IMG/VR virus record: IMGVR_UViG_3300031227_000102 | Span: 1 to 44,389 of that record | DNA from: a virus | DNA: 44,389 nt | Strand: one strand, 5' to 3' | Part shown: one piece after another, positions 1 through 44,389 of the stretch | How the letters are laid out: the number at the start of each line of letters is the position of its first letter | Numbering within the stretch: the stretch's first letter is position 1 | Made by a program: the position numbers and the translations under genes | The notes under the pieces: model-generated | Told to the model about the DNA's origin: nothing | The model's database searches: none | The model's input: only the letters and a program-made list of their open reading frames with translations

Positions 1-380
1 GCCGCAGCCAGCTTGAAGTCACCCGTGGTAGCCGTGCAGGTGAAGGTGGGACGAGCTGCCCCGTCACCCAGACCAATGATCTTGACTCCGGCGATATCCA
101 TGTCCACGGCCGAGTCCGCTGGCAAGTTCTCAGCGTGCCCCGGCATGGCATAGATGATATCCCCGTTGTTTGCGACCACCAGCTTGTCGGTGAAAGGCTT
201 GTTCAGAGTAACCATTGGACCATCGGGATTGACACCGTACCCATCGGCGTCCAAGCCGTAGGTCGCCCCGGAGTCCACGTAGAACTTCTTGCCTGTGGAA
301 ATCCCTGCATCTGCAATGACCAAACTTCCGTTGAGCCACTGACTCGATAGCAGGTTTTTGCCGTCTCTGTTTGCCGACAT
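1..380 (-). CDS. Beta-helix-type structural protein, paralog 2 (partial, runs off left edge)
   Basis: The first about 126 codons of a gene that continues beyond the left edge. It begins at an ATG with a strong AGGAAGGAG ribosome binding site. The protein starts MSANRDGKNLLSSQWLNGSL and then follows its right-hand neighbour (398-1360) almost residue for residue: ISTGKKFYVDSG, PFTDKLVVANNGD, MPGHAENL, AVDMDIAGVKIIGLG and PTFTCTATTGDFKLAA. NGD...MPGHAENL segments of this kind are typical of phage structural proteins with a right-handed beta-helix. The role (decoration, spike or neck) is inferred only from the position after the capsid gene. It is clearly a tandem duplicate of the next gene. Confidence 0.8.
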   Translation of the reverse strand, partial: MSANRDGKNLLSSQWLNGSLVIADAGISTGKKFYVDSGATYGLDADGYGVNPDGPMVTLNKPFTDKLVVANNGDIIYAMPGHAENLPADSAVDMDIAGVKIIGLGDGAARPTFTCTATTGDFKLAA

Positions 381-397
381 CTTTAAGCTCCTTCCTG

Positions 398-1360
398 CTA
401 GTCAGTAGAGGCGAGGATGTTAGTTTCGATCCCCATCTCAGCCACGGCGTTTGCAACGATGACCCCACGCTGATCCACGGTAAACGTTGCACCAGAAATT
501 GCGCCCGTGATATTTGCAGCGTCCACTCCGAGGAAGCAGAAAATGTCCGGGCCGATAACGCCAGTACTACCTGTGACCGAATCCTTGATCACCTGGACGT
601 TATCCGCGCCGACGGTATCGTCAACATTCCACAGAGTGCAGTCACGGACCTTGACAAGCGCCGACAGCGTGGTAACGAAGTGAATGTTTGCCTCGCTGAA
701 GTTGCCGTAGATCCAGCAGCCATGAACAGACAGGCCGTCCGCGCCTATCGCACTGACTGCGCTGACTGCTCCGTCACCGGGATTGGAGATCATTGCGCAT
801 CGACCAATCTCCAGGCGATCCGCTGCCGCGGTCGTGAGTACGAGCATGTCCGCAAACTTCGCGGCGTCAGCCTCACGAATCTCGCAGTCGAGGATCTTGC
901 AATCGGCTGCGCTTACTTCCAGAAGCCCGGTGCTGTTGTTCACGTCATTCAGGAACAACAGGTTTTCGATCACCGAGCTTGCCGCTGCGAGTTTGAAGTC
1001 CCCCGCAATTGCGGTACACGTAAAGGTCGGACGTGCGGCTCCTTCACCGACCCCGACTATCCTGACCCCTGCAATGTCCATGTCCACGGTGCTATCCAGG
1101 GCGAGGTTCTCGGCGTGTCCTGGCATGCAGAAGATCCGGTCCCCGTTGTTGGCCGTCACGATGGCATCGGTGAACGGCTCCACCAGTGTCAACTTCGGGG
1201 AATCTGGGTTGCGTCCAGTCCCCCCGCCGTCAGATCCCGAGCCGGAACCCGAATCGACATAGAACCGCTTGCCTGTTGACACCCCCATGTCAGAAATGAC
1301 CAACTGACTGGCGATGTTCTCAGACACAAGCGAAGAGCGTGATGCCTTAGCTGCTCCCAT
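398..1360 (-). CDS. Beta-helix-type structural protein, paralog 1
   Basis: A 320-residue protein. The N-terminal 120 residues contain a Gly/Ser-rich stretch after KRFYVDSG, then PFTDAIVTANNGDRIFCMPGHAENLALD and a DIAGVRIVGVGEGAARPTFT segment. The rest is a series of short beta-rich repeats (VIENLLFLND, CKILDCEIREAD, LSVHGCWIYGN, VKVRDCTLWN) with the spacing expected of a parallel beta-helix. It has no enzymatic motif that I recognise. It lies downstream of the capsid gene and next to a truncated paralog, so a virion surface or tail-associated role is likely but inferred. The start ATG is preceded by AGGAAAGGACAG. Confidence 0.75.
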   Translation of the reverse strand: MGAAKASRSSLVSENIASQLVISDMGVSTGKRFYVDSGSGSGSDGGGTGRNPDSPKLTLVEPFTDAIVTANNGDRIFCMPGHAENLALDSTVDMDIAGVRIVGVGEGAARPTFTCTAIAGDFKLAAASSVIENLLFLNDVNNSTGLLEVSAADCKILDCEIREADAAKFADMLVLTTAAADRLEIGRCAMISNPGDGAVSAVSAIGADGLSVHGCWIYGNFSEANIHFVTTLSALVKVRDCTLWNVDDTVGADNVQVIKDSVTGSTGVIGPDIFCFLGVDAANITGAISGATFTVDQRGVIVANAVAEMGIETNILASTD

Positions 1361-1382
1361 GTCTGTCCTTTCCTGAGTGAGG

Positions 1383-1431
1383 GGGGAGCCCTGCCATTGC
1401 CGTTAGGCTTAGTAGATGTGCGGGGCTCCCC
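1383..1431 (-). terminator. Intergenic inverted repeat, possible terminator or RNA-processing hairpin
   Basis: A perfect 9-bp inverted repeat, GGGGAGCCC (1383-1391) and GGGCTCCCC (1423-1431), with a 31-nt loop, lies between two structural genes. No T-tract follows, so an intrinsic terminator is not proven. The arm resembles that of the hairpin at 29925-29948. Confidence 0.4.
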
Positions 1432-1451
1432 TTCTCAATCATCCATTGTCC

Positions 1452-2048
1452 TTAGGTAGCGTTCGCCAAGCCCTGAGGCATGTCGTCGCCATCGGCCATG
1501 AACCTGGGTTCGCTGAGGATGGCGAGCACACAGCCATCGGTAGGATCGTCCGTGGTCTCAGTGACCCGCAGGCGCAACCCGGCGAGCGTTCCGGTCGGGT
1601 TGGTCTTGATGTATGCCGCTTCCGCTTCAGCCACATCGACTTCGATGGGGATGATCCGGTTGCTGTCCCCGGTGATGGTGAGGATACCGGAGGTGGTTGC
1701 CGTCGCCCTGGTGCCGAGACGCTCAACGGCCTGGAGCCCGCCTGTGACCGTGTCGCCGGCCGGGTGATACTCGAAGGCCAGCTCCGTGTGGATGGTCGGA
1801 CTGTAGAGGGCATCGCAGCCTTCCAAGGTAATGGTGTGGTCGGCCGCGGAGGTAGCGCCGTACACAACCAGGAAGGTGACGTGCCTGTAGTTACGGACAT
1901 CCACGATGCCGGTAACCGGGCTTGCCCCACCAACCGCGCCTCTGGGGCCTGACGATCCAAACGTCACACCATCGGCGCCGAACCTATCGGCGTCGGGCGG
2001 GAGAACGTTCAGCACTCGGTGAGCTTGTACAAACTTCATGCTACTCAT
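1452..2048 (-). CDS. Hypothetical head-proximal structural protein
   Basis: A 198-residue protein starting MSSMKFVQAHRVLNVLPPDA, with a GAAGGAGGAAAGTA ribosome binding site. The sequence is beta-rich with a central segment VRNYRHVTFLVVYGATSAADHTITLEGCDAL, which resembles small phage proteins encoded just downstream of major capsid genes. The second ATG (MKFVQ) is also possible. There is no signal peptide, membrane segment or catalytic motif. A structural role such as decoration or head completion is inferred from its position between the capsid gene and the beta-helix genes. Confidence 0.65.
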   Translation of the reverse strand: MSSMKFVQAHRVLNVLPPDADRFGADGVTFGSSGPRGAVGGASPVTGIVDVRNYRHVTFLVVYGATSAADHTITLEGCDALYSPTIHTELAFEYHPAGDTVTGGLQAVERLGTRATATTSGILTITGDSNRIIPIEVDVAEAEAAYIKTNPTGTLAGLRLRVTETTDDPTDGCVLAILSEPRFMADGDDMPQGLANAT

Positions 2049-2071
2049 TACTTTCCTCCTTCTCTTTCTAG

Positions 2072-2088
2072 GCGCCCAACTTAGGCGC
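2072..2088 (-). terminator. Small hairpin overlapping the capsid gene stop
   Basis: GCGCC (2072-2076 on the plus strand) and GGCGC (2084-2088) form a 5-bp stem with a 7-nt loop across the stop codon of the major capsid gene. It could attenuate transcription or protect the capsid mRNA end. It has no clear T-tract. Confidence 0.3.
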
Positions 2089-3433
2089 GAGTAGCAAGGG
2101 TGACGAACGGCGACAGGGTGTCACCATTCTTGGGGGTGAGCGGTGCACGCCACCACGGCTGACCGTCGTTCCGCAGGGTGAAGCGGAAGGCGACCTCGCC
2201 ATAGTCGAATCTCAGGTGGATGCTCGTCGCGCTCTGGAGACCCTCGCCGGACCGCTCGCCAATCAGGTACTGCGAGAAATCGTAGAGGCCAACGTCACCC
2301 TCTGTACCGAGGGTCGGAACCTGTTCGGTGAGCAGCAACGGACGACCGAGCAGCGTGCCGTTCGGCGCGCCAGCCAGCCCCGTGTTGTTGCCCGGGAGCC
2401 ACAGGGGAACGCCACCGGTGCCAACGCTCAGCACCATGGTCGCGAGCTGCGGGAAGGTATTGTGATTGGCAACCCACACAGCGTTATTCTTGCCCCATGC
2501 GCGGGAGTACATCTTGAGGATGTTCTGGCTGTTGATGGTTTCCTTGACCTGTGCGGCTTCCTTGGGCACGGCAATCTTGCTGTTGTTCGCCGCGTTCTGG
2601 ATGCCCAACGGCTTGCCTGCACCGTTTGCAGTCAGGAACTCCTCGTCTTCCTTGTAGGCGATCGCCTGGGGGAAGAGATTCATCACGAGCGCTTCGACGC
2701 TGATCGGACTGTCCTGCAGCATCTCGTCGGTGACGTAGCAAAGCCCGGTCAGCTTGGTGAGCTTCAGACCGATCTTGCGGAACGCCGGCTGGCTTCCGGT
2801 AACCTGGCCGCCCTCACCGGTGCGGAACACCTGCACTCCACCGAACAGTGTGGAGCTTCGATCCTCGTCCTTCATTGCAGGGATCTCAATGTGCGAGCTG
2901 GACATGGGAATGACGCGAGCCCGCGGACGAACGATGCTGGCCTCGAGCGCGATATTCAGCAGCTCGGTACTCTGCTCAGTGGGAATCAGGTAGCCTCCCT
3001 CACTGTCGACCAGCTCGTTCATTCCCGAGGCAGCCTTGGTGGTGAGCATGTCGCTGTAGCGCGTCAGAATGTGTCCGGCGCTCTGGCCGTTCTTGCCAGC
3101 CTTGTAAACTTCGTATGCGAAGTGCCCGAAGTTTTTGAAGCCACCGGTCGACATCAGCTTCTCGCCTTCGCTCTGGCCGACCGTGATCTTGACACCCTTC
3201 ACCGAGGCCGAAGCCTTGGAGAGGGCTTCAGCTGCACCGGCCGACGCTGCTTCCGCCGCCACCTTGCGCAACTGCTCCTCGATCCCCTTTCGGAATTCGG
3301 CAGTGGCGGTGTCTTCGACGACCTCTGCGACCACCCCACCCATCAGGAGACCCTTAGCCTCGTCGTCTTCCAGTTCAATCACCGCGTTGATGGCGTAGTT
3401 CTGGAAGGCTTTGAGGACTCTGTAGGTCTTCAT
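2081..3433 (-). CDS. Major capsid protein, HK97 fold, with N-terminal added domain
   Basis: A 450-residue capsid subunit. The HK97-type signature starts near residue 130: SEGGYLIPTEQSTELLNIALEASIVRPRARVIPM, then YKEDEEFLTANGAGKPLGIQN, LPGNNTGLAG, LGRPLLLTE and YGEVAFRFTLRNDGQPWW. Before it, residues 1-40 (MKTYRVLKAFQNYAINAVIE, then LEDDEAKGLLMGGVVAEVV) look like the small 'vlkpf...Gd.iel.deeAk.Li..G.v' domain found as a separate phage head protein. Residues 45-115 are helical and charged, like the delta/scaffold region that the prohead protease removes. The next upstream gene is that protease, which fits. The start ATG has AAAGGAG 9 nt upstream. Confidence 0.93.
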   Translation of the reverse strand: MKTYRVLKAFQNYAINAVIELEDDEAKGLLMGGVVAEVVEDTATAEFRKGIEEQLRKVAAEAASAGAAEALSKASASVKGVKITVGQSEGEKLMSTGGFKNFGHFAYEVYKAGKNGQSAGHILTRYSDMLTTKAASGMNELVDSEGGYLIPTEQSTELLNIALEASIVRPRARVIPMSSSHIEIPAMKDEDRSSTLFGGVQVFRTGEGGQVTGSQPAFRKIGLKLTKLTGLCYVTDEMLQDSPISVEALVMNLFPQAIAYKEDEEFLTANGAGKPLGIQNAANNSKIAVPKEAAQVKETINSQNILKMYSRAWGKNNAVWVANHNTFPQLATMVLSVGTGGVPLWLPGNNTGLAGAPNGTLLGRPLLLTEQVPTLGTEGDVGLYDFSQYLIGERSGEGLQSATSIHLRFDYGEVAFRFTLRNDGQPWWRAPLTPKNGDTLSPFVTLATRA

Positions 3434-3503
3434 CCTAACATTCTCCTTTCCTGTTACAGTCCGGCAGGCGGTGTTGCGGTTGACTCTCCGGGCTGCGTCC
3501 GCT

Positions 3504-3520
3504 GCGCTCTCTCAAAGCGC
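3504..3520 (-). terminator. Hairpin between prohead protease and capsid genes
   Basis: GCGCT (3504-3508) and AGCGC (3516-3520) form a short stem with a 7-nt loop in the 117-bp gap between the protease stop and the capsid start. This is the widest gap in the head module, so the hairpin may tune the relative expression of the two genes. This is a weak inference. Confidence 0.3.
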
Positions 3521-3550
3521 TCCACGTCTGCATGCCTTGAGCCATCCCCA

Positions 3551-4801
3551 CTAGACTCTTCCCTGCATCTTTTCCACCTGCTCCCGCGCAATGCTGGGCA
3601 GGTCGTTCGCTACGGTATCGACGGCCGACATGGCCGCCTTTTTCATTTCGTCGTTGATCTGTTCCGGCAGTCGGTAACTCAACGAATCTTCTTCCGCGAT
3701 CACCCTGCGCGTGCCAGGGCCAGGACGATCCACTCTGCGCATCTCGCCCCCGCACTTCGGGCACTTGATGTCCTTGCAGTGCTTCTTGCTGCTCATCTTG
3801 TGGTTGCATTTGATACAGGAGCAGGCGTACTTGGTAGCCTTCCCCTCTTCAGGGTCGCCCGTATCCACATCCGTCGGTTCGTCGGTGTTTTCGGGCTCTA
3901 CAGCCGGATCTGAGACAGGGGCTACCGGGGCGACAGGTGCAACAAGTTCTACCGGCACATCCGGCGCGACGGGTTCGGCGGGTTCGGCGGGCTCAACAGG
4001 CGCCACAAGTGCCGGGGGTGTGGCGGGTACGACGGGCGGAACATCTTCGGGTATCTTCATGGCTGGTCCTTCCGGTATTACTAACCCCATTTCGTCCAGG
4101 ATGATTTGCGGTACGCTCAACCCCTTCGCTCGCATCTTCCCCACCTGCACAGTGACGGCATCGGGGTTGGATTGGATAGGAGCAACCGCGTACTCGAGCC
4201 CCACCCAGTTGCGGATGATGTAACCAACCTCCGCGAACCTCGGATCGGCACGTACGTCGGCCTCCGTCGGGCGTCCCATCTTCGTAGGAATGAAGCCGAT
4301 GCTCTTGCCCTTCATCCCATCCTTGACAAATGCGTAGACTGCATCGGGGAACCAACTGCCGACCCAGTCGTCGGGCACGCCCTTGTAAATGGTCTTGGCC
4401 AGCCATCCGTTCATAGGCGTCTTCACGCGCTTCACCCATGCAGCTCTCCCCACCGGAAGCTCGTTGTACTTGTGTGCGAACGTAACCGGACCGCCCCCCT
4501 TCTGGAAGCTGGCCCAATCGGCGCCCTGAGGCAGCACCACTTCCTTGTCGCGGTCAACGGAGTCGGTGGTGATCAACGAAATGTCCGCTCTTTCCCCTTC
4601 CACCAATTCAAACTTCTCAGGGGTAGCCCTCACACGGATGATCCCGTTCTCGCCGCGCAGCTCGACCAACGACCGGCAGTCTTCGTCCAGGTTCTTCAGA
4701 ATCGCTTCAATGTCGGTCGCCACCTTCGAGTGCATGGGAAAGCCCAGCGGCCCTTCTGCGTCCCCATACATCTTCCTGATTTTGTCAACGCTTGCAGGCA
4801 T
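3551..4801 (-). CDS. Prohead protease (HK97/U35 type) with C-terminal zinc ribbon
   Basis: A 416-residue protein. Residues about 70-220 match the caudovirus prohead serine protease: SLITTDSVDRDKEVV, VTFAHKYNELPVGRA with the likely catalytic His110, then KDGMKGKSIGFIP with Ser167, and LEYAVAPIQSNPDA. It should cut scaffold and the capsid N-terminus inside the prohead. After about residue 250 it becomes unusual: a Pro/Ala/Val repeat linker (about 254-300), an acidic stretch, and a Cys cluster (C327, C329, C332, C347, C350 in CSCIKCNHK and CPKCGG) like a zinc ribbon, followed by a basic, helical tail. U35 proteases usually end soon after the catalytic domain, so this tail may act as the scaffold. 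It sits directly before the capsid gene. Confidence 0.9.
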   Translation of the reverse strand: MPASVDKIRKMYGDAEGPLGFPMHSKVATDIEAILKNLDEDCRSLVELRGENGIIRVRATPEKFELVEGERADISLITTDSVDRDKEVVLPQGADWASFQKGGGPVTFAHKYNELPVGRAAWVKRVKTPMNGWLAKTIYKGVPDDWVGSWFPDAVYAFVKDGMKGKSIGFIPTKMGRPTEADVRADPRFAEVGYIIRNWVGLEYAVAPIQSNPDAVTVQVGKMRAKGLSVPQIILDEMGLVIPEGPAMKIPEDVPPVVPATPPALVAPVEPAEPAEPVAPDVPVELVAPVAPVAPVSDPAVEPENTDEPTDVDTGDPEEGKATKYACSCIKCNHKMSSKKHCKDIKCPKCGGEMRRVDRPGPGTRRVIAEEDSLSYRLPEQINDEMKKAAMSAVDTVANDLPSIAREQVEKMQGRV

Positions 4802-4804
4802 CGC

Positions 4805-5233
4805 CTACTCCTTTGCTTTCCCGGGCCTCTTCTTGGCCTTCCTCGTCCCGTATGGTTTCGCCTCCGGCTGATCGCTCTTTGCATTCTTGGCGGGGTCTGT
4901 GGGGTCGTCCTTCGACAGCCGCACCATTGCCGACATCACTGTGCCCGAGTCCTTCAGGGCGTCGGGCATGGGGGCTGTTGCAAACTGCGGAGGCCAGACG
5001 CAGGTGAGCTTTTTGATGTTATGCACTCCCTCCCCGCGGACCTTCTTGGCTGGAGCGCTGCGTACCTCCCCACGTACCTGCCAGTTTGCCTTGGCGTGCA
5101 TCACTACGGTCAGCTCGTCTCCCGGATGCATGGCGCAGATGGCCCGCACCACGTCGGCATCAACGGGTACACCACCGCTAAGCACCTTGTCGAATCCTTC
5201 GTCATACTCCACTCGCGTTGATCTTGATCCCAT
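4805..5233 (-). CDS. Hypothetical protein in head module
   Basis: A 142-residue protein. The N-terminal 90 residues are compact (VEYDEGFDKVLSGGVPVDAD, DELTVVMHAKANWQVRGEVR, IKKLTCVWPPQF) and the C-terminus is a charged Lys-rich tail (KPYGTRKAKKRPGKAKE). I recognise no family. It lies 3 nt before the protease gene and 9 nt after the Mu-F-like gene, so it belongs to the head assembly operon. Confidence 0.7.
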   Translation of the reverse strand: MGSRSTRVEYDEGFDKVLSGGVPVDADVVRAICAMHPGDELTVVMHAKANWQVRGEVRSAPAKKVRGEGVHNIKKLTCVWPPQFATAPMPDALKDSGTVMSAMVRLSKDDPTDPAKNAKSDQPEAKPYGTRKAKKRPGKAKE

Positions 5234-5242
5234 CGCAATCTC

Positions 5243-6196
5243 CTAGCCAATGATGGACGGCGTTGATGGCTTCCGCTCACCAACGAGCACCTCTACCATG
5301 GTGCATTCACAGTTGGGGTGGTACGTGGGAAGGTTACGACCTCCCCTCCTGGCGTTGGGTTTGTTGTATTTGCCGATGCCTCTCAGCGCCGACTTCATCT
5401 TGACGAATGGGTACGCGCTGGCCATGTTCAGGCAAAGGATGCAAGCGTCGGGTGACAGCAGTGGACGGAACCCCTTCACCACCTCCGACGCGGCACCGGC
5501 AAGGACCTGCCCATCGTGCAGTGCCATACTGTATTCGGTACGAGCAATTTGCTTGGCTCTCCAAAGTTCACCATGGTTGAAGATCTTGGCTATACGCTTG
5601 GTCAGCTCGCGGGGACCCTCGCCCCTACCAATGATTCCGGCGATCATCTCCTTCTTCAGCTTGACAACCGCCGCATTGATCTGCATCGAGGTTGTGGCTG
5701 AGGTCGTAGCTGAGAGCTGCATGGCCTGCAGATGAATAGCTTTGATCAACTGCGCATTGCTGCGACTCCAGTTCACCTCACCCGCACCGATGCGAATCAG
5801 CGTCTGCTCCCCACCCTTCAGCATCGCAATCTCCAGGAGAGGTTCTATACGCTGTGCGTGACCGACGCGCTTCGAGAAGGAACCGATGTTAATGGGCTCC
5901 TTACCTATGTTGATGCCCTTCTGTGACAGGGTAAACGCTTCGCTGCCGAAGGTCACCCCGTAGTAGGCGAGCGTATAGGCGTGCTGCTCCCTGAAGAACA
6001 CCTTGAGCATGTCGATTGCCTGCCACACATCCGTACCAGAAACCGGCTGGGTCCATCCCGGGGATGCCGGGCTCTTCTTATGCACCTCGCCGCACGTCTC
6101 GCAGTAGTCCATGGATGCGGGCAGCTCGTCCTGCAGTACAGGAGTGTGGGACTTGCAGGAGTGCACCAGCGTGCGGTGCTCGGCGCAGAGCGGCAT
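5243..6196 (-). CDS. Minor head protein, Mu F / SPP1 gp7-like head morphogenesis protein
   Basis: A 317-residue protein. Its C-terminal half has the features of the phage head morphogenesis (Mu F) family: the helical segment GPRELTKRIAKIFNHGELWRAKQIARTE, then YSMALHDGQVL, SPDACILCLNMASAYPF and the terminal motif LPTYHPNCECTMVEV with paired Cys. The N-terminus has a small Cys/His cluster (LCAEH, HSCKSH, DYCETCGEVH) that may bind zinc, which is unusual for the family. The start overlaps the portal stop as TGATG, the usual portal-minor head coupling. The protein is expected to sit inside the capsid near the portal. Confidence 0.85.
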   Translation of the reverse strand: MPLCAEHRTLVHSCKSHTPVLQDELPASMDYCETCGEVHKKSPASPGWTQPVSGTDVWQAIDMLKVFFREQHAYTLAYYGVTFGSEAFTLSQKGINIGKEPINIGSFSKRVGHAQRIEPLLEIAMLKGGEQTLIRIGAGEVNWSRSNAQLIKAIHLQAMQLSATTSATTSMQINAAVVKLKKEMIAGIIGRGEGPRELTKRIAKIFNHGELWRAKQIARTEYSMALHDGQVLAGAASEVVKGFRPLLSPDACILCLNMASAYPFVKMKSALRGIGKYNKPNARRGGRNLPTYHPNCECTMVEVLVGERKPSTPSIIG

Positions 6197-7782
6197 CAGT
6201 TTATCAATCCCATCTTCTGCCAGTACTTCACAATGCCGGCCACCTTGGGCACAGCTATCAAAAGCTCTTCAGCTATCTTCATGTTGTCAACGCCCTCGGG
6301 ATTCTGGCGGATGAAGATGAGCACAGCGCGTTTCTCGTCCTCGGTTCCCTCCTCGTCCTCCTCGTCCTCCTTGGGTGGTGTGGTGCCGGGCTTAGGGGGT
6401 CCGCTGATGCTACCGTCCTCGTTGACCTGTCCGATGGGCGGGGAGGGGTCGGGCCTGTTGCTGGGCTGTGATACGCTGGTAGGTAACCACGGCTCCCTGC
6501 CCCACTCGACCTCGTTCTTGTTATCCGCCAGCCGCTCTTCGTTGATTGTAGTGTGGCCGGTCTTGAGATTGCTCTCGCGGACCTTGATCTTGCGCTCGAC
6601 GTCCTCCGGCACCGGATCATCGCTGACAACAAACAGCCGGTCGGAAAACATCGTTGTAAGCTTCTGGTTGATCCGCTCGTCCTGGCGCTCAAGCCGCGGC
6701 CATATTGCCTGCCGCCCGTGCTGCGCCTGCGCTGCATTCAGCTCTGCACGTGACTTCATGCTGTCCATCAATGCAGGGGGTACACCGTATGCGTTCAGCA
6801 CCTCGGTCTTGGTGACGCCGAAGCGTGCGAGCATTTCCATGTCTCGCGCCTTGAATGACAGCGGCTTCATCTCAAGGGCGCTTTCCCAAACGACTACACC
6901 GCCCTCCCCACCCTGGCGGAACTTGCGCTTCAGCCACGCCTCCAGCCGTGCGGCCTGCGAGGTGGTGAGGGAGCTGCCTTCGTCCTTGGGGCTGATGATG
7001 GCGTCCGGTCTCGCTCTGTTGTCCATCGACGATGCCACGAACGAATGGTCCTTGTTTATAATGTTAATAGCCTCATACGCTGCACGTGCAGGGGACCATC
7101 CCGCGCCGTACGGATCAATTAGATTGGGGAACCGGAAGTCTACGATCTCCTCTGCCGGGTACGTCTCCCGCTCCTTGTCCTTGCCGTACGTGAATGCCAT
7201 GGGTATGTTAGTCTCAGTGTCGCGGACTACCGTGATATGTTGCGGCTGCAATAGCCAAATCTTGGTGGGGACGTTCATCGCCCCTCGCTCTATACGCCAG
7301 TACGCCTCGCCCGCCAGCTCCTGGTACAGGTCTGTCAGCTCGCGCAATGAGTACTGGCCGAAGTACGACGTGCGCCCCTCTATGAGGTCGAGCATTGGGT
7401 GCTCCAAGACCTCCTTGATCTCTGCGTCCCCCGCTGCCGCCTTGTACCGACCCCGCACCCACTTCTCCCGCCTTGCGTCCAGCTTACGGTACCGCCAATA
7501 CTTCGGCTCAGGGGCTCCCTTAGGCGTTTGCACGTATAAACGCATGGGTGTCTTCGCTACGGCCCCTGCGTTCAGTGTCGCCGCCGCATACGCCACACCA
7601 CGATACTCGTTGATGAGCATCTGCTTGGTCGGCGACTTCTGGGTGCGGAATTGGTCAGCAAACGTCGGAGCGCCCTGATACTCAACAGCCATAAACGCCT
7701 TCTGCTCCTGAGTGAATTCGCGGGACTGCTGCAGCGTCTTCATCAGCTCGCGCTTGCGCCGCTCTCTTATCGCGTTAGGCAT
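6196..7782 (-). CDS. Portal protein, HK97 type
   Basis: A 528-residue portal subunit, which forms the dodecameric DNA entry ring of the head. Diagnostic segments are EYRGVAYAAATLNAGAVAK followed by TPMRLYV, ELTDLYQELAGEAYWRIERG, YPAEEIVDFRFPNLIDPYGAGWSPARAAYE, MDNRARPDAIISPK, LSFKARDMEMLARFGVTKTEVLNAYGVPPALM, and a clip/barrel segment ending WPRLERQDERINQKL. The C-terminus is a Pro- and acid-rich extension followed by a winged-helix-like end (RQNPEGVDNMKIAEELLIAV). It lies between a small basic protein and the Mu-F-like gene, the standard order. The first ATG (MPNAIRERRKREL) is used. Confidence 0.92.
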   Translation of the reverse strand: MPNAIRERRKRELMKTLQQSREFTQEQKAFMAVEYQGAPTFADQFRTQKSPTKQMLINEYRGVAYAAATLNAGAVAKTPMRLYVQTPKGAPEPKYWRYRKLDARREKWVRGRYKAAAGDAEIKEVLEHPMLDLIEGRTSYFGQYSLRELTDLYQELAGEAYWRIERGAMNVPTKIWLLQPQHITVVRDTETNIPMAFTYGKDKERETYPAEEIVDFRFPNLIDPYGAGWSPARAAYEAINIINKDHSFVASSMDNRARPDAIISPKDEGSSLTTSQAARLEAWLKRKFRQGGEGGVVVWESALEMKPLSFKARDMEMLARFGVTKTEVLNAYGVPPALMDSMKSRAELNAAQAQHGRQAIWPRLERQDERINQKLTTMFSDRLFVVSDDPVPEDVERKIKVRESNLKTGHTTINEERLADNKNEVEWGREPWLPTSVSQPSNRPDPSPPIGQVNEDGSISGPPKPGTTPPKEDEEDEEGTEDEKRAVLIFIRQNPEGVDNMKIAEELLIAVPKVAGIVKYWQKMGLIN

Positions 7783-8049
7783 TCAATCCTCACCGATGTT
7801 CCCAGACCAAACTGCCGGGTTCTCGACGTCCAACCAAGGCTCCAGTCCGTCGATTTTGGCAGGCTCCTTCTCAGGAGCGTCTTTGAATCGCTCATGTGGT
7901 TGGGTGTGCGCACGTGCTTCCACCTTTCGGTCGTACTCGTCTCTCGCCGCTACCCTTGCAGCCTCCTCCGCAGTACGCGCCTTGGGGAGACTCCGCCGCC
8001 TCCGTGGCTTGGGCTTGGACCCTCTCGGAGGTGGTAGTTCTTTAGCCAT
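7783..8049 (-). CDS. Small basic hypothetical protein
   Basis: An 88-residue protein with a Pro/Arg/Lys-rich N-terminus (KELPPPRGSKPKPRRRRSL) and a charged helical middle (RTAEEAARVAARDEYDRKVE). Its stop abuts the portal start, so the two are probably translated together. No family is recognised. Confidence 0.65.
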   Translation of the reverse strand: MAKELPPPRGSKPKPRRRRSLPKARTAEEAARVAARDEYDRKVEARAHTQPHERFKDAPEKEPAKIDGLEPWLDVENPAVWSGNIGED

Positions 8050-8095
8050 CGTGTCTCCTAGAGGTGCAAGGGACGAGGCGCGGAGGACTGATCGC

Positions 8096-8113
8096 CCCGC
8101 CCCTTGCGGCGGG
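8096..8113 (-). terminator. GC-rich hairpin after the zinc-finger gene
   Basis: CCCGCC (8096-8101) and GGCGGG (8108-8113) form a 6-bp GC stem with a 6-nt loop just after the stop of the 8116-8391 gene. It is a candidate transcription attenuator upstream of the portal genes. There is no T-tract. Confidence 0.4.
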
Positions 8114-8115
8114 TG

Positions 8116-8391
8116 TTATTCCTTATCCAAAGCTTTCTTGACTGCGCTGACCGCATCGAAGCAGCCCTTGCAGAGGCCGCGCTTGTCGCTCTTGTCGCTG
8201 TTGTTGCGGAGGAAGCCGCAGGTGTTGCATTCGAACTTGCCAGGGGGGGTTCCGTTGGTCACCGGCACGTGCACTGCGGTCTCTTCCTTGGCGGGGTCCT
8301 TGGGCTTCGACTCCTTGGGCTTCGACTCCCGGTCCTCCTTGCTGCGGCTCTTCGGTGCTCCCTTGTCCCTCGCGTACTTCGGTGCAGCCAT
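8116..8391 (-). CDS. Small zinc-finger protein with charged N-terminus
   Basis: A 91-residue protein. Residues 1-45 are Lys/Glu/Ser/Pro-rich and likely disordered. A four-Cys cluster follows, FECNTCGF and GLCKGCFD, spaced like a treble-clef or zinc-ribbon site. It is one of a run of small Cys-rich proteins between the terminase and portal genes. The function is unknown. Confidence 0.65.
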   Translation of the reverse strand: MAAPKYARDKGAPKSRSKEDRESKPKESKPKDPAKEETAVHVPVTNGTPPGKFECNTCGFLRNNSDKSDKRGLCKGCFDAVSAVKKALDKE

Positions 8392-8392
8392 G

Positions 8393-8791
8393 CTACTTCT
8401 CCTTCTTGCTCGCGGTCTCTGCAGCCATGTACGTGCGTCCGCAGGACGGGCACGTTCTGACCACCTTAAGATTCTCCAACGGCTGCGAATCCCCCCTCAG
8501 GTACGCAACCAGTATATTGATACAGTCCCCAACGCCGATGCCGATCAAATTATCCAGCGCCTGCGCCGCCTTGCGTATGGTGATCGTCTCCTTGCTCGAA
8601 TCCTTCGCCAGGCACTTACCACACGTTACCGACGTAACCTCCACCGGCTCCCTGCACGTGTCACACGGCAGCACCGCGGAGTTGTATTTGGTACGCCCCT
8701 CGCGCAGCTTAGCTATGTGCTCCTCCGGGGTGTTCACCTGGGCTACCACCGGGGCTACCACTGGGGTTTCTTTCGCGGTCTTCTTAGCCAT
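8393..8791 (-). CDS. Zinc-binding hypothetical protein with two Cys clusters
   Basis: A 132-residue protein. The first cluster is LPCDTCREPVEVTSVTCGKCLA, the second starts VRTCPSCGRTYMAAE near the C-terminus. A helical segment (ETITIRKAAQALDNLIGIGVGDCINILVAYL) lies between them. The two Cys-x2-Cys pairs suggest one rubredoxin-like and one half zinc site. It overlaps the upstream gene by a few bases. Confidence 0.65.
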   Translation of the reverse strand: MAKKTAKETPVVAPVVAQVNTPEEHIAKLREGRTKYNSAVLPCDTCREPVEVTSVTCGKCLAKDSSKETITIRKAAQALDNLIGIGVGDCINILVAYLRGDSQPLENLKVVRTCPSCGRTYMAAETASKKEK

Positions 8792-9035
8792 CGCTCATTC
8801 CCTCCGCCATTTGCTCCAGTCGTTCGCCTATCTGTCTATGTGCCACCTGCATTGCCTTGATCCTGCACGACGGACACAGGTCGTTGACCGTGGTGTCGTT
8901 GTCAAACAGGATGCGCAAGCTCAGCTCCACGTGGCCGTACAACGCGGTCGTCTTCATGTGCATATTGACCTCGCTCTCGTCCACCGGCATGATGTTCTTG
9001 CAATCGTCACAGCGGGTGACCGTCTCCTGGCTCAC
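8784..9035 (-). CDS. Zinc-binding hypothetical protein
   Basis: I choose the GTG at 9033-9035 because it overlaps the GroES-like stop as GTGA and has GAGGA 7 nt upstream. The ORF extends farther, but only inside that gene. The product is about 83 residues with two Cys pairs, TRCDDCKNI and LCPSCRIKA, separated by about 40 residues, then a helical tail (MQVAHRQIGERLEQMAEGM). The arrangement is like a split zinc ribbon. The function is unknown. Confidence 0.6.
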   Translation of the reverse strand: MSQETVTRCDDCKNIMPVDESEVNMHMKTTALYGHVELSLRILFDNDTTVNDLCPSCRIKAMQVAHRQIGERLEQMAEGMSDG

Positions 9036-9319
9036 GCCACAATCCTCGCCAGGATCTGATCCCTGGGAAGAAACACGCACCGCTCACCGTTGATTATGTA
9101 CTCATGCCCAGTAAACCAACGGTATACCACGCGGTCGCCGCGCTTCAGGTCTTCAACCTCCGGTCCGGTGAACGCCACAGTCCCCTTGACTGCATCGGCT
9201 CTGCGCTTCTCATCCACCGTCTTACGATTCATCGGCAGGTGTATGCTGCCCACCTTGTCAGCCATCGGGTCGCGTACAATCAGCACGTTGTCGTGTGTCG
9301 GTAGTAGTTGGATGGCCAT
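9032..9319 (-). CDS. GroES-like co-chaperonin 1
   Basis: A 95-residue protein matching the Cpn10/GroES fold: it opens LLPTHDNVLIVRDPMADKVG, has a mobile-loop-sized insertion (GSIHLPMNRKTVDEKRR), then AVKGTVAFTGPEVEDLKRGDRVVY and ends HEYIINGERCVFLPRDQILARI. This mirrors GroES 'i.pl.DrVlvk', 'G.vvavG', 'vk.GD.Vlf' and 'gey...e.dIla'. GroES caps the GroEL folding chamber, and phage versions such as T4 gp31 and RB49 CocO help fold the capsid protein. The start overlaps the upstream stop as TAATG. No GroEL is visible. A second GroES-like gene lies about 600 bp upstream. Confidence 0.8.
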   Translation of the reverse strand: MAIQLLPTHDNVLIVRDPMADKVGSIHLPMNRKTVDEKRRADAVKGTVAFTGPEVEDLKRGDRVVYRWFTGHEYIINGERCVFLPRDQILARIVA

Positions 9320-9600
9320 TACTTTTTGCCCCCTGCCTCGACATCTTCGACCACTTCACCCGCCAGTAAAGCGTTGAGTGCATCGCGCAGACGCAGTGCG
9401 TCCGGTCTCCGCACCTCCACCCAACGTTTCGCACCGGGCTCGGTGATCTTCAACCTGGCCTTCCCCTTAAACATGCCCAACGTCAGGAGCTCGGACTCCC
9501 CCTCGCTGGTCGCAAGGGTGAAGAGCACCATACCAATCGGCATTCCCTGCAAGCCGGCCAGCAGCTGGTCCCACGTCTTCGTATTGCTAGGCATCGACAT
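9319..9600 (-). CDS. Hypothetical protein between the two GroES-like genes
   Basis: A 93-residue protein with segments LLAGLQGMPIGMVLFTLATSEGESELL and MFKGKARLKITEPGAKRWVEV. It is beta-rich at first and has a helical end. No family is recognised. The start ATG overlaps the stop of the next gene upstream. Confidence 0.6.
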   Translation of the reverse strand: MSMPSNTKTWDQLLAGLQGMPIGMVLFTLATSEGESELLTLGMFKGKARLKITEPGAKRWVEVRRPDALRLRDALNALLAGEVVEDVEAGGKK

Positions 9601-9928
9601 CGATGATCACCAGCTCCTGCGTCAGCGACAGAGTACGAATTGTCTCCCATGCTCGGAGTATCGCATACAGTCCATTGACAGTCAGGTCGTGACTACAACA
9701 GTCAGCTTCTGCGAACGCCTGGGAGCACGTGTGGTAAATGTCCGTCTCGGGATAAAGCTTAGCGACCTCAGCAGGGCATACCGCGTCTACGTCCTTCGTC
9801 TCCTGTTGCCGTCTGAAGAACTCTGTGCAAGCAGGCATCCCTCCGAGGCGCTCCAGCGCCACTCGCTCCATGCAACACATTCCAGATGCATGGTGGTACA
9901 CACACTCACAGCATTTAGGATGTTGCAT
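9587..9928 (-). CDS. Cys/His-rich hypothetical protein
   Basis: The start is set at the ATG at 9926-9928, with GGAGG 6 nt upstream; the ATG at 9931 is the alternative. The longer open frame runs inside the GroES-like gene and is a shadow. The product (about 113 residues) begins with a dense metal-binding-like cluster, HPKCCECVYHHASGMCCMERV, followed by PACTEFF, VCPAEV, HTCSQAF and DCCSHDL. About ten Cys in 90 residues suggest one or two zinc sites. Confidence 0.65.
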   Translation of the reverse strand: MQHPKCCECVYHHASGMCCMERVALERLGGMPACTEFFRRQQETKDVDAVCPAEVAKLYPETDIYHTCSQAFAEADCCSHDLTVNGLYAILRAWETIRTLSLTQELVIIDVDA

Positions 9929-10289
9929 CATCGACCTCCTCCAGCAATGCGACCACCTCTTCGTCCTTGAGGATGACGTAGTGAGCGCCATCAACCTCCA
10001 GGTCGTGGCCGGCGTACTTATCGAACAGCACGCGGTCGTCAACGTTGAAGTCAGTCTTGAAGGCGTGGACGATCTGATTGACTTGATCAGGCTCCAGCGT
10101 ATCCAGTACCATCGTCGTCTTCACTTCCATCGGCAGGTCAGGCACGCGCGGCACGGCCACTACTGTGCCCTTGTTGACCTTCTTCTCCTGCACCGCCTCA
10201 GGGATGACGATACCGCCATCAGTTATCTCCTCGCCTTTGTCACACAGTACGAGTATGCGCCCTGGTGTGGGGGTTATGAGCGTGCTCAC
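9915..10289 (-). CDS. GroES-like co-chaperonin 2
   Basis: A 124-residue protein. TPTPGRILVLCDKGEEITDG followed by GIVIPEAVQEKKVNKGTVVAV matches the GroES start, hydrophobic mobile loop tip (GGIVIPE) and 'G.VvaV' strand; VDDRVLFDKYAGHDLEVDGA and YVILKDEEVVALLEEV match the C-terminal half. This one has the better GroEL-contact-like loop. An insertion of about 30 residues (PDLPMEVKTTMVLDTLEPDQ and following) lies in the roof region. The likely role is to team with host GroEL during capsid folding. It starts with GTG, overlapping the upstream stop as TAGTG. Confidence 0.85.
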   Translation of the reverse strand: MSTLITPTPGRILVLCDKGEEITDGGIVIPEAVQEKKVNKGTVVAVPRVPDLPMEVKTTMVLDTLEPDQVNQIVHAFKTDFNVDDRVLFDKYAGHDLEVDGAHYVILKDEEVVALLEEVDDATS

Positions 10290-10696
10290 TACCCACCCAC
10301 CGGTTTGTTGATGTACATCGTGTGCCCCGCTTCGATGGAGACAACGCTCGGACCCATGCCACCACCACCCACCAGCGCGATCTCCACGCGACGGGCGCCC
10401 CTGTTGGTGATCGTCTTCACGCCGGGTACTCCGCTCTCGAGGACCTCGATTTTAGGCGCAGGTGCACCAGTACCAAGACCAGTGATGGTCGCCGGGCTTG
10501 TGTTGCTGTACGTCACCGTGGAGTCAAGCGGCTGCATCTCATGCCCATTCCAAAAGCCCACCGTCAGCTTGCCGCTGCGCATCCTGTCCGGCTGCCCCGC
10601 TACGTTAAACGCAAGCTGCAGCCCCCTCCTGGGCGTGACCGCGGCGTGCGCCGTTTCCTTCACTGCTCTGATCAACTCCAGCAGTCGTTCTCTCAT
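10289..10696 (-). CDS. Hypothetical beta-rich protein
   Basis: A 135-residue protein. A helical N-terminus (RERLLELIRAVKETAH) is followed by beta-rich segments: KLTVGFWNGHEMQPLDSTVTYSN and RRVEIALVGGGGMGPSVVSI, then a terminal HTMYINKPVGG. It may be a virion protein, but no family is recognised. The start overlaps the upstream stop as ATGA. Confidence 0.6.
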   Translation of the reverse strand: MRERLLELIRAVKETAHAAVTPRRGLQLAFNVAGQPDRMRSGKLTVGFWNGHEMQPLDSTVTYSNTSPATITGLGTGAPAPKIEVLESGVPGVKTITNRGARRVEIALVGGGGMGPSVVSIEAGHTMYINKPVGG

Positions 10697-10920
10697 GCTA
10701 CACCCTCCTCCTTCGCCATTGCCATTACCATTTCCGCCTCGCCCCTAGCGCATCGGACCATCTCCTGTCTGATGGCTAATCGTCTAGCTGTGCTGTGGTG
10801 GTGTGTGTTGCTCTTCGCGTTGCTGGCGTTGTGCGCGCCGCACCGGCATGGCTTGATCCGTGCGCCTTCCTCAGCGCGCCGCGGGTTGCTCCTACCATCG
10901 CCGTACCCCTTGAGACTCAC
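10693..10920 (-). CDS. Small basic hypothetical protein
   Basis: About 75 residues, starting at a GTG (10918-10920) that overlaps the upstream stop as GTGA. It begins VSLKGYGDGRSNPRRAEEGA and has a CRCGAH motif, then a helical tail ending MVMAMAKEEGVA. It is supported by precise coupling at both ends (GTGA and ATGA). A longer frame to 11124 exists but is a shadow of the neighbouring gene. Confidence 0.5.
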   Translation of the reverse strand: MSLKGYGDGRSNPRRAEEGARIKPCRCGAHNASNAKSNTHHHSTARRLAIRQEMVRCARGEAEMVMAMAKEEGVA

Positions 10921-11165
10921 TTGCGCATGCCCTTCTCGAACCAACCGGGCAGGATCGTTTCTGGTGTGCGGTAGCTCCTGCCATCCTTGGCGCTGTTGTA
11001 CTCGTCGCTTACCTCGCGCAGGCGGGTATCTGTGGTCTCCCCTGTTGTACGCATTGCCTCGCGCACTACTCGCCGCAGTCTGCGGTTGGCTGTGCTCTTC
11101 CACCAGCTGTCGCTCTCGGCGCATGAATGCGCAAAGTACGTGGAGTGCTTACGGCTTCTGCTCAC
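10917..11165 (-). CDS. Small basic hypothetical protein
   Basis: An 82-residue protein starting at GTG with GGAG 5 nt upstream. The sequence (SRSRKHSTYFAHSCAES then WWKSTANRRLRRVVREAMRT) resembles small 'SRSR+H' phage proteins often found near packaging genes. It ends PGWFEKGMRK. The function is unknown. Confidence 0.6.
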   Translation of the reverse strand: MSRSRKHSTYFAHSCAESDSWWKSTANRRLRRVVREAMRTTGETTDTRLREVSDEYNSAKDGRSYRTPETILPGWFEKGMRK

Positions 11166-11208
11166 GGCTTCTCCAAACTATCCACGAGCTCCTGCTTACT
11201 CGACCGGC

Positions 11209-11460
11209 TCAACGCAAACCATTCTTGCGGTGGCGTGCCATCACCCGCCAAAGCACCCATCGATAATACAGCCGAGGGCATACCCATGAGAACACCGCGC
11301 CAGGAACCATCAACAGAGCAACGTACCAGGGCCGCAGCAGTATGCGCACGCCATCATCCAGAAACAACGTCCACCCCTTGCGGCTCCCACCGCCATAGCA
11401 CGTGACGTACTGCAAGCAGATGCGACCATGCAGAGCTTCCCATTTCACCAGGGTGTTCAC
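11209..11460 (-). CDS. Small membrane protein
   Basis: An 83-residue protein from a GTG that overlaps the terminase stop as GTGA. One membrane segment (WYVALLMVPGAVFSWV, residues about 45-60) is followed by a strongly basic end (RWVLWRVMARHRKNGLR), predicting a cytoplasmic C-terminus. It could have a lysis or envelope-related role, but nothing in the sequence proves this. Confidence 0.55.
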   Translation of the reverse strand: MNTLVKWEALHGRICLQYVTCYGGGSRKGWTLFLDDGVRILLRPWYVALLMVPGAVFSWVCPRLYYRWVLWRVMARHRKNGLR

Positions 11461-12683
11461 GCCGCCTCCACGAAGTCCATGAGCTTCTGCTTCTTCACGG
11501 CCGCACAGATGTACCGCAGTGCGGACATGGCGTGGTTGAATTTGTCTATTGGCTTTTCCTTTTCGTCGTCTGGGTTGTGGCAGTACACTGCGGCCTCTTC
11601 CTTTGTCTTGACGCACTGCTCGCTGACAAACAGCTGCCCCCTGGCGAGCATACCGTTGACCGCATCGATGCCGAAGAGGATCTTGTTGATAGCCTTCTTG
11701 GCTCCGATGTCGTACTTCCTCAAATCACGTATAGCCTCAGGGTCTTCCGGATCGCAGTAGAACACGATGTCCCCGTCCGGAAACTCCCCTAGTATCGTCT
11801 CAGCGTGCACCCCTATGGGCGTCTCGCTTGCATACTGCTCCCACCAAATGTATAGGACCGGATGTCCGCCCTCTGCGCGGTAGATCGTACCGGCCAGTGC
11901 ACAGAACGGATTGCGCCATCCGAAGTCGATCCCTCCGACGTTGTACCCGTCCGGTGGGTCTTGATGTGGGATGAAGCAATCGAGGAGGCCCGGGAATACC
12001 AGCCCCTCTGCTGCTACCCATAGCCCCTGCACGTATCGCTGGAGCGCCACCCCCTGGAAGGTGAGTAGGTCTGCGACGTACTCCTTGTCCAGGAAGAAAT
12101 TATCTTGGGTGCACGTGCTGATGGCCTTGCAGCCTAGCAACGTCGGCGCACCCTCCACCAGTCCAAAGCGCCTGGCAAGGAAATGGGTGGGGGGCCCAGG
12201 ATTGCAGGCCCCATATAGTTGGTTACGGAGGTTCGACACCTTGACGCGGATGCGACCTCGCAACGCTACCCAATCAGCTTCGTCCAGCTCCACACACTCG
12301 TCTACAGCCACACCGGTAGCTGGCGTCGATCCTACCTTGTCAGGATCGTCGATCCCGAAGTAGAGGATCTCCCCGCCGCCGTGTATCTGGATTACCTGTA
12401 AGCTCTTGTTATGTGAGTAGGTTCCGGGAGGGAGGACGGGCGGAATGTCACCGTCCCATTTGAGTAGGGTACGGAGGGTCGTGCGTTTGAGTGTTACGTT
12501 ATGCTTGCGGCACAGGAGCTCTACGGCTCCTGGTACCTGGGCACGTGTGACCAGCTTGTAGCACAGCGCTCTGGTCTTCCCTGCACCGAACGCCCCGGAG
12601 TACAACGTCTCACGAGACTCGCTCGCCATAAACTCGTACTGCTTAGGGAGCAGGCCGACGTCAACAACCTGAGTCATCGTCAT
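11457..12683 (-). CDS. terL: Terminase large subunit
   Basis: A 408-residue packaging motor. The ATPase domain has Walker A GAFGAGKT (residues 30-37), Walker B GVAVDE (124-129) and the coupling segment YGACNPGPP. The nuclease domain has GIDFGWRNP (catalytic Asp253), FYCDPEDPEAIRDL (Asp311) and DKFNHAMSALRY (Asp about 380), an RNase H-type three-acid site. It pumps DNA into proheads through the portal and cuts concatemers. The start (MTMTQ) lies inside the 3' end of the small subunit gene, a 23-nt overlap. It is at the short end of the usual range but all motifs are present. Confidence 0.93.
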   Translation of the reverse strand: MTMTQVVDVGLLPKQYEFMASESRETLYSGAFGAGKTRALCYKLVTRAQVPGAVELLCRKHNVTLKRTTLRTLLKWDGDIPPVLPPGTYSHNKSLQVIQIHGGGEILYFGIDDPDKVGSTPATGVAVDECVELDEADWVALRGRIRVKVSNLRNQLYGACNPGPPTHFLARRFGLVEGAPTLLGCKAISTCTQDNFFLDKEYVADLLTFQGVALQRYVQGLWVAAEGLVFPGLLDCFIPHQDPPDGYNVGGIDFGWRNPFCALAGTIYRAEGGHPVLYIWWEQYASETPIGVHAETILGEFPDGDIVFYCDPEDPEAIRDLRKYDIGAKKAINKILFGIDAVNGMLARGQLFVSEQCVKTKEEAAVYCHNPDDEKEKPIDKFNHAMSALRYICAAVKKQKLMDFVEAA

Positions 12684-13230
12684 CCTTATCCGGTGCGTCC
12701 TTGGGTGGGGCCTTGGCCTTATTGAATACGAACTGCACTGCCGGTGGGCCCGACACGCTCAGCTCATCTTTGACCTTACCCTCCAGCCGTTGCATTACTT
12801 CCTTGAAGATCGTGCCGTCCCCCATAGCCACCTCACACACCACGCTGGCAGCCAGTACGGCTCCGATGGTGGTCCTTGCTGGGTCGAGACCCAGTGCAAT
12901 GGCCTTAGCTTTGATCAGGGGGATACGATTCGCTGGCTCGGTGATCTGTAGCTTGAGTATCTTGCTGAGCGACCACGCAGCGCTGATCCGTTTCTTTGTG
13001 TTGCCTCCACCGGCACCTATAAACTTGCCGGCAGGTCCCTTCACCCATTGATACGGTTCTGCCATAGGGAACACCTTGCTCTTGCCGATTCCCTTAGCCG
13101 CGATCTTGGCCTTCTTCTTGCGCGCTACCTTCCGCTTCGCTCGGACGGTCAGCGGCTTGGTCGCATCGGATGCGACCGGCGTCTTCTTTTTCAACCGCTT
13201 CTTCGAACCAAGCTTTCTTCCAGGTGCCAA
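12661..13230 (-). CDS. terS: Probable terminase small subunit with basic N-terminus
   Basis: Up to 189 residues. Residues 1-55 are extremely Lys/Arg-rich (GRKLGSKKRLKKK, RAKRKVARKKKAKIAAKG). The rest is helical (KRISAAWSLSKILKLQITEP, RTTIGAVLAASVVCEVAMGD, IFKEVMQRLEGKVKDEL) and ends with an acidic tail DKDDDDSGC. The call rests on its position directly upstream of and overlapping terL, plus the helical core; no definite family motif is seen. The 5' end is uncertain: this frame opens with TTG, while an internal ATG (MAEPYQW, 13063) would remove the basic part. Confidence 0.55.
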   Translation of the reverse strand: MAPGRKLGSKKRLKKKTPVASDATKPLTVRAKRKVARKKKAKIAAKGIGKSKVFPMAEPYQWVKGPAGKFIGAGGGNTKKRISAAWSLSKILKLQITEPANRIPLIKAKAIALGLDPARTTIGAVLAASVVCEVAMGDGTIFKEVMQRLEGKVKDELSVSGPPAVQFVFNKAKAPPKDAPDKDDDDSGC

Positions 13231-13338
13231 CGCATTCCCGCCTCTCTACATCAATATATATCGGGTGTGCCGTGAGATACGTCCACCCCCTCACACATCA
13301 CCCTCTGCAACACGTCAGCTTAGCATCCGAATCCGACC

Positions 13339-13647
13339 CTATGAACCGGTCACTTCTTCATCGTCACCCGCCCCATCCACCACCTCATCCGGGTCCGGCA
13401 GCCAATGCTGATTCGCCTCACTCACCTTTCTCAGCACCCTCTTCGCATGCTGCATCCTCTGCTTCTTCCTCTTCACCATTTCGTAATCGGCCCTCGCCAC
13501 TACTCCGTACCTCGCATTGACCCTCCACATCCTCCCGCACTGCGAGCACTTCACCCACGGCCACACCTCCATCGGCACCCGATTCTTTTTGTGCCACCCC
13601 CCGCACGTCGGACACCGGTGCACGTAATGTACCCTGTCTCCACCCAT
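13339..13647 (-). CDS. Zinc-ribbon protein
   Basis: A 102-residue protein. A clear zinc ribbon lies in residues 9-42: HRCPTCGGWHKK and WVKCSQCGRMWRV. A basic helix follows (YEMVKRKKQRMQHAKRVLRKV) and then an acidic end. The ATG (13647) overlaps the stop of the methyltransferase remnant as TGATG, so it was probably translated together with that gene when it was intact. Confidence 0.7.
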   Translation of the reverse strand: MGGDRVHYVHRCPTCGGWHKKNRVPMEVWPWVKCSQCGRMWRVNARYGVVARADYEMVKRKKQRMQHAKRVLRKVSEANQHWLPDPDEVVDGAGDDEEVTGS

Positions 13648-13990
13648 CACTCTTTCCCTTTCTCACGCTCGACACTGATCCTTCGACGTCTCCACCACGC
13701 AGCTCTGATCCTCGCTATCTTTGCATATTCCTTATTCAAATCACACCCAAACCAATCCACCCCCTCCACCTCACAAGCACACGCAGCATCTGCTCTGCCA
13801 CGTCCTTTCCTGGGGGTAGGCTGTCCCACGCCTTTCCCATGAAGCCGAGTCCGTACGGTGGATCAGTAATGATTGCATCCACAAACGCTTCAGGCATCCC
13901 AGCCATCAGCTTGACACAATCCCCAACCTGAACTCGTCCCGTCTTAGGTCTTGTTTGCTTTGTTTTCTTGCGTATCTTGCGCACCGCCAT
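13647..13990 (-). pseudogene. DNA methyltransferase remnant (internal deletion and frameshift)
   Basis: The N-terminal frame (13736-13990) reads MAVRKIRKKTKQTRPKTG, then VQVGDCVKLMAGMPEAFVDAIITDPPYGLGFMGKAW, ending in junk and a stop. DPPYGLGFMG with the preceding DCVKLMAGMPE segment is motif IV of N6-adenine or N4-cytosine methyltransferases. A second frame overlapping its end (about 13647-13800) encodes EVEGVDWFGCDLNKEYAKIARIRAAWWRRR, which matches the C-terminal 'eG.dwiGiDlN.eY.eiA..R...w' end of the same family. The middle, with the target recognition region and the F-x-G-x-G SAM motif, is missing. The two frames meet around 13775-13790. The gene cannot be an active methylase. Confidence 0.7.
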
Positions 13991-14147
13991 CTCCCACCAT
14001 CTCCTCTATCGTCACAACAGCCCCACCCCATCCATCGTTGAACCCACGCCAGTACTCCCCACCCTTATCCCGTGCCGGACTCCTCAATCCCTCCAGGTCT
14101 ACATCCAACACCTCGCACACCCCACGCCGTATGACCAATACCTTCAT
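13944..14147 (-). CDS. Hypothetical protein
   Basis: A 67-residue protein, KVLVIRRGVCEVLDVDLEGL followed by a Gly/Trp-rich segment (EYWRGFNDGWGGAVV). Its last 15 codons overlap the methyltransferase remnant. No family is recognised. Confidence 0.5.
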   Translation of the reverse strand: MKVLVIRRGVCEVLDVDLEGLRSPARDKGGEYWRGFNDGWGGAVVTIEEMVGDGGAQDTQENKANKT

Positions 14148-14455
14148 CCCACATCCTCCACCAGCCGAAACCTCCCAGCCTTCAGCTCCCCCGCATACCG
14201 TACCACCATGTGCCCGTCGTGCGCCTGTGTGATCTTGACCGGCACCACTACCCCCACCTGTAATCCTCTCATCTCGATCACCATTGCATCCAACACTCTC
14301 GCCGCCTCCGCCGTCAACAATGCTGGGGGCGCTCCCTCGTCCTTCAGCCGCATCCGTATTCTCTCAGCCAGCTTCCCCGCATACTCACACAGCTGCTCGG
14401 CAGTCACCGCATCCGGCACATCCCAACTCTCGACGTTCAGGTCTACCTCAGGCAT
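14144..14455 (-). CDS. Hypothetical protein
   Basis: A 103-residue protein from ATG at 14455 with GAGGAGG upstream. It has a helical middle (AEQLCEYAGKLAERIRMRL, LLTAEAARVLDAMVIEM) and a beta-rich end (GVVVPVKITQAHDGHMVVRY). No family is recognised. Confidence 0.6.
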   Translation of the reverse strand: MPEVDLNVESWDVPDAVTAEQLCEYAGKLAERIRMRLKDEGAPPALLTAEAARVLDAMVIEMRGLQVGVVVPVKITQAHDGHMVVRYAGELKAGRFRLVEDVG

Positions 14456-14474
14456 CACGCATCCTCCTCATCTA

Positions 14475-14639
14475 CTACCCAACCCCAACCATCCTTAGCC
14501 CACACCACTCCACCCCACGACCGACAGCTATCAAAACAACCGCCACCCCCAACCACACCCACACCAACACACGCCGCACCACCACACGCCACGGCCACCC
14601 CATCGCATGCCACAGCCACCCCACCGCACGCCGCAGCAT
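14475..14639 (-). CDS. Small Trp-rich membrane protein
   Basis: A 54-residue protein. The start ATG overlaps the upstream stop as TGATG. Basic, Trp-rich N-terminus (MLRRAVGWLWHAMGWPWR), then one membrane segment (VLVWVWLGVAVVLIAVG). It resembles the neighbouring 14639-14830 product in size and layout, so the two may be related. It could be a holin- or envelope-type protein, but there is no direct evidence. Confidence 0.5.
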   Translation of the reverse strand: MLRRAVGWLWHAMGWPWRVVVRRVLVWVWLGVAVVLIAVGRGVEWCGLRMVGVG

Positions 14640-15143
14640 CACCCATCCCCTTTGCGCTTCCACCCCCTGCGTGCAACCCACCCCAAGGCCACCAGCGGAG
14701 TACACACGATCTCCGCAGCCACTACGGGCACCCCCATCAGCACCCACAGCCCGCTCCACACGTATAGCTCCACCCCTTCCAGATCTCCGCCCGCCCTCTT
14801 CCACACCCGATACCAGTTCCTCAACAGCATCACCCACCCCCCACACGCGCAACCGCTCAGCCAATCGTATGCACTCCGGCCCGTCCCCATGCCTATCCGT
14901 AAAATTGGAGGAGCTGAACTCCTTCCCCAACATGCTCAGCTTGTTTGCCGCATCCGCACACACCTCGCGCATCTCGCGCATCTCCTCCTCCAACGTCTGC
15001 ACCGACTTGGGGACCTTCCCTCCGCACGCTTCCCACACCTCCTCCGGGGTCTTTCCTAGGTTGACCTTGCGGGCGTTGTTGGAGTCGATCAGCCCTACGC
15101 CCGACAGGTGCCGGAACTCGTCTATCCACTGCTTCGTGTTCAT
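14475..15143 (-). CDS. Hypothetical protein with abnormal open 3' end
   Basis: Starts MNTKQWIDEFRHLSGVG at ATG 15143, overlapping the upstream stop. The first about 105 residues look like a normal protein with a helical region (VQTLEEEMREMREVCADAAN). After ECIRLAERLRV, at a run of six G (minus strand), the frame stays open and becomes Gly/Arg/Val-rich low-complexity sequence that overlaps two membrane-protein genes in other frames. One extra G in the run would give a stop as TGATG, coupled to the next ATG. I infer that the true gene ends near 14830 and that the long frame is a frameshift or sequence error. Confidence 0.5.
   Translation of the reverse strand: MNTKQWIDEFRHLSGVGLIDSNNARKVNLGKTPEEVWEACGGKVPKSVQTLEEEMREMREVCADAANKLSMLGKEFSSSNFTDRHGDGPECIRLAERLRVWGVGDAVEELVSGVEEGGRRSGRGGAIRVERAVGADGGARSGCGDRVYSAGGLGVGCTQGVEAQRGWVMLRRAVGWLWHAMGWPWRVVVRRVLVWVWLGVAVVLIAVGRGVEWCGLRMVGVG
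14639..14830 (-). CDS. Small membrane protein
   Basis: A 63-residue protein from an ATG inside the duplicated start module at 14828-14864. Charged N-terminus (MLLRNWYRVWKRAGGD), then a long hydrophobic stretch (LYVWSGLWVLMGVPVVAAEI and IVCTPLVALGWV) that could form two short or one long membrane segment, and a basic end (ARRGWKRKGDG). Confidence 0.5.
   Translation of the reverse strand: MLLRNWYRVWKRAGGDLEGVELYVWSGLWVLMGVPVVAAEIVCTPLVALGWVARRGWKRKGDG
14828..14864 (-). repeat. Duplicated translation-start module, copy 1
   Basis: The 26 bases at 14828-14853 are identical to those at 15999-16024, and similarity continues for another 10 bases. In both copies the repeat ends in GGGTGATG, so it carries a start codon and the sequence before it. 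Confidence 0.7.
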
Positions 15144-15511
15144 CACTCGCCCTTCCTTCGTATTCGGCCAATGTCCATCCGACGTTCATCGCGGCACTGC
15201 TTCATGTACCCCTCCAGCATCTTGCTAGGGACCATCCCAGCGTTCCGTACAAAGAATCGCATCTGCTTCAGTCTCTCCGATATTGTGTCTATCAGCGCAC
15301 ACACCTTGGAGACCCCGAAGCCCTCCCAGTTATAGAACCGATGCAGCACCACCGAGCACTTCTTACACGCCGACTGTGGCCCACCGTTACGATATGCACA
15401 CCACGCCGTCTTCTTGTCCAACACCTTCTGACAATAAATGCACAGCCTCAGCACCGCTTCCGGGTCCTCCTTACGGGCCTTACCCCTCTTCCCCCTCTTA
15501 CGCACCGCCAT
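15143..15511 (-). CDS. Zinc-binding protein with basic N-terminus
   Basis: About 122 residues from MAVRKRGKRGKARKED. A Cys cluster (LCIYCQKVLDKKTAWCAYRN and SACKKCSVV) resembles the HNH/endonuclease VII-type zinc site, but I see no clear catalytic His-Asn-His. A helical region (SKVCALIDTISERLKQMRFF) follows. Start choice is uncertain by three codons. One of several zinc-ribbon proteins here, and one of those with the basic terminal tag. Confidence 0.65.
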   Translation of the reverse strand: MAVRKRGKRGKARKEDPEAVLRLCIYCQKVLDKKTAWCAYRNGGPQSACKKCSVVLHRFYNWEGFGVSKVCALIDTISERLKQMRFFVRNAGMVPSKMLEGYMKQCRDERRMDIGRIRRKGE

Positions 15512-16001
15512 CATCCACAACTCCCTCCGGCGTACTCAACATCCTTCGCGCCTCACGTGCAGCCATCTCCAATTTGTATACCGTTTCGGTACTTGGTTCT
15601 GTACCCACCCTCTCCGCCAACAACTCCTCCACCGGCAACAACAACCTACGCAACGCCGCCTCCATCCTCGCATCCGGAGCCGCTCCATCCACCAGCTTTA
15701 CGCTCAACGTGATTGGCTCATCGCTCGTAATCTCGTCCAACGTTATTGGCTGGCATTGCTCCCCAGCACACGTAGCACTCCCACCGCACTCTTGGCCACA
15801 CGCGTACCCCCTGGGGTGTGGCTTCGCGTGGAAGCATCTGTTGCACTGCTCCAGGTACACCCCCGCCTTGTTGCACTGCACCAGATCACCTGACTCCTCC
15901 GCATCCTTGATGTCCGTAGCCTTCATGCATTCAGCCAGGTCCTCCACCGTCATCTTGGCTGGAATGATTGCTCCGTCTCCTAGGTCGGTGTACTCAGCCA
16001 T
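15498..16001 (-). CDS. Cys-rich hypothetical protein
   Basis: A 167-residue protein from ATG 16001, which overlaps the upstream stop as TGATG inside the second start-module copy. The middle has eight Cys: LVQCNKAG, LEQCNRCFHAKPHPRGYACG, QECGGSATCAGEQC, likely a zinc or disulfide-rich fold. The C-terminus is helical (ARMEAALRRLLLPVEELLAE). Function unknown. Confidence 0.65.
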   Translation of the reverse strand: MAEYTDLGDGAIIPAKMTVEDLAECMKATDIKDAEESGDLVQCNKAGVYLEQCNRCFHAKPHPRGYACGQECGGSATCAGEQCQPITLDEITSDEPITLSVKLVDGAAPDARMEAALRRLLLPVEELLAERVGTEPSTETVYKLEMAAREARRMLSTPEGVVDDGGA

Positions 16002-16034
16002 CACCCACCCCCCACACGCGCAACAGCTAGCCAA
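15999..16034 (-). repeat. Duplicated translation-start module, copy 2
   Basis: Identical to 14828-14853 over 26 bases, with similarity beyond. Here it encodes the last codons of the 16001-16315 gene (AVARVGGG) and supplies the start of the next gene. Confidence 0.7.
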
Positions 16035-16315
16035 ATCAATCCACATGCCAGCTCTTCATTCTTCGCATACATCGCCCGCCCCACTTCATGCATCATCTCA
16101 CCCACCTCCTTGAACGGAAGCAACGGCATCAACTTCGGCAGTAGGCTACACGCAGCGGCGGGGTCGGACTCGTACGCGGGAACATCGATCTCAAGTGCCG
16201 CGTGAGCGATAATCAGATGGTCGGGGCTGCGGAAGCACGGCACATTGAAAACCTTACCGTCTATCGTCCACCCCGCAAACTCAGCCAATGTCTTACGCCT
16301 CACCAGGTTCCTCAT
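16001..16315 (-). CDS. Hypothetical protein
   Basis: A 104-residue protein, RNLVRRKTLAEFAGWTIDGK, then an aliphatic middle (HAALEIDVPAYESDPAAACS) and a helical end (VGEMMHEVGRAMYAKNEE). It ends in the repeated start module. No family is recognised. Confidence 0.6.
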   Translation of the reverse strand: MRNLVRRKTLAEFAGWTIDGKVFNVPCFRSPDHLIIAHAALEIDVPAYESDPAAACSLLPKLMPLLPFKEVGEMMHEVGRAMYAKNEELACGLIWLAVARVGGG

Positions 16316-16353
16316 CTCAGTCCCCCTACCCTACAGATCCGCCCCCATCTCAT

Positions 16354-16569
16354 CTATCTGCCTGCCTTGCTCCGCCGTTGAACTCCACAATGCATACACC
16401 GCGGTGGTGGGTACTCCTCTCCCGTATTACCATCCCAATCGTGAATTCCGAGACAACATAAAAACGGCTTGTCCATCCACGCCATGCCTCGCATTAAAAA
16501 TCCTGTCTTCCACGACAGCAGCAGTACAACGGCAAACAAAGTCCAATGAATTTCAACCATCCCATTCAT
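16354..16569 (-). CDS. Membrane-anchored zinc-site protein
   Basis: A 71-residue protein with an N-terminal membrane segment (WTLFAVVLLLSW) and a possible zinc site (FLCCLGIHDWDG and PRCMHCGVQRR). The 'GIHDWD...CMHCG' arrangement is seen in small bacterial and phage proteins of unknown function. The basic end would lie in the cytoplasm. Confidence 0.6.
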   Translation of the reverse strand: MNGMVEIHWTLFAVVLLLSWKTGFLMRGMAWMDKPFLCCLGIHDWDGNTGEEYPPPRCMHCGVQRRSKAGR

Positions 16570-16574
16570 CTCCT

Positions 16575-17036
16575 TTACAACAGATCCGCCTTCATCTCAA
16601 TCCACTTTTCCCTGAACCGGCATCGCTTGTACATAGCCAACGCCCGGTAGTTGTCTGTATTCACTTCTGCAATCATCTCCAGGCATCCACCTTGACGCGC
16701 CGCCTTCTTCGCCAACCGTATCGCCGCACGTCCGAACCCCACACCCCATCGCTCCGGATCAATATAAATCCCAAGCCGAGCCCTGCTGCCCTCCTTCTTC
16801 CACGACACGAATCCAACCGGCCCAATCGACAACGCCTCCACGATGTACCGCTGCTCATCCCGCACAATATTCAACATCCATATTGTATGTTCTTCCGGTA
16901 TCGGTGCACGTGCCGTCTTCATGAACTTGAATACCCTGGGATCGGATCGCCACTTGAACAAGCGCTCCGAATCCTCCGGCGTCACACTCCTCAGGCTGAC
17001 CCTACTCACCCCATTCCCAAGTGCTTCATCCATCAT
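16575..17036 (-). CDS. GNAT family N-acetyltransferase (RimJ/RimL-like)
   Basis: A 153-residue acetyltransferase. It begins VSLRSVTPEDSERLFKWRSD, the RimJ/RimL-type N-terminus, and has IGPVGFVSWKKEGSRARLGIYIDPERWGVGFGRAAIRLAK: the strand-4 and acetyl-CoA pyrophosphate-binding motif (here GVGFGRAA in place of QxxGxG/A). ALAMYKRCRFREKWIEMK is the usual C-terminal 'A..lYek.GF.e' motif. It transfers acetyl from acetyl-CoA to an amine; the substrate is unknown. Genes of this type in phages may modify a host protein, toxin or DNA base. It lies in a run of small unknown genes. Confidence 0.85.
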   Translation of the reverse strand: MMDEALGNGVSRVSLRSVTPEDSERLFKWRSDPRVFKFMKTARAPIPEEHTIWMLNIVRDEQRYIVEALSIGPVGFVSWKKEGSRARLGIYIDPERWGVGFGRAAIRLAKKAARQGGCLEMIAEVNTDNYRALAMYKRCRFREKWIEMKADLL

Positions 17037-17293
17037 CTACTACTCCAATTAGCCCCACTACCACAATTGTCTACCCCAACAATCTCCCAGCCTAAACGTT
17101 CGGCCAGGTCCATCGCATCCCACATCGCCAACATCCCACCGACAAACCAATTTCCAAGTCGCATAGGCGTCACCATGTGCGCCGCACCAAACGCACCTTT
17201 ATAATACATACGGGCGTACGCTGTGTGGTAGTCGTATGTGCGGCAGACCCTAACGCGGCACGTCGTTGTACTGAACATCGGCTCCAGTTTCAC
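17033..17293 (-). CDS. Hypothetical protein
   Basis: An 86-residue protein from a GTG coupled to the upstream stop (TAGTG). Segments: CRVRVCRTYDYHTAYARMYY, RLGNWFVGGMLAMWDAMDLA and WEIVGVDNCGSG. No known family. It overlaps the acetyltransferase start by 4 nt. Confidence 0.55.
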   Translation of the reverse strand: MKLEPMFSTTTCRVRVCRTYDYHTAYARMYYKGAFGAAHMVTPMRLGNWFVGGMLAMWDAMDLAERLGWEIVGVDNCGSGANWSSR

Positions 17294-17517
17294 TACTCCC
17301 TATTCCTCCGCTCCGTTGCCCGACGCTGCAGCATCCGCTCCCTCTGCTGATTATGAAATTGGTTCTTCGCCGCCTGCTCCATGTCCGCGTCCACCGTCCC
17401 CTTCTTCTCTTCGATCTTATTGCGGATCATCAGCCTGCTCCCCAATCGCTCATGCTTCTTAGCCAGCCCATCCAGCGCCGTCTGCATTCGCTCTTGGGGT
17501 GTTTCGGGTTTATGCAT
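17293..17517 (-). CDS. Small charged helical protein
   Basis: A 74-residue, highly charged, probably coiled-coil protein: ERMQTALDGLAKKHERLGSR then MEQAAKNQFHNQQRERMLQR. No family is recognised. Confidence 0.55.
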   Translation of the reverse strand: MHKPETPQERMQTALDGLAKKHERLGSRLMIRNKIEEKKGTVDADMEQAAKNQFHNQQRERMLQRRATERRNRE

Positions 17518-17521
17518 GTGC

Positions 17522-17740
17522 CTACACCTCCAGTTCTATCGTAACTGTCGTCCCATCCCCGCAGTCCCCTGCAAGGAATCCAAGTAGGGCTCGGTACATC
17601 TCAGAACAGATGCACTTCCGCATGTCTCCTTTCATCTGCGACGTACACATCTCAGTCACTATCCCATAGAGCTCCAACTCTTCGTCTCTGCCGACCAATA
17701 TCCTCACCAGTGCTATTGAATCCCGCCATGTCAGTTTCAC
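17522..17740 (-). CDS. Hypothetical protein
   Basis: A 72-residue protein from a GTG overlapping the upstream stop (GTGA). KLTWRDSIALVRILVGRDEE then RKCICSEMYRALLGFLAG and TTVTIELEV. No family is recognised. Confidence 0.55.
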   Translation of the reverse strand: MKLTWRDSIALVRILVGRDEELELYGIVTEMCTSQMKGDMRKCICSEMYRALLGFLAGDCGDGTTVTIELEV

Positions 17741-18036
17741 GGCTTATCCCTCACACACGTACAACTGACCAGCTCCGGCTGTGTGTCAGGCCGCAAATCC
17801 AACCGCCCCTCCGCCTCCGCAGCCATCTCCGCCGCAAAGTACCGGTGATCGTACAACACATCACTCAGCTCCTTGCTCGTCCACACCTCATCCTTCAACG
17901 CTCTGCACGTCCACACCTTCTTCAACACCTCCGACGCACCCACCCCCACCCCCATGTCCATCTCAAACTTCCAATACCGTTCGGCATCGTCGCACACGTT
18001 GTCAGGCATCCGGACTACCATCGTCAGTATTTTCAT
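17737..18036 (-). CDS. Hypothetical protein
   Basis: A 99-residue protein (KILTMVVRMPDNVCDDAERY, ASEVLKKVWTCRALKDEVW, YFAAEMAAEAEGRLDLRPDT). Its start ATG follows GGGGAGCAGG. No family is recognised. Confidence 0.55.
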   Translation of the reverse strand: MKILTMVVRMPDNVCDDAERYWKFEMDMGVGVGASEVLKKVWTCRALKDEVWTSKELSDVLYDHRYFAAEMAAEAEGRLDLRPDTQPELVSCTCVRDKP

Positions 18037-18046
18037 CCTGCTCCCC

Positions 18047-18145
18047 TTACTCGTCGGACGCTGGTGTCGAGTGTCTACGCATCTGCGGCACCAGACCCTT
18101 CATGTAGCACACGTCCCCAAGCGCAAACTTGAATTCCAGCTGCAT
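18047..18145 (-). CDS. Very small ORF (32 residues)
   Basis: The ORF MQLEFKFALGDVCYMKGLVP... ends HSTPASDE. It starts at an ATG that overlaps the upstream stop as TAATG and has GGAGG upstream. The 'F..GD..Y.kg' pattern resembles the start of small SH3-like modules. Support comes only from coupling and the ribosome binding site. Confidence 0.45.
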   Translation of the reverse strand: MQLEFKFALGDVCYMKGLVPQMRRHSTPASDE

Positions 18146-18468
18146 TACCCATCCTCCTTTTTTGCTTCTTTGATCTTATCCATCGCCCACCCCAACTCCT
18201 CCAGCTCTTCCTTAAAGCTGACCTGCAATGCATCGTTGAGCATCTTGCCAAGCATGTCCGCGACATCCGCAACGGGCAGGAACTCCACGATCTTCCTCGC
18301 TACTCGCGTCCCGCCCACCAGCTTCACGCTGGCCTTGATTATGATGTTCTTGCGCTCCCCCTCCTCGCCCTCTCCCCCCGTCTCCCAATCGACCTCCACG
18401 TAGCAATGCTTGCCCACGTACCCATCGACAACCAGCTTCTTCAACTGTTCGGTTTCTTCCTGCTTCAT
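18145..18468 (-). CDS. Hypothetical protein
   Basis: A 107-residue protein. The ATG at 18468 (MKQEETEQL) is preferred because it overlaps the upstream stop as TAATG with GGAGG upstream. Acidic middle (WETGGEGEEGERKNIIIKAS), then helical (DVADMLGKMLNDALQVSFKE). Function unknown. Confidence 0.6.
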   Translation of the reverse strand: MKQEETEQLKKLVVDGYVGKHCYVEVDWETGGEGEEGERKNIIIKASVKLVGGTRVARKIVEFLPVADVADMLGKMLNDALQVSFKEELEELGWAMDKIKEAKKEDG

Positions 18469-18803
18469 TACAACATCCTCCAAGCCCTGTTAGGCAACAA
18501 CCCCAACAAGTACGAGTACTCTTCCAGAGCAACGAGAAAGCCAGCCTCGTCTACGACCTTGTCCGTGCAGCTGCTCCAATACGTGGCATCACGGGCATCT
18601 TGGTACGGTGTTCCCCTGCATCCGCTTTGATTTGTGTCAACGTAGATCGGGCACTCATAGCAAACGACCAGACCGCCTGCCTCCTCCCGAAACGACCGAC
18701 ACAGTGGGCAGCTCCTTTGACCCAGGTTCTTCCCCTCCCCCTCACAAATGCTCAGCCATTTCTTGCACGACGCCAGCAAAGCTTTCAGCGCTTCATCCGT
18801 CAC
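18468..18803 (-). CDS. Cys-rich hypothetical protein
   Basis: A 111-residue protein from a GTG start. The Cys pattern is RSCPLCRSF, VVCYECPIYVDTNQSGCRGTPY, which is common in small phage zinc-binding proteins ('CPLC..f....C..CPi...tg..C..tPy'). Downstream is a helical end. Function unknown. Confidence 0.65.
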   Translation of the reverse strand: MTDEALKALLASCKKWLSICEGEGKNLGQRSCPLCRSFREEAGGLVVCYECPIYVDTNQSGCRGTPYQDARDATYWSSCTDKVVDEAGFLVALEEYSYLLGLLPNRAWRML

Positions 18804-19237
18804 TTCCCCTTCTCCTTCCTCTTCTTCTCCTCAGCAGTTTTTGCTTTTGCTTTTGCAGCCTTCAGATTCTTCTTGGCTACAACAACCGCAGCCTCGGCTC
18901 TCTTCAGCTCCTCCTCGCAATGCTTCACATTCATGGTAAGCACTGTCGAAGTGTCGCCCGTCAGGAGCTTCGTCTGCGCCAACAGCAACTGCGCCATCCT
19001 CCCTTGCGCCCTTTCCACTGCAGCCTTTTGGTTCGGAGCATCCTCCCCCATCTTAGCCCGTACAGCTATGGAACGTTGGTTGCGGGCAATCAGCTTCTCG
19101 CAACCCTTGATCCCCTTCTTGATTTTCTGTCTGGCTTCCTCCTCGACACTGATCGTCCTCGGCCCGCTCTCCCTTGCGAACGCTCCACACGACATCGCCA
19201 GCACCAACACCCCTACCACTCCCAACATCTTACGCAT
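18800..19237 (-). CDS. Exported coiled-coil protein
   Basis: The ATG at 19237 is chosen because the codons before it contain the ribosome binding site GGAGGAG. The product (145 residues) has a signal peptide, MRKMLGVVGVLVLAMSCGAFA, with an AxA-type cleavage site after the last A. The rest is a long charged coiled coil ending in Lys/Ala/Glu repeats (AAKAKAKTAEEKKRKEKGK). The Cys is not in a good lipobox. A periplasmic role such as a spanin-like part is possible, but no partner gene is seen. Confidence 0.6.
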   Translation of the reverse strand: MRKMLGVVGVLVLAMSCGAFARESGPRTISVEEEARQKIKKGIKGCEKLIARNQRSIAVRAKMGEDAPNQKAAVERAQGRMAQLLLAQTKLLTGDTSTVLTMNVKHCEEELKRAEAAVVVAKKNLKAAKAKAKTAEEKKRKEKGK

Positions 19238-19255
19238 CGCACTCTCCTCCTCCAT

Positions 19256-19489
19256 CTAATGAATACAGTGACTGACATCGTAGGCCGCTTCCACAAGCAG
19301 CCCAAGCAAGATCCGCAAGTCCGGCTTGCTAGCCTTCATCGCCCGGACCTCCTTGTCATTGATGAAAATCTTCACCGCGTACCTACGCCTCTTCCCGGTG
19401 CCGAGGAGCTTCCAGTCCGTACCCCGTTCCCGCGTCTCCCCTTTCGTTGGTACCGGTAGACTTCCTTCTCCCGTCATCTTCCTCGCCAT
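19256..19489 (-). CDS. Hypothetical protein
   Basis: A 77-residue protein from ATG 19489 (MARKMTGEGSLPVP), coupled to the upstream stop as TGATG. A basic core (TGKRRRYAVKIFINDKEVRA) is followed by a helical end (DLRILLGLLVEAAYDVSHC). No family is recognised. Confidence 0.55.
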   Translation of the reverse strand: MARKMTGEGSLPVPTKGETRERGTDWKLLGTGKRRRYAVKIFINDKEVRAMKASKPDLRILLGLLVEAAYDVSHCIH

Positions 19490-19749
19490 CACCCCACCCA
19501 CTTCGTACCGTGCTTGAGGCATTGCTCGGTTACTGCCTGAAGCATTTTCATCTCCGCCATCGCTTCATTCATGCGTGTTACCGCCCTCTTCAACATCCAA
19601 TGCAAACACTCCGGGCACGTAACACGCCCAACCACCTGAGTACTCTTATCACGCGAATCGAAAGATCCACCGCACTCACGACGTGACTCACATTCCGGAC
19701 CGCCGTACTGATAATTGAAAAGGTGCACCATTGATTTGTCCCCAGCCAT
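19489..19749 (-). CDS. Small zinc-binding protein
   Basis: An 86-residue protein. Cys residues in GGPECESRRECGGSF and VTCPECLHWMLKRA could form one zinc site. The rest is helical (RMNEAMAEMKMLQAVTEQ). It starts one codon downstream of the clamp-like gene stop. Function unknown. Confidence 0.6.
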   Translation of the reverse strand: MAGDKSMVHLFNYQYGGPECESRRECGGSFDSRDKSTQVVGRVTCPECLHWMLKRAVTRMNEAMAEMKMLQAVTEQCLKHGTKWVG

Positions 19750-20471
19750 TACACCCTCCTGATTTTCTTCACGAGCTTACGCGCCAGCTTCTTGACCATA
19801 CCAAGCACGCCCTGCTCCCATTTGATCCGCTCCAGCCACTGCCCCTTGGTATCGAATGCAGTGATGGCTCCGAGCGCATGTTGTCCGGTGGTCCAGTTCC
19901 GGCACCGCGCCAACACCCCCCGCCCCTCCGTATTGATTTCAAGGAAGACTGGGTTGTAGTCACCCTTGTCGGGGCACGCTGCCTCTAGAGCTTGCAGGAG
20001 ATGTATCAAGTCCTTCCGGTTGAGGCACACACGTACCGGCGCCCCCTCCCCCGCAATCTTTCGCACCGTTTCCTTCCAGTCCGGGTACACCTCATGCTTG
20101 GGCAGCGTTGCATTCGTAGTAGGGTCCCCCCTCGCATCCACACTCGTGAACCCCACCCTCCGCGCGTCCTTCACCCTTGCCACTGCTACGTGTTGCAGCT
20201 GCGTCCGTTTATCCTTGGGGAGATGTCGGATTGCCCGTTCCACACTGTCAACAGGCACCACGAGGCCATCAGTAGGGACCTCGAGAAGATCCACCGCCGC
20301 AGTTGGGAAGTGCACTCGTCCTTCATCGCATGGGGATACTGCCATGAGAACCTTGCCGTTGCCGGCCACAGTCCCACCGTCCCTCTCAATGCGTACCCCA
20401 TTCAGCCCCCTATCGAATCCGTCCTTACTCGCTACCTGCACCACTCGCAGGTTTGCCTTGCTCAGCAGCAT
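19749..20471 (-). CDS. Sliding-clamp (DnaN)-like protein
   Basis: A 240-residue protein from ATG 20471 with GGAGGAG upstream. Clamp-like signs: VRIERDGGTVAGNGKVLMAV (like 'i.i...g.l.atdg.rla'), PVDSVERAIRHLPKD, and KHEVYPDWKETVRKIA, which parallels the 'FPDyr.viP' segment of beta clamps, followed by a helix starting CLNRKDLIHLLQALEAA. NPVFLEINTEGRGVLARC would be the matching beta strand. It would tether the phage polymerase to DNA. It is shorter than a bacterial beta clamp (about 370), so it may be a two-domain form. It ends in the basic tag KLVKKIRRV. Family assignment is from pattern only. Confidence 0.5.
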   Translation of the reverse strand: MLLSKANLRVVQVASKDGFDRGLNGVRIERDGGTVAGNGKVLMAVSPCDEGRVHFPTAAVDLLEVPTDGLVVPVDSVERAIRHLPKDKRTQLQHVAVARVKDARRVGFTSVDARGDPTTNATLPKHEVYPDWKETVRKIAGEGAPVRVCLNRKDLIHLLQALEAACPDKGDYNPVFLEINTEGRGVLARCRNWTTGQHALGAITAFDTKGQWLERIKWEQGVLGMVKKLARKLVKKIRRV

Positions 20472-20673
20472 CCTTGTCTCCTCCAACTATGATGCTATGC
20501 GCATTGTTCCGAAGGCATCTGGCGCACACATCCTCGCTGCCCGCACCGTTCGGAGCCGTTGCCAACCTCCAACCCTTACCCAGCGCGCCCTTCTTTGCGC
20601 TCTCCATCCCTCCATGCACCTGCACCGTCCGCCCGCACCGATCACACCGCACAATGAACACCGCTTCTCTCAT
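20425..20673 (-). CDS. Zinc-ribbon protein
   Basis: An 82-residue protein from ATG 20673, which overlaps the upstream stop as ATGA. A zinc ribbon is formed by FIVRCDRCGRTVQV and EDVCARCLRNN. Its last 15 codons overlap the clamp-like gene start. A longer frame to 20817 exists, but the coupled 50-codon gene explains that region better. Confidence 0.6.
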   Translation of the reverse strand: MREAVFIVRCDRCGRTVQVHGGMESAKKGALGKGWRLATAPNGAGSEDVCARCLRNNAHSIIVGGDKDAAEQGKPASGAGSE

Positions 20674-20822
20674 GCATGCCTCCCCAACCACATCAATGAC
20701 CGCCGCACCCAATGCCAAGACAACGGTGGGGCATTCCAAAGACTTCGTTTCAACTGCTCGCATGCCAGTGCAAATCTTCGCAGATGCCAAATCAACGTCC
20801 CTTTTGGGTACTGCCAACTCAC
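20670..20822 (-). CDS. Small Trp/Arg-rich protein
   Basis: A 50-residue ORF too short to be obvious: starts at GTG (20820-20822), which overlaps the upstream stop as GTGA with AGGAGG upstream, and ends with an ATGA overlap. The product (WHLRRFALACEQLKRSLWN, SWHWVRRSLMWLGRHA) is basic and Trp-rich, perhaps membrane- or nucleic-acid-binding. Supported by coupling at both ends. Confidence 0.45.
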   Translation of the reverse strand: MSWQYPKGTLIWHLRRFALACEQLKRSLWNAPPLSWHWVRRSLMWLGRHA

Positions 20823-21124
20823 CTCATCAACCTCCTGAATCGTTTGACCTCATCCACTGAGTACCTCTTCCTCAACGTCTCAATCCCTCGCAAGAAAACC
20901 CGCTTGACCACGATCACCTTGCCCAGCATCTTCCACGTCCGACCAGAGCTGTTCCATTCTGCATCTTCCTCAGAGTCGGCCCATGTTTTGAGCACCTCCT
21001 TTATCTTCGCAACCCACTTCATCGGACCTCCGACCAGTACCTCCTTTGTATCCTCGTCGTACCGGATTCCCACCACCCAATCGCTCAACCCGTCAACGTC
21101 CCTCACCATGTATTTATACCTCAT
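20819..21124 (-). CDS. Hypothetical protein, first gene after the large inverted repeat
   Basis: A 101-residue protein: RYKYMVRDVDGLSDWVVGIR, VLVGGPMKWVAKIKEVLKTW and a basic end (VDEVKRFRRLMR). GGAGGGG lies ahead of the ATG. It is the first gene downstream of the 21.14-21.29 kb element, so it is probably the promoter-proximal gene of the small-gene operon. Confidence 0.6.
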   Translation of the reverse strand: MRYKYMVRDVDGLSDWVVGIRYDEDTKEVLVGGPMKWVAKIKEVLKTWADSEEDAEWNSSGRTWKMLGKVIVVKRVFLRGIETLRKRYSVDEVKRFRRLMR

Positions 21125-21139
21125 CCGCCCCTCCTACGC

Positions 21140-21293
21140 CAAAACGCCATGGCTGTGGACCCCTATGGGTCCCCCCTTGTCACAGAGGGCAGATACACGT
21201 AGTGAATAAGACTTTTTCTTTATTATTATATAAATTAACAAATTATAAATAGGTGGGACCCCCCCTATAGGGGTCCATTGCCATGGCGTTTTG
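21140..21293. repeat. Large inverted repeat around an AT-rich core (possible promoter region or origin)
   Basis: Outer arms CAAAACGCCATGG (21140-21152) and CCATGGCGTTTTG (21281-21293) are perfect complements and extend inward with few mismatches to about 35-40 bp. Each arm contains its own palindrome (GGACCC-CTAT-GGGTCC on the left, GGACCCC...AGGGGTCC on the right). The core, about 21198-21252, is almost pure A/T in a GC-rich genome and holds two TATAAT hexamers on the minus strand. It is the largest gene-free structured site between 41 kb and 3 kb and directly follows the sigma-factor gene. Confidence 0.85.
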
Positions 21294-21300
21294 CCTGCAC

Positions 21301-21900
21301 TCATCTGCGACCCCCCTTCAAGCTAGCAGTGCAATGGGCGTGGAGCTTTCGTCGTACGCCCCTCCACCGACCCCATGCCTTCGTAGTCGACATCCCCAGG
21401 ATACGCCCGATCTCGCGAAAACTTAACGCTTGAAAAACGTACATCAAGACGATCCTACGCTCGGTGTCGGTATCGAGTATGCCGAGCATCCTGTCGACCG
21501 ACTCCTCCGACACCATATCCTGGAGTGAAGTAGAGGGGGTCGCGTGTCGGAGAGCGGTGGGCATGTTGCGTGAGAGCTCCATGAGTTTGGGCACGTCGAA
21601 GCCCGCACGGGTCTTGCTCCCCAACCGGCTGCGGGTCCAGTCGCGTATTGCGCCCTGCACTCGCTTGCCCGCATACGTCTTGAACGTCGCTCCTCCGGAC
21701 GGCTTCCACCTCTTCGCTGCTCCCACCAAAGCCAACAGCGCATCCCCGCGCAAATCATCGAGGTCCGCGCTGCTTACTTGCAACCGTCGGGCGTACAACC
21801 TCACCATCCAATTGACCAGCCACACGTACTCCTCCGCATCGACCCCCTCCTCCCCCTCCGCACCCTCAACGTCCTCAACGTCCTCAACACGCTCAGGCAC
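21301..21900 (-). CDS. Sigma-70 family RNA polymerase sigma factor
   Basis: About 199 residues from a GTG at 21900; an upstream ATG (21939) is an alternative. Region 2 is clear: YVWLVNWMVRLYARRLQVSS, DLDDLRGDALLALVGAAKRW, then GATFKTYAGKRVQGAIRDWTRSRLG, matching FliA/SigB-type 'DLddL.qdG..gL..A..rFdp..g..F.tYA..rIrGai.d..R'. Region 4 is TERRIVLMYVFQALSFREIG followed by RILGMSTTKAWGRWRGVRRKL, a helix-turn-helix for the -35 box. An acidic low-complexity stretch (VEDVEDVEGAEGEEGVDAEE) precedes region 2. It should redirect host RNA polymerase to phage promoters. The AT-rich inverted repeat lies right after its stop. Confidence 0.85.
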   Translation of the reverse strand: MPERVEDVEDVEGAEGEEGVDAEEYVWLVNWMVRLYARRLQVSSADLDDLRGDALLALVGAAKRWKPSGGATFKTYAGKRVQGAIRDWTRSRLGSKTRAGFDVPKLMELSRNMPTALRHATPSTSLQDMVSEESVDRMLGILDTDTERRIVLMYVFQALSFREIGRILGMSTTKAWGRWRGVRRKLHAHCTASLKGGRR

Positions 21901-22150
21901 CTCGCACAGCCTTCTTGAGCTCGTCGAGACTTTGTTCATGATCTGACTTGCGGTGCTCCCGCTCAACAGCCAGCATCTCGCGGCCCTTGCGAACGAAGCG
22001 GGCTAGGCGATTCCATTTTGCGTTCTCGTCAATCTCCTGAGCCCCTTGGTATTTGGTAACCGTCAACTTGCACGACGGGCAGCGAACGCACCCACAGTAG
22101 GTATCTGTCACCGGGGTACGCCCACACAGCGGGCACTTCGCAAGCTTCAC
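21893..22150 (-). CDS. Lar-like (restriction alleviation) zinc protein
   Basis: An 85-residue protein from a GTG (22148-22150) overlapping the upstream stop as GTGA. VKLAKCPLCGRTPVTDTYCG, then VRCPSCKLTVTKYQGAQEID and AKWNRLARFVRKG follow the Lar family layout 'lkpCPfCGg......vrC..Cg......eAi..WN.r'. Lar of Rac prophage eases type I restriction by enhancing host methylation. Many phage proteins share this zinc ribbon plus WN motif without tested function. The helical, charged C-terminus is longer than in Lar. Confidence 0.65.
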   Translation of the reverse strand: MKLAKCPLCGRTPVTDTYCGCVRCPSCKLTVTKYQGAQEIDENAKWNRLARFVRKGREMLAVEREHRKSDHEQSLDELKKAVRGA

Positions 22151-22398
22151 AAAGGCACCTGCACCTTCTCGTTCAGAATGTACGTCCCTGGGGCGGGCCT
22201 CTCCCCAACATAAACAAGACGCAGCTCTGTAGAAATACCCTTGGTGGCTACAACCACTACCTCCGGCGCCCCCTTCTGGAACGCGGCAATAGCCGCGGGG
22301 GCGAATGTTCTGGCCTCGCCTAGGGTAACGTTCCCTGCATTGGGATGCTTCCATATTGCAAGAGCCGCATCCTCCATCCTCCCGTCAAGCGTCTTCAT
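22147..22398 (-). CDS. Hypothetical protein
   Basis: An 83-residue protein: NVTLGEARTFAPAAIAAFQK then VVVVATKGISTELRLVYVGE. No family is recognised. It is coupled to both neighbours by overlaps. Confidence 0.55.
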   Translation of the reverse strand: MKTLDGRMEDAALAIWKHPNAGNVTLGEARTFAPAAIAAFQKGAPEVVVVATKGISTELRLVYVGERPAPGTYILNEKVQVPL

Positions 22399-22793
22399 TG
22401 CCCACCACCTCCACCAATGTTAAACAGTCCGACGATCCCGCCACCGCCACCGCCGAGCCCGCTCAGTAACTGTCCCAGAGATGTGGGACCATCGGTGGGC
22501 TTGGGCGGAAACTCCACTACCACGTACTCTCCTTTGTCATTCACGCGGATGCCCAACTCCTTGCCCCGCGACTCGTGCGTCTCGCACTGCTCCCATGTTT
22601 CATCTACCGACTGCCAGAACAAAGTGCGAAGGGCATCGGCTCTCTTGCTCTTCTTCTTGTACCTACTGTAGACGGCCCATAGGTCCTGCATCAGATTGTC
22701 AAACTCCAACCACTTCTTCAGCAGCTCCTCGGGCATTACACCCACAACCGTCTCACCCGCATTTGCATTCACTACATCTGTACGACGTCCCAC
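22395..22793 (-). CDS. Hypothetical protein with Gly-rich tail
   Basis: A 132-residue protein from a GTG. A helical middle (PEELLKKWLEFDNLMQDLWA, KRADALRTLFWQSVDETWEQ), a beta segment (GIRVNDKGEYVVVEFPPK) and an unusual Gly-rich tail (LLSGLGGGGGGIVGLFNIGG). Function unknown. Confidence 0.6.
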   Translation of the reverse strand: MGRRTDVVNANAGETVVGVMPEELLKKWLEFDNLMQDLWAVYSRYKKKSKRADALRTLFWQSVDETWEQCETHESRGKELGIRVNDKGEYVVVEFPPKPTDGPTSLGQLLSGLGGGGGGIVGLFNIGGGGGQ

Positions 22794-22795
22794 AA

Positions 22796-23218
22796 CTACA
22801 CCCTCCTCTCGGCCTTGATCAATGCTTCCACTGTTCTACCCATTCCACCCGCGCCCTTCTCAAAGTGCTCCTTGCAGTACCCCCTGGATATCTCAGCCCC
22901 TCCTCTGGTCTTGAACGACCCACGATACGTCGCCGGCTCCTGGCAGACGTGGCACAGCCCCAACTGGTGCTCCTCCTTTTCCGCCTCCTCCACTACCTCA
23001 AGCTCGGGCTCGTGCATGCTGGAGGTCTTGGGGGCGCCCTCGTCGTATGGATCAGCCTTCTTCTTCTTCGGGTTGAATCGCGGGAATGCTTTGATGAACT
23101 GCATCCTCGCACCGTTTCCCGACACCGACCAGAACCACGCCCGCTGCAGTATGTTCTGCGATACCGAGCCCCTGCAGTCGGTCAACGCTGTCACCCTGTA
23201 CCTCTTCTTGTCAGCCAT
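22796..23218 (-). CDS. Zinc-site hypothetical protein
   Basis: A 140-residue protein with a basic N-terminus (ADKKRYRVTALTDCRGSVSQ), a middle Lys-rich patch (RFNPKKKKADPYDEG) and a C-terminal Cys/His cluster (LCHVCQEPAT, GYCKEHFEKG), a treble-clef-like pattern common to phage 'C..C..pa......yC..H' proteins. Its start overlaps the primase stop. Confidence 0.6.
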   Translation of the reverse strand: MADKKRYRVTALTDCRGSVSQNILQRAWFWSVSGNGARMQFIKAFPRFNPKKKKADPYDEGAPKTSSMHEPELEVVEEAEKEEHQLGLCHVCQEPATYRGSFKTRGGAEISRGYCKEHFEKGAGGMGRTVEALIKAERRV

Positions 23219-25313
23219 GTACCTTCCTCACTTTCTTCACGCCCTTCTCCTTGCGGATCTCCCGTGCGTGCTCCAACACCCCACCACTCCAAAGCCTCTC
23301 TCGTTTGTATAGCTTCAAGCTGAGCATAAGCTTGAGCATCTTGCGTGTCAGTCTCCACTCCCCTGCCTGGTCCCTGTTGATTGATACGATGTGCAAGAGC
23401 ACCAGGTCCTGGAGAATGTATCGCACCGTGTCCACCGGGAACCTGCTCCACGACGCTATGTCCTTTGTCTTCTTGTACTCCTCCGGCTCCCGTATGAACA
23501 TCTGCTTGACGATCTCCTCCACACGATCCGGCGCGGTATCCTGCGCTACCGTCACTATCGTTTGGTATGTCCCTTCGCTGACGTCCTTCTCCTTCTTGTA
23601 CACCCCGATCCCATACGCCAGCTTACATAGCTGCTTGGCCAATCGTGTACCCACCTCAGCCATCGGCTTGAAGTTGACGTTGCCTGTGTACTTCTCCCGG
23701 CTCACAACCCCGCGCAACGATGCGACCCACTGAGCCAGCCCCAGGATACGCTCGAGGATGTCGTCTGAAACGTCGGGGATGTCCTTGTCCGCAGTCCCCC
23801 TCTTCAGCACCTCCACCCCCGCTTCGTTCAGCTCCCTTCGCATCTGATCGTTCTTCTTGATGTTCCGCAACGCCTTGCGGATCGCCTCACGCCCCACATC
23901 TATCTTCCCTTTGGTTCGCAGCGTGTACTTCAAGAACCGCTCGCCCAGCTGTGAGTTCGTGGCGTGCAGTCCTTCGATAATCGGGGTCACCCCGGCGAGC
24001 ACACCGAACTTGCTCTTGTAGTCTCGCACGATCCCATTGCCAAATTCCTTCCGCGTCTCACCGTCGTACGCATCCCGCAGCGTACCGAAGATGTCATCCC
24101 TCGCCAACGAGTTCATGGACAGGATCGTGGTGAAGTCCTTGATTACCAGAACCTTTCCGTCAAGCTTCGGGATCATGCTTGGGTCCCCGCCACCAAAATT
24201 CGCTCCGCTGACCAGCGCGTTCTGGGTGAGTGTCGTGGTGGCAAATATCTTCGGGGCCTCGCGCAATGACATCAGCAGCTCAGTCTTCATTCCTCCAGGC
24301 GGGGCTACGATGAACATCCACAACGGGTCTCCTGGCATGCGATTTGCAAGCACCGTGCCGAACATAACGTCCAGGCATTCGGTTGACTGCATCGCAAGCC
24401 ATTTGGAGAATCGCTTCGCCACCTCCTCGGGCATCAGCCCCGCACCTGTCAGCTCTATCTCCTGCGCAACCTTTGCAAGCTCCTCGCTCTTCATGCCGAG
24501 CGGGATGGGCGGTGTGTCTTTGAGCAGCGCGGTGATTCCGGTATGCGTTTTCTTCGCGCTCTTTTTGTTCGCTGCGTAGTAGTCACGCAAATCAAACTTG
24601 TCGGGCGTTCCGTCTGGCCAGTGCACGAAGCTTAGCTTCTTCGCGATCCCCGTCAGCCGTTCCTTCACCTTCACCGCTCCGCGCATCCCCGGGTCGTCAT
24701 TGTCGTAGACTACACGCACGTCCTTCCCGCGGAACATCTCCAGAAGCTTGTTAGGTAAATTGGATGCGCCAGGACTGCACAGCACATCCTCCTTGATACC
24801 CAACCACTCCAAGCATTCCCACAGCGCCATCCCATCCCACTCGCCTTCACACAACCAAACAACGCCACTGCCATGCACCTCGCGTGGTGCAATGAAGCTC
24901 AGGTGTGCCCCGGTAGACGCCAAGCACTTCTTACCCAACGAGTATCGCCGGACGTCCGTCGTCTTCCGTTTGAGGTTCCCCACTACCGGGATGGAGTAGA
25001 ACGTGCCGGACCACCCGACACCCCAAGCACGCAGCGTGGTGGGCTTGACTCCGCGGCTAACGCCCAGCCCCTTCACCACCTTCCCGCGGAACATCTGCCG
25101 GTAGTGGTCAGATCGTTGTTCCAGGAACTGCTCAAAGTTTCCGCTGCGTCCGCACGCCTTGCAATCCCACAGTAGCGTCTCTATCCCGACGAAGAACTTG
25201 TCCCTCCCACCGCAGAACGGACAGATGCCGCGACCTTGCGAGTCGCTGTCACCTAGGAACCGAACGCCGTGCTGCTCGAATCCCTTTAGCTTTCTATTGA
25301 CCTGCATCTCCAC
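23211..25313 (-). CDS. Primase-helicase (zinc finger, Toprim, P-loop)
   Basis: A 700-residue replication enzyme. The N-terminal zinc finger is GICPFCGGRDKFFVGIETLL then WDCKACGRSGNF (C31, C34, C51, C54), as in DnaG and T7 gp4. A Toprim core follows: VVWLCEGEWDGMAL (Glu156) and VRVVYDNDDPGMRGA (Asp204, Asp206). The third part has a P-loop, VAPPGGMKTELL (337-344), and KVLVIKDF, followed by SF3/D5-like segments (LGERFLKYTLRTKGKID) and a winged-helix-like end (SRFPVDTVRYILQDLVLLHI). It should synthesise primers and unwind DNA. It lies in the replication cluster with the family A polymerase. It ends in the basic tag GVKKVRKVHG. Confidence 0.85.
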   Translation of the reverse strand: MEMQVNRKLKGFEQHGVRFLGDSDSQGRGICPFCGGRDKFFVGIETLLWDCKACGRSGNFEQFLEQRSDHYRQMFRGKVVKGLGVSRGVKPTTLRAWGVGWSGTFYSIPVVGNLKRKTTDVRRYSLGKKCLASTGAHLSFIAPREVHGSGVVWLCEGEWDGMALWECLEWLGIKEDVLCSPGASNLPNKLLEMFRGKDVRVVYDNDDPGMRGAVKVKERLTGIAKKLSFVHWPDGTPDKFDLRDYYAANKKSAKKTHTGITALLKDTPPIPLGMKSEELAKVAQEIELTGAGLMPEEVAKRFSKWLAMQSTECLDVMFGTVLANRMPGDPLWMFIVAPPGGMKTELLMSLREAPKIFATTTLTQNALVSGANFGGGDPSMIPKLDGKVLVIKDFTTILSMNSLARDDIFGTLRDAYDGETRKEFGNGIVRDYKSKFGVLAGVTPIIEGLHATNSQLGERFLKYTLRTKGKIDVGREAIRKALRNIKKNDQMRRELNEAGVEVLKRGTADKDIPDVSDDILERILGLAQWVASLRGVVSREKYTGNVNFKPMAEVGTRLAKQLCKLAYGIGVYKKEKDVSEGTYQTIVTVAQDTAPDRVEEIVKQMFIREPEEYKKTKDIASWSRFPVDTVRYILQDLVLLHIVSINRDQAGEWRLTRKMLKLMLSLKLYKRERLWSGGVLEHAREIRKEKGVKKVRKVHG

Positions 25314-25322
25314 TCCTGTCCG

Positions 25323-25505
25323 TTAGGCGTTGAGATCAAACCTTCCAGCCCTGCGCACCCACGCAAGGATCTGCATCAACTCCTGCCGAGAGAGGTACGA
25401 CTCTTCTTTGCTCACCCTCTCCTCAATTCCCACACGCTGGCACAGCTCATTGATGGTCACTAGCCGTCCGTCACCAATCTCTTCTACCCTGTTGTCGTCT
25501 ACCAC
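25323..25505 (-). CDS. Small hypothetical protein
   Basis: A 60-residue protein, acidic then basic: DDNRVEEIGDGRLVTINELC, SKEESYLSRQELMQILAWVR. It could be a small DNA-binding protein, but has no clear motif. It fills the gap between polymerase and primase genes. Confidence 0.5.
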   Translation of the reverse strand: MVDDNRVEEIGDGRLVTINELCQRVGIEERVSKEESYLSRQELMQILAWVRRAGRFDLNA

Positions 25506-25518
25506 GTCCCACCTCCAG

Positions 25519-27294
25519 CTACACTAGGATGTTGAACATCTTTTTTGCCGACCAATCGAATGTCGCTACCTGTACGTCAACCTCCAGCGGTACGTCAAAC
25601 ATAGGGAAGTCAATCATAATCCTACGTACCTCCCTGAATATGTGACCCGCCTCGCCAAGTCTCTTGCGGGGGAATTCAAATACCAGCTCATCATGGATTG
25701 GCAGTAGCATCCGAACCTCCCCGCTTGTCGCTCTCTGGAGGTAGCTGTGCACTTTGATCTGGGCTCTCTTCAGAATCCCTGCCGCCGTCCCTTGGATCAA
25801 GTAGTTGGTTCCCATGTACGACTTGTTCCGCGGAACCCAAAGCCACCTTCCGAACTTCGTCTCGACGTATCCCTGCTCGCGTACCAGCGCAGCCATGCGC
25901 GGGTTCAATCCGCACAGTCCGGGGAACTGCGCGCGGTAGTCCTCGAACCGTTCTTTGCCCATCTCAAACGGCATCCCCAAACCCAGCGCTACCTTGTACG
26001 CCGCTGCTCCGTATGGGATCGCGAAGTTCATATTCTTCGATGCTCCGCGCAACGTGGCACGCAGGTCTCCCCGCGCATTTTTGAAGCGGTCGCGGAAGAA
26101 CACAAGCGAAGCGGGTTCGTGCGGATCCCCTCCGTTGATTATAATCTTGCGGAGCTTATCCTCACCGGCGTAGTCTACCAGCAGCCTCAGCTCTATGCCC
26201 GAGTAGTCTAAGTGAAAATTGACGTACCCTGGACGCGGCCTGAAGCATTGACGGGCTGGGATTGGGTATGGGTTGAGGAGCACCCCCTCCTTCTGTACGT
26301 TCTGCAGATTGGGCCTGCTTGACGACTGCCTGCTCGTCTTAGCCCCGCACGTCCGAATGTCCGGATGGATGATCCCTTCGCCGTCTGCATAGTCGAGGTA
26401 TGATTGCAGCATGGTACTGCCGCGGCTCCACGACCTGAATTGAAGTATGTTGTCCAAGACGGCATGTGGGTTGCTCTCGCGCAGTTGCGCGATGACGTTC
26501 TTGTCCATCTTGGGTTGTTTGCTCTTTGCGGTTCTCTCCAGGATTGGTAGCTTGGCTTTGTCAAACAACAGCCACGCCAGCTGAGAGGTTTTGTTCGGGT
26601 TCACACGCTCGCCGGCGAACTCCTCGATCTTGTCGAGCACGCCCTCTACGTCCTGCTCCAATTTGTAAATCATCTTCTCGGTGCGCGGAACGTTTAGCAT
26701 CAGCCCGCGCTCTTCCATCCGCATCGTCGTCTTGACTAGGTCCAGCTCCATCTGGTAGATCTCGCTGAACGCTGCGCTGGCTTGTATCTTCGGGTACAGG
26801 AATCGGTGCAGCAGCATGGTCCTCTCAGCATCCCATCGCTGATACTCATCCATCAACTGCTCAGGAACGTTTGAGTAGTTCCCACCTTCAGCCACGAATG
26901 ACTTCACCGCGCTCTCATCGTCCTTGGGGATGCCCGCAAGCTCCCACGCCAGGTCTTTGAGGCGATGGCTTGGGTGATTGCTCTGCAGAATGTGCGACTG
27001 CATGTATGTATCGTGAAACTCGACGTCCTCAGCCACGTGCCTACCGAGATGCTTCTCTGTGGCCGTCAGATCGAACTTGCTATTATGCATCACCACCGGC
27101 GAGCTAAATTGCGGCTTCCACGTAAACATCTCATCCAGCTTACTGTTGTTGGCTACCTGTCGTTTCTTGCTCCCGTCAAGACGGCAGATGTCAATCTCGC
27201 CATCCCACCCACACGTGGAGTACGAAAACATTTCGTGCGGACCGTGCAGATACAGTCCGGTGGTCTCCGTGTCATAACTAATGTCTTTAGCCAT
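25519..27294 (-). CDS. Family A DNA polymerase with 3'-5' exonuclease
   Basis: A 591-residue polymerase from ATG 27294 (MAKDISYDTETTG). The proofreading domain has all three Exo motifs: YDTETTG (Asp8, Glu10), HNSKFDLT and YQRWDAERTMLL. The polymerase domain has motif A HLDYSGIELRLL (Asp363), motif B RATLRGASKNMNFAIPYG (Lys420, Phe424, Tyr428) and motif C LPIHDELVFEF (His534, Asp535). Motif A has Gly where E. coli Pol I has Gln (DYSQIE). The position-762 equivalent is Phe. There is no 5'-nuclease domain. It is likely the phage replicative polymerase, next to the primase-helicase. Confidence 0.93.
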   Translation of the reverse strand: MAKDISYDTETTGLYLHGPHEMFSYSTCGWDGEIDICRLDGSKKRQVANNSKLDEMFTWKPQFSSPVVMHNSKFDLTATEKHLGRHVAEDVEFHDTYMQSHILQSNHPSHRLKDLAWELAGIPKDDESAVKSFVAEGGNYSNVPEQLMDEYQRWDAERTMLLHRFLYPKIQASAAFSEIYQMELDLVKTTMRMEERGLMLNVPRTEKMIYKLEQDVEGVLDKIEEFAGERVNPNKTSQLAWLLFDKAKLPILERTAKSKQPKMDKNVIAQLRESNPHAVLDNILQFRSWSRGSTMLQSYLDYADGEGIIHPDIRTCGAKTSRQSSSRPNLQNVQKEGVLLNPYPIPARQCFRPRPGYVNFHLDYSGIELRLLVDYAGEDKLRKIIINGGDPHEPASLVFFRDRFKNARGDLRATLRGASKNMNFAIPYGAAAYKVALGLGMPFEMGKERFEDYRAQFPGLCGLNPRMAALVREQGYVETKFGRWLWVPRNKSYMGTNYLIQGTAAGILKRAQIKVHSYLQRATSGEVRMLLPIHDELVFEFPRKRLGEAGHIFREVRRIMIDFPMFDVPLEVDVQVATFDWSAKKMFNILV

Positions 27295-27796
27295 CGCCAC
27301 CACCGTCCCCCGTCCCCACCGACCCGGTAAACGCTGGGGTCCTGTGCAGCCCTCTCTTGCTCACCAAGAAATGTATCTTCTCCAGAACCTCCTCCTCGGT
27401 CCCCTCCTCCCAGATACCAGACAGCGAACGAATCTCCTCAAGCACGTTGGCCGCCGGGGTAGCCTTGTGCTCTCCTGGTGCAAAGTCTGGCCCAGCGGCT
27501 CCGCAGATAAAATGCTTGGACGGCGCCCCGCAACCACAGGAAACCAATTCTAGCGTGCCCTCCACCTCCATGCTCAGCGGAGAGCAAACCACGTTGGCCG
27601 TCGGAGAGAAGGATGATGTTATGTCATAGCTAGAACCAATCTGATTGACTTGCCAGCTACGCACAACCCACCCGGATCCTCCGCAGGCCGTACAAACCTT
27701 ACTCAACTTGCGGACCTTGCGGATATTGCTTATCTTATGTAACCCAGTCATCTTCTTTTTGGCTTTGTCTACGCTAGCCTCCCACAGGTCACCCAC
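27287..27796 (-). CDS. Cys-rich zinc-site protein
   Basis: About 169 residues from a GTG at 27796 near the upstream stop; the ATG at 27751 (MTGLHKIS) is an alternative. The basic tag-like segment NIRKVRKLSKV precedes a DnaJ-like zinc half-site, CTACGGSGWVVR. A second Cys group is VSCGCGAPSKHFICGAAG. The C-terminus is Gly-rich. It overlaps the polymerase start by 8 nt. Possibly a nucleic-acid-binding accessory of the polymerase; no family is recognised. Confidence 0.55.
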   Translation of the reverse strand: MGDLWEASVDKAKKKMTGLHKISNIRKVRKLSKVCTACGGSGWVVRSWQVNQIGSSYDITSSFSPTANVVCSPLSMEVEGTLELVSCGCGAPSKHFICGAAGPDFAPGEHKATPAANVLEEIRSLSGIWEEGTEEEVLEKIHFLVSKRGLHRTPAFTGSVGTGDGGGDG

Positions 27797-28106
27797 CGAT
27801 GCCCCCCAGCCCACTCATCATTGCTGCCAGTGCTCCGGCTTGAGCGGTTGTATTTATCAGTGCCACGCTTTCGTCTGTGTTGAACACCGCCTCCATTGCT
27901 GCACAGCATTCCATCGGCCACGCTGCGAACAGCAGCTCCGCTTGCCCTTCGTCCGCTATCAGGATCATGTGGTAGAGGAGTGAATCCCACTCGCCTTCAC
28001 GCACACCCATCCTGTCAGCGACGAGCATGCGCAACAAGTACGCCGACCGCTCCCGGCTTGTGTGCGCTTCCCACGACAGGTGCGCTGCCTGTATGGCATG
28101 CTCCAT
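27789..28106 (-). CDS. Hypothetical helical protein
   Basis: A 105-residue, mostly helical protein: EHAIQAAHLSWEAHTSRERS, WDSLLYHMILIADEGQAELL and MECCAAMEAVF. Coupled upstream by TGATG. No family is recognised. Confidence 0.55.
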   Translation of the reverse strand: MEHAIQAAHLSWEAHTSRERSAYLLRMLVADRMGVREGEWDSLLYHMILIADEGQAELLFAAWPMECCAAMEAVFNTDESVALINTTAQAGALAAMMSGLGGIGG

Positions 28107-28516
28107 CAGAACATCTCCATAACGGCTACCTTTACCTCGTCGCCCTCGTTTTGGAGGTGCGCCTCAGCTATTGTCTTCTCCCAGTCTTCGCTCGCCCGCT
28201 GTTCAACAGTATCCCCGTCAATGTAGAGCAGCTTCTTGCCACCATCGTCAAACACTGCCCAGTGGTTTGCGCCGAGCCCATTGGCATCGTCAAAGTAGGT
28301 TGAGTGCGCCTTAGTTTCCTTCTCAGTGGTCATCACACAAAAAATTTCGTGGTCGTCGCTGCAAAGCACTACGATTGTTTTGTGTGTAAGAATGGTACAC
28401 GGTTCGGTATACAAGCTAGCCATGCTTTCGTCGTGCTTGTCGCGCAGCATCTTCATCACCGGACCACGCGGAAGAAAGTGTATGTGCTCGTGTTCTTGTT
28501 TTATCTCTACCTTCAT
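28106..28516 (-). CDS. Hypothetical protein
   Basis: A 136-residue protein from ATG 28516, which overlaps the upstream stop as ATGA; the longer frame upstream is a shadow. Segments: KVEIKQEHEHIHFLPRGPVM, HKTIVVLCSDDHEIFCVMTT and HWAVFDDGGKKLLYIDGDTV. It has a beta-rich core that could bind a ligand, but no family is recognised. Confidence 0.6.
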   Translation of the reverse strand: MKVEIKQEHEHIHFLPRGPVMKMLRDKHDESMASLYTEPCTILTHKTIVVLCSDDHEIFCVMTTEKETKAHSTYFDDANGLGANHWAVFDDGGKKLLYIDGDTVEQRASEDWEKTIAEAHLQNEGDEVKVAVMEMF

Positions 28517-28944
28517 CTCGTCACCCGTCGTATCTTGCGCACCCTCTTGATCTTCTTGATTGCTCCACCTCCGCCAGCCGCCAACGCATCCGTCTCGCAA
28601 GGGTAGCTCTTCTTGACGTCCATGTTCACCCACCCGAACTTCTTGGTGAGCATGCAGTAGTAGCCCCAAATGTGCGAGCGGCCTGGAACGTTGCGCTGTA
28701 TCACGAAGTGCTCGTTCTTCTTCCCGCAGTGCGAGCAAATGAAGTTGAGGCTGTATGCTTTGAGCCTGGGGTTGGAAAGCTTGGGGGTCCCCGTAACTCT
28801 TGCGACCTCCCACTTGCTTTTCGTTTGCGCGCCCCACACCATGGCATCGGTATTGTTCTCTGTGTCTATGAGCCTGCGCTCGACCCTCCGCACAATTCTT
28901 TTCCCTGAGCTGGGTTTAACTCCTCGCAGTTTTCGGACTGGCAT
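28513..28944 (-). CDS. Zinc-site protein with basic tags at both ends
   Basis: A 143-residue protein from ATG 28944 with GGAGGAAG upstream. The N-terminus is basic (MPVRKLRGVKPSSGKR then IVRRVERRLI), the middle has FICSHCGKKNEHFVIQRN and SHIWGYYCMLTKKFGW, and the end is the strongest example of the basic tag, AIKKIKRVRKIRRVTR. One zinc site is likely. Function unknown, probably DNA-associated. Confidence 0.6.
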   Translation of the reverse strand: MPVRKLRGVKPSSGKRIVRRVERRLIDTENNTDAMVWGAQTKSKWEVARVTGTPKLSNPRLKAYSLNFICSHCGKKNEHFVIQRNVPGRSHIWGYYCMLTKKFGWVNMDVKKSYPCETDALAAGGGGAIKKIKRVRKIRRVTR

Positions 28945-29228
28945 GTCTCTTCCTCCGCGCTCTTGAACACCATCTGTGGTACACGGTTGTCGAGGATCAT
29001 TGCGTACACCGCGACGTCCACCCACTTCTCGAAGTCTGCCGCCGTCGCCAGATCCTCTTCAGCGGCTCTACTGGTGTAGGCTGTCATAGAATCCCATCCG
29101 GCTTGTCCTGCATGAAGCTTTGACACCATGCGTCTTTCGACGCACCTCGCGAACTCCGCGCACATCTTGCGAATGGCCAGCTCTTCGCTGTCCCTCGCAT
29201 TCCTAATAGTCCTGAACTGCATTGCCAT
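28866..29228 (-). CDS. Hypothetical helical protein
   Basis: A 120-residue helical protein: QFRTIRNARDSEELAIRKMC, VERRMVSKLHAGQAGWDSMT and DFEKWVDVAVYAMILDNRVP. Its last codons overlap the next gene. No family is recognised. Confidence 0.55.
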   Translation of the reverse strand: MAMQFRTIRNARDSEELAIRKMCAEFARCVERRMVSKLHAGQAGWDSMTAYTSRAAEEDLATAADFEKWVDVAVYAMILDNRVPQMVFKSAEEETCQSENCEELNPAQGKELCGGSSAGS

Positions 29229-29436
29229 TCTTCGGCTCCTCCTTTACGTGATATTCAAATCTGCCTTCAACCTTCTCACGCTGCACCTCTCCCATAACAT
29301 GCAGCTCCCAGAGTTGATGACTGATTGCACTGGTGCGCAACCTGAACACCTGCGCAATCACTCGCGCTCCGCACGGGCCGAAGCGTTTGATGTGTGCAAG
29401 TATCCGCTGCTTGGACCTACTCAGCTTGGTTGCCAC
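29203..29436 (-). CDS. Winged-helix DNA-binding protein
   Basis: A 77-residue protein from a GTG. SRSKQRILAHIKRFGPCGAR, VIAQVFRLRTSAISHQLWEL and HVMGEVQREKVEGRFEYHVK form a complete small winged helix: three helices with RTSAISHQLWEL as the recognition helix and GEVQREK...RFEYHV as the wing. This is like ArsR/MarR-type domains. It is probably a transcription regulator of the phage or host, with no partner domain. Confidence 0.65.
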   Translation of the reverse strand: MATKLSRSKQRILAHIKRFGPCGARVIAQVFRLRTSAISHQLWELHVMGEVQREKVEGRFEYHVKEEPKNGNAVQDY

Positions 29437-29902
29437 GCTCGGCCTCCTTCACCATTTCCCTCAACACCTGGTTTTCCTTCACCAGAAAATTCATCATGCG
29501 CACTACCTGCGCAATGTACAAGGGTGACTTGGCAAGCCAATGGGCTACCCGCCCCACCCACTCCTTGTCCCGAAGTCCAGATGCTTGAATCTCCGTGGAG
29601 CATCCTTGCTCCTTTACTTCAAAGGCACCGCCCTTCCCCAGCTTGATAACATGCACCCGCGGTTCCTGTACTTTGTGTGTGGCTACCATTGAAACCAGAT
29701 ACACCGCATCGTGTTCCCGAAACATCTGCTGGTAGGATTCGGTTGCTACCAACACCTGCTCCACCTCCCCAACGTCTGGCTTGAGCAGTGGGTCCAACTC
29801 TTCCGTCTTCTCTGTCTGAGTTTCCACCGAGGCCTTCAGTCCGTTGATGAACTCTCCGAAGCCTATGTTATCAACAGCCGTCTTTGATTGTACAATTGAC
29901 AT
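29417..29902 (-). CDS. Hypothetical protein
   Basis: A 161-residue protein. Acidic first half (LKASVETQTEKTEELDPLLK), a beta segment (AVYLVSMVATHKVQEPRVHV) and a C-terminal helix (VVRMMNFLVKENQVLREMVK) that may form a coiled coil. The start follows the hairpin at 29925-29948. No family is recognised. Confidence 0.55.
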   Translation of the reverse strand: MSIVQSKTAVDNIGFGEFINGLKASVETQTEKTEELDPLLKPDVGEVEQVLVATESYQQMFREHDAVYLVSMVATHKVQEPRVHVIKLGKGGAFEVKEQGCSTEIQASGLRDKEWVGRVAHWLAKSPLYIAQVVRMMNFLVKENQVLREMVKEAERGNQAE

Positions 29903-29924
29903 TCTCTCACCCGTCCTTAGTAGT

Positions 29925-29948
29925 GGGGGAGCCCTTACGGACTCCCCC
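29925..29948 (-). terminator. Strong 10-bp hairpin with a GTAA tetraloop
   Basis: On the minus strand GGGGGAGTCC, loop GTAA, GGGCTCCCCC form a 10-bp stem (one G-T pair) with a GNRA-type loop, and outer AGTAGT/ACTACT arms add to it. It sits in the 56-bp gap after the ssDNA-binding protein gene. No T-run follows, so it may be an mRNA-stabilising or processing hairpin rather than a classic terminator. Confidence 0.6.
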
Positions 29949-29958
29949 GCCCCACTAA

Positions 29959-30906
29959 CTACTTCCTCTTGCCGCCCTTCTTGACGACCTTCTTCGTGGT
30001 CTTCTTCGCAACGGTCTTCGTGGTTTTCTTCGCTGCCTTCTTCGTGGCCTTCTTGATGACCTTCTTCGCTGCGGGCTTCGCTACGAACTCGACGCCCGTG
30101 GCTGTGAGGAGTGCGGCTTCATCTGCGGTGATCTCAGCTTCCTTCCACTCGTACTCGTTGAGAGCTTCGATCACTGCTTCCTTGCCCATCTCGTCGGTGA
30201 CGCTCTCCACTCCCTGAGCCGAAGCAAAGGCCAACAGGCCTACCAGCTCTGCATCCTCTTCCTCGGCCGACAACTCTGACAGGGGCACGGCATACACCTC
30301 GCCGTCCACATCCACGTGTGCCTCTTCCTCACCTTCGTCGATCTGGGTGATCTGGCCGGCGTACTCGTTGCCGTCGTCGTCCGAGAACGACGCTACGTCC
30401 CCAACACTCCAGCCTTCCTCAGCACCTTCGGCACCTTCGGCGGCCTCGGCGGTCGGTTCTGCACCCTCGCCCGCATCGTCAGCGGTGGTGGTCATCTCGG
30501 CTTCCTCCTGGAGCAGTTCGTCCACGTTGGCGTTGGTGAAGTCCCCGCTCTTCGTAACCTCGGCCGAGTAGATCGGGTTGGCATCGCTCATGGCCGACAG
30601 GACCTCTTCCAGGTCGGACATATCGTCCGGCACATCGTAACCCATCTGGCGGATCCACTTCGCTGCGTAGAACGGCCCCTTGTCGGTTTCGAGCATCATG
30701 TTATCGCGGACGACCTCACCCTGGTACTCCCCTTCCACCACCAGGTGCTCCCGAACGATCATCAGCTTCTTGCTGCTCTTCGATTCGCGCACCTTCGCGC
30801 TCTGGAGTTGCATGGTGTACGAAGCTCCCGGGACTCCCGGAGCCGAATCCTTGCCAGTCGCCCACGCCTTCTGCATGCCGTTCAACCGCTTCTTGAACTC
30901 TCCCAC
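29959..30906 (-). CDS. DUF669-like ssDNA-binding protein with histone H1-like tail
   Basis: A 315-residue protein. Residues about 1-135 look like the phage DUF669/SSB-type OB fold: YTMQLQSAKVRESKSSKKLM, IVREHLVVEGEYQGEVVRDN and FYAAKWIRQMGYDVPDDMSD. A second module, EEGWSVGDVASFSDDDGNEY, then AGQITQIDEGEEEAHVDVDG, is Tudor/SH3-like. Last is a Lys/Ala/Thr tail (AAKKVIKKATKKAAKKTTKT and so on to KKGGKRK) like histone H1. Acidic Glu/Ala repeats link the parts. It starts with GTG and GGAGG upstream. Its place beside the recombination ATPase suggests that it coats ssDNA. Bacterial SSBs end in an acidic tip, so a basic tail is unusual. Confidence 0.6.
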   Translation of the reverse strand: MGEFKKRLNGMQKAWATGKDSAPGVPGASYTMQLQSAKVRESKSSKKLMIVREHLVVEGEYQGEVVRDNMMLETDKGPFYAAKWIRQMGYDVPDDMSDLEEVLSAMSDANPIYSAEVTKSGDFTNANVDELLQEEAEMTTTADDAGEGAEPTAEAAEGAEGAEEGWSVGDVASFSDDDGNEYAGQITQIDEGEEEAHVDVDGEVYAVPLSELSAEEEDAELVGLLAFASAQGVESVTDEMGKEAVIEALNEYEWKEAEITADEAALLTATGVEFVAKPAAKKVIKKATKKAAKKTTKTVAKKTTKKVVKKGGKRK

Positions 30907-30969
30907 TTCATCCTCCTGGTTGTAGTTGTCGCCGTAGGTTAAAACCGATGGTACACAGTTGATCGCTTG

Positions 30970-31959
30970 CTACGCCCTCCTGACTTTCTTCGGTCCCCCT
31001 TTCTTGACGTTTCTCCTTGCAACTTTCTTCGCCGCAGCACGTGCCTGTCCCTTCTTTATGAAATCCGTGCCGGCCTTGCTCGTTGCCTTCGCTGGCTTGA
31101 CCGTCTCCATAGGAATACCAACGTCCTCACCAAGGAACGCACGATTGACAAGATCGAACCCACCCTTCTTCGGGAACGGTAGGTACATCGGGATGGGGGT
31201 GTCGAGCTCCGGGCTCTTCGCATCTACAACTTCATCCCCCTCCGTAATGAGTACGCGTCTGGACTTCCCGCTGTTGTCCTTGATGAACTCAGCGTAGAGC
31301 ACGAAGTCTGATTTCGCCTTCACCGCCTTGTACGCCTGCCCCGACATGCTGGGCTGGATGCGGGTGTATGTATCCCCGCTGTGTGCCGTGATCTCAATCT
31401 CCTTGGAATGCGAGGTAAGCACCAGCCCCCTTCCTGTTGCAATGATACGGTCCAGCATTCCGTTGAACTCGGTCCACACCGCGTTCCACCCCTTGCCGTA
31501 CCCGTCGTCCTGCGGGTGCTCTATTTTCTTTTTCTTGCACACCCACTCCAGGCACTGCTGGTAGGCGGCATCAATCGTATCCACCACCACCGTTCTGAAC
31601 TTGTCCGGGTTGTCCTCGAGCAGCTCTACTCCCTTGCGGAACACACCCCAATCCGTCACCCCTCCTTTCGCTTCGTTGAGATCGAAGACCTCCAACGCCT
31701 TTGAGATTCTCTCGCAAGAGAAGAAGCAGGCGTCGGGGTACGTCGAGGCGAACGTACTCTTCCCCATACCAGGCCGGCCGTAGATCAACGTCAGGTAGTT
31801 GCCGAAGTCGGTGTCCGCCTCCTTCGGTGCATCTGGTAACGTCAGCCCTGACACATCAGCTAACATCTTGCTCCGCCTCCGCACTACTGCTTCCTTACGC
31901 CTGTACTTCTCCTTCCTTGATGGCTTCCCAACCTTACGCACAACTTTCTTCACCGCCAT
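30970..31959 (-). CDS. RecA-like P-loop ATPase (Sak4/AAA_24 type)
   Basis: A 329-residue protein. After a 32-residue basic N-terminus (MAVKKVVRKVGKPSRKEKYR), LTLIYGRPGMGKSTFASTYP has Walker A (61-68) and FRTVVVDTIDAAYQQCLEWV holds Walker B (Asp127). GRGLVLTSHSKEIEIT is the sensor-like strand. This is the phage AAA_24/Sak4 family, which works with an SSB in single-strand annealing or recombination. The neighbouring SSB-like gene fits this. The C-terminus has KKVARRNVKKGGPKKVRRA, the basic tag. The start overlaps the nuclease stop as TAATG. Confidence 0.8.
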   Translation of the reverse strand: MAVKKVVRKVGKPSRKEKYRRKEAVVRRRSKMLADVSGLTLPDAPKEADTDFGNYLTLIYGRPGMGKSTFASTYPDACFFSCERISKALEVFDLNEAKGGVTDWGVFRKGVELLEDNPDKFRTVVVDTIDAAYQQCLEWVCKKKKIEHPQDDGYGKGWNAVWTEFNGMLDRIIATGRGLVLTSHSKEIEITAHSGDTYTRIQPSMSGQAYKAVKAKSDFVLYAEFIKDNSGKSRRVLITEGDEVVDAKSPELDTPIPMYLPFPKKGGFDLVNRAFLGEDVGIPMETVKPAKATSKAGTDFIKKGQARAAAKKVARRNVKKGGPKKVRRA

Positions 31960-32999
31960 TACCGTCCTCCTAGCTCGCCAAACAACTCACTGGTCTGGGT
32001 GTACCCCACCATGCTGTCACTGGCACACGCCTGCATGAAGCGGCACTTCCATTTCTTCACGCAGGCACCTTCATTCATGTACGTAGCCCCGTCTCCCCGC
32101 ACCCAACTGTCAAACTCCTGCAGCTTCGACAGGAGCTCCTTACGAAAACGAATCATCACCTTCTTCGGGTACGATACTTCGAAGCGTTGGAAGTACCACT
32201 CCGGTCTCGCCTCGATGTCGGCTTGCACCCTTGCCCGGAACCCCCGCACGTCTTCAGTCTTTCCCTGCTTCAGCCCCGGCTTCCGTACCAGGTTGTATAG
32301 CACGCCCTTGACTGTCTTCTTGGCCTCGGCCTCCGTTGCGGTGACGTAATACTTGTTCTGAAAATTGATCTTCAGTTCCTCAGGCATGTTGGTGCTGATC
32401 TGTCCAGCGGTCTTGGTCTCGAGCAGCCACAGCTCATTCTTCTTCTGCTCAAACACTGCATCCCGCATACCCCGCAGCCGGTACCCTTCCCACTGCACAT
32501 CAAACTGCTTCTCCAGCCCCACCCACTTGCGTCGCTTGTCATCCTTGGCCCAGTATTCGAAGTAGGGACCGTAGAGCGCCTGGGCTGTTGCGAACATAGC
32601 CTCGATGGATTCGAGGTTGGTGGCCAGCGCGAGCAGCCTGCTTTGGTTCTCCCTCTTCCACTTTTTGATCACCGCACCGAACGCCGGCAACACTTTGCCC
32701 ATACTCAACGCAGTGTACCCTTGCTCCAGCAGCCAGTGGAACAACGACCCGAAGTACAACGCCTCCTTCCCTTGCACCGGTTCCCAGAAGTCCAACATGA
32801 GCTTGGCACGTGTGCGGCAGTCCGTCCATGCTGCAAGCAGACTCTGCGTAACACCATCTTCGATAACATACGGACGCTGGGTAGGCTGTATGTGTCTGAG
32901 CTTCGTCACCGCCTCCTTCATCGGCGCATTCAATCGCCTGAGCTTTCCCTTCCTGCTCGCCAGCTTCTTCGGTTTGAGCACGCGCTTCACCTTCGCCAT
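31959..32999 (-). CDS. PD-(D/E)XK nuclease, Cas4/RecB-like
   Basis: A 346-residue nuclease. A basic N-terminus (MAKVKRVLKPKKLASRKGKL) precedes SLLAAWTDCRTRAKL (Cys61), FGSLFHWLLEQG (His88), then RGMRDAVFEQKKNELWLLETKTAG, giving the D-x(n)-E-x-K catalytic core, and a second Cys group near the end, EGACVKKWKCRFMQACA. The Cys at both ends of the core match the 4Fe-4S site of Cas4/AddB-type nucleases. It probably resects DNA ends for recombination with the downstream ATPase and SSB. It begins in a 22-bp repeated start module. Confidence 0.8.
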   Translation of the reverse strand: MAKVKRVLKPKKLASRKGKLRRLNAPMKEAVTKLRHIQPTQRPYVIEDGVTQSLLAAWTDCRTRAKLMLDFWEPVQGKEALYFGSLFHWLLEQGYTALSMGKVLPAFGAVIKKWKRENQSRLLALATNLESIEAMFATAQALYGPYFEYWAKDDKRRKWVGLEKQFDVQWEGYRLRGMRDAVFEQKKNELWLLETKTAGQISTNMPEELKINFQNKYYVTATEAEAKKTVKGVLYNLVRKPGLKQGKTEDVRGFRARVQADIEARPEWYFQRFEVSYPKKVMIRFRKELLSKLQEFDSWVRGDGATYMNEGACVKKWKCRFMQACASDSMVGYTQTSELFGELGGR

Positions 33000-33009
33000 C
33001 ACGACCTCC
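32988..33009 (-). repeat. Duplicated start module, copy 1
   Basis: 22 bases identical to 33237-33258. Both copies contain the ribosome binding site (GGAGG), the start codon and the first codons (Met-Ala-Lys-Val) of a gene. Confidence 0.75.
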
Positions 33010-33011
33010 TA

Positions 33012-33044
33012 CTCTTCACAAGCTCTTCACAAACTCTTCACAAA
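33012..33044 (-). repeat. Three tandem copies of an 11-bp unit
   Basis: CTCTTCACAAR repeats three times (33012-33022, 33023-33033, 33034-33044) across the stop of the 33027-33248 gene. On the coding strand each unit holds a TTGTGA, so the same codons and stop are repeated just before the next ribosome binding site. It is likely a slippage product. Confidence 0.7.
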
Positions 33045-33248
33045 CTCGTACACGGCTTTCCACTCCTCCCGCTCTTTGCGATACCCCTCCAAAATCTCAC
33101 GCCTCGTTTTAGTACTGGCGCCGTGCTTGCCATCCAGCTGTTCCTGTGTGCAACCTCTGAACAAGCTCTCCGCTCGCTCAAGGGCGTCGCTACGTGCAGC
33201 CTTCACGATACTCAACAGCTTCATCTTTACAACGTCCACCTTCGCCAT
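33027..33248 (-). CDS. Small helical protein
   Basis: A 73-residue helical protein from ATG 33248: MKLLSIVKAARSDALERAES then TKTRREILEGYRKEREEWKA. The start is shared with the UDG stop as TGATG in the repeated start module. Its 3' end lies in the 11-bp tandem repeat. No family is recognised. Confidence 0.55.
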   Translation of the reverse strand: MAKVDVVKMKLLSIVKAARSDALERAESLFRGCTQEQLDGKHGASTKTRREILEGYRKEREEWKAVYEFVKSL

Positions 33249-33258
33249 CACGACCTCC
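33237..33258 (-). repeat. Duplicated start module, copy 2
   Basis: Second copy of the 22-base unit at 32988-33009. Here it lies over the UDG stop and the start of the 33027-33248 gene. Confidence 0.75.
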
Positions 33259-33835
33259 CAATTTTTCTAACCCTCTTCAAGCTCTCGAACACATGCGCCA
33301 GCCCACGGACGAACGTACGGAACTCTGTACTCTCCCTCCCACCCAGCCGCAACAAGTACGCCGGGTGCCTGAGGCATGCAGCTCCAGGCCACATGGGCAG
33401 GCAATACTTCTCGGGGATCTTCCCCAACAGGATCACACGTTGGGGGTGTGTCTCCACGTAGATCTTTTCGAGGTTTGGGCGACACGCCCATGCTTCCTCC
33501 CCTGTCGGTTGACGATTGGGGCCGTCCTTTGAATCGCATGGGCGACAACGCACTACGTTGGAGATGTAGAAGGTAGGCATACGCTTTCGGCCTGACAGCT
33601 TGCGTGCCACCTCCATCGCGTTGTCGAGAAGGCGACCGCTCGGACCGACGAATGCTTTGCCCAGCATATCCTCGCTCCTCCCCGGACCCTCCCCGACGAA
33701 AAGCAAGTCGGCGGGCATGACCCCCCGTCCGATCACCTCACGTTTACGGGTCCCCGCAAGCCCGCACCCCCTGCATCCTGACCCCACGTCGCTCCCCCCT
33801 GTCGTGGGACCCCGTTTACCCCTCAGCTTGCGCAT
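33248..33835 (-). CDS. Uracil-DNA glycosylase, family 4-like
   Basis: About 195 residues from ATG 33835, chosen because GGAGG lies 6 nt upstream; an earlier GTG (33889) has no such site. Motif 1 is LLFVGEGPGRSEDMLGKAFV, followed by GPSGRLLDNA, YISNVVRCRP, RQPTGEEAWACRPNLEKIY, RVILLGK and the motif 2 equivalent LRHPAYLLR. Four Cys (21, 24, 97 and about 118) fit the family's 4Fe-4S cluster. It removes uracil from DNA, leaving abasic sites for repair. A uracil-removing enzyme implies that the phage DNA has thymine rather than uracil. The C-terminus carries the basic tag LKRVRKIGRS. Confidence 0.85.
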   Translation of the reverse strand: MRKLRGKRGPTTGGSDVGSGCRGCGLAGTRKREVIGRGVMPADLLFVGEGPGRSEDMLGKAFVGPSGRLLDNAMEVARKLSGRKRMPTFYISNVVRCRPCDSKDGPNRQPTGEEAWACRPNLEKIYVETHPQRVILLGKIPEKYCLPMWPGAACLRHPAYLLRLGGRESTEFRTFVRGLAHVFESLKRVRKIGRS

Positions 33836-33852
33836 GCCTAACCTCCGCACGT

Positions 33853-34104
33853 TCAAGGGCTTACGCATGGGCACACGAGCGTAAGCCACGTAATTACGTC
33901 ACATAAGCATAGGTGCTCTGTGAGGCGCGACCCCCCGTCCCCTTGACGCACGAGGCGGGAAACGTCATTGCGTACCCCCTGTACCCCGTTTGGCGTACCC
34001 CCTGTATCCCCCTGCAATCGGGGTGACCCCCCACGGGAGCCCTTTACGACGCAAGGCTCCACATCTGCCCCCTGCGCACCCCTGCACCTCCCCTTGCTCG
34101 TCAC
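33853..34104 (-). CDS. Possible Gly/Cys-rich small protein
   Basis: An 83-residue ORF from a GTG overlapping the resolvase stop as GTGA, ending 18 nt before the UDG start. Gly-rich with Cys (KGRCRGAQGADVEPCVVKGS ... CLCDVITWLTLVCPCVSP). Another frame in the same place is also open, so coding is uncertain. It contains two copies of a TACAGGGGGTACGC unit about 26 bp apart (about 33984-34024) and the 12-bp palindrome ACGTAATTACGT (33888-33899). If not coding, this is a 265-bp intergenic region that could hold a promoter. Confidence 0.4.
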   Translation of the reverse strand: MTSKGRCRGAQGADVEPCVVKGSRGGSPRLQGDTGGTPNGVQGVRNDVSRLVRQGDGGSRLTEHLCLCDVITWLTLVCPCVSP

Positions 34105-34652
34105 AAGCCCCCCTGTGCCGCAAGGCCCATGCCCAACGCGTCCCCTTCATGGTTCCGGACCTTGACGATCCCGCAACGTTTCTCCAGGCGCTTGATGACC
34201 ACCTCCTTGGGAAGCTGGCCCTTCCATTCCTTCGGGGTAACCAGTACCGGTTGATTTGCTCCGGCGCGTCTGGCCACCTCGCCCAGCCCGCCGACGAGAT
34301 ACATAAGCTTGCCCAACGCCCCGCTGCTGGTGCTCGCCATGCTCTTCGCACTCCCCGCCCACGTCTCCGGGTATTCAATCACTACGACCTTCGGGGAATA
34401 GATTGCGCATGTACCTCTCAGCCACGTACACAGCGCCTCCACCTTCCCCTGCCATTGCAGGTTGTCGCTTGGGCGCACAACGCCAGACTCCACGGGCTTG
34501 ACGTATTGACCTGCACGTTCCTTGGTGTTGATCGTTTTATAGAACGCCCAGCCGGTTCCCTCCAATCCTGGGTCGATGTACAGCACGCGCTCGTACAGCA
34601 CGCTCCTCCGCTTGCCTCGCTTCGGGTACATCGTACTCTTCTTATGATCCAT
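34101..34652 (-). CDS. RuvC-like Holliday junction resolvase
   Basis: A 183-residue nuclease from ATG 34652 with GGGGAGGAG upstream. RVLYIDPGLEGTGWAFY holds the first catalytic Asp, VVVIEYPETWAG the Glu, and NHEGDALGMGLA the terminal Asp; QPVLVTPKEWKGQLPKEVVI and KRLEKR lie between, as in phage and pox RuvC-type resolvases. It should cut branched recombination or replication intermediates before packaging. Start MDHKKSTMYPKRGKRR is basic. Confidence 0.8.
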   Translation of the reverse strand: MDHKKSTMYPKRGKRRSVLYERVLYIDPGLEGTGWAFYKTINTKERAGQYVKPVESGVVRPSDNLQWQGKVEALCTWLRGTCAIYSPKVVVIEYPETWAGSAKSMASTSSGALGKLMYLVGGLGEVARRAGANQPVLVTPKEWKGQLPKEVVIKRLEKRCGIVKVRNHEGDALGMGLAAQGGL

Positions 34653-36363
34653 GCTCTCCTCCCCACCGTAAACGCATCGCAACCTTCAAAGCGTTGTTCA
34701 ACGACAAGTCGTTCCGGTGTTCCTTTGCGGCCAATGCGTTTCTAACATCTACGTCCACGCTGTTCTTCACCAGTAGGTGTATGAATAGCAGAGGCGTGTC
34801 CTTCGCTACGCTCAGGATGCGGTCCTCTGTTTGTGTTCTCGCCAGGAAGCCCGTGGGCTCCGAGAAGTAAATTGCAGTGTCAGCAGCCGACAGGTCCATT
34901 CCCATCTGCGCCACTGCCTGTTGAATGAGCAGCACTTGGATGTTCCCCTTCTGGAACTCGCGGCGACGTCTCTCGCGCTCAGGCTTCTTCGTCTTCCCGG
35001 TCATCGTTGCGCAGGTGATATGCTTACGCAGCAGTAGTTCCGACGAAGCCGTGATCTCGTTATTGAAGTTGTACCACACGACGACCTGCTCACCCTTCAG
35101 CTCTCCTTCCAGCAGCTCGCTCAGCACACGTACCTTCCCGTCCCACACGCATTGCTCTTTCCCCAACCACCCACCGCACATCTGCCGCAGCCATACGTAC
35201 TGCGTCGTCCTCCATATCGTGCTCCGCTCCTGCATCCCATCGAACTGCAACACGAAGTCCTGTTCCAATTGGTCGTACGCCTTGCGCAACTTCACAGGCA
35301 TCTTCAGCCAACGGTTGATCAGGATCTTCTCCTTCTCCATCCCGACGTCCTTACGTCGTTGGATGAACGCTCGCGACCCCACCGCTGCACTGATCAGGTC
35401 ATCCGTTCCCTTCTTCGGCTCCCATCCGTACCCATCCCACCCCGGCTTGTAAAATCTTCCTCGATGCTCGTAGTAGTTAAGCGATCCGCAGAAGCTCCCG
35501 TCTAGGAACTGGAACTGCGAAAAGTACTCAAGGTCGTTTTCAGGATTTGGTCTCCCCGCGAGTATCCAACGATGCGGGACTTCCCTGAAGTTCTTGGTGG
35601 CGAACTTCGTAACCAATGCCGCGGGGGTTTTGATGAAAGGGGATTCGTCAATGACGACGACGTCCCATCCGATTGGAGGATCCGGAAGTTTAACACGACC
35701 GCTACCTCTACATCCCGAGCAAGACTCCCGTTCCAGCTGTTGAACACAGCTGCCATCTCCTTCATACTCACACTCGACGTCTTCGCCGCTATCGACAGCA
35801 ACCTTGTAGCATTCATCAACGCCACCAACGTTTTCGATGGATACAAGGACGCCCTTGAGTTTTTTGCCCTTTCTCTTTTTTCCCTTCTTAGTTTTCTCCT
35901 CTGCCGGTGCTTCCTCGTCTGGCTCTTTGAACGAGACACGGTCGCCTACCTCCAATTCTTTTGTTAGCGTGTACCCCTTCCCCGCACAGCTGTCGCAATA
36001 GGTCATGCCTGCGATCTCAGGCAAGATCTGAAAGCCTTCACGGTTGAGCAGGTACCACGTGGCATCGTTGCGCTGCAAAGCAGCCACGCGCTCAGCCCTC
36101 TTCCCCTGCAACCACACGACCTCGTTCTCGTCTACCCCCTCCTTGTCAGGCAACGTCAGCTCTTCCCACCATGACCCCAACGCGGACCCCGGCGCAATCA
36201 CCAGCACACGAAGTCCGCGCTTGGCATCCCGCGGCTTGTACAAGTTGCAGCGTCGGATGACTACCAACGACTTCCCCAGGCGCATCTCCATGAAGAGCGC
36301 GGGGTGCTGCTCGCGAAGCGAATACTTGAACGCTTCGACCTGGTTAGAGCGTAGCGGTCTCAC
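34642..36363 (-). CDS. SNF2/SF2-type helicase with a split CxxCxGxG zinc finger insert
   Basis: A 573-residue SF2 helicase. LFMEMRLGKSLVVIRRC is motif I (27-32), LRVLVIAPGSALGSWWEELT is Ia, GWDVVVIDESPFIK motif II (DEx), HRWILAGRPNPENDLEYFSQ motif III; QVVVWYNFNNEI, IQVLLIQQAVAQMGMDLSAA and FLARTQTEDRI are IV-VI. Between Ia and II lies an insert with CDSCAGKG (123-130) and CSGCRGSG (215-222), the repeats of DnaJ-type zinc fingers, separated by about 85 residues that include a Lys run (EEKTKKGKKRKGKKLKG). It probably remodels or unwinds DNA at forks. GTG start. Confidence 0.82.
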   Translation of the reverse strand: MRPLRSNQVEAFKYSLREQHPALFMEMRLGKSLVVIRRCNLYKPRDAKRGLRVLVIAPGSALGSWWEELTLPDKEGVDENEVVWLQGKRAERVAALQRNDATWYLLNREGFQILPEIAGMTYCDSCAGKGYTLTKELEVGDRVSFKEPDEEAPAEEKTKKGKKRKGKKLKGVLVSIENVGGVDECYKVAVDSGEDVECEYEGDGSCVQQLERESCSGCRGSGRVKLPDPPIGWDVVVIDESPFIKTPAALVTKFATKNFREVPHRWILAGRPNPENDLEYFSQFQFLDGSFCGSLNYYEHRGRFYKPGWDGYGWEPKKGTDDLISAAVGSRAFIQRRKDVGMEKEKILINRWLKMPVKLRKAYDQLEQDFVLQFDGMQERSTIWRTTQYVWLRQMCGGWLGKEQCVWDGKVRVLSELLEGELKGEQVVVWYNFNNEITASSELLLRKHITCATMTGKTKKPERERRRREFQKGNIQVLLIQQAVAQMGMDLSAADTAIYFSEPTGFLARTQTEDRILSVAKDTPLLFIHLLVKNSVDVDVRNALAAKEHRNDLSLNNALKVAMRLRWGGEHGS

Positions 36364-36366
36364 GTC

Positions 36367-37248
36367 CTAGCTCACCAGTGACAAGAACTCAGCACGGACC
36401 TGCGCCGTTGTACGCATGGCCCCCAGCATGCAGCTTGTTACCATCTCAGCCTCGGGCTGCCGTACACCACGGCATCCCATGCACTGGTGATGGGCCCTAA
36501 CGACAACGCCCACACCTTGCGGCTTCAGTGCGTCTTCGATTGCGTTGGCTATCTGACTGGTCATTCTTTCCTGCACCTGCAACCGCTTCGCAAACGTTTG
36601 CACCACCCGTGCCAGCTTGCTCAGCCCCACCACCTTCTCGTTTGGAAGATACCCCACCGACACCTCCCCGGCAAACGGTAGGATATGATGTTCGCACAGC
36701 GAGGTGAAGTGAATGCCGTGCAGGATGACCATCTCCTTGGTGTCGATGTCGAAGACTGTTGACAGGATCTCGCGCGGGTCCTGCGTGTACCCGGCGCACA
36801 TTTCGTCCAATGCCTTCAGCACGCGCTGAGGCGTACGCTGTAGCCCGTCCCGCAATGGGTCCTCCCCGATGTACTCGAGGATTCGGACTACCGCGTCAGT
36901 AGGTCCGCGTACCCCCTCCTCATCGTCCCACGGGAAGTGCACCCAAGGAAGCGCCGCGTCCTGCTGCGAATCCTGCTTGTTGACGAGCGCGTAGAAGGGT
37001 GTGCCAGGGAACTCTTCCGCGTACCGGGCACGGGTAAGCCCGCTATCGATGATGTCGTCCACGAAGAAGTCTGCCTCCGACGGGTCCTCCACCGGCATCT
37101 CCTTGCACATCGCCGCAACGATTGTCCCACCACGTGGAACCCCGTACGGCCTACCGCTCGTTGGGGTCGCCCTACACCCTCTCTCGTGCACCTCCTCCCA
37201 GGTCATCGGGTAGATATTATTTTTTGGATCTGAACACTCAGTCGCCAT
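36367..37248 (-). CDS. folE: Phosphoribosyltransferase-GTP cyclohydrolase I fusion
   Basis: A 293-residue fusion. Residues 1-110 are a PRTase-like domain: PYGVPRGGTIVAAMC (36-49) and FFVDDIIDSGLTRARY (61-76), the PRPP-binding motif. Residues 115-293 are GTP cyclohydrolase I: EDPLRDGLQRTPQRVLKALD, TSLCEHHILPFAGEVSVGYL (zinc Cys185 and His187-188), QERMTSQIANAIEDAL and VRAHHQCMGCRG (Cys256). FolE turns GTP into dihydroneopterin triphosphate, the first step towards preQ0. The other steps are encoded next door. The role of the PRTase is unknown; it may salvage purine for GTP or act on 7-deazaguanine. It overlaps queE by 46 bp. Confidence 0.88.
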   Translation of the reverse strand: MATECSDPKNNIYPMTWEEVHERGCRATPTSGRPYGVPRGGTIVAAMCKEMPVEDPSEADFFVDDIIDSGLTRARYAEEFPGTPFYALVNKQDSQQDAALPWVHFPWDDEEGVRGPTDAVVRILEYIGEDPLRDGLQRTPQRVLKALDEMCAGYTQDPREILSTVFDIDTKEMVILHGIHFTSLCEHHILPFAGEVSVGYLPNEKVVGLSKLARVVQTFAKRLQVQERMTSQIANAIEDALKPQGVGVVVRAHHQCMGCRGVRQPEAEMVTSCMLGAMRTTAQVRAEFLSLVS

Positions 37249-37790
37249 GTCGGGTTCTCCTTCACGTACTGCAACGCCGGGGCAAAGTTTTCGCTACACG
37301 GTTGAATCCATTGGTGCTGAAACGCCCCGCTCCCCAGAATCTTTGCGGGGTCCACCCCTGGAGCAAGCACTACCTTGATCTCGTTGCCCCAGTAGTACCC
37401 GGTGCTGTGGGGCTCCTTGGGGCTGACCGTTATCCAGCTTACGACGTTGGTGGGTATGGTGTCGAGGCGAGTCCCGTTTGTTTCTAACGCCACGTACCAT
37501 TTGTTCCTCGTCAGTAGTTTGCACAGCGGAGCGAGGTCGTGGATCGTCGGCTCCCCACCGGTGAGCACAACCATTGGCTCCCCTAGCTCGGCTGCGGACT
37601 TCGTCGGCCACAGGTCGTAGCATTGCTCCAGCAGGGCGTTCTCCGTATATGATACCTTCTCACTGTAATCCGTATCGCACCACGAGCATGAACGATTGCA
37701 CCCCGCCAGGCGAATGAACACTGCCGGACGCCCGGTCCAGTACCCTTCCCCTTGCACGGAATAGAAGACTTCGTTCACCGGGTATATCAT
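37203..37790 (-). CDS. queE: 7-carboxy-7-deazaguanine synthase (radical SAM)
   Basis: A 195-residue radical SAM enzyme that converts 6-carboxytetrahydropterin to 7-carboxy-7-deazaguanine. NEVFYSVQGEGYWTGRPAVF, then IRLAGCNRSCSWCDTDYSEK, contains the QueE-specific C-x3-C-x2-C cluster; VVLTGGEPTIHDLAPLCKLL is the SAM-binding GGEP motif and VALETNGTRLD the following strand. The length is normal. It sits between the queD and folE genes. Confidence 0.93.
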   Translation of the reverse strand: MIYPVNEVFYSVQGEGYWTGRPAVFIRLAGCNRSCSWCDTDYSEKVSYTENALLEQCYDLWPTKSAAELGEPMVVLTGGEPTIHDLAPLCKLLTRNKWYVALETNGTRLDTIPTNVVSWITVSPKEPHSTGYYWGNEIKVVLAPGVDPAKILGSGAFQHQWIQPCSENFAPALQYVKENPTWRLSVQIQKIISTR

Positions 37791-38146
37791 CTCGTGTACT
37801 CCGCCACGTTCCCCTCACTCTCCTGCACCTCCACTCGCTTGCATCTCGGGCCAAGCTTGTCGGCGATCCACTTGGCGATGTTCTCGGCGGTGGGGTTGAG
37901 GGCTGTGCCTAGATCAACCTCCAGCACCTGGTTGATGTCGTCGTGGTCAAGCTGCATCACTACTTCCTTGATCTCTGCGAAGTCCATTACCATCCCGCTC
38001 ACGTTTAAATGGTTTGCTTCACAGGTCACAGTGATGATCCAGTTGTGCCCGTGCACCGCTGCGCACTTGCTCGGGTACGGGAGCGTCAGGTGGTGGGACC
38101 CGGATACCTCGATGCGTTTCGTCACCGTCCATTTAGACATGGGCAT
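37787..38146 (-). CDS. queD: 6-carboxy-tetrahydropterin synthase
   Basis: A 119-residue enzyme from ATG 38146, with GAGG 6 nt upstream; the longer frame is inside queC. CAAVHGHNWIITVT carries the zinc-binding His pair and catalytic Cys, SGSHHLTLP the first zinc His, VMDFAEIKEVVMQLDHDDIN the conserved Asp-His, NPTAENIAKWI and VEVQESEGNVAEYTR the pterin Glu. It converts dihydroneopterin triphosphate to 6-carboxytetrahydropterin. Confidence 0.92.
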   Translation of the reverse strand: MPMSKWTVTKRIEVSGSHHLTLPYPSKCAAVHGHNWIITVTCEANHLNVSGMVMDFAEIKEVVMQLDHDDINQVLEVDLGTALNPTAENIAKWIADKLGPRCKRVEVQESEGNVAEYTR

Positions 38147-38795
38147 CTGCCACCTCGCCCACTGTCTTCGGAGCAACCACTCCGACCTCTTTGCAAGCCT
38201 CGGTGATCTGAATGCAGTGCAGGCACTCCCCACACCGGTAGTTGCTGCGACCGTTGTAGCACGACCATAGCTCGTGAATGTTGACGTCTTGCGTGAGCAG
38301 GTACGAGATCAACTCAGCACGTGTCCACGGGGAGCCGCCGTATCCGTGGTGAAGAATCATATTGAACTTGATTCTCGGAGCCCCATCCTCTGCGGCGTGG
38401 TGTGTGACGGCTTCGATCTTGTTGAAGAACTCGCGTCGGCAGTCTTTGAACACGTCCGACTCCTTGCTCCCCACCACCACCCAGTCACAGTCCATCGCCG
38501 TTGCGTAGTTTGCGGAGAGCGCGGCGAAGACCATGTTGCGGAGAGGAACGTAGTAGTCCTTTACGTTACCGGTACCTTGCAGGGACATCCCTGTACTGAT
38601 CCTGCGCACTCCCTGATACTTCGGGTTGTCGGTAACCAGGTGGTGCATGTAGCTTACCGCCCGCAACTCCTGCTCCAGGTACGGTTGCCCGTAGTCAAAG
38701 AACACGGCGAAGACTTCGTCGTATTTCTCCAACGCCATCAGAAGGGCCGCGCTGCTATCCATCCCACCACTCAATTGAACGACTGCTCTCTTCAT
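38133..38795 (-). CDS. queC: 7-cyano-7-deazaguanine synthase
   Basis: A 220-residue ATP-dependent enzyme that converts 7-carboxy-7-deazaguanine to preQ0. VQLSGGMDSSAALLMAL is the PP-loop, YVPLRNMVFAALSANYA the conserved ATP-site motif, and SCYNGRSNYRCGECLHCIQ the zinc Cys cluster. There is no fused glutamine amidotransferase domain, and no QueF is seen, so the expected end product here is preQ0. It overlaps queD. Confidence 0.93.
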   Translation of the reverse strand: MKRAVVQLSGGMDSSAALLMALEKYDEVFAVFFDYGQPYLEQELRAVSYMHHLVTDNPKYQGVRRISTGMSLQGTGNVKDYYVPLRNMVFAALSANYATAMDCDWVVVGSKESDVFKDCRREFFNKIEAVTHHAAEDGAPRIKFNMILHHGYGGSPWTRAELISYLLTQDVNIHELWSCYNGRSNYRCGECLHCIQITEACKEVGVVAPKTVGEVADAHV

Positions 38796-39661
38796 TTCTT
38801 CATCCTCCGAATCTTCTTAGGTGCCTTGCGTATCGGTACACGCTTCTTCACCGCGCCCGGGAGCTCCTGCATTGCAGTCTCCCACCTGCGTCTTGCCGCA
38901 GCTTCAATCTTCCTGAAGTGCTCAAGCTCCGAACGGATGTTGTTACCCCCACCAGTGATATGGAACTCCGCGTCATTGAAGCTGGGCCAGCGACCAAACT
39001 TGCTCGGGCGTAGTTCCCACGTGGTCGAATCGACGGAGTGGAAGGGCAGGGCCATCAGGACTTCCTCCTGCGACGACCCGAACCCGTGAATCTTTTGCGG
39101 CCACACCCTGGCGAAGACTTGTGCGGCCCATTCGATTTTCTTCTTGCCGGGCAACAGCTTCATCCCCCCCAGTCCGATCTTGTCATAGTTCTTGGCCAGG
39201 TTGATCAATGCGCTCTCGGGCTCTCCGATGTGGTAGGTGGGGATTGCAGGGACGCCGGCCTTCCACATCTTCTCGGTGTTCTTCAACGTCAGCCTAGCCC
39301 CCTCCTTGTGCCTGACTCCCGTACCCCGTCCACCGATAACATCCAGCGCGTAGATTTCGATTAGCTCGGGATCGTTCGCCATCAGGAACTTGCATGTGTC
39401 GATGTACTCGTCAATGTCAATCGTCTTGCCGATGTTGAACGCGCTGAACGCCCCGCTGTCCAACACCCATCCCCTCAAAACATAGTCGTGCCTCTTGCGG
39501 TATGACAGGAAGCTCTTGAGGTAGACAAAGGACATCAGGATCACCGGAGCGCTGCTCTGCGGGATCCTCTTCACTCCGCGCAGCCCTGCCAGGCAGTTCT
39601 TACCTTGCGCCGTAGGCGCGTGGGCCAGGTATATGGTCGGCGCCCCGTCGATTGCCTTCAC
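38792..39661 (-). CDS. dpdA: DpdA-like 7-deazaguanine DNA transglycosylase (TGT fold)
   Basis: A 289-residue TGT-like protein from a GTG (39659-39661) coupled to the ParB-like stop, with GAGGAAGAAGAG upstream. GWVLDSGAFSAFNIG (Asp68, likely nucleophile or base), IEIYALDVIGG (Asp107), PTYHIGEP, KIGLGGMKLLPG, KIHGFGSSQEEVL and HSVDSTTWELR match the barrel motifs of phage DpdA proteins, which swap guanine in DNA for preQ0. All precursors are made by the adjacent genes. The C-terminus is the basic tag KAPKKIRRMKK. It could in principle act on tRNA, but the phage setting favours DNA. Confidence 0.82.
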   Translation of the reverse strand: MKAIDGAPTIYLAHAPTAQGKNCLAGLRGVKRIPQSSAPVILMSFVYLKSFLSYRKRHDYVLRGWVLDSGAFSAFNIGKTIDIDEYIDTCKFLMANDPELIEIYALDVIGGRGTGVRHKEGARLTLKNTEKMWKAGVPAIPTYHIGEPESALINLAKNYDKIGLGGMKLLPGKKKIEWAAQVFARVWPQKIHGFGSSQEEVLMALPFHSVDSTTWELRPSKFGRWPSFNDAEFHITGGGNNIRSELEHFRKIEAAARRRWETAMQELPGAVKKRVPIRKAPKKIRRMKK

Positions 39662-40329
39662 CTCTTCTTCCTCTGCGGAGGGGTCTTCTTCCTCTTGCGG
39701 CCCACAGCACACTCCGCCAACTTTACTGCGGCCTCCTCGAAGCCATCGCCGTGGGTGATCAACCCAAGCTTCTCCCCATCCTCGCAGCACTGCGCCAGGC
39801 GTGCCCACTGCTCTGGAAGGAACCGTATGGACTTGCCTGTCTCGCCAGACTCCTCGGATGTCGGCAGCTTCCCCACCGTGTCCGGTGACCACTTCGCTTG
39901 CATCAACGGTTCCCGCTCGAAGTCCGCAAAGCCCGTCGCCTCGAGATCAAACTCCTTCCCGTCAAGAAACTTGATCAGCTCCGACACCGTTTGAAAATCA
40001 AACTCGCTGGTGTCACTGGTCTTGTTGTCAGCCAGCGCGTACGCCAGCTCTTGTTCCGTCGTGAGGTTCAGGCAGCGTACGATCTGGATGTCCTTCCACT
40101 TCAGACCCCGCGCAGCTTGCAACGTTCCGCACCCTTTGAGCACTCGGTTGTTCTTGCCCACCACGATAGGCGTCCTCTGGCCGAACGTCTCGAGGCTCTT
40201 GGAGATGGCTGAGATGTTCCGCTCGTCGTGCAGCCTTGCGTTCTTCGGGTGTGGCTTGATTGTCTTGACAGGTACCATCTCGATCTTGAGCTTGTCTTTC
40301 TTGGCCTTGATCTTTTTGAGTACGGGCAT
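39658..40329 (-). CDS. ParB/Srx-like protein in the 7-deazaguanine cluster
   Basis: A 223-residue protein. Residues 15-105 are a ParB-N domain: EMVPVKTIKPHPKNARLHDE, ISAISKSLETFGQRTPIVVG, NNRVLKGCGTLQAARGLKW and LTTEQELAYALADNKTSD. The GCGT segment corresponds to the 'G.gR..A...lg' nucleotide-binding patch but has Cys-Gly instead of Gly-Glu-x-Arg. Both ends are basic (MPVLKKIKAKKDKLKIE and RKRKKTPPQRKKR). Its GTGA coupling to dpdA suggests a DNA-binding partner of the transglycosylase, a guess from position. Confidence 0.8.
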   Translation of the reverse strand: MPVLKKIKAKKDKLKIEMVPVKTIKPHPKNARLHDERNISAISKSLETFGQRTPIVVGKNNRVLKGCGTLQAARGLKWKDIQIVRCLNLTTEQELAYALADNKTSDTSEFDFQTVSELIKFLDGKEFDLEATGFADFEREPLMQAKWSPDTVGKLPTSEESGETGKSIRFLPEQWARLAQCCEDGEKLGLITHGDGFEEAAVKLAECAVGRKRKKTPPQRKKR

Positions 40330-40330
40330 T

Positions 40331-40555
40331 CTATCCTCCGTGTCCGTATACCGATTCGGCTACATGAATGAACAGCGATCCGTTCCAGGATTGGATTGAC
40401 CCCTGCAGTACGTTGACGAACCAGTCCCGACCACACACCGGGCAGGTAGCCCTGTCAGGCAGGTACGGTCCTTTATGAATCTCGAAGAACCCCAACTGCG
40501 CCTTGCAGCCGGGGCATCGAATGCGCACTGCATTCGCCTCTGCTTGCGTGCTCAT
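40331..40555 (-). CDS. Zinc-ribbon protein, first gene of the 7-deazaguanine operon
   Basis: A 74-residue protein from ATG 40555 (MSTQAEANAVRIR) after the structured leader. VRIRCPGCKAQLGFF and RATCPVCGRDWFV make a classic zinc ribbon. Function unknown. It may be a DNA-binding or regulatory part of the cluster. Confidence 0.65.
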   Translation of the reverse strand: MSTQAEANAVRIRCPGCKAQLGFFEIHKGPYLPDRATCPVCGRDWFVNVLQGSIQSWNGSLFIHVAESVYGHGG

Positions 40556-40570
40556 GGTCATCCTCCTAAC

Positions 40571-40738
40571 GGGGTGTGCCCCTGCATCGGATTCCGCCGA
40601 TGCGTTGACGGGCGGGCCACCCGAGCCATTTGTCTCCCAGAGACTGTTCGCCGGTTCCGACCCGGCCTCCCCTTCACACCAGCCCTCGGCCAGCGAGCGG
40701 GAATCGAACCCGCCCTGCTCCGCGGCGCACCGCGCGCC
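40571..40738 (-). ncRNA. Structured leader or ncRNA candidate with a tRNA T-arm
   Basis: In this gene-free region I see six stems: 40724-40738 (GGCGC/GCGCC), 40697-40713 (5-bp stem and canonical T-loop TTCGATT on the minus strand), a long-range stem 40621-40625 with 40685-40689 enclosing hairpins 40650-40666 (7-nt loop) and 40632-40644 (3-nt loop), 40584-40603 (7-bp stem) and 40571-40582. A full tRNA cannot be built: the D-arm and 5' acceptor are missing because the upstream Lys-rich gene ends there. It lies just before the 7-deazaguanine operon, so it could be a 5' regulatory RNA. Function unproven. Confidence 0.5.
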
Positions 40739-41884
40739 TTATTTGGTTACCTTCTTGACGAGCTTCTTCTTCGGCGGCGCCTTCTTGACTATCTTCTTGA
40801 CGACCTTCTTGGCCGCAACCTTTTTGATGGGCTTGACCTTCTTGGTGATCTTCTTCGTGGTCTTCTTCACGGCCTTGGCCTTCTTCGTTGCCTTGGCCTT
40901 GGGCGGGTTCTTCTCTTCGTACTTCTTGGCGAACGCTTTGATCTCGGCCTTCTGTGCGCCCGTCAATTTCGCGCACCACTTTTTCCCGGCCTTCCCCTTC
41001 AGGATTCCGATTGCGATGGTGGCATCCTTGACGGGGACCTTCTTGCTGTCCATGTACGCCCGCGCTGCTTCCTTGCTCATGCCGTCCCGACCCATCGCCC
41101 GCAGTACTGCGGTAACCGGCTGCTCGAAGATCGAGATGCGCCCCTTGCTCGTGTGGGCCTTCTTCACTGCCTTCACTGCCTTCACTGCTTTCACTGCCTT
41201 CGCCTTCTTGGTAGCCATGTCCTTCTCTCCTTTTCTCTGTCCAAAGACTTTTCTTAGGACTGCACTATTCTTCTGACGTTCTTCCTTCTCCACTGACAAG
41301 CGGAGACGAATGATCTCACCCAAGGTACCGACTAACTTTTCACTTGAGAACTCTTTCGCTGCGGCGTAGTTCGTCAGCCACTCGTGCGATGGAACTGTAC
41401 CAGCGTGGTGGTACATCCTCCTCTCCAAATCCATTTGCGTGTGCAGAGCAGTCATCCGCGGGTGCGCATTGCCTGGCGGGCGTTGATTGAACACCAGGCG
41501 ATAACATTCGTCGAGGTACACCCGAAGAGCCCTGTCACCCTTCTTCACCTGTGTACAGTAATACCAGTAGCTGTTGTTGAACGTCCACAGCGCCTTGCTT
41601 GCCAGCATGGTCTCTTCGCTGCGCGTCTCTTGATGCTGCCCAATCTGCCCGCGAGCCCCGAACAGCTTTACCCTAGTGTCCTCCGCCATGGAATCGGTGA
41701 TGGCGCTTGCCACTACCACACTCTCAACAGATCCGGGTGGGAGGGAGGGTGGCTTGGCGTACACCACCCTCTTCACCCGTTTGATCTTCTTGATCTTCTT
41801 AAGCTTCCGGATCTTCTTGACCTGCGGTTTGACCTTGCGCACCTTCTTCTTGGCTTTGCGCTGTGTGTCAATCCGGCGTGCCAT
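40739..41884 (-). CDS. Lys-rich histone-like protein (two parts)
   Basis: A 381-residue ORF. The N-terminus is a basic repeat (KKKVRKVKPQVKKIRKLKKI then KKIKRVKRVVYAKP). A globular region (about 50-215: LASKALWTFNNSYWYYCTQV, YLDECYRLVFNQ, LVGTLGEIIRLRLSVEKEE) follows. From residue 223 a new module begins with KKAKAVKAVKAVKAVKKAH, a folded middle (ISIFEQPVTAVLRAMGRDGM, SKEAARAYMDSKKVPVKDAT) and a long H1-like tail (KATKKAKAVKKTTKKITKKV...LVKKVTK). An internal ATG at 41218 with AAAGGAGAGAAGG could express the second part alone (159 residues). It may coat or compact phage DNA. Confidence 0.65.
   Translation of the reverse strand: MARRIDTQRKAKKKVRKVKPQVKKIRKLKKIKKIKRVKRVVYAKPPSLPPGSVESVVVASAITDSMAEDTRVKLFGARGQIGQHQETRSEETMLASKALWTFNNSYWYYCTQVKKGDRALRVYLDECYRLVFNQRPPGNAHPRMTALHTQMDLERRMYHHAGTVPSHEWLTNYAAAKEFSSEKLVGTLGEIIRLRLSVEKEERQKNSAVLRKVFGQRKGEKDMATKKAKAVKAVKAVKAVKKAHTSKGRISIFEQPVTAVLRAMGRDGMSKEAARAYMDSKKVPVKDATIAIGILKGKAGKKWCAKLTGAQKAEIKAFAKKYEEKNPPKAKATKKAKAVKKTTKKITKKVKPIKKVAAKKVVKKIVKKAPPKKKLVKKVTK
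41216..41235 (-). promoter_or_regulatory. Internal ribosome binding site within the histone-like ORF
   Basis: On the minus strand AAAAGGAGAGAAGGAC precedes an in-frame ATG (41218). The purine-rich match is as good as that of any gene in the window and the module starting there (MATKKAKAV) looks like an independent small basic protein. Confidence 0.5.
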
Positions 41885-41913
41885 TTGTTCCTCCTGTCAT
41901 TTCGTCTAGCGAG

Positions 41914-41941
41914 ATTGTACGTCGCTGCTTAAGGTCGTCAA
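41914..41941 (-). promoter_or_regulatory. Sigma70-like promoter upstream of the histone-like gene
   Basis: Minus strand TTGACG (41936-41941) and TACAAT (41914-41919) are separated by 16 bp, each matching five of six consensus bases. It lies 30 bp ahead of the 41884 start. This is the best consensus promoter that I see; it would be read by host RNA polymerase and could drive the 7-deazaguanine operon too. Confidence 0.5.
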
Positions 41942-41961
41942 GAACTTTCTTCAACAAGTTT

Positions 41962-42783
41962 CTACGTGGATGCCAGTGCCTTTTTCAGTTGCTTTTCCAA
42001 CCGGAACAGCCTGCCGTCCATCTGCTTCGACAACAGCCTGGTCATCTCGTGGTAGATCGTTCCGCGGTCCTTCAGTTTCTTAACGCGACCCATCCGCACC
42101 TTCAGCGACCGCTTCTCCCCTCCCTCCTTGATCATCTCTTTGACCTCGGCTTCGAGATCGTCGAGAACCGTCAAGGCTTCAGCTTCAAATGCGCGGTGAA
42201 CCGTTCCTCGGGCTTCCGTCTGGTTGGGGACCACCAACGTCTCGAGCGGCACCCCTACCTTTGCCAGGAACGCTTGCACCTTGTCGACCACGGCTTCCCA
42301 TTTTCTGGGAACGAAGTACACCGCTCCGTTGCGCCTGAGGGGCAGCAGGTCTTCAGCCTCGTTCTTGAACACCCGCTTGACGATGTTCCGGATGTCTTTG
42401 GTCCGAAGCATATTGCACGAGATTGCGTAGAGCTCCTGGAGCTTCGCTTTGATCTTCGGGTTGTCGGTACTAATCAACCCGCTCTTCTTGTCGAGGCTGA
42501 TCTGCGCTTCGTATGCGTACTGGAGTTTGCTCTTGCTCAGGAACTCGCTGGTGAATTGGTACACCACCGTCTCCTTGCTCTCACTGACGCGGCGCATGAT
42601 TCTGTCCTCTTCCATCGCCCTCGCTGCACGAATGAACGCATTCCGGGAGCGAGGCTCTCGAGCGTACTTCTCCGGTAGTCCACATGCTGCGAGGTGCCTC
42701 CGCAGATCTGTCACCGAGACGCGTACGTTCTTGAGCGTCCACCAAATCACCTGCCCCAGTTGTGCCGGTTGTTTTGTTGTCAT
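41962..42783 (-). CDS. Conserved hypothetical, neighbour of the VWA protein
   Basis: About 273 residues from ATG 42783 (MTTKQPAQLGQVIWWTLKN). The first 80 residues look helical and DNA-binding-like (RVSVTDLRRHLAACGLPEKY, SRNAFIRAARAMEEDRIMRR). The middle holds KWEAVVDKVQAFLAKVGVPL, and the end is a charged coiled coil (HRAFEAEALTVLDDLEAEVK). The layout is like phage proteins that occur beside VWA or MoxR genes, but I cannot name a family with confidence. Confidence 0.6.
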   Translation of the reverse strand: MTTKQPAQLGQVIWWTLKNVRVSVTDLRRHLAACGLPEKYAREPRSRNAFIRAARAMEEDRIMRRVSESKETVVYQFTSEFLSKSKLQYAYEAQISLDKKSGLISTDNPKIKAKLQELYAISCNMLRTKDIRNIVKRVFKNEAEDLLPLRRNGAVYFVPRKWEAVVDKVQAFLAKVGVPLETLVVPNQTEARGTVHRAFEAEALTVLDDLEAEVKEMIKEGGEKRSLKVRMGRVKKLKDRGTIYHEMTRLLSKQMDGRLFRLEKQLKKALAST

Positions 42784-42796
42784 CCCAATCTTCCTC

Positions 42797-44329
42797 TCAC
42801 AACGAGTATACCGACTCGAGAACCTTGTCGTCCTTGAGGACGTCATTCAGGTTCACTACAGTATCGCTGAACTGCTCCAACGTGCTCTTGCCACCGTACC
42901 CGTAACTGTACCCTCCTTCGTCGATCTGAACCGAGATGCATTTGAACGCCAGCTCCGTCTTGCTCTGGTGGTACTTCTTCAGGAAGCTTGCGTCCACCGA
43001 GCACTGGCCGTCTGTGACGAATACGATGTCCGCCTTGTTCATCTTCGCATCTTCGCGGATGATCTTCAACGCTCTGTTGAGCGCTGCTTGGAAGTCGGTG
43101 CCGCCCCCTCCCTGGAACTCCAGCAGTCCGTCAAGCAGCTCCCCGTAGTTGGTCGGGTCAAACTTGTATGAATTCACCGACCGGCTGTCGGAAAAGTTTA
43201 CGATTGCGAACGTCCTCCGCTGCTTCTTTGCAATCGTGAGGAGCCCTAGCGCAAACGCCTTCGCCCACACGATACGGTCCCCGCTCATGCTCCCACTGTT
43301 GTCAACGCACACCACCAACGGCCCGCGTCCCTCCTTCTCCATTCCATCTAGCTTGTACTGCAGCAGCTCCCCGTCGCAGAACTTGCGCATGAACTGCGTC
43401 TCGAGTTCTGGGTCGCTGAGGAGCATCAGCTCGCTGGGCAGTACCCGTCCCAGGTCGCTCCCTCGCTCGATGTCTACGACCTCCTCCACCGCATGCTTCG
43501 TCTTGGTCTCCTGGGTGTGCAGTGCTATGCGGGTGAACCTCCCCGCCTTCTCCGCGATCTGCCTGAGCATATCGTTGAATTGAATCTTCTGCATTACCTC
43601 TAGCTTGTCCTTCAACGATATCTCACGCATGGACCCCGGCTCGGACATGAAGCCGTCGCAGAATGAATCCGCCCGCTCGATCTCCTTCTTGGCCTCTTGG
43701 CACGCACCGCGTACCGCCTGCCTGATCTCACCCTTCTTTTTCTGCATCATCTCTTGAAGGGTCTGCTTGGCCTTCTTCTTTTCCCTCCGTGCCTCACGCG
43801 CCTTGTTGATTGCGTCGCCGCGCTGCTTCTTCTGCTCCTCGGTCTGACCGGCACTGCCCCCACCGGCCTGCCGAGCATCGTGCATCTCCTTGAGCATTTC
43901 CTTGCAGGCGTTCTGCTTGCTGCTCTCGTCTTGTACCTTCTTGGCCTCCTTCTCAATCTCCGGTGGGATCGCCTCGCGGATCTTCTCGCCAGCGCCAGTA
44001 GTTCCTATCGCTGACGCGAACTCGTCCAGCATCGTACGTTTGCGTAGCTCGTGCCAGTCCGCAAGCTTCTCAGCCTCATCCATCACTGCTCGTTGGAACT
44101 CCAGGTTGTCGGGCACCTCCTCGATCCGCTTCGGGCGTGGCTTGTAGAGGCCGGCATAAATGTCTTGCATCGCCCTCTCCCACTCGAACCCCTCAGCCTT
44201 CTCCCACTTGCTGATCTCCTGTAACTTAGATGACTTGTCAAGCAGGCGCTTGAAGGCCCGAGCGTCGTACTTGTCCTGCTGCACGACCTGTGCCGGGATC
44301 GGAGCGTCGATTGGTGGGGGCAGCATCAT
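42797..44329 (-). CDS. VWA domain protein, ViaA/CoxE-like
   Basis: A 510-residue protein. The first 300 residues are helical and charged (EEQKKQRGDAINKAREARRE, MQKIQFNDMLRQIAEKAGRF). The VWA domain then starts at RGPLVVCVDNSGSMSGDRIV with the MIDAS DxSxS (Asp343, Ser345, Ser347), Thr411 in GGGGTDFQAALNRA and Asp440 in DIVFVTDGQCS, a complete metal site. CVDNSGSMSG...WAKAFALGLLTIA is very like ViaA, which works with the MoxR-type AAA ATPase RavA. No MoxR ATPase is in this window; it may lie to the right. Such pairs act as chaperone-like or metal-insertion systems. The start overlaps the upstream stop as ATGA. Confidence 0.82.
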   Translation of the reverse strand: MMLPPPIDAPIPAQVVQQDKYDARAFKRLLDKSSKLQEISKWEKAEGFEWERAMQDIYAGLYKPRPKRIEEVPDNLEFQRAVMDEAEKLADWHELRKRTMLDEFASAIGTTGAGEKIREAIPPEIEKEAKKVQDESSKQNACKEMLKEMHDARQAGGGSAGQTEEQKKQRGDAINKAREARREKKKAKQTLQEMMQKKKGEIRQAVRGACQEAKKEIERADSFCDGFMSEPGSMREISLKDKLEVMQKIQFNDMLRQIAEKAGRFTRIALHTQETKTKHAVEEVVDIERGSDLGRVLPSELMLLSDPELETQFMRKFCDGELLQYKLDGMEKEGRGPLVVCVDNSGSMSGDRIVWAKAFALGLLTIAKKQRRTFAIVNFSDSRSVNSYKFDPTNYGELLDGLLEFQGGGGTDFQAALNRALKIIREDAKMNKADIVFVTDGQCSVDASFLKKYHQSKTELAFKCISVQIDEGGYSYGYGGKSTLEQFSDTVVNLNDVLKDDKVLESVYSL

Positions 44330-44389
44330 GTTTTCAACCGTCCCTGCTTCTTGCAGAGATCCGAGATCTCACAATGCTTGCTACAGTCC
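44326..44389 (-). CDS. C-terminus of a Cys-rich upstream gene (partial)
   Basis: The last 20 codons of a gene running in from the right edge, with three Cys in CSKHCEISDLCKKQG (C-x3-C-x6-C), then GRLKT and a stop overlapping the VWA start. The Cys spacing could belong to a zinc or Fe-S site. The rest is outside the window, so the family is unknown. Confidence 0.55.
   Translation of the reverse strand, partial: DCSKHCEISDLCKKQGRLKT

Follow-up and report, generated by a model that had tools for sequence, protein, structure and literature searches.

The window analysed here, the whole 44,389-base record of an uncultured tailed phage (IMG/VR IMGVR_UViG_3300031227_000102) in which terminal repeats are absent, carries two genes for Cpn10/GroES-type proteins, here called CpnA and CpnB. 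Both lie on the minus strand where the first-pass annotation had placed them, spanning about 1.3 kb of one operon, between the genes for the terminase large subunit (TerL) and the portal protein and upstream of the gene for the HK97-fold capsid protein. The packaging and head genes are the following.

11457-12683, minus strand: terminase large subunit, TerL (PF04466, phrog_2)
10917-11165, minus strand: 82-aa ORF, next after TerL in gene order
10289-10696, minus strand: 135-aa ORF, directly preceding CpnB
9915-10289, minus strand: CpnB, Cpn10/GroES-type, 124 aa, GTG start, enlarged roof (PF00166, AlphaFold2/Foldseek)
9587-9931, minus strand: Cys-rich ORF between CpnB and the 93-aa ORF
9319-9600, minus strand: 93-aa ORF, directly preceding CpnA
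9032-9319, minus strand: CpnA, Cpn10/GroES-type, 95 aa, ATG start, gp31-like layout (PF00166, AlphaFold2/Foldseek, orthologue in the related record L025)
between CpnA and the portal gene, minus strand: three small ORFs, then an 88-aa ORF
6196-7782, minus strand: portal protein (PF04860)
5243-6196, minus strand: minor-head-like protein, after the portal and followed by two unnamed ORFs
2081-3433, minus strand: major capsid protein, HK97-fold, 48.3 kDa, candidate chaperonin client (PF05065, phrog_10)

The GTG start of CpnB overlaps the stop of the preceding gene and the gene downstream of CpnA begins on the CpnA stop, as would be seen in a compact operon. The frames of CpnA and CpnB are uninterrupted, and their codon-position G+C is typical of genes. 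Promoter-like and terminator-like sites in positions 1-14000 stayed at the level of shuffled sequence (3 found vs a mean of 4.0, and 10 found vs a mean of 9.9, respectively). Small Cys-rich ORFs flank CpnA and CpnB (8116-9035 and 9587-9931, minus strand), with zinc-ribbon matches that were weak and below cut-off, or with none at all.

Cpn10 family and fold without a GroEL

GroES is the small lid protein that closes bacterial folding chambers, and phages with a single GroES-type lid are well known. CpnA (34 bits, E 3e-8) and CpnB (60.4 bits, E 1.8e-16, the higher-scoring of the pair) both exceeded the curated cut-off of the Pfam Cpn10 family (PF00166, 21.1 bits) and both matched PHROG 3188, 'co-chaperonin GroES' (E 7.3e-8 and 1.5e-11, respectively). 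Their sequence matches in the PDB were mostly GroES and Cpn10 chains, the best for CpnB being a Cpn20 chain of 7ekq. AlphaFold2 models, built with 41 sequences, reached a mean pLDDT of 80.4 for CpnA and 74.3 for CpnB, with a Cpn10 beta-barrel at high confidence and a disordered, low-confidence mobile loop in each, and the best Foldseek matches of both models were Cpn10s. These matches of sequence (Pfam, PHROG, PDB) and of fold rule out a chance match or misannotation.

An HMM search of the whole record identified CpnA and CpnB as its only Cpn10 genes. Cpn60/GroEL gave no PF00118 match anywhere in the record, which may be incomplete (control positive in 14 of 14 genomes), and the Cpn60 gene of a phage GroEL-GroES pair is thus lacking within it; since the record has no terminal repeat, a GroEL gene could lie beyond its ends. 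The first-pass annotation had described two divergent GroES-like genes in a head operon without a GroEL, had allowed that one of them might not have a Cpn10 fold, and had proposed a search for GroEL elsewhere in the genome. Its description is borne out by Pfam, PHROG, AlphaFold2/Foldseek and gene positions: both proteins pass the HMM cut-off, both model as Cpn10, and the GroEL search came back empty within the record. Use of host GroEL is the usual arrangement, because Cpn60 was absent from all 13 other Cpn10-bearing phage records, T4 included; there is none in the two-Cpn10 record G047, described below.

Loop, roof and charge of the two proteins

Lengths were measured with a ruler on an alignment, which took as loop the residues between the end of the first strand and the conserved Gly, and as roof those from this Gly on to the conserved Asp. 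The 92 sequences contained 74 distinct ones, of which 71 were counted, three fragments being left out (two L127 rows had been removed beforehand as copies of L078 rows). The commonest loop and roof lengths were 25 and 24 (25 and 23-24 in canonical GroES). CpnA measured 31/15 and its orthologue in the related record L025 measured 36/17, and these two alone among the 71 combined a loop of at least 30 with a roof of at most 17. CpnB measured 26/43, the largest roof of the 71 (the next was 29). The segments lie as follows.

9185-9277, minus strand: CpnA mobile-loop segment, residues 15-45, 31 aa (ruler; low pLDDT at 21-26 and 28-32)
9236-9244, minus strand: CpnA loop tip I-H-L, residues 26-28 (sequence comparison, 76 Cpn10s)
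9137-9181, minus strand: CpnA roof segment, 15 aa, hairpin missing (ruler; no hairpin strands at 52-62 in the model)
10170-10247, minus strand: CpnB mobile-loop segment, residues 15-40, ordinary length, tip G-G-I-V-I-P (ruler)
10038-10166, minus strand: CpnB roof segment, residues 42-84, 43 aa (ruler; helix 67-76)

The CpnB roof insert is modelled partly as a helix (67-76), with low to moderate confidence. CpnA and CpnB are opposite designs, not two similar copies.

For a GroEL cage remodelled by a phage, the textbook example is gp31 of T4, which brings its own lid and works with host GroEL. As a control on the ruler, gp31 (PDB 1g31, 2cgt), which shares the Cpn10 fold with CpnA, measured 30/17, and the Cpn10 of phage ct2os315 measured 30/16. 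The parallel with gp31 drawn by the first-pass annotation therefore holds for one of the two genes: the CpnA loop is about six residues longer than that of GroES (31 vs 25) and its roof hairpin is missing (15 vs 23-24), whereas the roof of CpnB (43) is changed in the opposite direction. For gp31 compared with GroES, the available text of PMC6318259 gives a loop of 22 vs 16 residues, an absence of roof loops and an 8% larger chamber. Structurally, 1g31 aligned to 92 of the 95 CpnA residues, the most of any Cpn10 listed, at 13% identity (Z 10.8, rmsd 2.9). Since canonical Cpn10s reach equal or higher Z scores against CpnA (up to 12.7, vs 10.8-10.9 for gp31), the likeness to gp31 is one of layout, not of overall closeness. 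CpnA also differs from gp31 in its I-H-L tip, in its place among the clustered head genes of a phage with an HK97 capsid and in having a second Cpn10 alongside.

The tip tripeptide of the GroES mobile loop is its GroEL-binding element. It reads IVI in CpnB and IHL in CpnA, and a non-hydrophobic middle residue occurred in two of 76 Cpn10s, CpnA and its L025 orthologue. These two, 51% identical overall, have IHLPxNRKTxDE in common, with 27% agreement at the third codon positions of residues 25-39; the excess of conservation in these residues over the rest of CpnA was not significant (P 0.053). A decayed copy is unsupported, the orthologue having the same tip and layout, and judged from the two sequences the IHL tip has more the look of a retained variant than of decay. 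The earlier statement that the CpnA tip is the weaker one stands as far as IHL vs IVI is concerned, and the histidine might weaken GroEL binding; it does not look like a sign of decay, since IHLP is identical in so diverged an orthologue. This polar residue, like the strong acidity and enlarged roof of CpnB, could also mean that one of the two proteins has left GroEL for another task, e.g. a structural or regulatory one in the head cluster. This is very unlikely in our view, as CpnB retains the GGIVIP tip and scores better against Cpn10 than CpnA does, and CpnA retains the I and L of the tip together with the gp31 layout.

The two proteins also occupy the extremes of charge, CpnA being the most basic (pI 8.9, net charge +2) and CpnB the most acidic (pI 4.3, net charge -14) of 76 Cpn10s. 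A gap as large was found in 2 of 2850 pairs, with CpnB at -14 in both, the rows being related and the contrast having been spotted post hoc. It resides mainly in the C-terminal part of CpnB, which holds half of the CpnB charge, and in the CpnA loop. The L025 orthologue of CpnA, seen without a CpnB, is near neutral (pI 5.5, net charge -2). Such a pattern, in genes 1.3 kb apart in the same operon, would suit mixed heptamers of CpnA and CpnB subunits, giving one asymmetric lid with a roof part open and part filled by CpnB; chloroplast Cpn10 and Cpn20, which form mixed rings according to the available text of PMC5780408, provide a precedent. Nevertheless, we consider mixed heptamers unlikely: the CpnA orthologue evidently works without CpnB in the L025 record (a fragment), the contrast is post hoc and confined largely to two regions, and the Cpn10 pair of G047 has an ordinary charge gap, matched by 541 of the 2850 pairs. 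A more specific version, in which the basic, roofless CpnA and the acidic, large-roofed CpnB pair by charge into an asymmetric GroEL cap for a particular head protein, is in our judgement doubtful and quite unlikely. The charge contrast leaves room for mixed rings and would be just as compatible with two separate cages whose caps differ in charge. The literature accessible to us yielded no viral mixed co-chaperonin ring. Among the 76, CpnA is followed in basicity by one of the G047 Cpn10s (pI 8.9).

Relatives of the phage and rarity of two Cpn10s

With the capsid gene as lead, we obtained 12 loci in the virus collection. L023 is near-identical to the record (3 mismatches in 9,765 bases) and ends before CpnB, and L006 is likewise near-identical (0 mismatches in 4,822 bases). 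L025, from a record of 17,964 bases, is a relative with identities of 71% (TerL), 63% (capsid) and 49% (portal), and carries one Cpn10, the CpnA orthologue. The interval between its TerL and CpnA genes holds an 86-aa ORF homologous to the 82-aa one, sequence that does not match, and a Cys-rich ORF, which adjoins CpnA there too. CpnB and its neighbours had no homologue in L025, a fragment, by blastp of all ORFs.

9319-10696, minus strand: stretch without L025 homologue, comprising CpnB, the 135-aa ORF, the Cys-rich ORF and the 93-aa ORF (blastp, gene order)

Since these genes are missing between matching flanks, CpnB lies in an insertion relative to L025, and the same order of the flanks argues against a chimeric assembly there; CpnB may possibly be located elsewhere in the L025 genome, L025 being a fragment. 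In L025, a segment between TerL and CpnA (2456-2620) has ends that resemble a tRNA by eye (GGTTCGAATCC), in which ARAGORN finds no tRNA.

A Cpn10 over the cut-off was present in one of the 12 related-capsid records, many of which are fragments, in none of 11 further records, mostly with a distant TerL and including L006, which stops short of the Cpn10 genes, and in none of six others, also mostly with a distant TerL. A single-protein scan of the virus collection revealed no relatives of CpnB, and no relative with a CpnB-like insertion was found in the virus collection or the phage database. The only CpnA match in the genome-collection scan, L041, was a long ORF of another kind and not a Cpn10. 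Phage-database matches of both proteins were weak; the one with annotated surroundings lay in bacterial-looking DNA with groL beside groS, and the others opened were unannotated records.

In a tree of 71 rows, from which gp31 was absent and which had many long branches, CpnA grouped with its L025 orthologue (100/99) and CpnB with the Cpn10s of Roseobacter phage CRP-902 and of ct2G2228 (97/89), CpnA and CpnB standing apart. A tree constraining the two together was not rejected (AU p 0.358); a separate origin of the two genes is favoured.

Two Cpn10s in one virus are rare and appear to have arisen more than once. A bacterial-type GroES query of the phage database matched 70 records, several of which look like bacterial contamination, and two phage Cpn10 queries matched 26 and 18 records, in every case at one place per record; ten phage records searched whole by HMM each contained exactly one Cpn10. 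We further found 80 Cpn10-bearing virus records with peptide patterns at the loop-end and roof-end sequences, and searched the 50 longest contigs whole; the patterns are canonical, and roofless or odd Cpn10s are therefore under-sampled in this survey. Two of the 50 (G047 and G048, probably one population because their scores are equal) contained two Cpn10s over the cut-off, and in one 363-kb record the second Cpn10 was below it. G047/G048 resembles the present record in its two Cpn10 genes and differs in its unrelated phage type and ordinary roofs (23 and 24 in G047): G047 is T4-like from its ORFs (terminase, RecA/UvsX-like and helicase-like, identified by eye rather than by HMM), has no blastp match to the record at E 1e-3, and carries its Cpn10 genes about 3.2 kb apart. 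Of these genes (L127 11321-11659 and 14849-15166), one lies by a terminase-like gene and the other by the RecA/UvsX-like gene. The first-pass annotation had called two copies unusual, which is right as to rarity and does not extend to uniqueness, given G047/G048. Opposite lid designs in one virus were found only in the present record among those surveyed. No report of a phage with two Cpn10s emerged from the literature accessible to us, a scope that most subscription journals fall outside.

The absence of the CpnB stretch at that place in L025 and the rarity of two Cpn10s (2 of 50 virus records, 0 of 10 phage records) would also be compatible with gene turnover, in which CpnB came with a small insertion, overlaps CpnA in function and is part of a redundant pair of which one member is being lost. 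Neither frame is disrupted, however, their codon-position G+C is as in genes, and loop, roof and charge differ in opposite directions, which does not suggest plain redundancy, so that we regard turnover as rather unlikely.

Proposed roles and comparison with known systems

The reading that we prefer, and to which we give about an even chance, is that CpnA and CpnB would be GroES-type lids acting on host GroEL during head assembly. CpnA would be the gp31-like lid of this lineage, whose longer loop and missing roof would make the cage taller and open at the top for a head protein, with the major capsid protein as a candidate. CpnB, not seen in the relative, would be a second lid whose GroEL-binding loop is ordinary and whose roof is enlarged and acidic; as a separate ring, it would cap the chamber for another client or at another stage. 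We infer for both the formation of heptamers, the use of host GroEL, their clients and the separate rather than mixed nature of the rings. Consistent with this reading are the family and fold assignments, the loop and roof lengths of CpnA (31/15, close to those of gp31) and CpnB (26/43), the position between TerL and portal, the lack of Cpn60 in the 13 other phage records, the fact that L025 has kept a CpnA orthologue while no CpnB was seen in it, and the grouping of CpnB with single head-operon Cpn10s (CRP-902, ct2G2228). Arguing against it, the 48.3 kDa capsid protein is not obviously oversized for a normal cage, 11 of the 12 related-capsid records (many fragments) lack a Cpn10 over the cut-off, the Z scores of CpnA to canonical Cpn10s equal or exceed that to gp31, the CpnA tip contains a His, and neither the virus collection nor the phage database yielded a relative sharing the CpnB insertion that would speak for selection on it.

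A close setting is that of six single-Cpn10 phages (Roseobacter phage CRP-902, ct2G2228, ct2os315, ctpbd312, Caulobacter phage RW and pelagiphage HTVC027P), which likewise have their Cpn10 in the portal-to-capsid cluster and no GroEL. Unlike the present record, they carry one Cpn10 per genome; roofs measure 24-28 aa in five of the six and a gp31-like 16 in ct2os315, and the CpnB roof insert (43) is longer and dissimilar. Likened by description, the Pseudoalteromonas siphovirus B8b also has a GroES, but a single one, a 125-aa ORF, is reported in the available text of PMC4294664, and GroES belongs to the core genome of HTVC023P-type pelagiphages (available text of PMC9599517). The chloroplast pair similarly places two different lid subunits in one compartment, as far as the text available on it goes; mixed rings are shown there and would be hypothetical in the phage, where neither protein consists of tandem double domains. 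Bdellovibrio also has two groES genes, the second expressed late, and a modified chaperonin complex for special clients has been proposed (available text of PMC3464611), but this is a bacterium with its own groEL and with the two genes at separate loci.

The arrangement is real and uncommon, and its parts are already known. A gp31-like lid and a large-roofed lid in one operon constitute a natural experiment on loop length, roof, charge and client choice, and the pair also bears on whether viral co-chaperonin rings can be mixed. Because CpnA and CpnB are small, the question is testable without culturing the phage.

Elsewhere in the record, consecutive genes encode FolE (GTP cyclohydrolase I, E 3e-70), QueC (E 6e-31) and a radical SAM protein (36367-38795, minus strand, with 33248-33889), accompanied by a uracil-DNA glycosylase; these 7-deazaguanine pathway genes may point to modification of the phage DNA. 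A von Willebrand factor A protein (phrog_24053, E 8.9e-65, unknown function) adjoins a DUF6744 protein (41962-44329, minus strand).

Follow-up and report, generated by a model that had tools for sequence, protein, structure and literature searches.

Do the queuosine-pathway genes of the uncultured bacterial virus of record IMGVR_UViG_3300031227_000102 serve to modify the phage's own DNA or the tRNA of its host? The window, i.e. the whole stretch of 44,389 nucleotides analyzed here, carries between positions 36367 and 40329 six genes on the minus strand which encode a ParB-like protein, DpdA, QueC, QueD, QueE and FolE. The ends of these genes overlap or abut. The six genes are one tightly, translationally coupled operon; the first-pass annotation had already placed them in one operon. 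The following features were assigned.

36367-37248, minus strand: FolE gene, whole phosphoribosyltransferase (PRT)-FolE fusion (Pfam FolE, E=3e-70)
36367-36900, minus strand: FolE domain, GTP cyclohydrolase I, residues ~117-293 of the fusion (Pfam, 3e-70; Foldseek; Zn ligands)
36901-37248, minus strand: PRTase-like (XGPRT-type) domain, N-terminal part of the FolE polypeptide (PHROG 8995; XGPRT profile; motifs)
37203-37790, minus strand: QueE, 7-carboxy-7-deazaguanine synthase, radical SAM, CxxxCxxC (NCBIfam TIGR04508, 1.3e-33, below the curated cut-off of that model; PHROG 2076, 1e-35)
37787-38140, minus strand: QueD, 6-carboxytetrahydropterin synthase (Pfam PTPS, 3e-26; Cys/His ligands)
38133-38795, minus strand: QueC, preQ0 synthase (Pfam QueC, 6e-31; motif check)
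38792-39661, minus strand: DpdA, DNA-guanine transglycosylase, GTG start (PHROG 887, E=1.1e-30; 7ui4; bacterial DpdA by hhalign)
39658-40329, minus strand: ParB-like protein, 223 aa, proposed DNA-loading partner of DpdA (PHROG 620, E=7e-37; 7bnk; AF2/Foldseek)
40331-40561, minus strand: small zinc-ribbon protein upstream of the ParB-like gene, same direction (weak zinc-ribbon matches only)

The last of these features lies just outside the range of the six genes. It had been put forward as a possible new member of the system. A CxxC..CxxC reading frame upstream of ParB was found in 5 of 47 ParB-DpdA loci, and these were of differing kinds. Because of this lack of conservation the zinc ribbon was rejected as a component.

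The preQ0 pathway and the target of DpdA

A motif check revealed intact catalytic residues and metal ligands in every enzyme of the operon. QueC contains the SGGxDS motif and four zinc-binding cysteines and carries no fused amidotransferase domain. The Cys and His ligands of QueD are present (its start is at 38140 or 38146), and the three cysteines of QueE are 100% conserved. The FolE domain matched 1wm9 in Foldseek with an E-value of 6e-24 and an rmsd of 1.2, and its zinc-binding Cys and His residues are conserved. The complete preQ0 route of FolE, QueD, QueE and QueC together with DpdA, read earlier from the letters, was thus recovered by family matches with all active sites intact.

The absence of QueF and of an amidotransferase had also been noted. 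Family searches of the 44 kb for QueF, a class-II amidotransferase (GATase_7) and the preQ0 transporter YhhQ found none of them. The single QueF match was the FolE domain itself, which has the same fold, and was discarded. The gene set therefore corresponds to the second group of phage preQ0 DNA-modification systems of Hutinet 2019, with DpdA, FolE, QueD, QueE and QueC and without amidotransferase or QueF, in a 44-kb record that may be a fragment.

The best PHROG of DpdA, PHROG 887, is labelled "queuine tRNA-ribosyltransferase", and a TGT-superfamily enzyme in one operon with queuosine-pathway genes could also point to modification of queuosine in host tRNA instead of phage DNA. However, the DpdA profile matched the DNA-guanine transglycosylase 7ui4 (E=7e-4) and bacterial DpdA (hhalign probability 96%, E=5.5e-9), and no tRNA TGT was matched in PDB or Pfam. 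The catalytic Asp residues are 99-100% conserved in about 175 relatives and both are present in this DpdA. A grouping with the tRNA enzymes or missing Asp residues had been named as evidence against the DNA assignment; DpdA sides with the DNA enzymes on both counts. The lack of QueF in the 44 kb also speaks against a tRNA function, as does the fact that QueA and QueG were not seen among the annotated genes. On the DpdA profile matches the tRNA function was rejected, and we consider it extremely improbable.

DpdA would accordingly be expected to exchange guanine in the phage DNA for preQ0, and such dPreQ0-modified DNA would be poorly cut by many restriction enzymes. Judged by the published phages, the modification would almost certainly serve to hide the virus from bacterial DNA-cutting enzymes. 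We infer dPreQ0 as the product from Rosebush and CAjan: virion DNA of Rosebush contains dPreQ0 at ~28% of G with dADG negligible or in traces, and CAjan loses the base when dpdA is deleted (PMC6884629). In the gene-order comparison Rosebush (AY129334, NC_004684) was represented by Mycobacterium phage Arbiter, which is filed in the species Rosebushvirus rosebush. Arbiter shows the order ParB-like, DpdA, QueC, QueD, QueE, FolE found here, which by analogy backs the earlier prediction of preQ0 itself as the base. A further derivative such as ADG, formed by a phage or host enzyme that escaped recognition, appears improbable. Salmonella phage 7-11 does contain dADG without a recognised enzyme (PMC6884629), several genes of the 44-kb stretch have no family match and the record may be incomplete; but in the Rosebush species, which has the same operon, dADG accompanies dPreQ0 only in traces, and neither QueF nor GATase was found here. 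Taken as a whole, with enzyme identities from sequence and the product by comparison, we put the probability that the operon is a phage system for modifying DNA with dPreQ0 at about 0.85.

The same gene order also occurs in Arthrobacter phage Sonali, where ParB is annotated within the six-gene queuosine cluster, and in Mycobacterium phage Saguaro. Since isolated phages share the order and the dPreQ0 of Rosebush is published, the pathway itself is not new. The surroundings differ: in Arbiter the operon adjoins the terminase, whereas here it follows DUF6744, VWA and Lys-rich genes, and Sonali has a separate DpdA-like gene (gp81) upstream of the cluster. The clusters of the Queuovirinae (CAjan; Nipunavirus; VpKK5) likewise combine DpdA with FolE, QueC, QueD and QueE; unlike here, their DpdA lies beside a DnaN-type sliding clamp and a polymerase, with no ParB. 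Another copy of a known pathway is of modest interest, and the weight lies on this division between ParB and clamp and on the fusion of a PRTase to FolE. The PRT-FolE and ParB-DpdA associations are established by sequence comparison; the roles given below to the DNA-clamp-like partner and to the fused domain, which resembles those of guanine recycling, are proposals.

A phosphoribosyltransferase-like domain fused to FolE

The first ~112 residues of FolE form a separate phosphoribosyltransferase-like domain, which was missed in the first-pass annotation and for which no description was found in the literature searched. Its family profile matched XGPRT structures in the PDB with E-values of 4e-5 to 3e-4, and the AF2 pLDDT is mostly >90. 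Because the FolE domain dominates the fold search (only FolE structures were among the matches listed by Foldseek for the fused protein), the domain was assigned from its sequence profile, its motifs and the secondary structure predicted for it. It contains PRGG and DDxxDSGxT motifs and shares with XGPRT/Gpt the PRPP loop, the pyrophosphate loop and the base-binding Lys and Trp. Catalytic and base-site residues are 91-100% conserved in 106-109 relatives (Lys 92%, Trp 100%). It differs from XGPRT in its fusion to FolE and in being ~22 residues shorter between the two key motifs, a gap which leaves it without the full-length XGPRT-type fold including the flexible loop.

The PRT domain travels with the pathway: of 109 such domains, 106 are either joined to FolE in one protein or encoded next to it, and for 102 DpdA is found within 8 kb. 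A PRT-FolE as found here is encoded by the Queuovirinae Quinobequin-P09 and VpKK5 and, in a cluster of related type, by Stenotrophomonas phage ply2008005c. In contrast, the annotated FolE genes of Arbiter (576 bp) and Sonali (669 bp) are too short for the fusion.

The most likely role, although we give it slightly less than even odds, is the recycling of guanine. The domain would convert the free guanine released by DpdA at each exchange to GMP, and thence GTP, feeding the pathway. The shortening relative to XGPRT means that the domain could instead be inactive or regulatory. As a PRPP- or purine-nucleotide-binding regulatory domain it would tune FolE to the purine supply; the reduced spacing between PRGG and DDxxD, mostly 20-31 residues among the relatives, would fit such a function, and there are precedents for the control of FolE by an added partner, e.g. 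the GFRP complexes among the fold matches. Conservation of the PRPP and pyrophosphate loops and of the base-site Lys and Trp speaks for an enzyme, and a domain that only senses PRPP could do without residues for purine binding. Apparently, regulation is the rather unlikely alternative to salvage. The fusion bears on how the phage supplies enough GTP.

The ParB-like protein and two kinds of phage DpdA

The ParB-like protein consists of a ParB N-terminal nucleotide-binding domain and a helical, basic C-terminal tail; examined for DNA-binding and dimerisation domains and for clamp closure, this tail showed only helices, at lower AF2 confidence. Its family profile matched the ParB structure 7bnk with an E-value of 1e-15, and the AF2 model (pLDDT 85.6) retrieved ParB and Noc in Foldseek. 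In the survey of gene neighbourhoods that had been suggested, ParB adjoined DpdA across one large clade of the DpdA tree (63 ParB against 99 non-ParB rows), with 4 changes in adjacency compared to a mean of 50 after shuffling. The earlier proposal of ParB as a new member of the system is therefore strongly supported as to its link to DpdA, though the link is not entirely new: annotations of mycobacteriophages and Arthrobacter phages already include the gene, and for phage CRB2 a dpdB role was suggested for the ParB gene (PMC6392294).

The ParB-like protein is probably a working partner of DpdA. As a dedicated accessory it would load DpdA onto DNA or power the exchange with nucleotide energy, a role like that of the ParB-superfamily ATPase DpdB for bacterial DpdA. 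DpdB is a ParB-like ATPase required for insertion, as described in PMC12839542. The bacterial Dpd system (dpdA-dpdB, dADG) contains a homologous DpdA with an adjacent ParB-superfamily gene as in this phage, and the analogy of position holds. DpdB is, however, a 375-aa DGQHR protein that is not detectably related to phage ParB, and DpdC or restriction genes were not seen in this operon. Orthology with DpdB was not supported: no DpdB-named NCBIfam model matched, and hhalign gave a probability of 3% against seven bacterial DpdBs.

Other observations also run counter to a role of ParB in modification. The Arg of the GxxR motif, found in 81% of the phage ParB family, is replaced by Thr69 in the window (Thr in 17% of the family), and phage 9g DpdA was assayed in plasmids without a ParB partner (PMC6884629), although the 9g-like phages fit the clamp-linked kind described below. 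The protein might also be a general DNA-binding or regulatory protein of the phage, co-inherited with the cassette. ParB-domain proteins are common in phages, often beside methyltransferases, and the annotation of Arbiter calls its copy a transcriptional regulator; moreover, the link to DpdA tracks phylogeny with few changes and could be a frozen neighbourhood. Yet the adjacency, mostly at <600 bp, is kept across a very divergent clade, in metagenomes and in actinobacteriophages, with ParB on either side of DpdA and variable gene order around it. We therefore favor the partner of DpdA and regard co-inheritance as unlikely.

Whole records were searched for both proteins with positive controls. 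The phage sliding clamp DnaN was present in 0 of 22 ParB-type phages, and among 29 clamp-type phages DnaN occurred in 28 and this ParB in none. Phage DpdA splits into ParB-linked and clamp-linked kinds which do not overlap in the records tested. An independent-contrast test of ParB against DnaN was not significant, with too few state changes, so that a single ancient split could account for the complementarity. We tentatively propose, as an idea with perhaps more against it than for it, that phage DpdA needs a DNA clamp, either DnaN or, in DnaN-less phages such as this one, a ParB-type nucleotide-dependent clamp, and that many of these phages recycle the guanine expelled by DpdA into preQ0 via PRT-FolE. 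The two kinds bear on how DpdA gains access to roughly one third of the guanines in a genome and processes them. Cultured mycobacteriophages, Arthrobacter phages and Pseudomonas phages with the same parts make the proposal testable.

The preQ0 operon and its predicted product

The 44,389-base virus record carries terminase, portal, major head protein, PolA-type polymerase, primase, helicase, Sak4, resolvase and sigma-factor-like genes. Because of this terminase, portal, head and replication gene set, it was taken for a tailed phage, either whole or in large part. The first-pass annotation had placed FolE, QueE, QueD, QueC, DpdA and a ParB-like protein in one minus-strand operon. Gene mapping confirmed this arrangement, with gene ends that overlap or abut.

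36367-40329, minus strand: six-gene operon, transcribed in the order ParB-like, DpdA, QueC, QueD, QueE, FolE
39661, minus strand: GTG start of DpdA, overlapping the ParB stop
40331-40561: small zinc-ribbon gene, directly upstream of the operon

The idea that the zinc ribbon belongs to the system found no support. Directly upstream of it lies a gene for a protein with a lysine-rich tail (40739-41884), histone-H1-like or a Lys/Ala repeat; a second such protein is encoded at 29959-30906. A DUF6744 protein and a VWA-domain protein (41962-44329) are encoded upstream of the operon on the same strand, and a uracil-DNA glycosylase superfamily protein (33248-33889; Pfam UDG, 2e-22) in the same replication region.

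FolE, QueC, QueD and QueE gave clear family matches in Pfam, PHROGs and NCBIfam. In NCBIfam, the QueC, QueE and QueD matches scored under the equivalog thresholds, as divergent phage proteins would be expected to. The window QueC retains all four zinc-binding cysteines; in approximately 35% of the aligned fetched phage QueC proteins zinc-binding cysteines are replaced by Ser, Thr, Asn, Asp or Ala. DpdA showed no match in Pfam or NCBIfam and matched the phage "queuine tRNA-ribosyltransferase" family of PHROGs (1e-30). The proposed check of DpdA against DNA and tRNA enzymes favored the former. A profile of seven phage DpdAs matched a single relevant structure among those solved, that of the DNA-guanine transglycosylase (7ui4), and none of the tRNA-guanine transglycosylase structures; profile comparison with bacterial DpdA gave a probability of 96%. 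The catalytic Asp positions (LDSGAF, SVDS) are 99-100% conserved in approximately 175 relatives and both are kept in the window DpdA. The reported lack of QueF and amidotransferase was likewise borne out: elsewhere in the record, searches for QueF, a class-II amidotransferase domain and the YhhQ transporter came up empty, the sole QueF match being the FolE domain itself.

The annotations of Arthrobacter phage Sonali, Mycobacterium phage Saguaro and Arbiter show these six genes in the same order. The first reading of FolE, QueD, QueE, QueC and DpdA as the preQ0 pathway proved correct, and the pathway is of an ordinary kind. In Sonali the ParB-DpdA operon has, approximately 1.8 kb upstream of its ParB gene, a second gene annotated as DpdA-like tRNA-guanine transglycosylase (3993-4610). 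Arbiter is filed under the species Rosebushvirus rosebush. Its first gene (gene 1), which bears the annotation transcriptional regulator, is matched both by the phage ParB profile and by the ParB of phage Cracklewink. Virion DNA of Rosebush carries dPreQ0 at a level of approximately 28% of G, and none is present in CAjan lacking dpdA (PMC6884629). From the operon match in Arbiter and these base data, dPreQ0 is the predicted product in the window. FolE, QueD, QueE and QueC, identified by sequence, would convert GTP to preQ0 by chemistry established for these families, and DpdA, by homology to related phages where this is established, would exchange preQ0 into DNA. Judging from published phages, the modified DNA would be protected from restriction.

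ParB and the sliding clamp

For the locus survey, 80 loci selected by the phosphoribosyltransferase (PRT) domain of FolE and 80 by DpdA were fetched from IMG/VR and their surrounding genes mapped. A same-strand ParB was present within 2 kb in 66 of 177 DpdA stretches, in 48 of these 66 upstream within 600 bp. The ParB label, carried by 63 rows and lacking in 99, required 4 changes on a DpdA tree of 167 rows, compared to an average of 50 for shuffled labels. The earlier lead that ParB is a possible member of the system holds up and has gained considerable support. The window DpdA belongs to a 25-row branch (support 97) in which every row is ParB-linked. The number of origins is uncertain, given weakly supported deep nodes and the meeting of several long branches. 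In five loci (L107, L094, L116, L119, L070) dpdA occurs twice, as a gene or a fragment, and the pair often follows ParB in tandem; the two may differ in site specificity or be copies with frameshifts.

The phage protein truly belongs to the ParB-domain proteins (profile match to 7bnk, E=1e-15; fold matches to ParB and Noc). In work on phage CRB2 the gene that opens such a cluster was already proposed as dpdB homologue (PMC6392294), and PMC12839542 describes bacterial DpdB as a ParB-like ATPase required for insertion. The phage ParB occupies the same position as bacterial DpdB and may work like it; this analogy and the association suggest that it would assist DpdA. We did not file it as DpdB, since profile comparison with seven bacterial DpdBs gave a probability of only 3%.

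A DnaN-type sliding clamp was encoded directly downstream of ParB-less DpdA in 89 of 100 cases with enough flank, and of ParB-linked DpdA in 0 of 60. Whole records, many of them fragments, were sampled from the two DpdA groups. DnaN was found in 0/22 ParB-type and 28/29 clamp-type records and the phage ParB family in 22/22 and 0/29, respectively, with each profile acting as the positive control in the opposite set. In chromosome segregation, ParB proteins act as DNA clamps, which suggests that DpdA would need a partner resembling a clamp, either ParB or DnaN. The same pattern would also arise from one ancient divergence between phage lineages, and an independent-pairs test of ParB versus DnaN, with too few state changes, did not reach significance. 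Together with the PRT-FolE fusion, the ParB/clamp split is the part worth following.

The PRT domain of FolE

Residues 1-112 of the window FolE protein form a separate domain with a confident predicted structure (pLDDT 93.9). In the PDB, a profile of this domain from five relatives matched xanthine-guanine phosphoribosyltransferases (4e-5 to 3e-4). The pyrophosphate loop, the PRPP loop and the base-site residues Lys (92%) and Trp (100%) are conserved, whereas approximately 22 residues fewer than in XGPRT separate the first two motifs. Fusion to FolE or direct adjacency to it was seen for 106 of 109 PRT domains, and for 102 a DpdA gene lies no more than 8 kb away; the remainder comprise five cut contigs, one weak second match and, as the only clear exception, locus L086. 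The fusion occurs in 24 ParB and 69 non-ParB loci and was gained or lost 25 times on the FolE tree, at least 8 of these changes being forced by well supported branches. Quinobequin-P09, VpKK5 and others carry PRT-FolE without annotation as such, and none of the papers searched names both the PRT domain and DpdA.

Each DpdA exchange frees one guanine, and one GTP is used per preQ0 made. The loop would therefore be closed by a guanine phosphoribosyltransferase attached to FolE, and our preferred reading is that the PRT domain would recycle the guanine released by DpdA.

Variant operons in relatives

A GT4-type glycosyltransferase was present in 7 of 21 DpdA/QueD/QueE/FolE operons without QueC and in 1 of 109 with QueC, a count partly seeded from those same loci. 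In the fetched loci (L-numbers) it was located as follows.

L036:5318-6475, GT4-type glycosyltransferase
L042:5581-6603, GT4-type glycosyltransferase
L017:3428-4438, GT4-type glycosyltransferase
L075:2073-3044, GT4-type glycosyltransferase
L080:5830-6945, GT4-type glycosyltransferase
L010:7009-7956, GT4-type glycosyltransferase
L069:9202-10365, GT4-type glycosyltransferase

Its occurrence in QueC-less operons suggests glycosylated 7-carboxy-7-deazaguanine as their base. In locus L002, whose DpdA is 49% identical to that of the window, a putative asparagine-synthetase-like class-II amidotransferase, recognized by eye, lies between QueC and QueD (L002:3679-4935) and suggests a further-modified base there.
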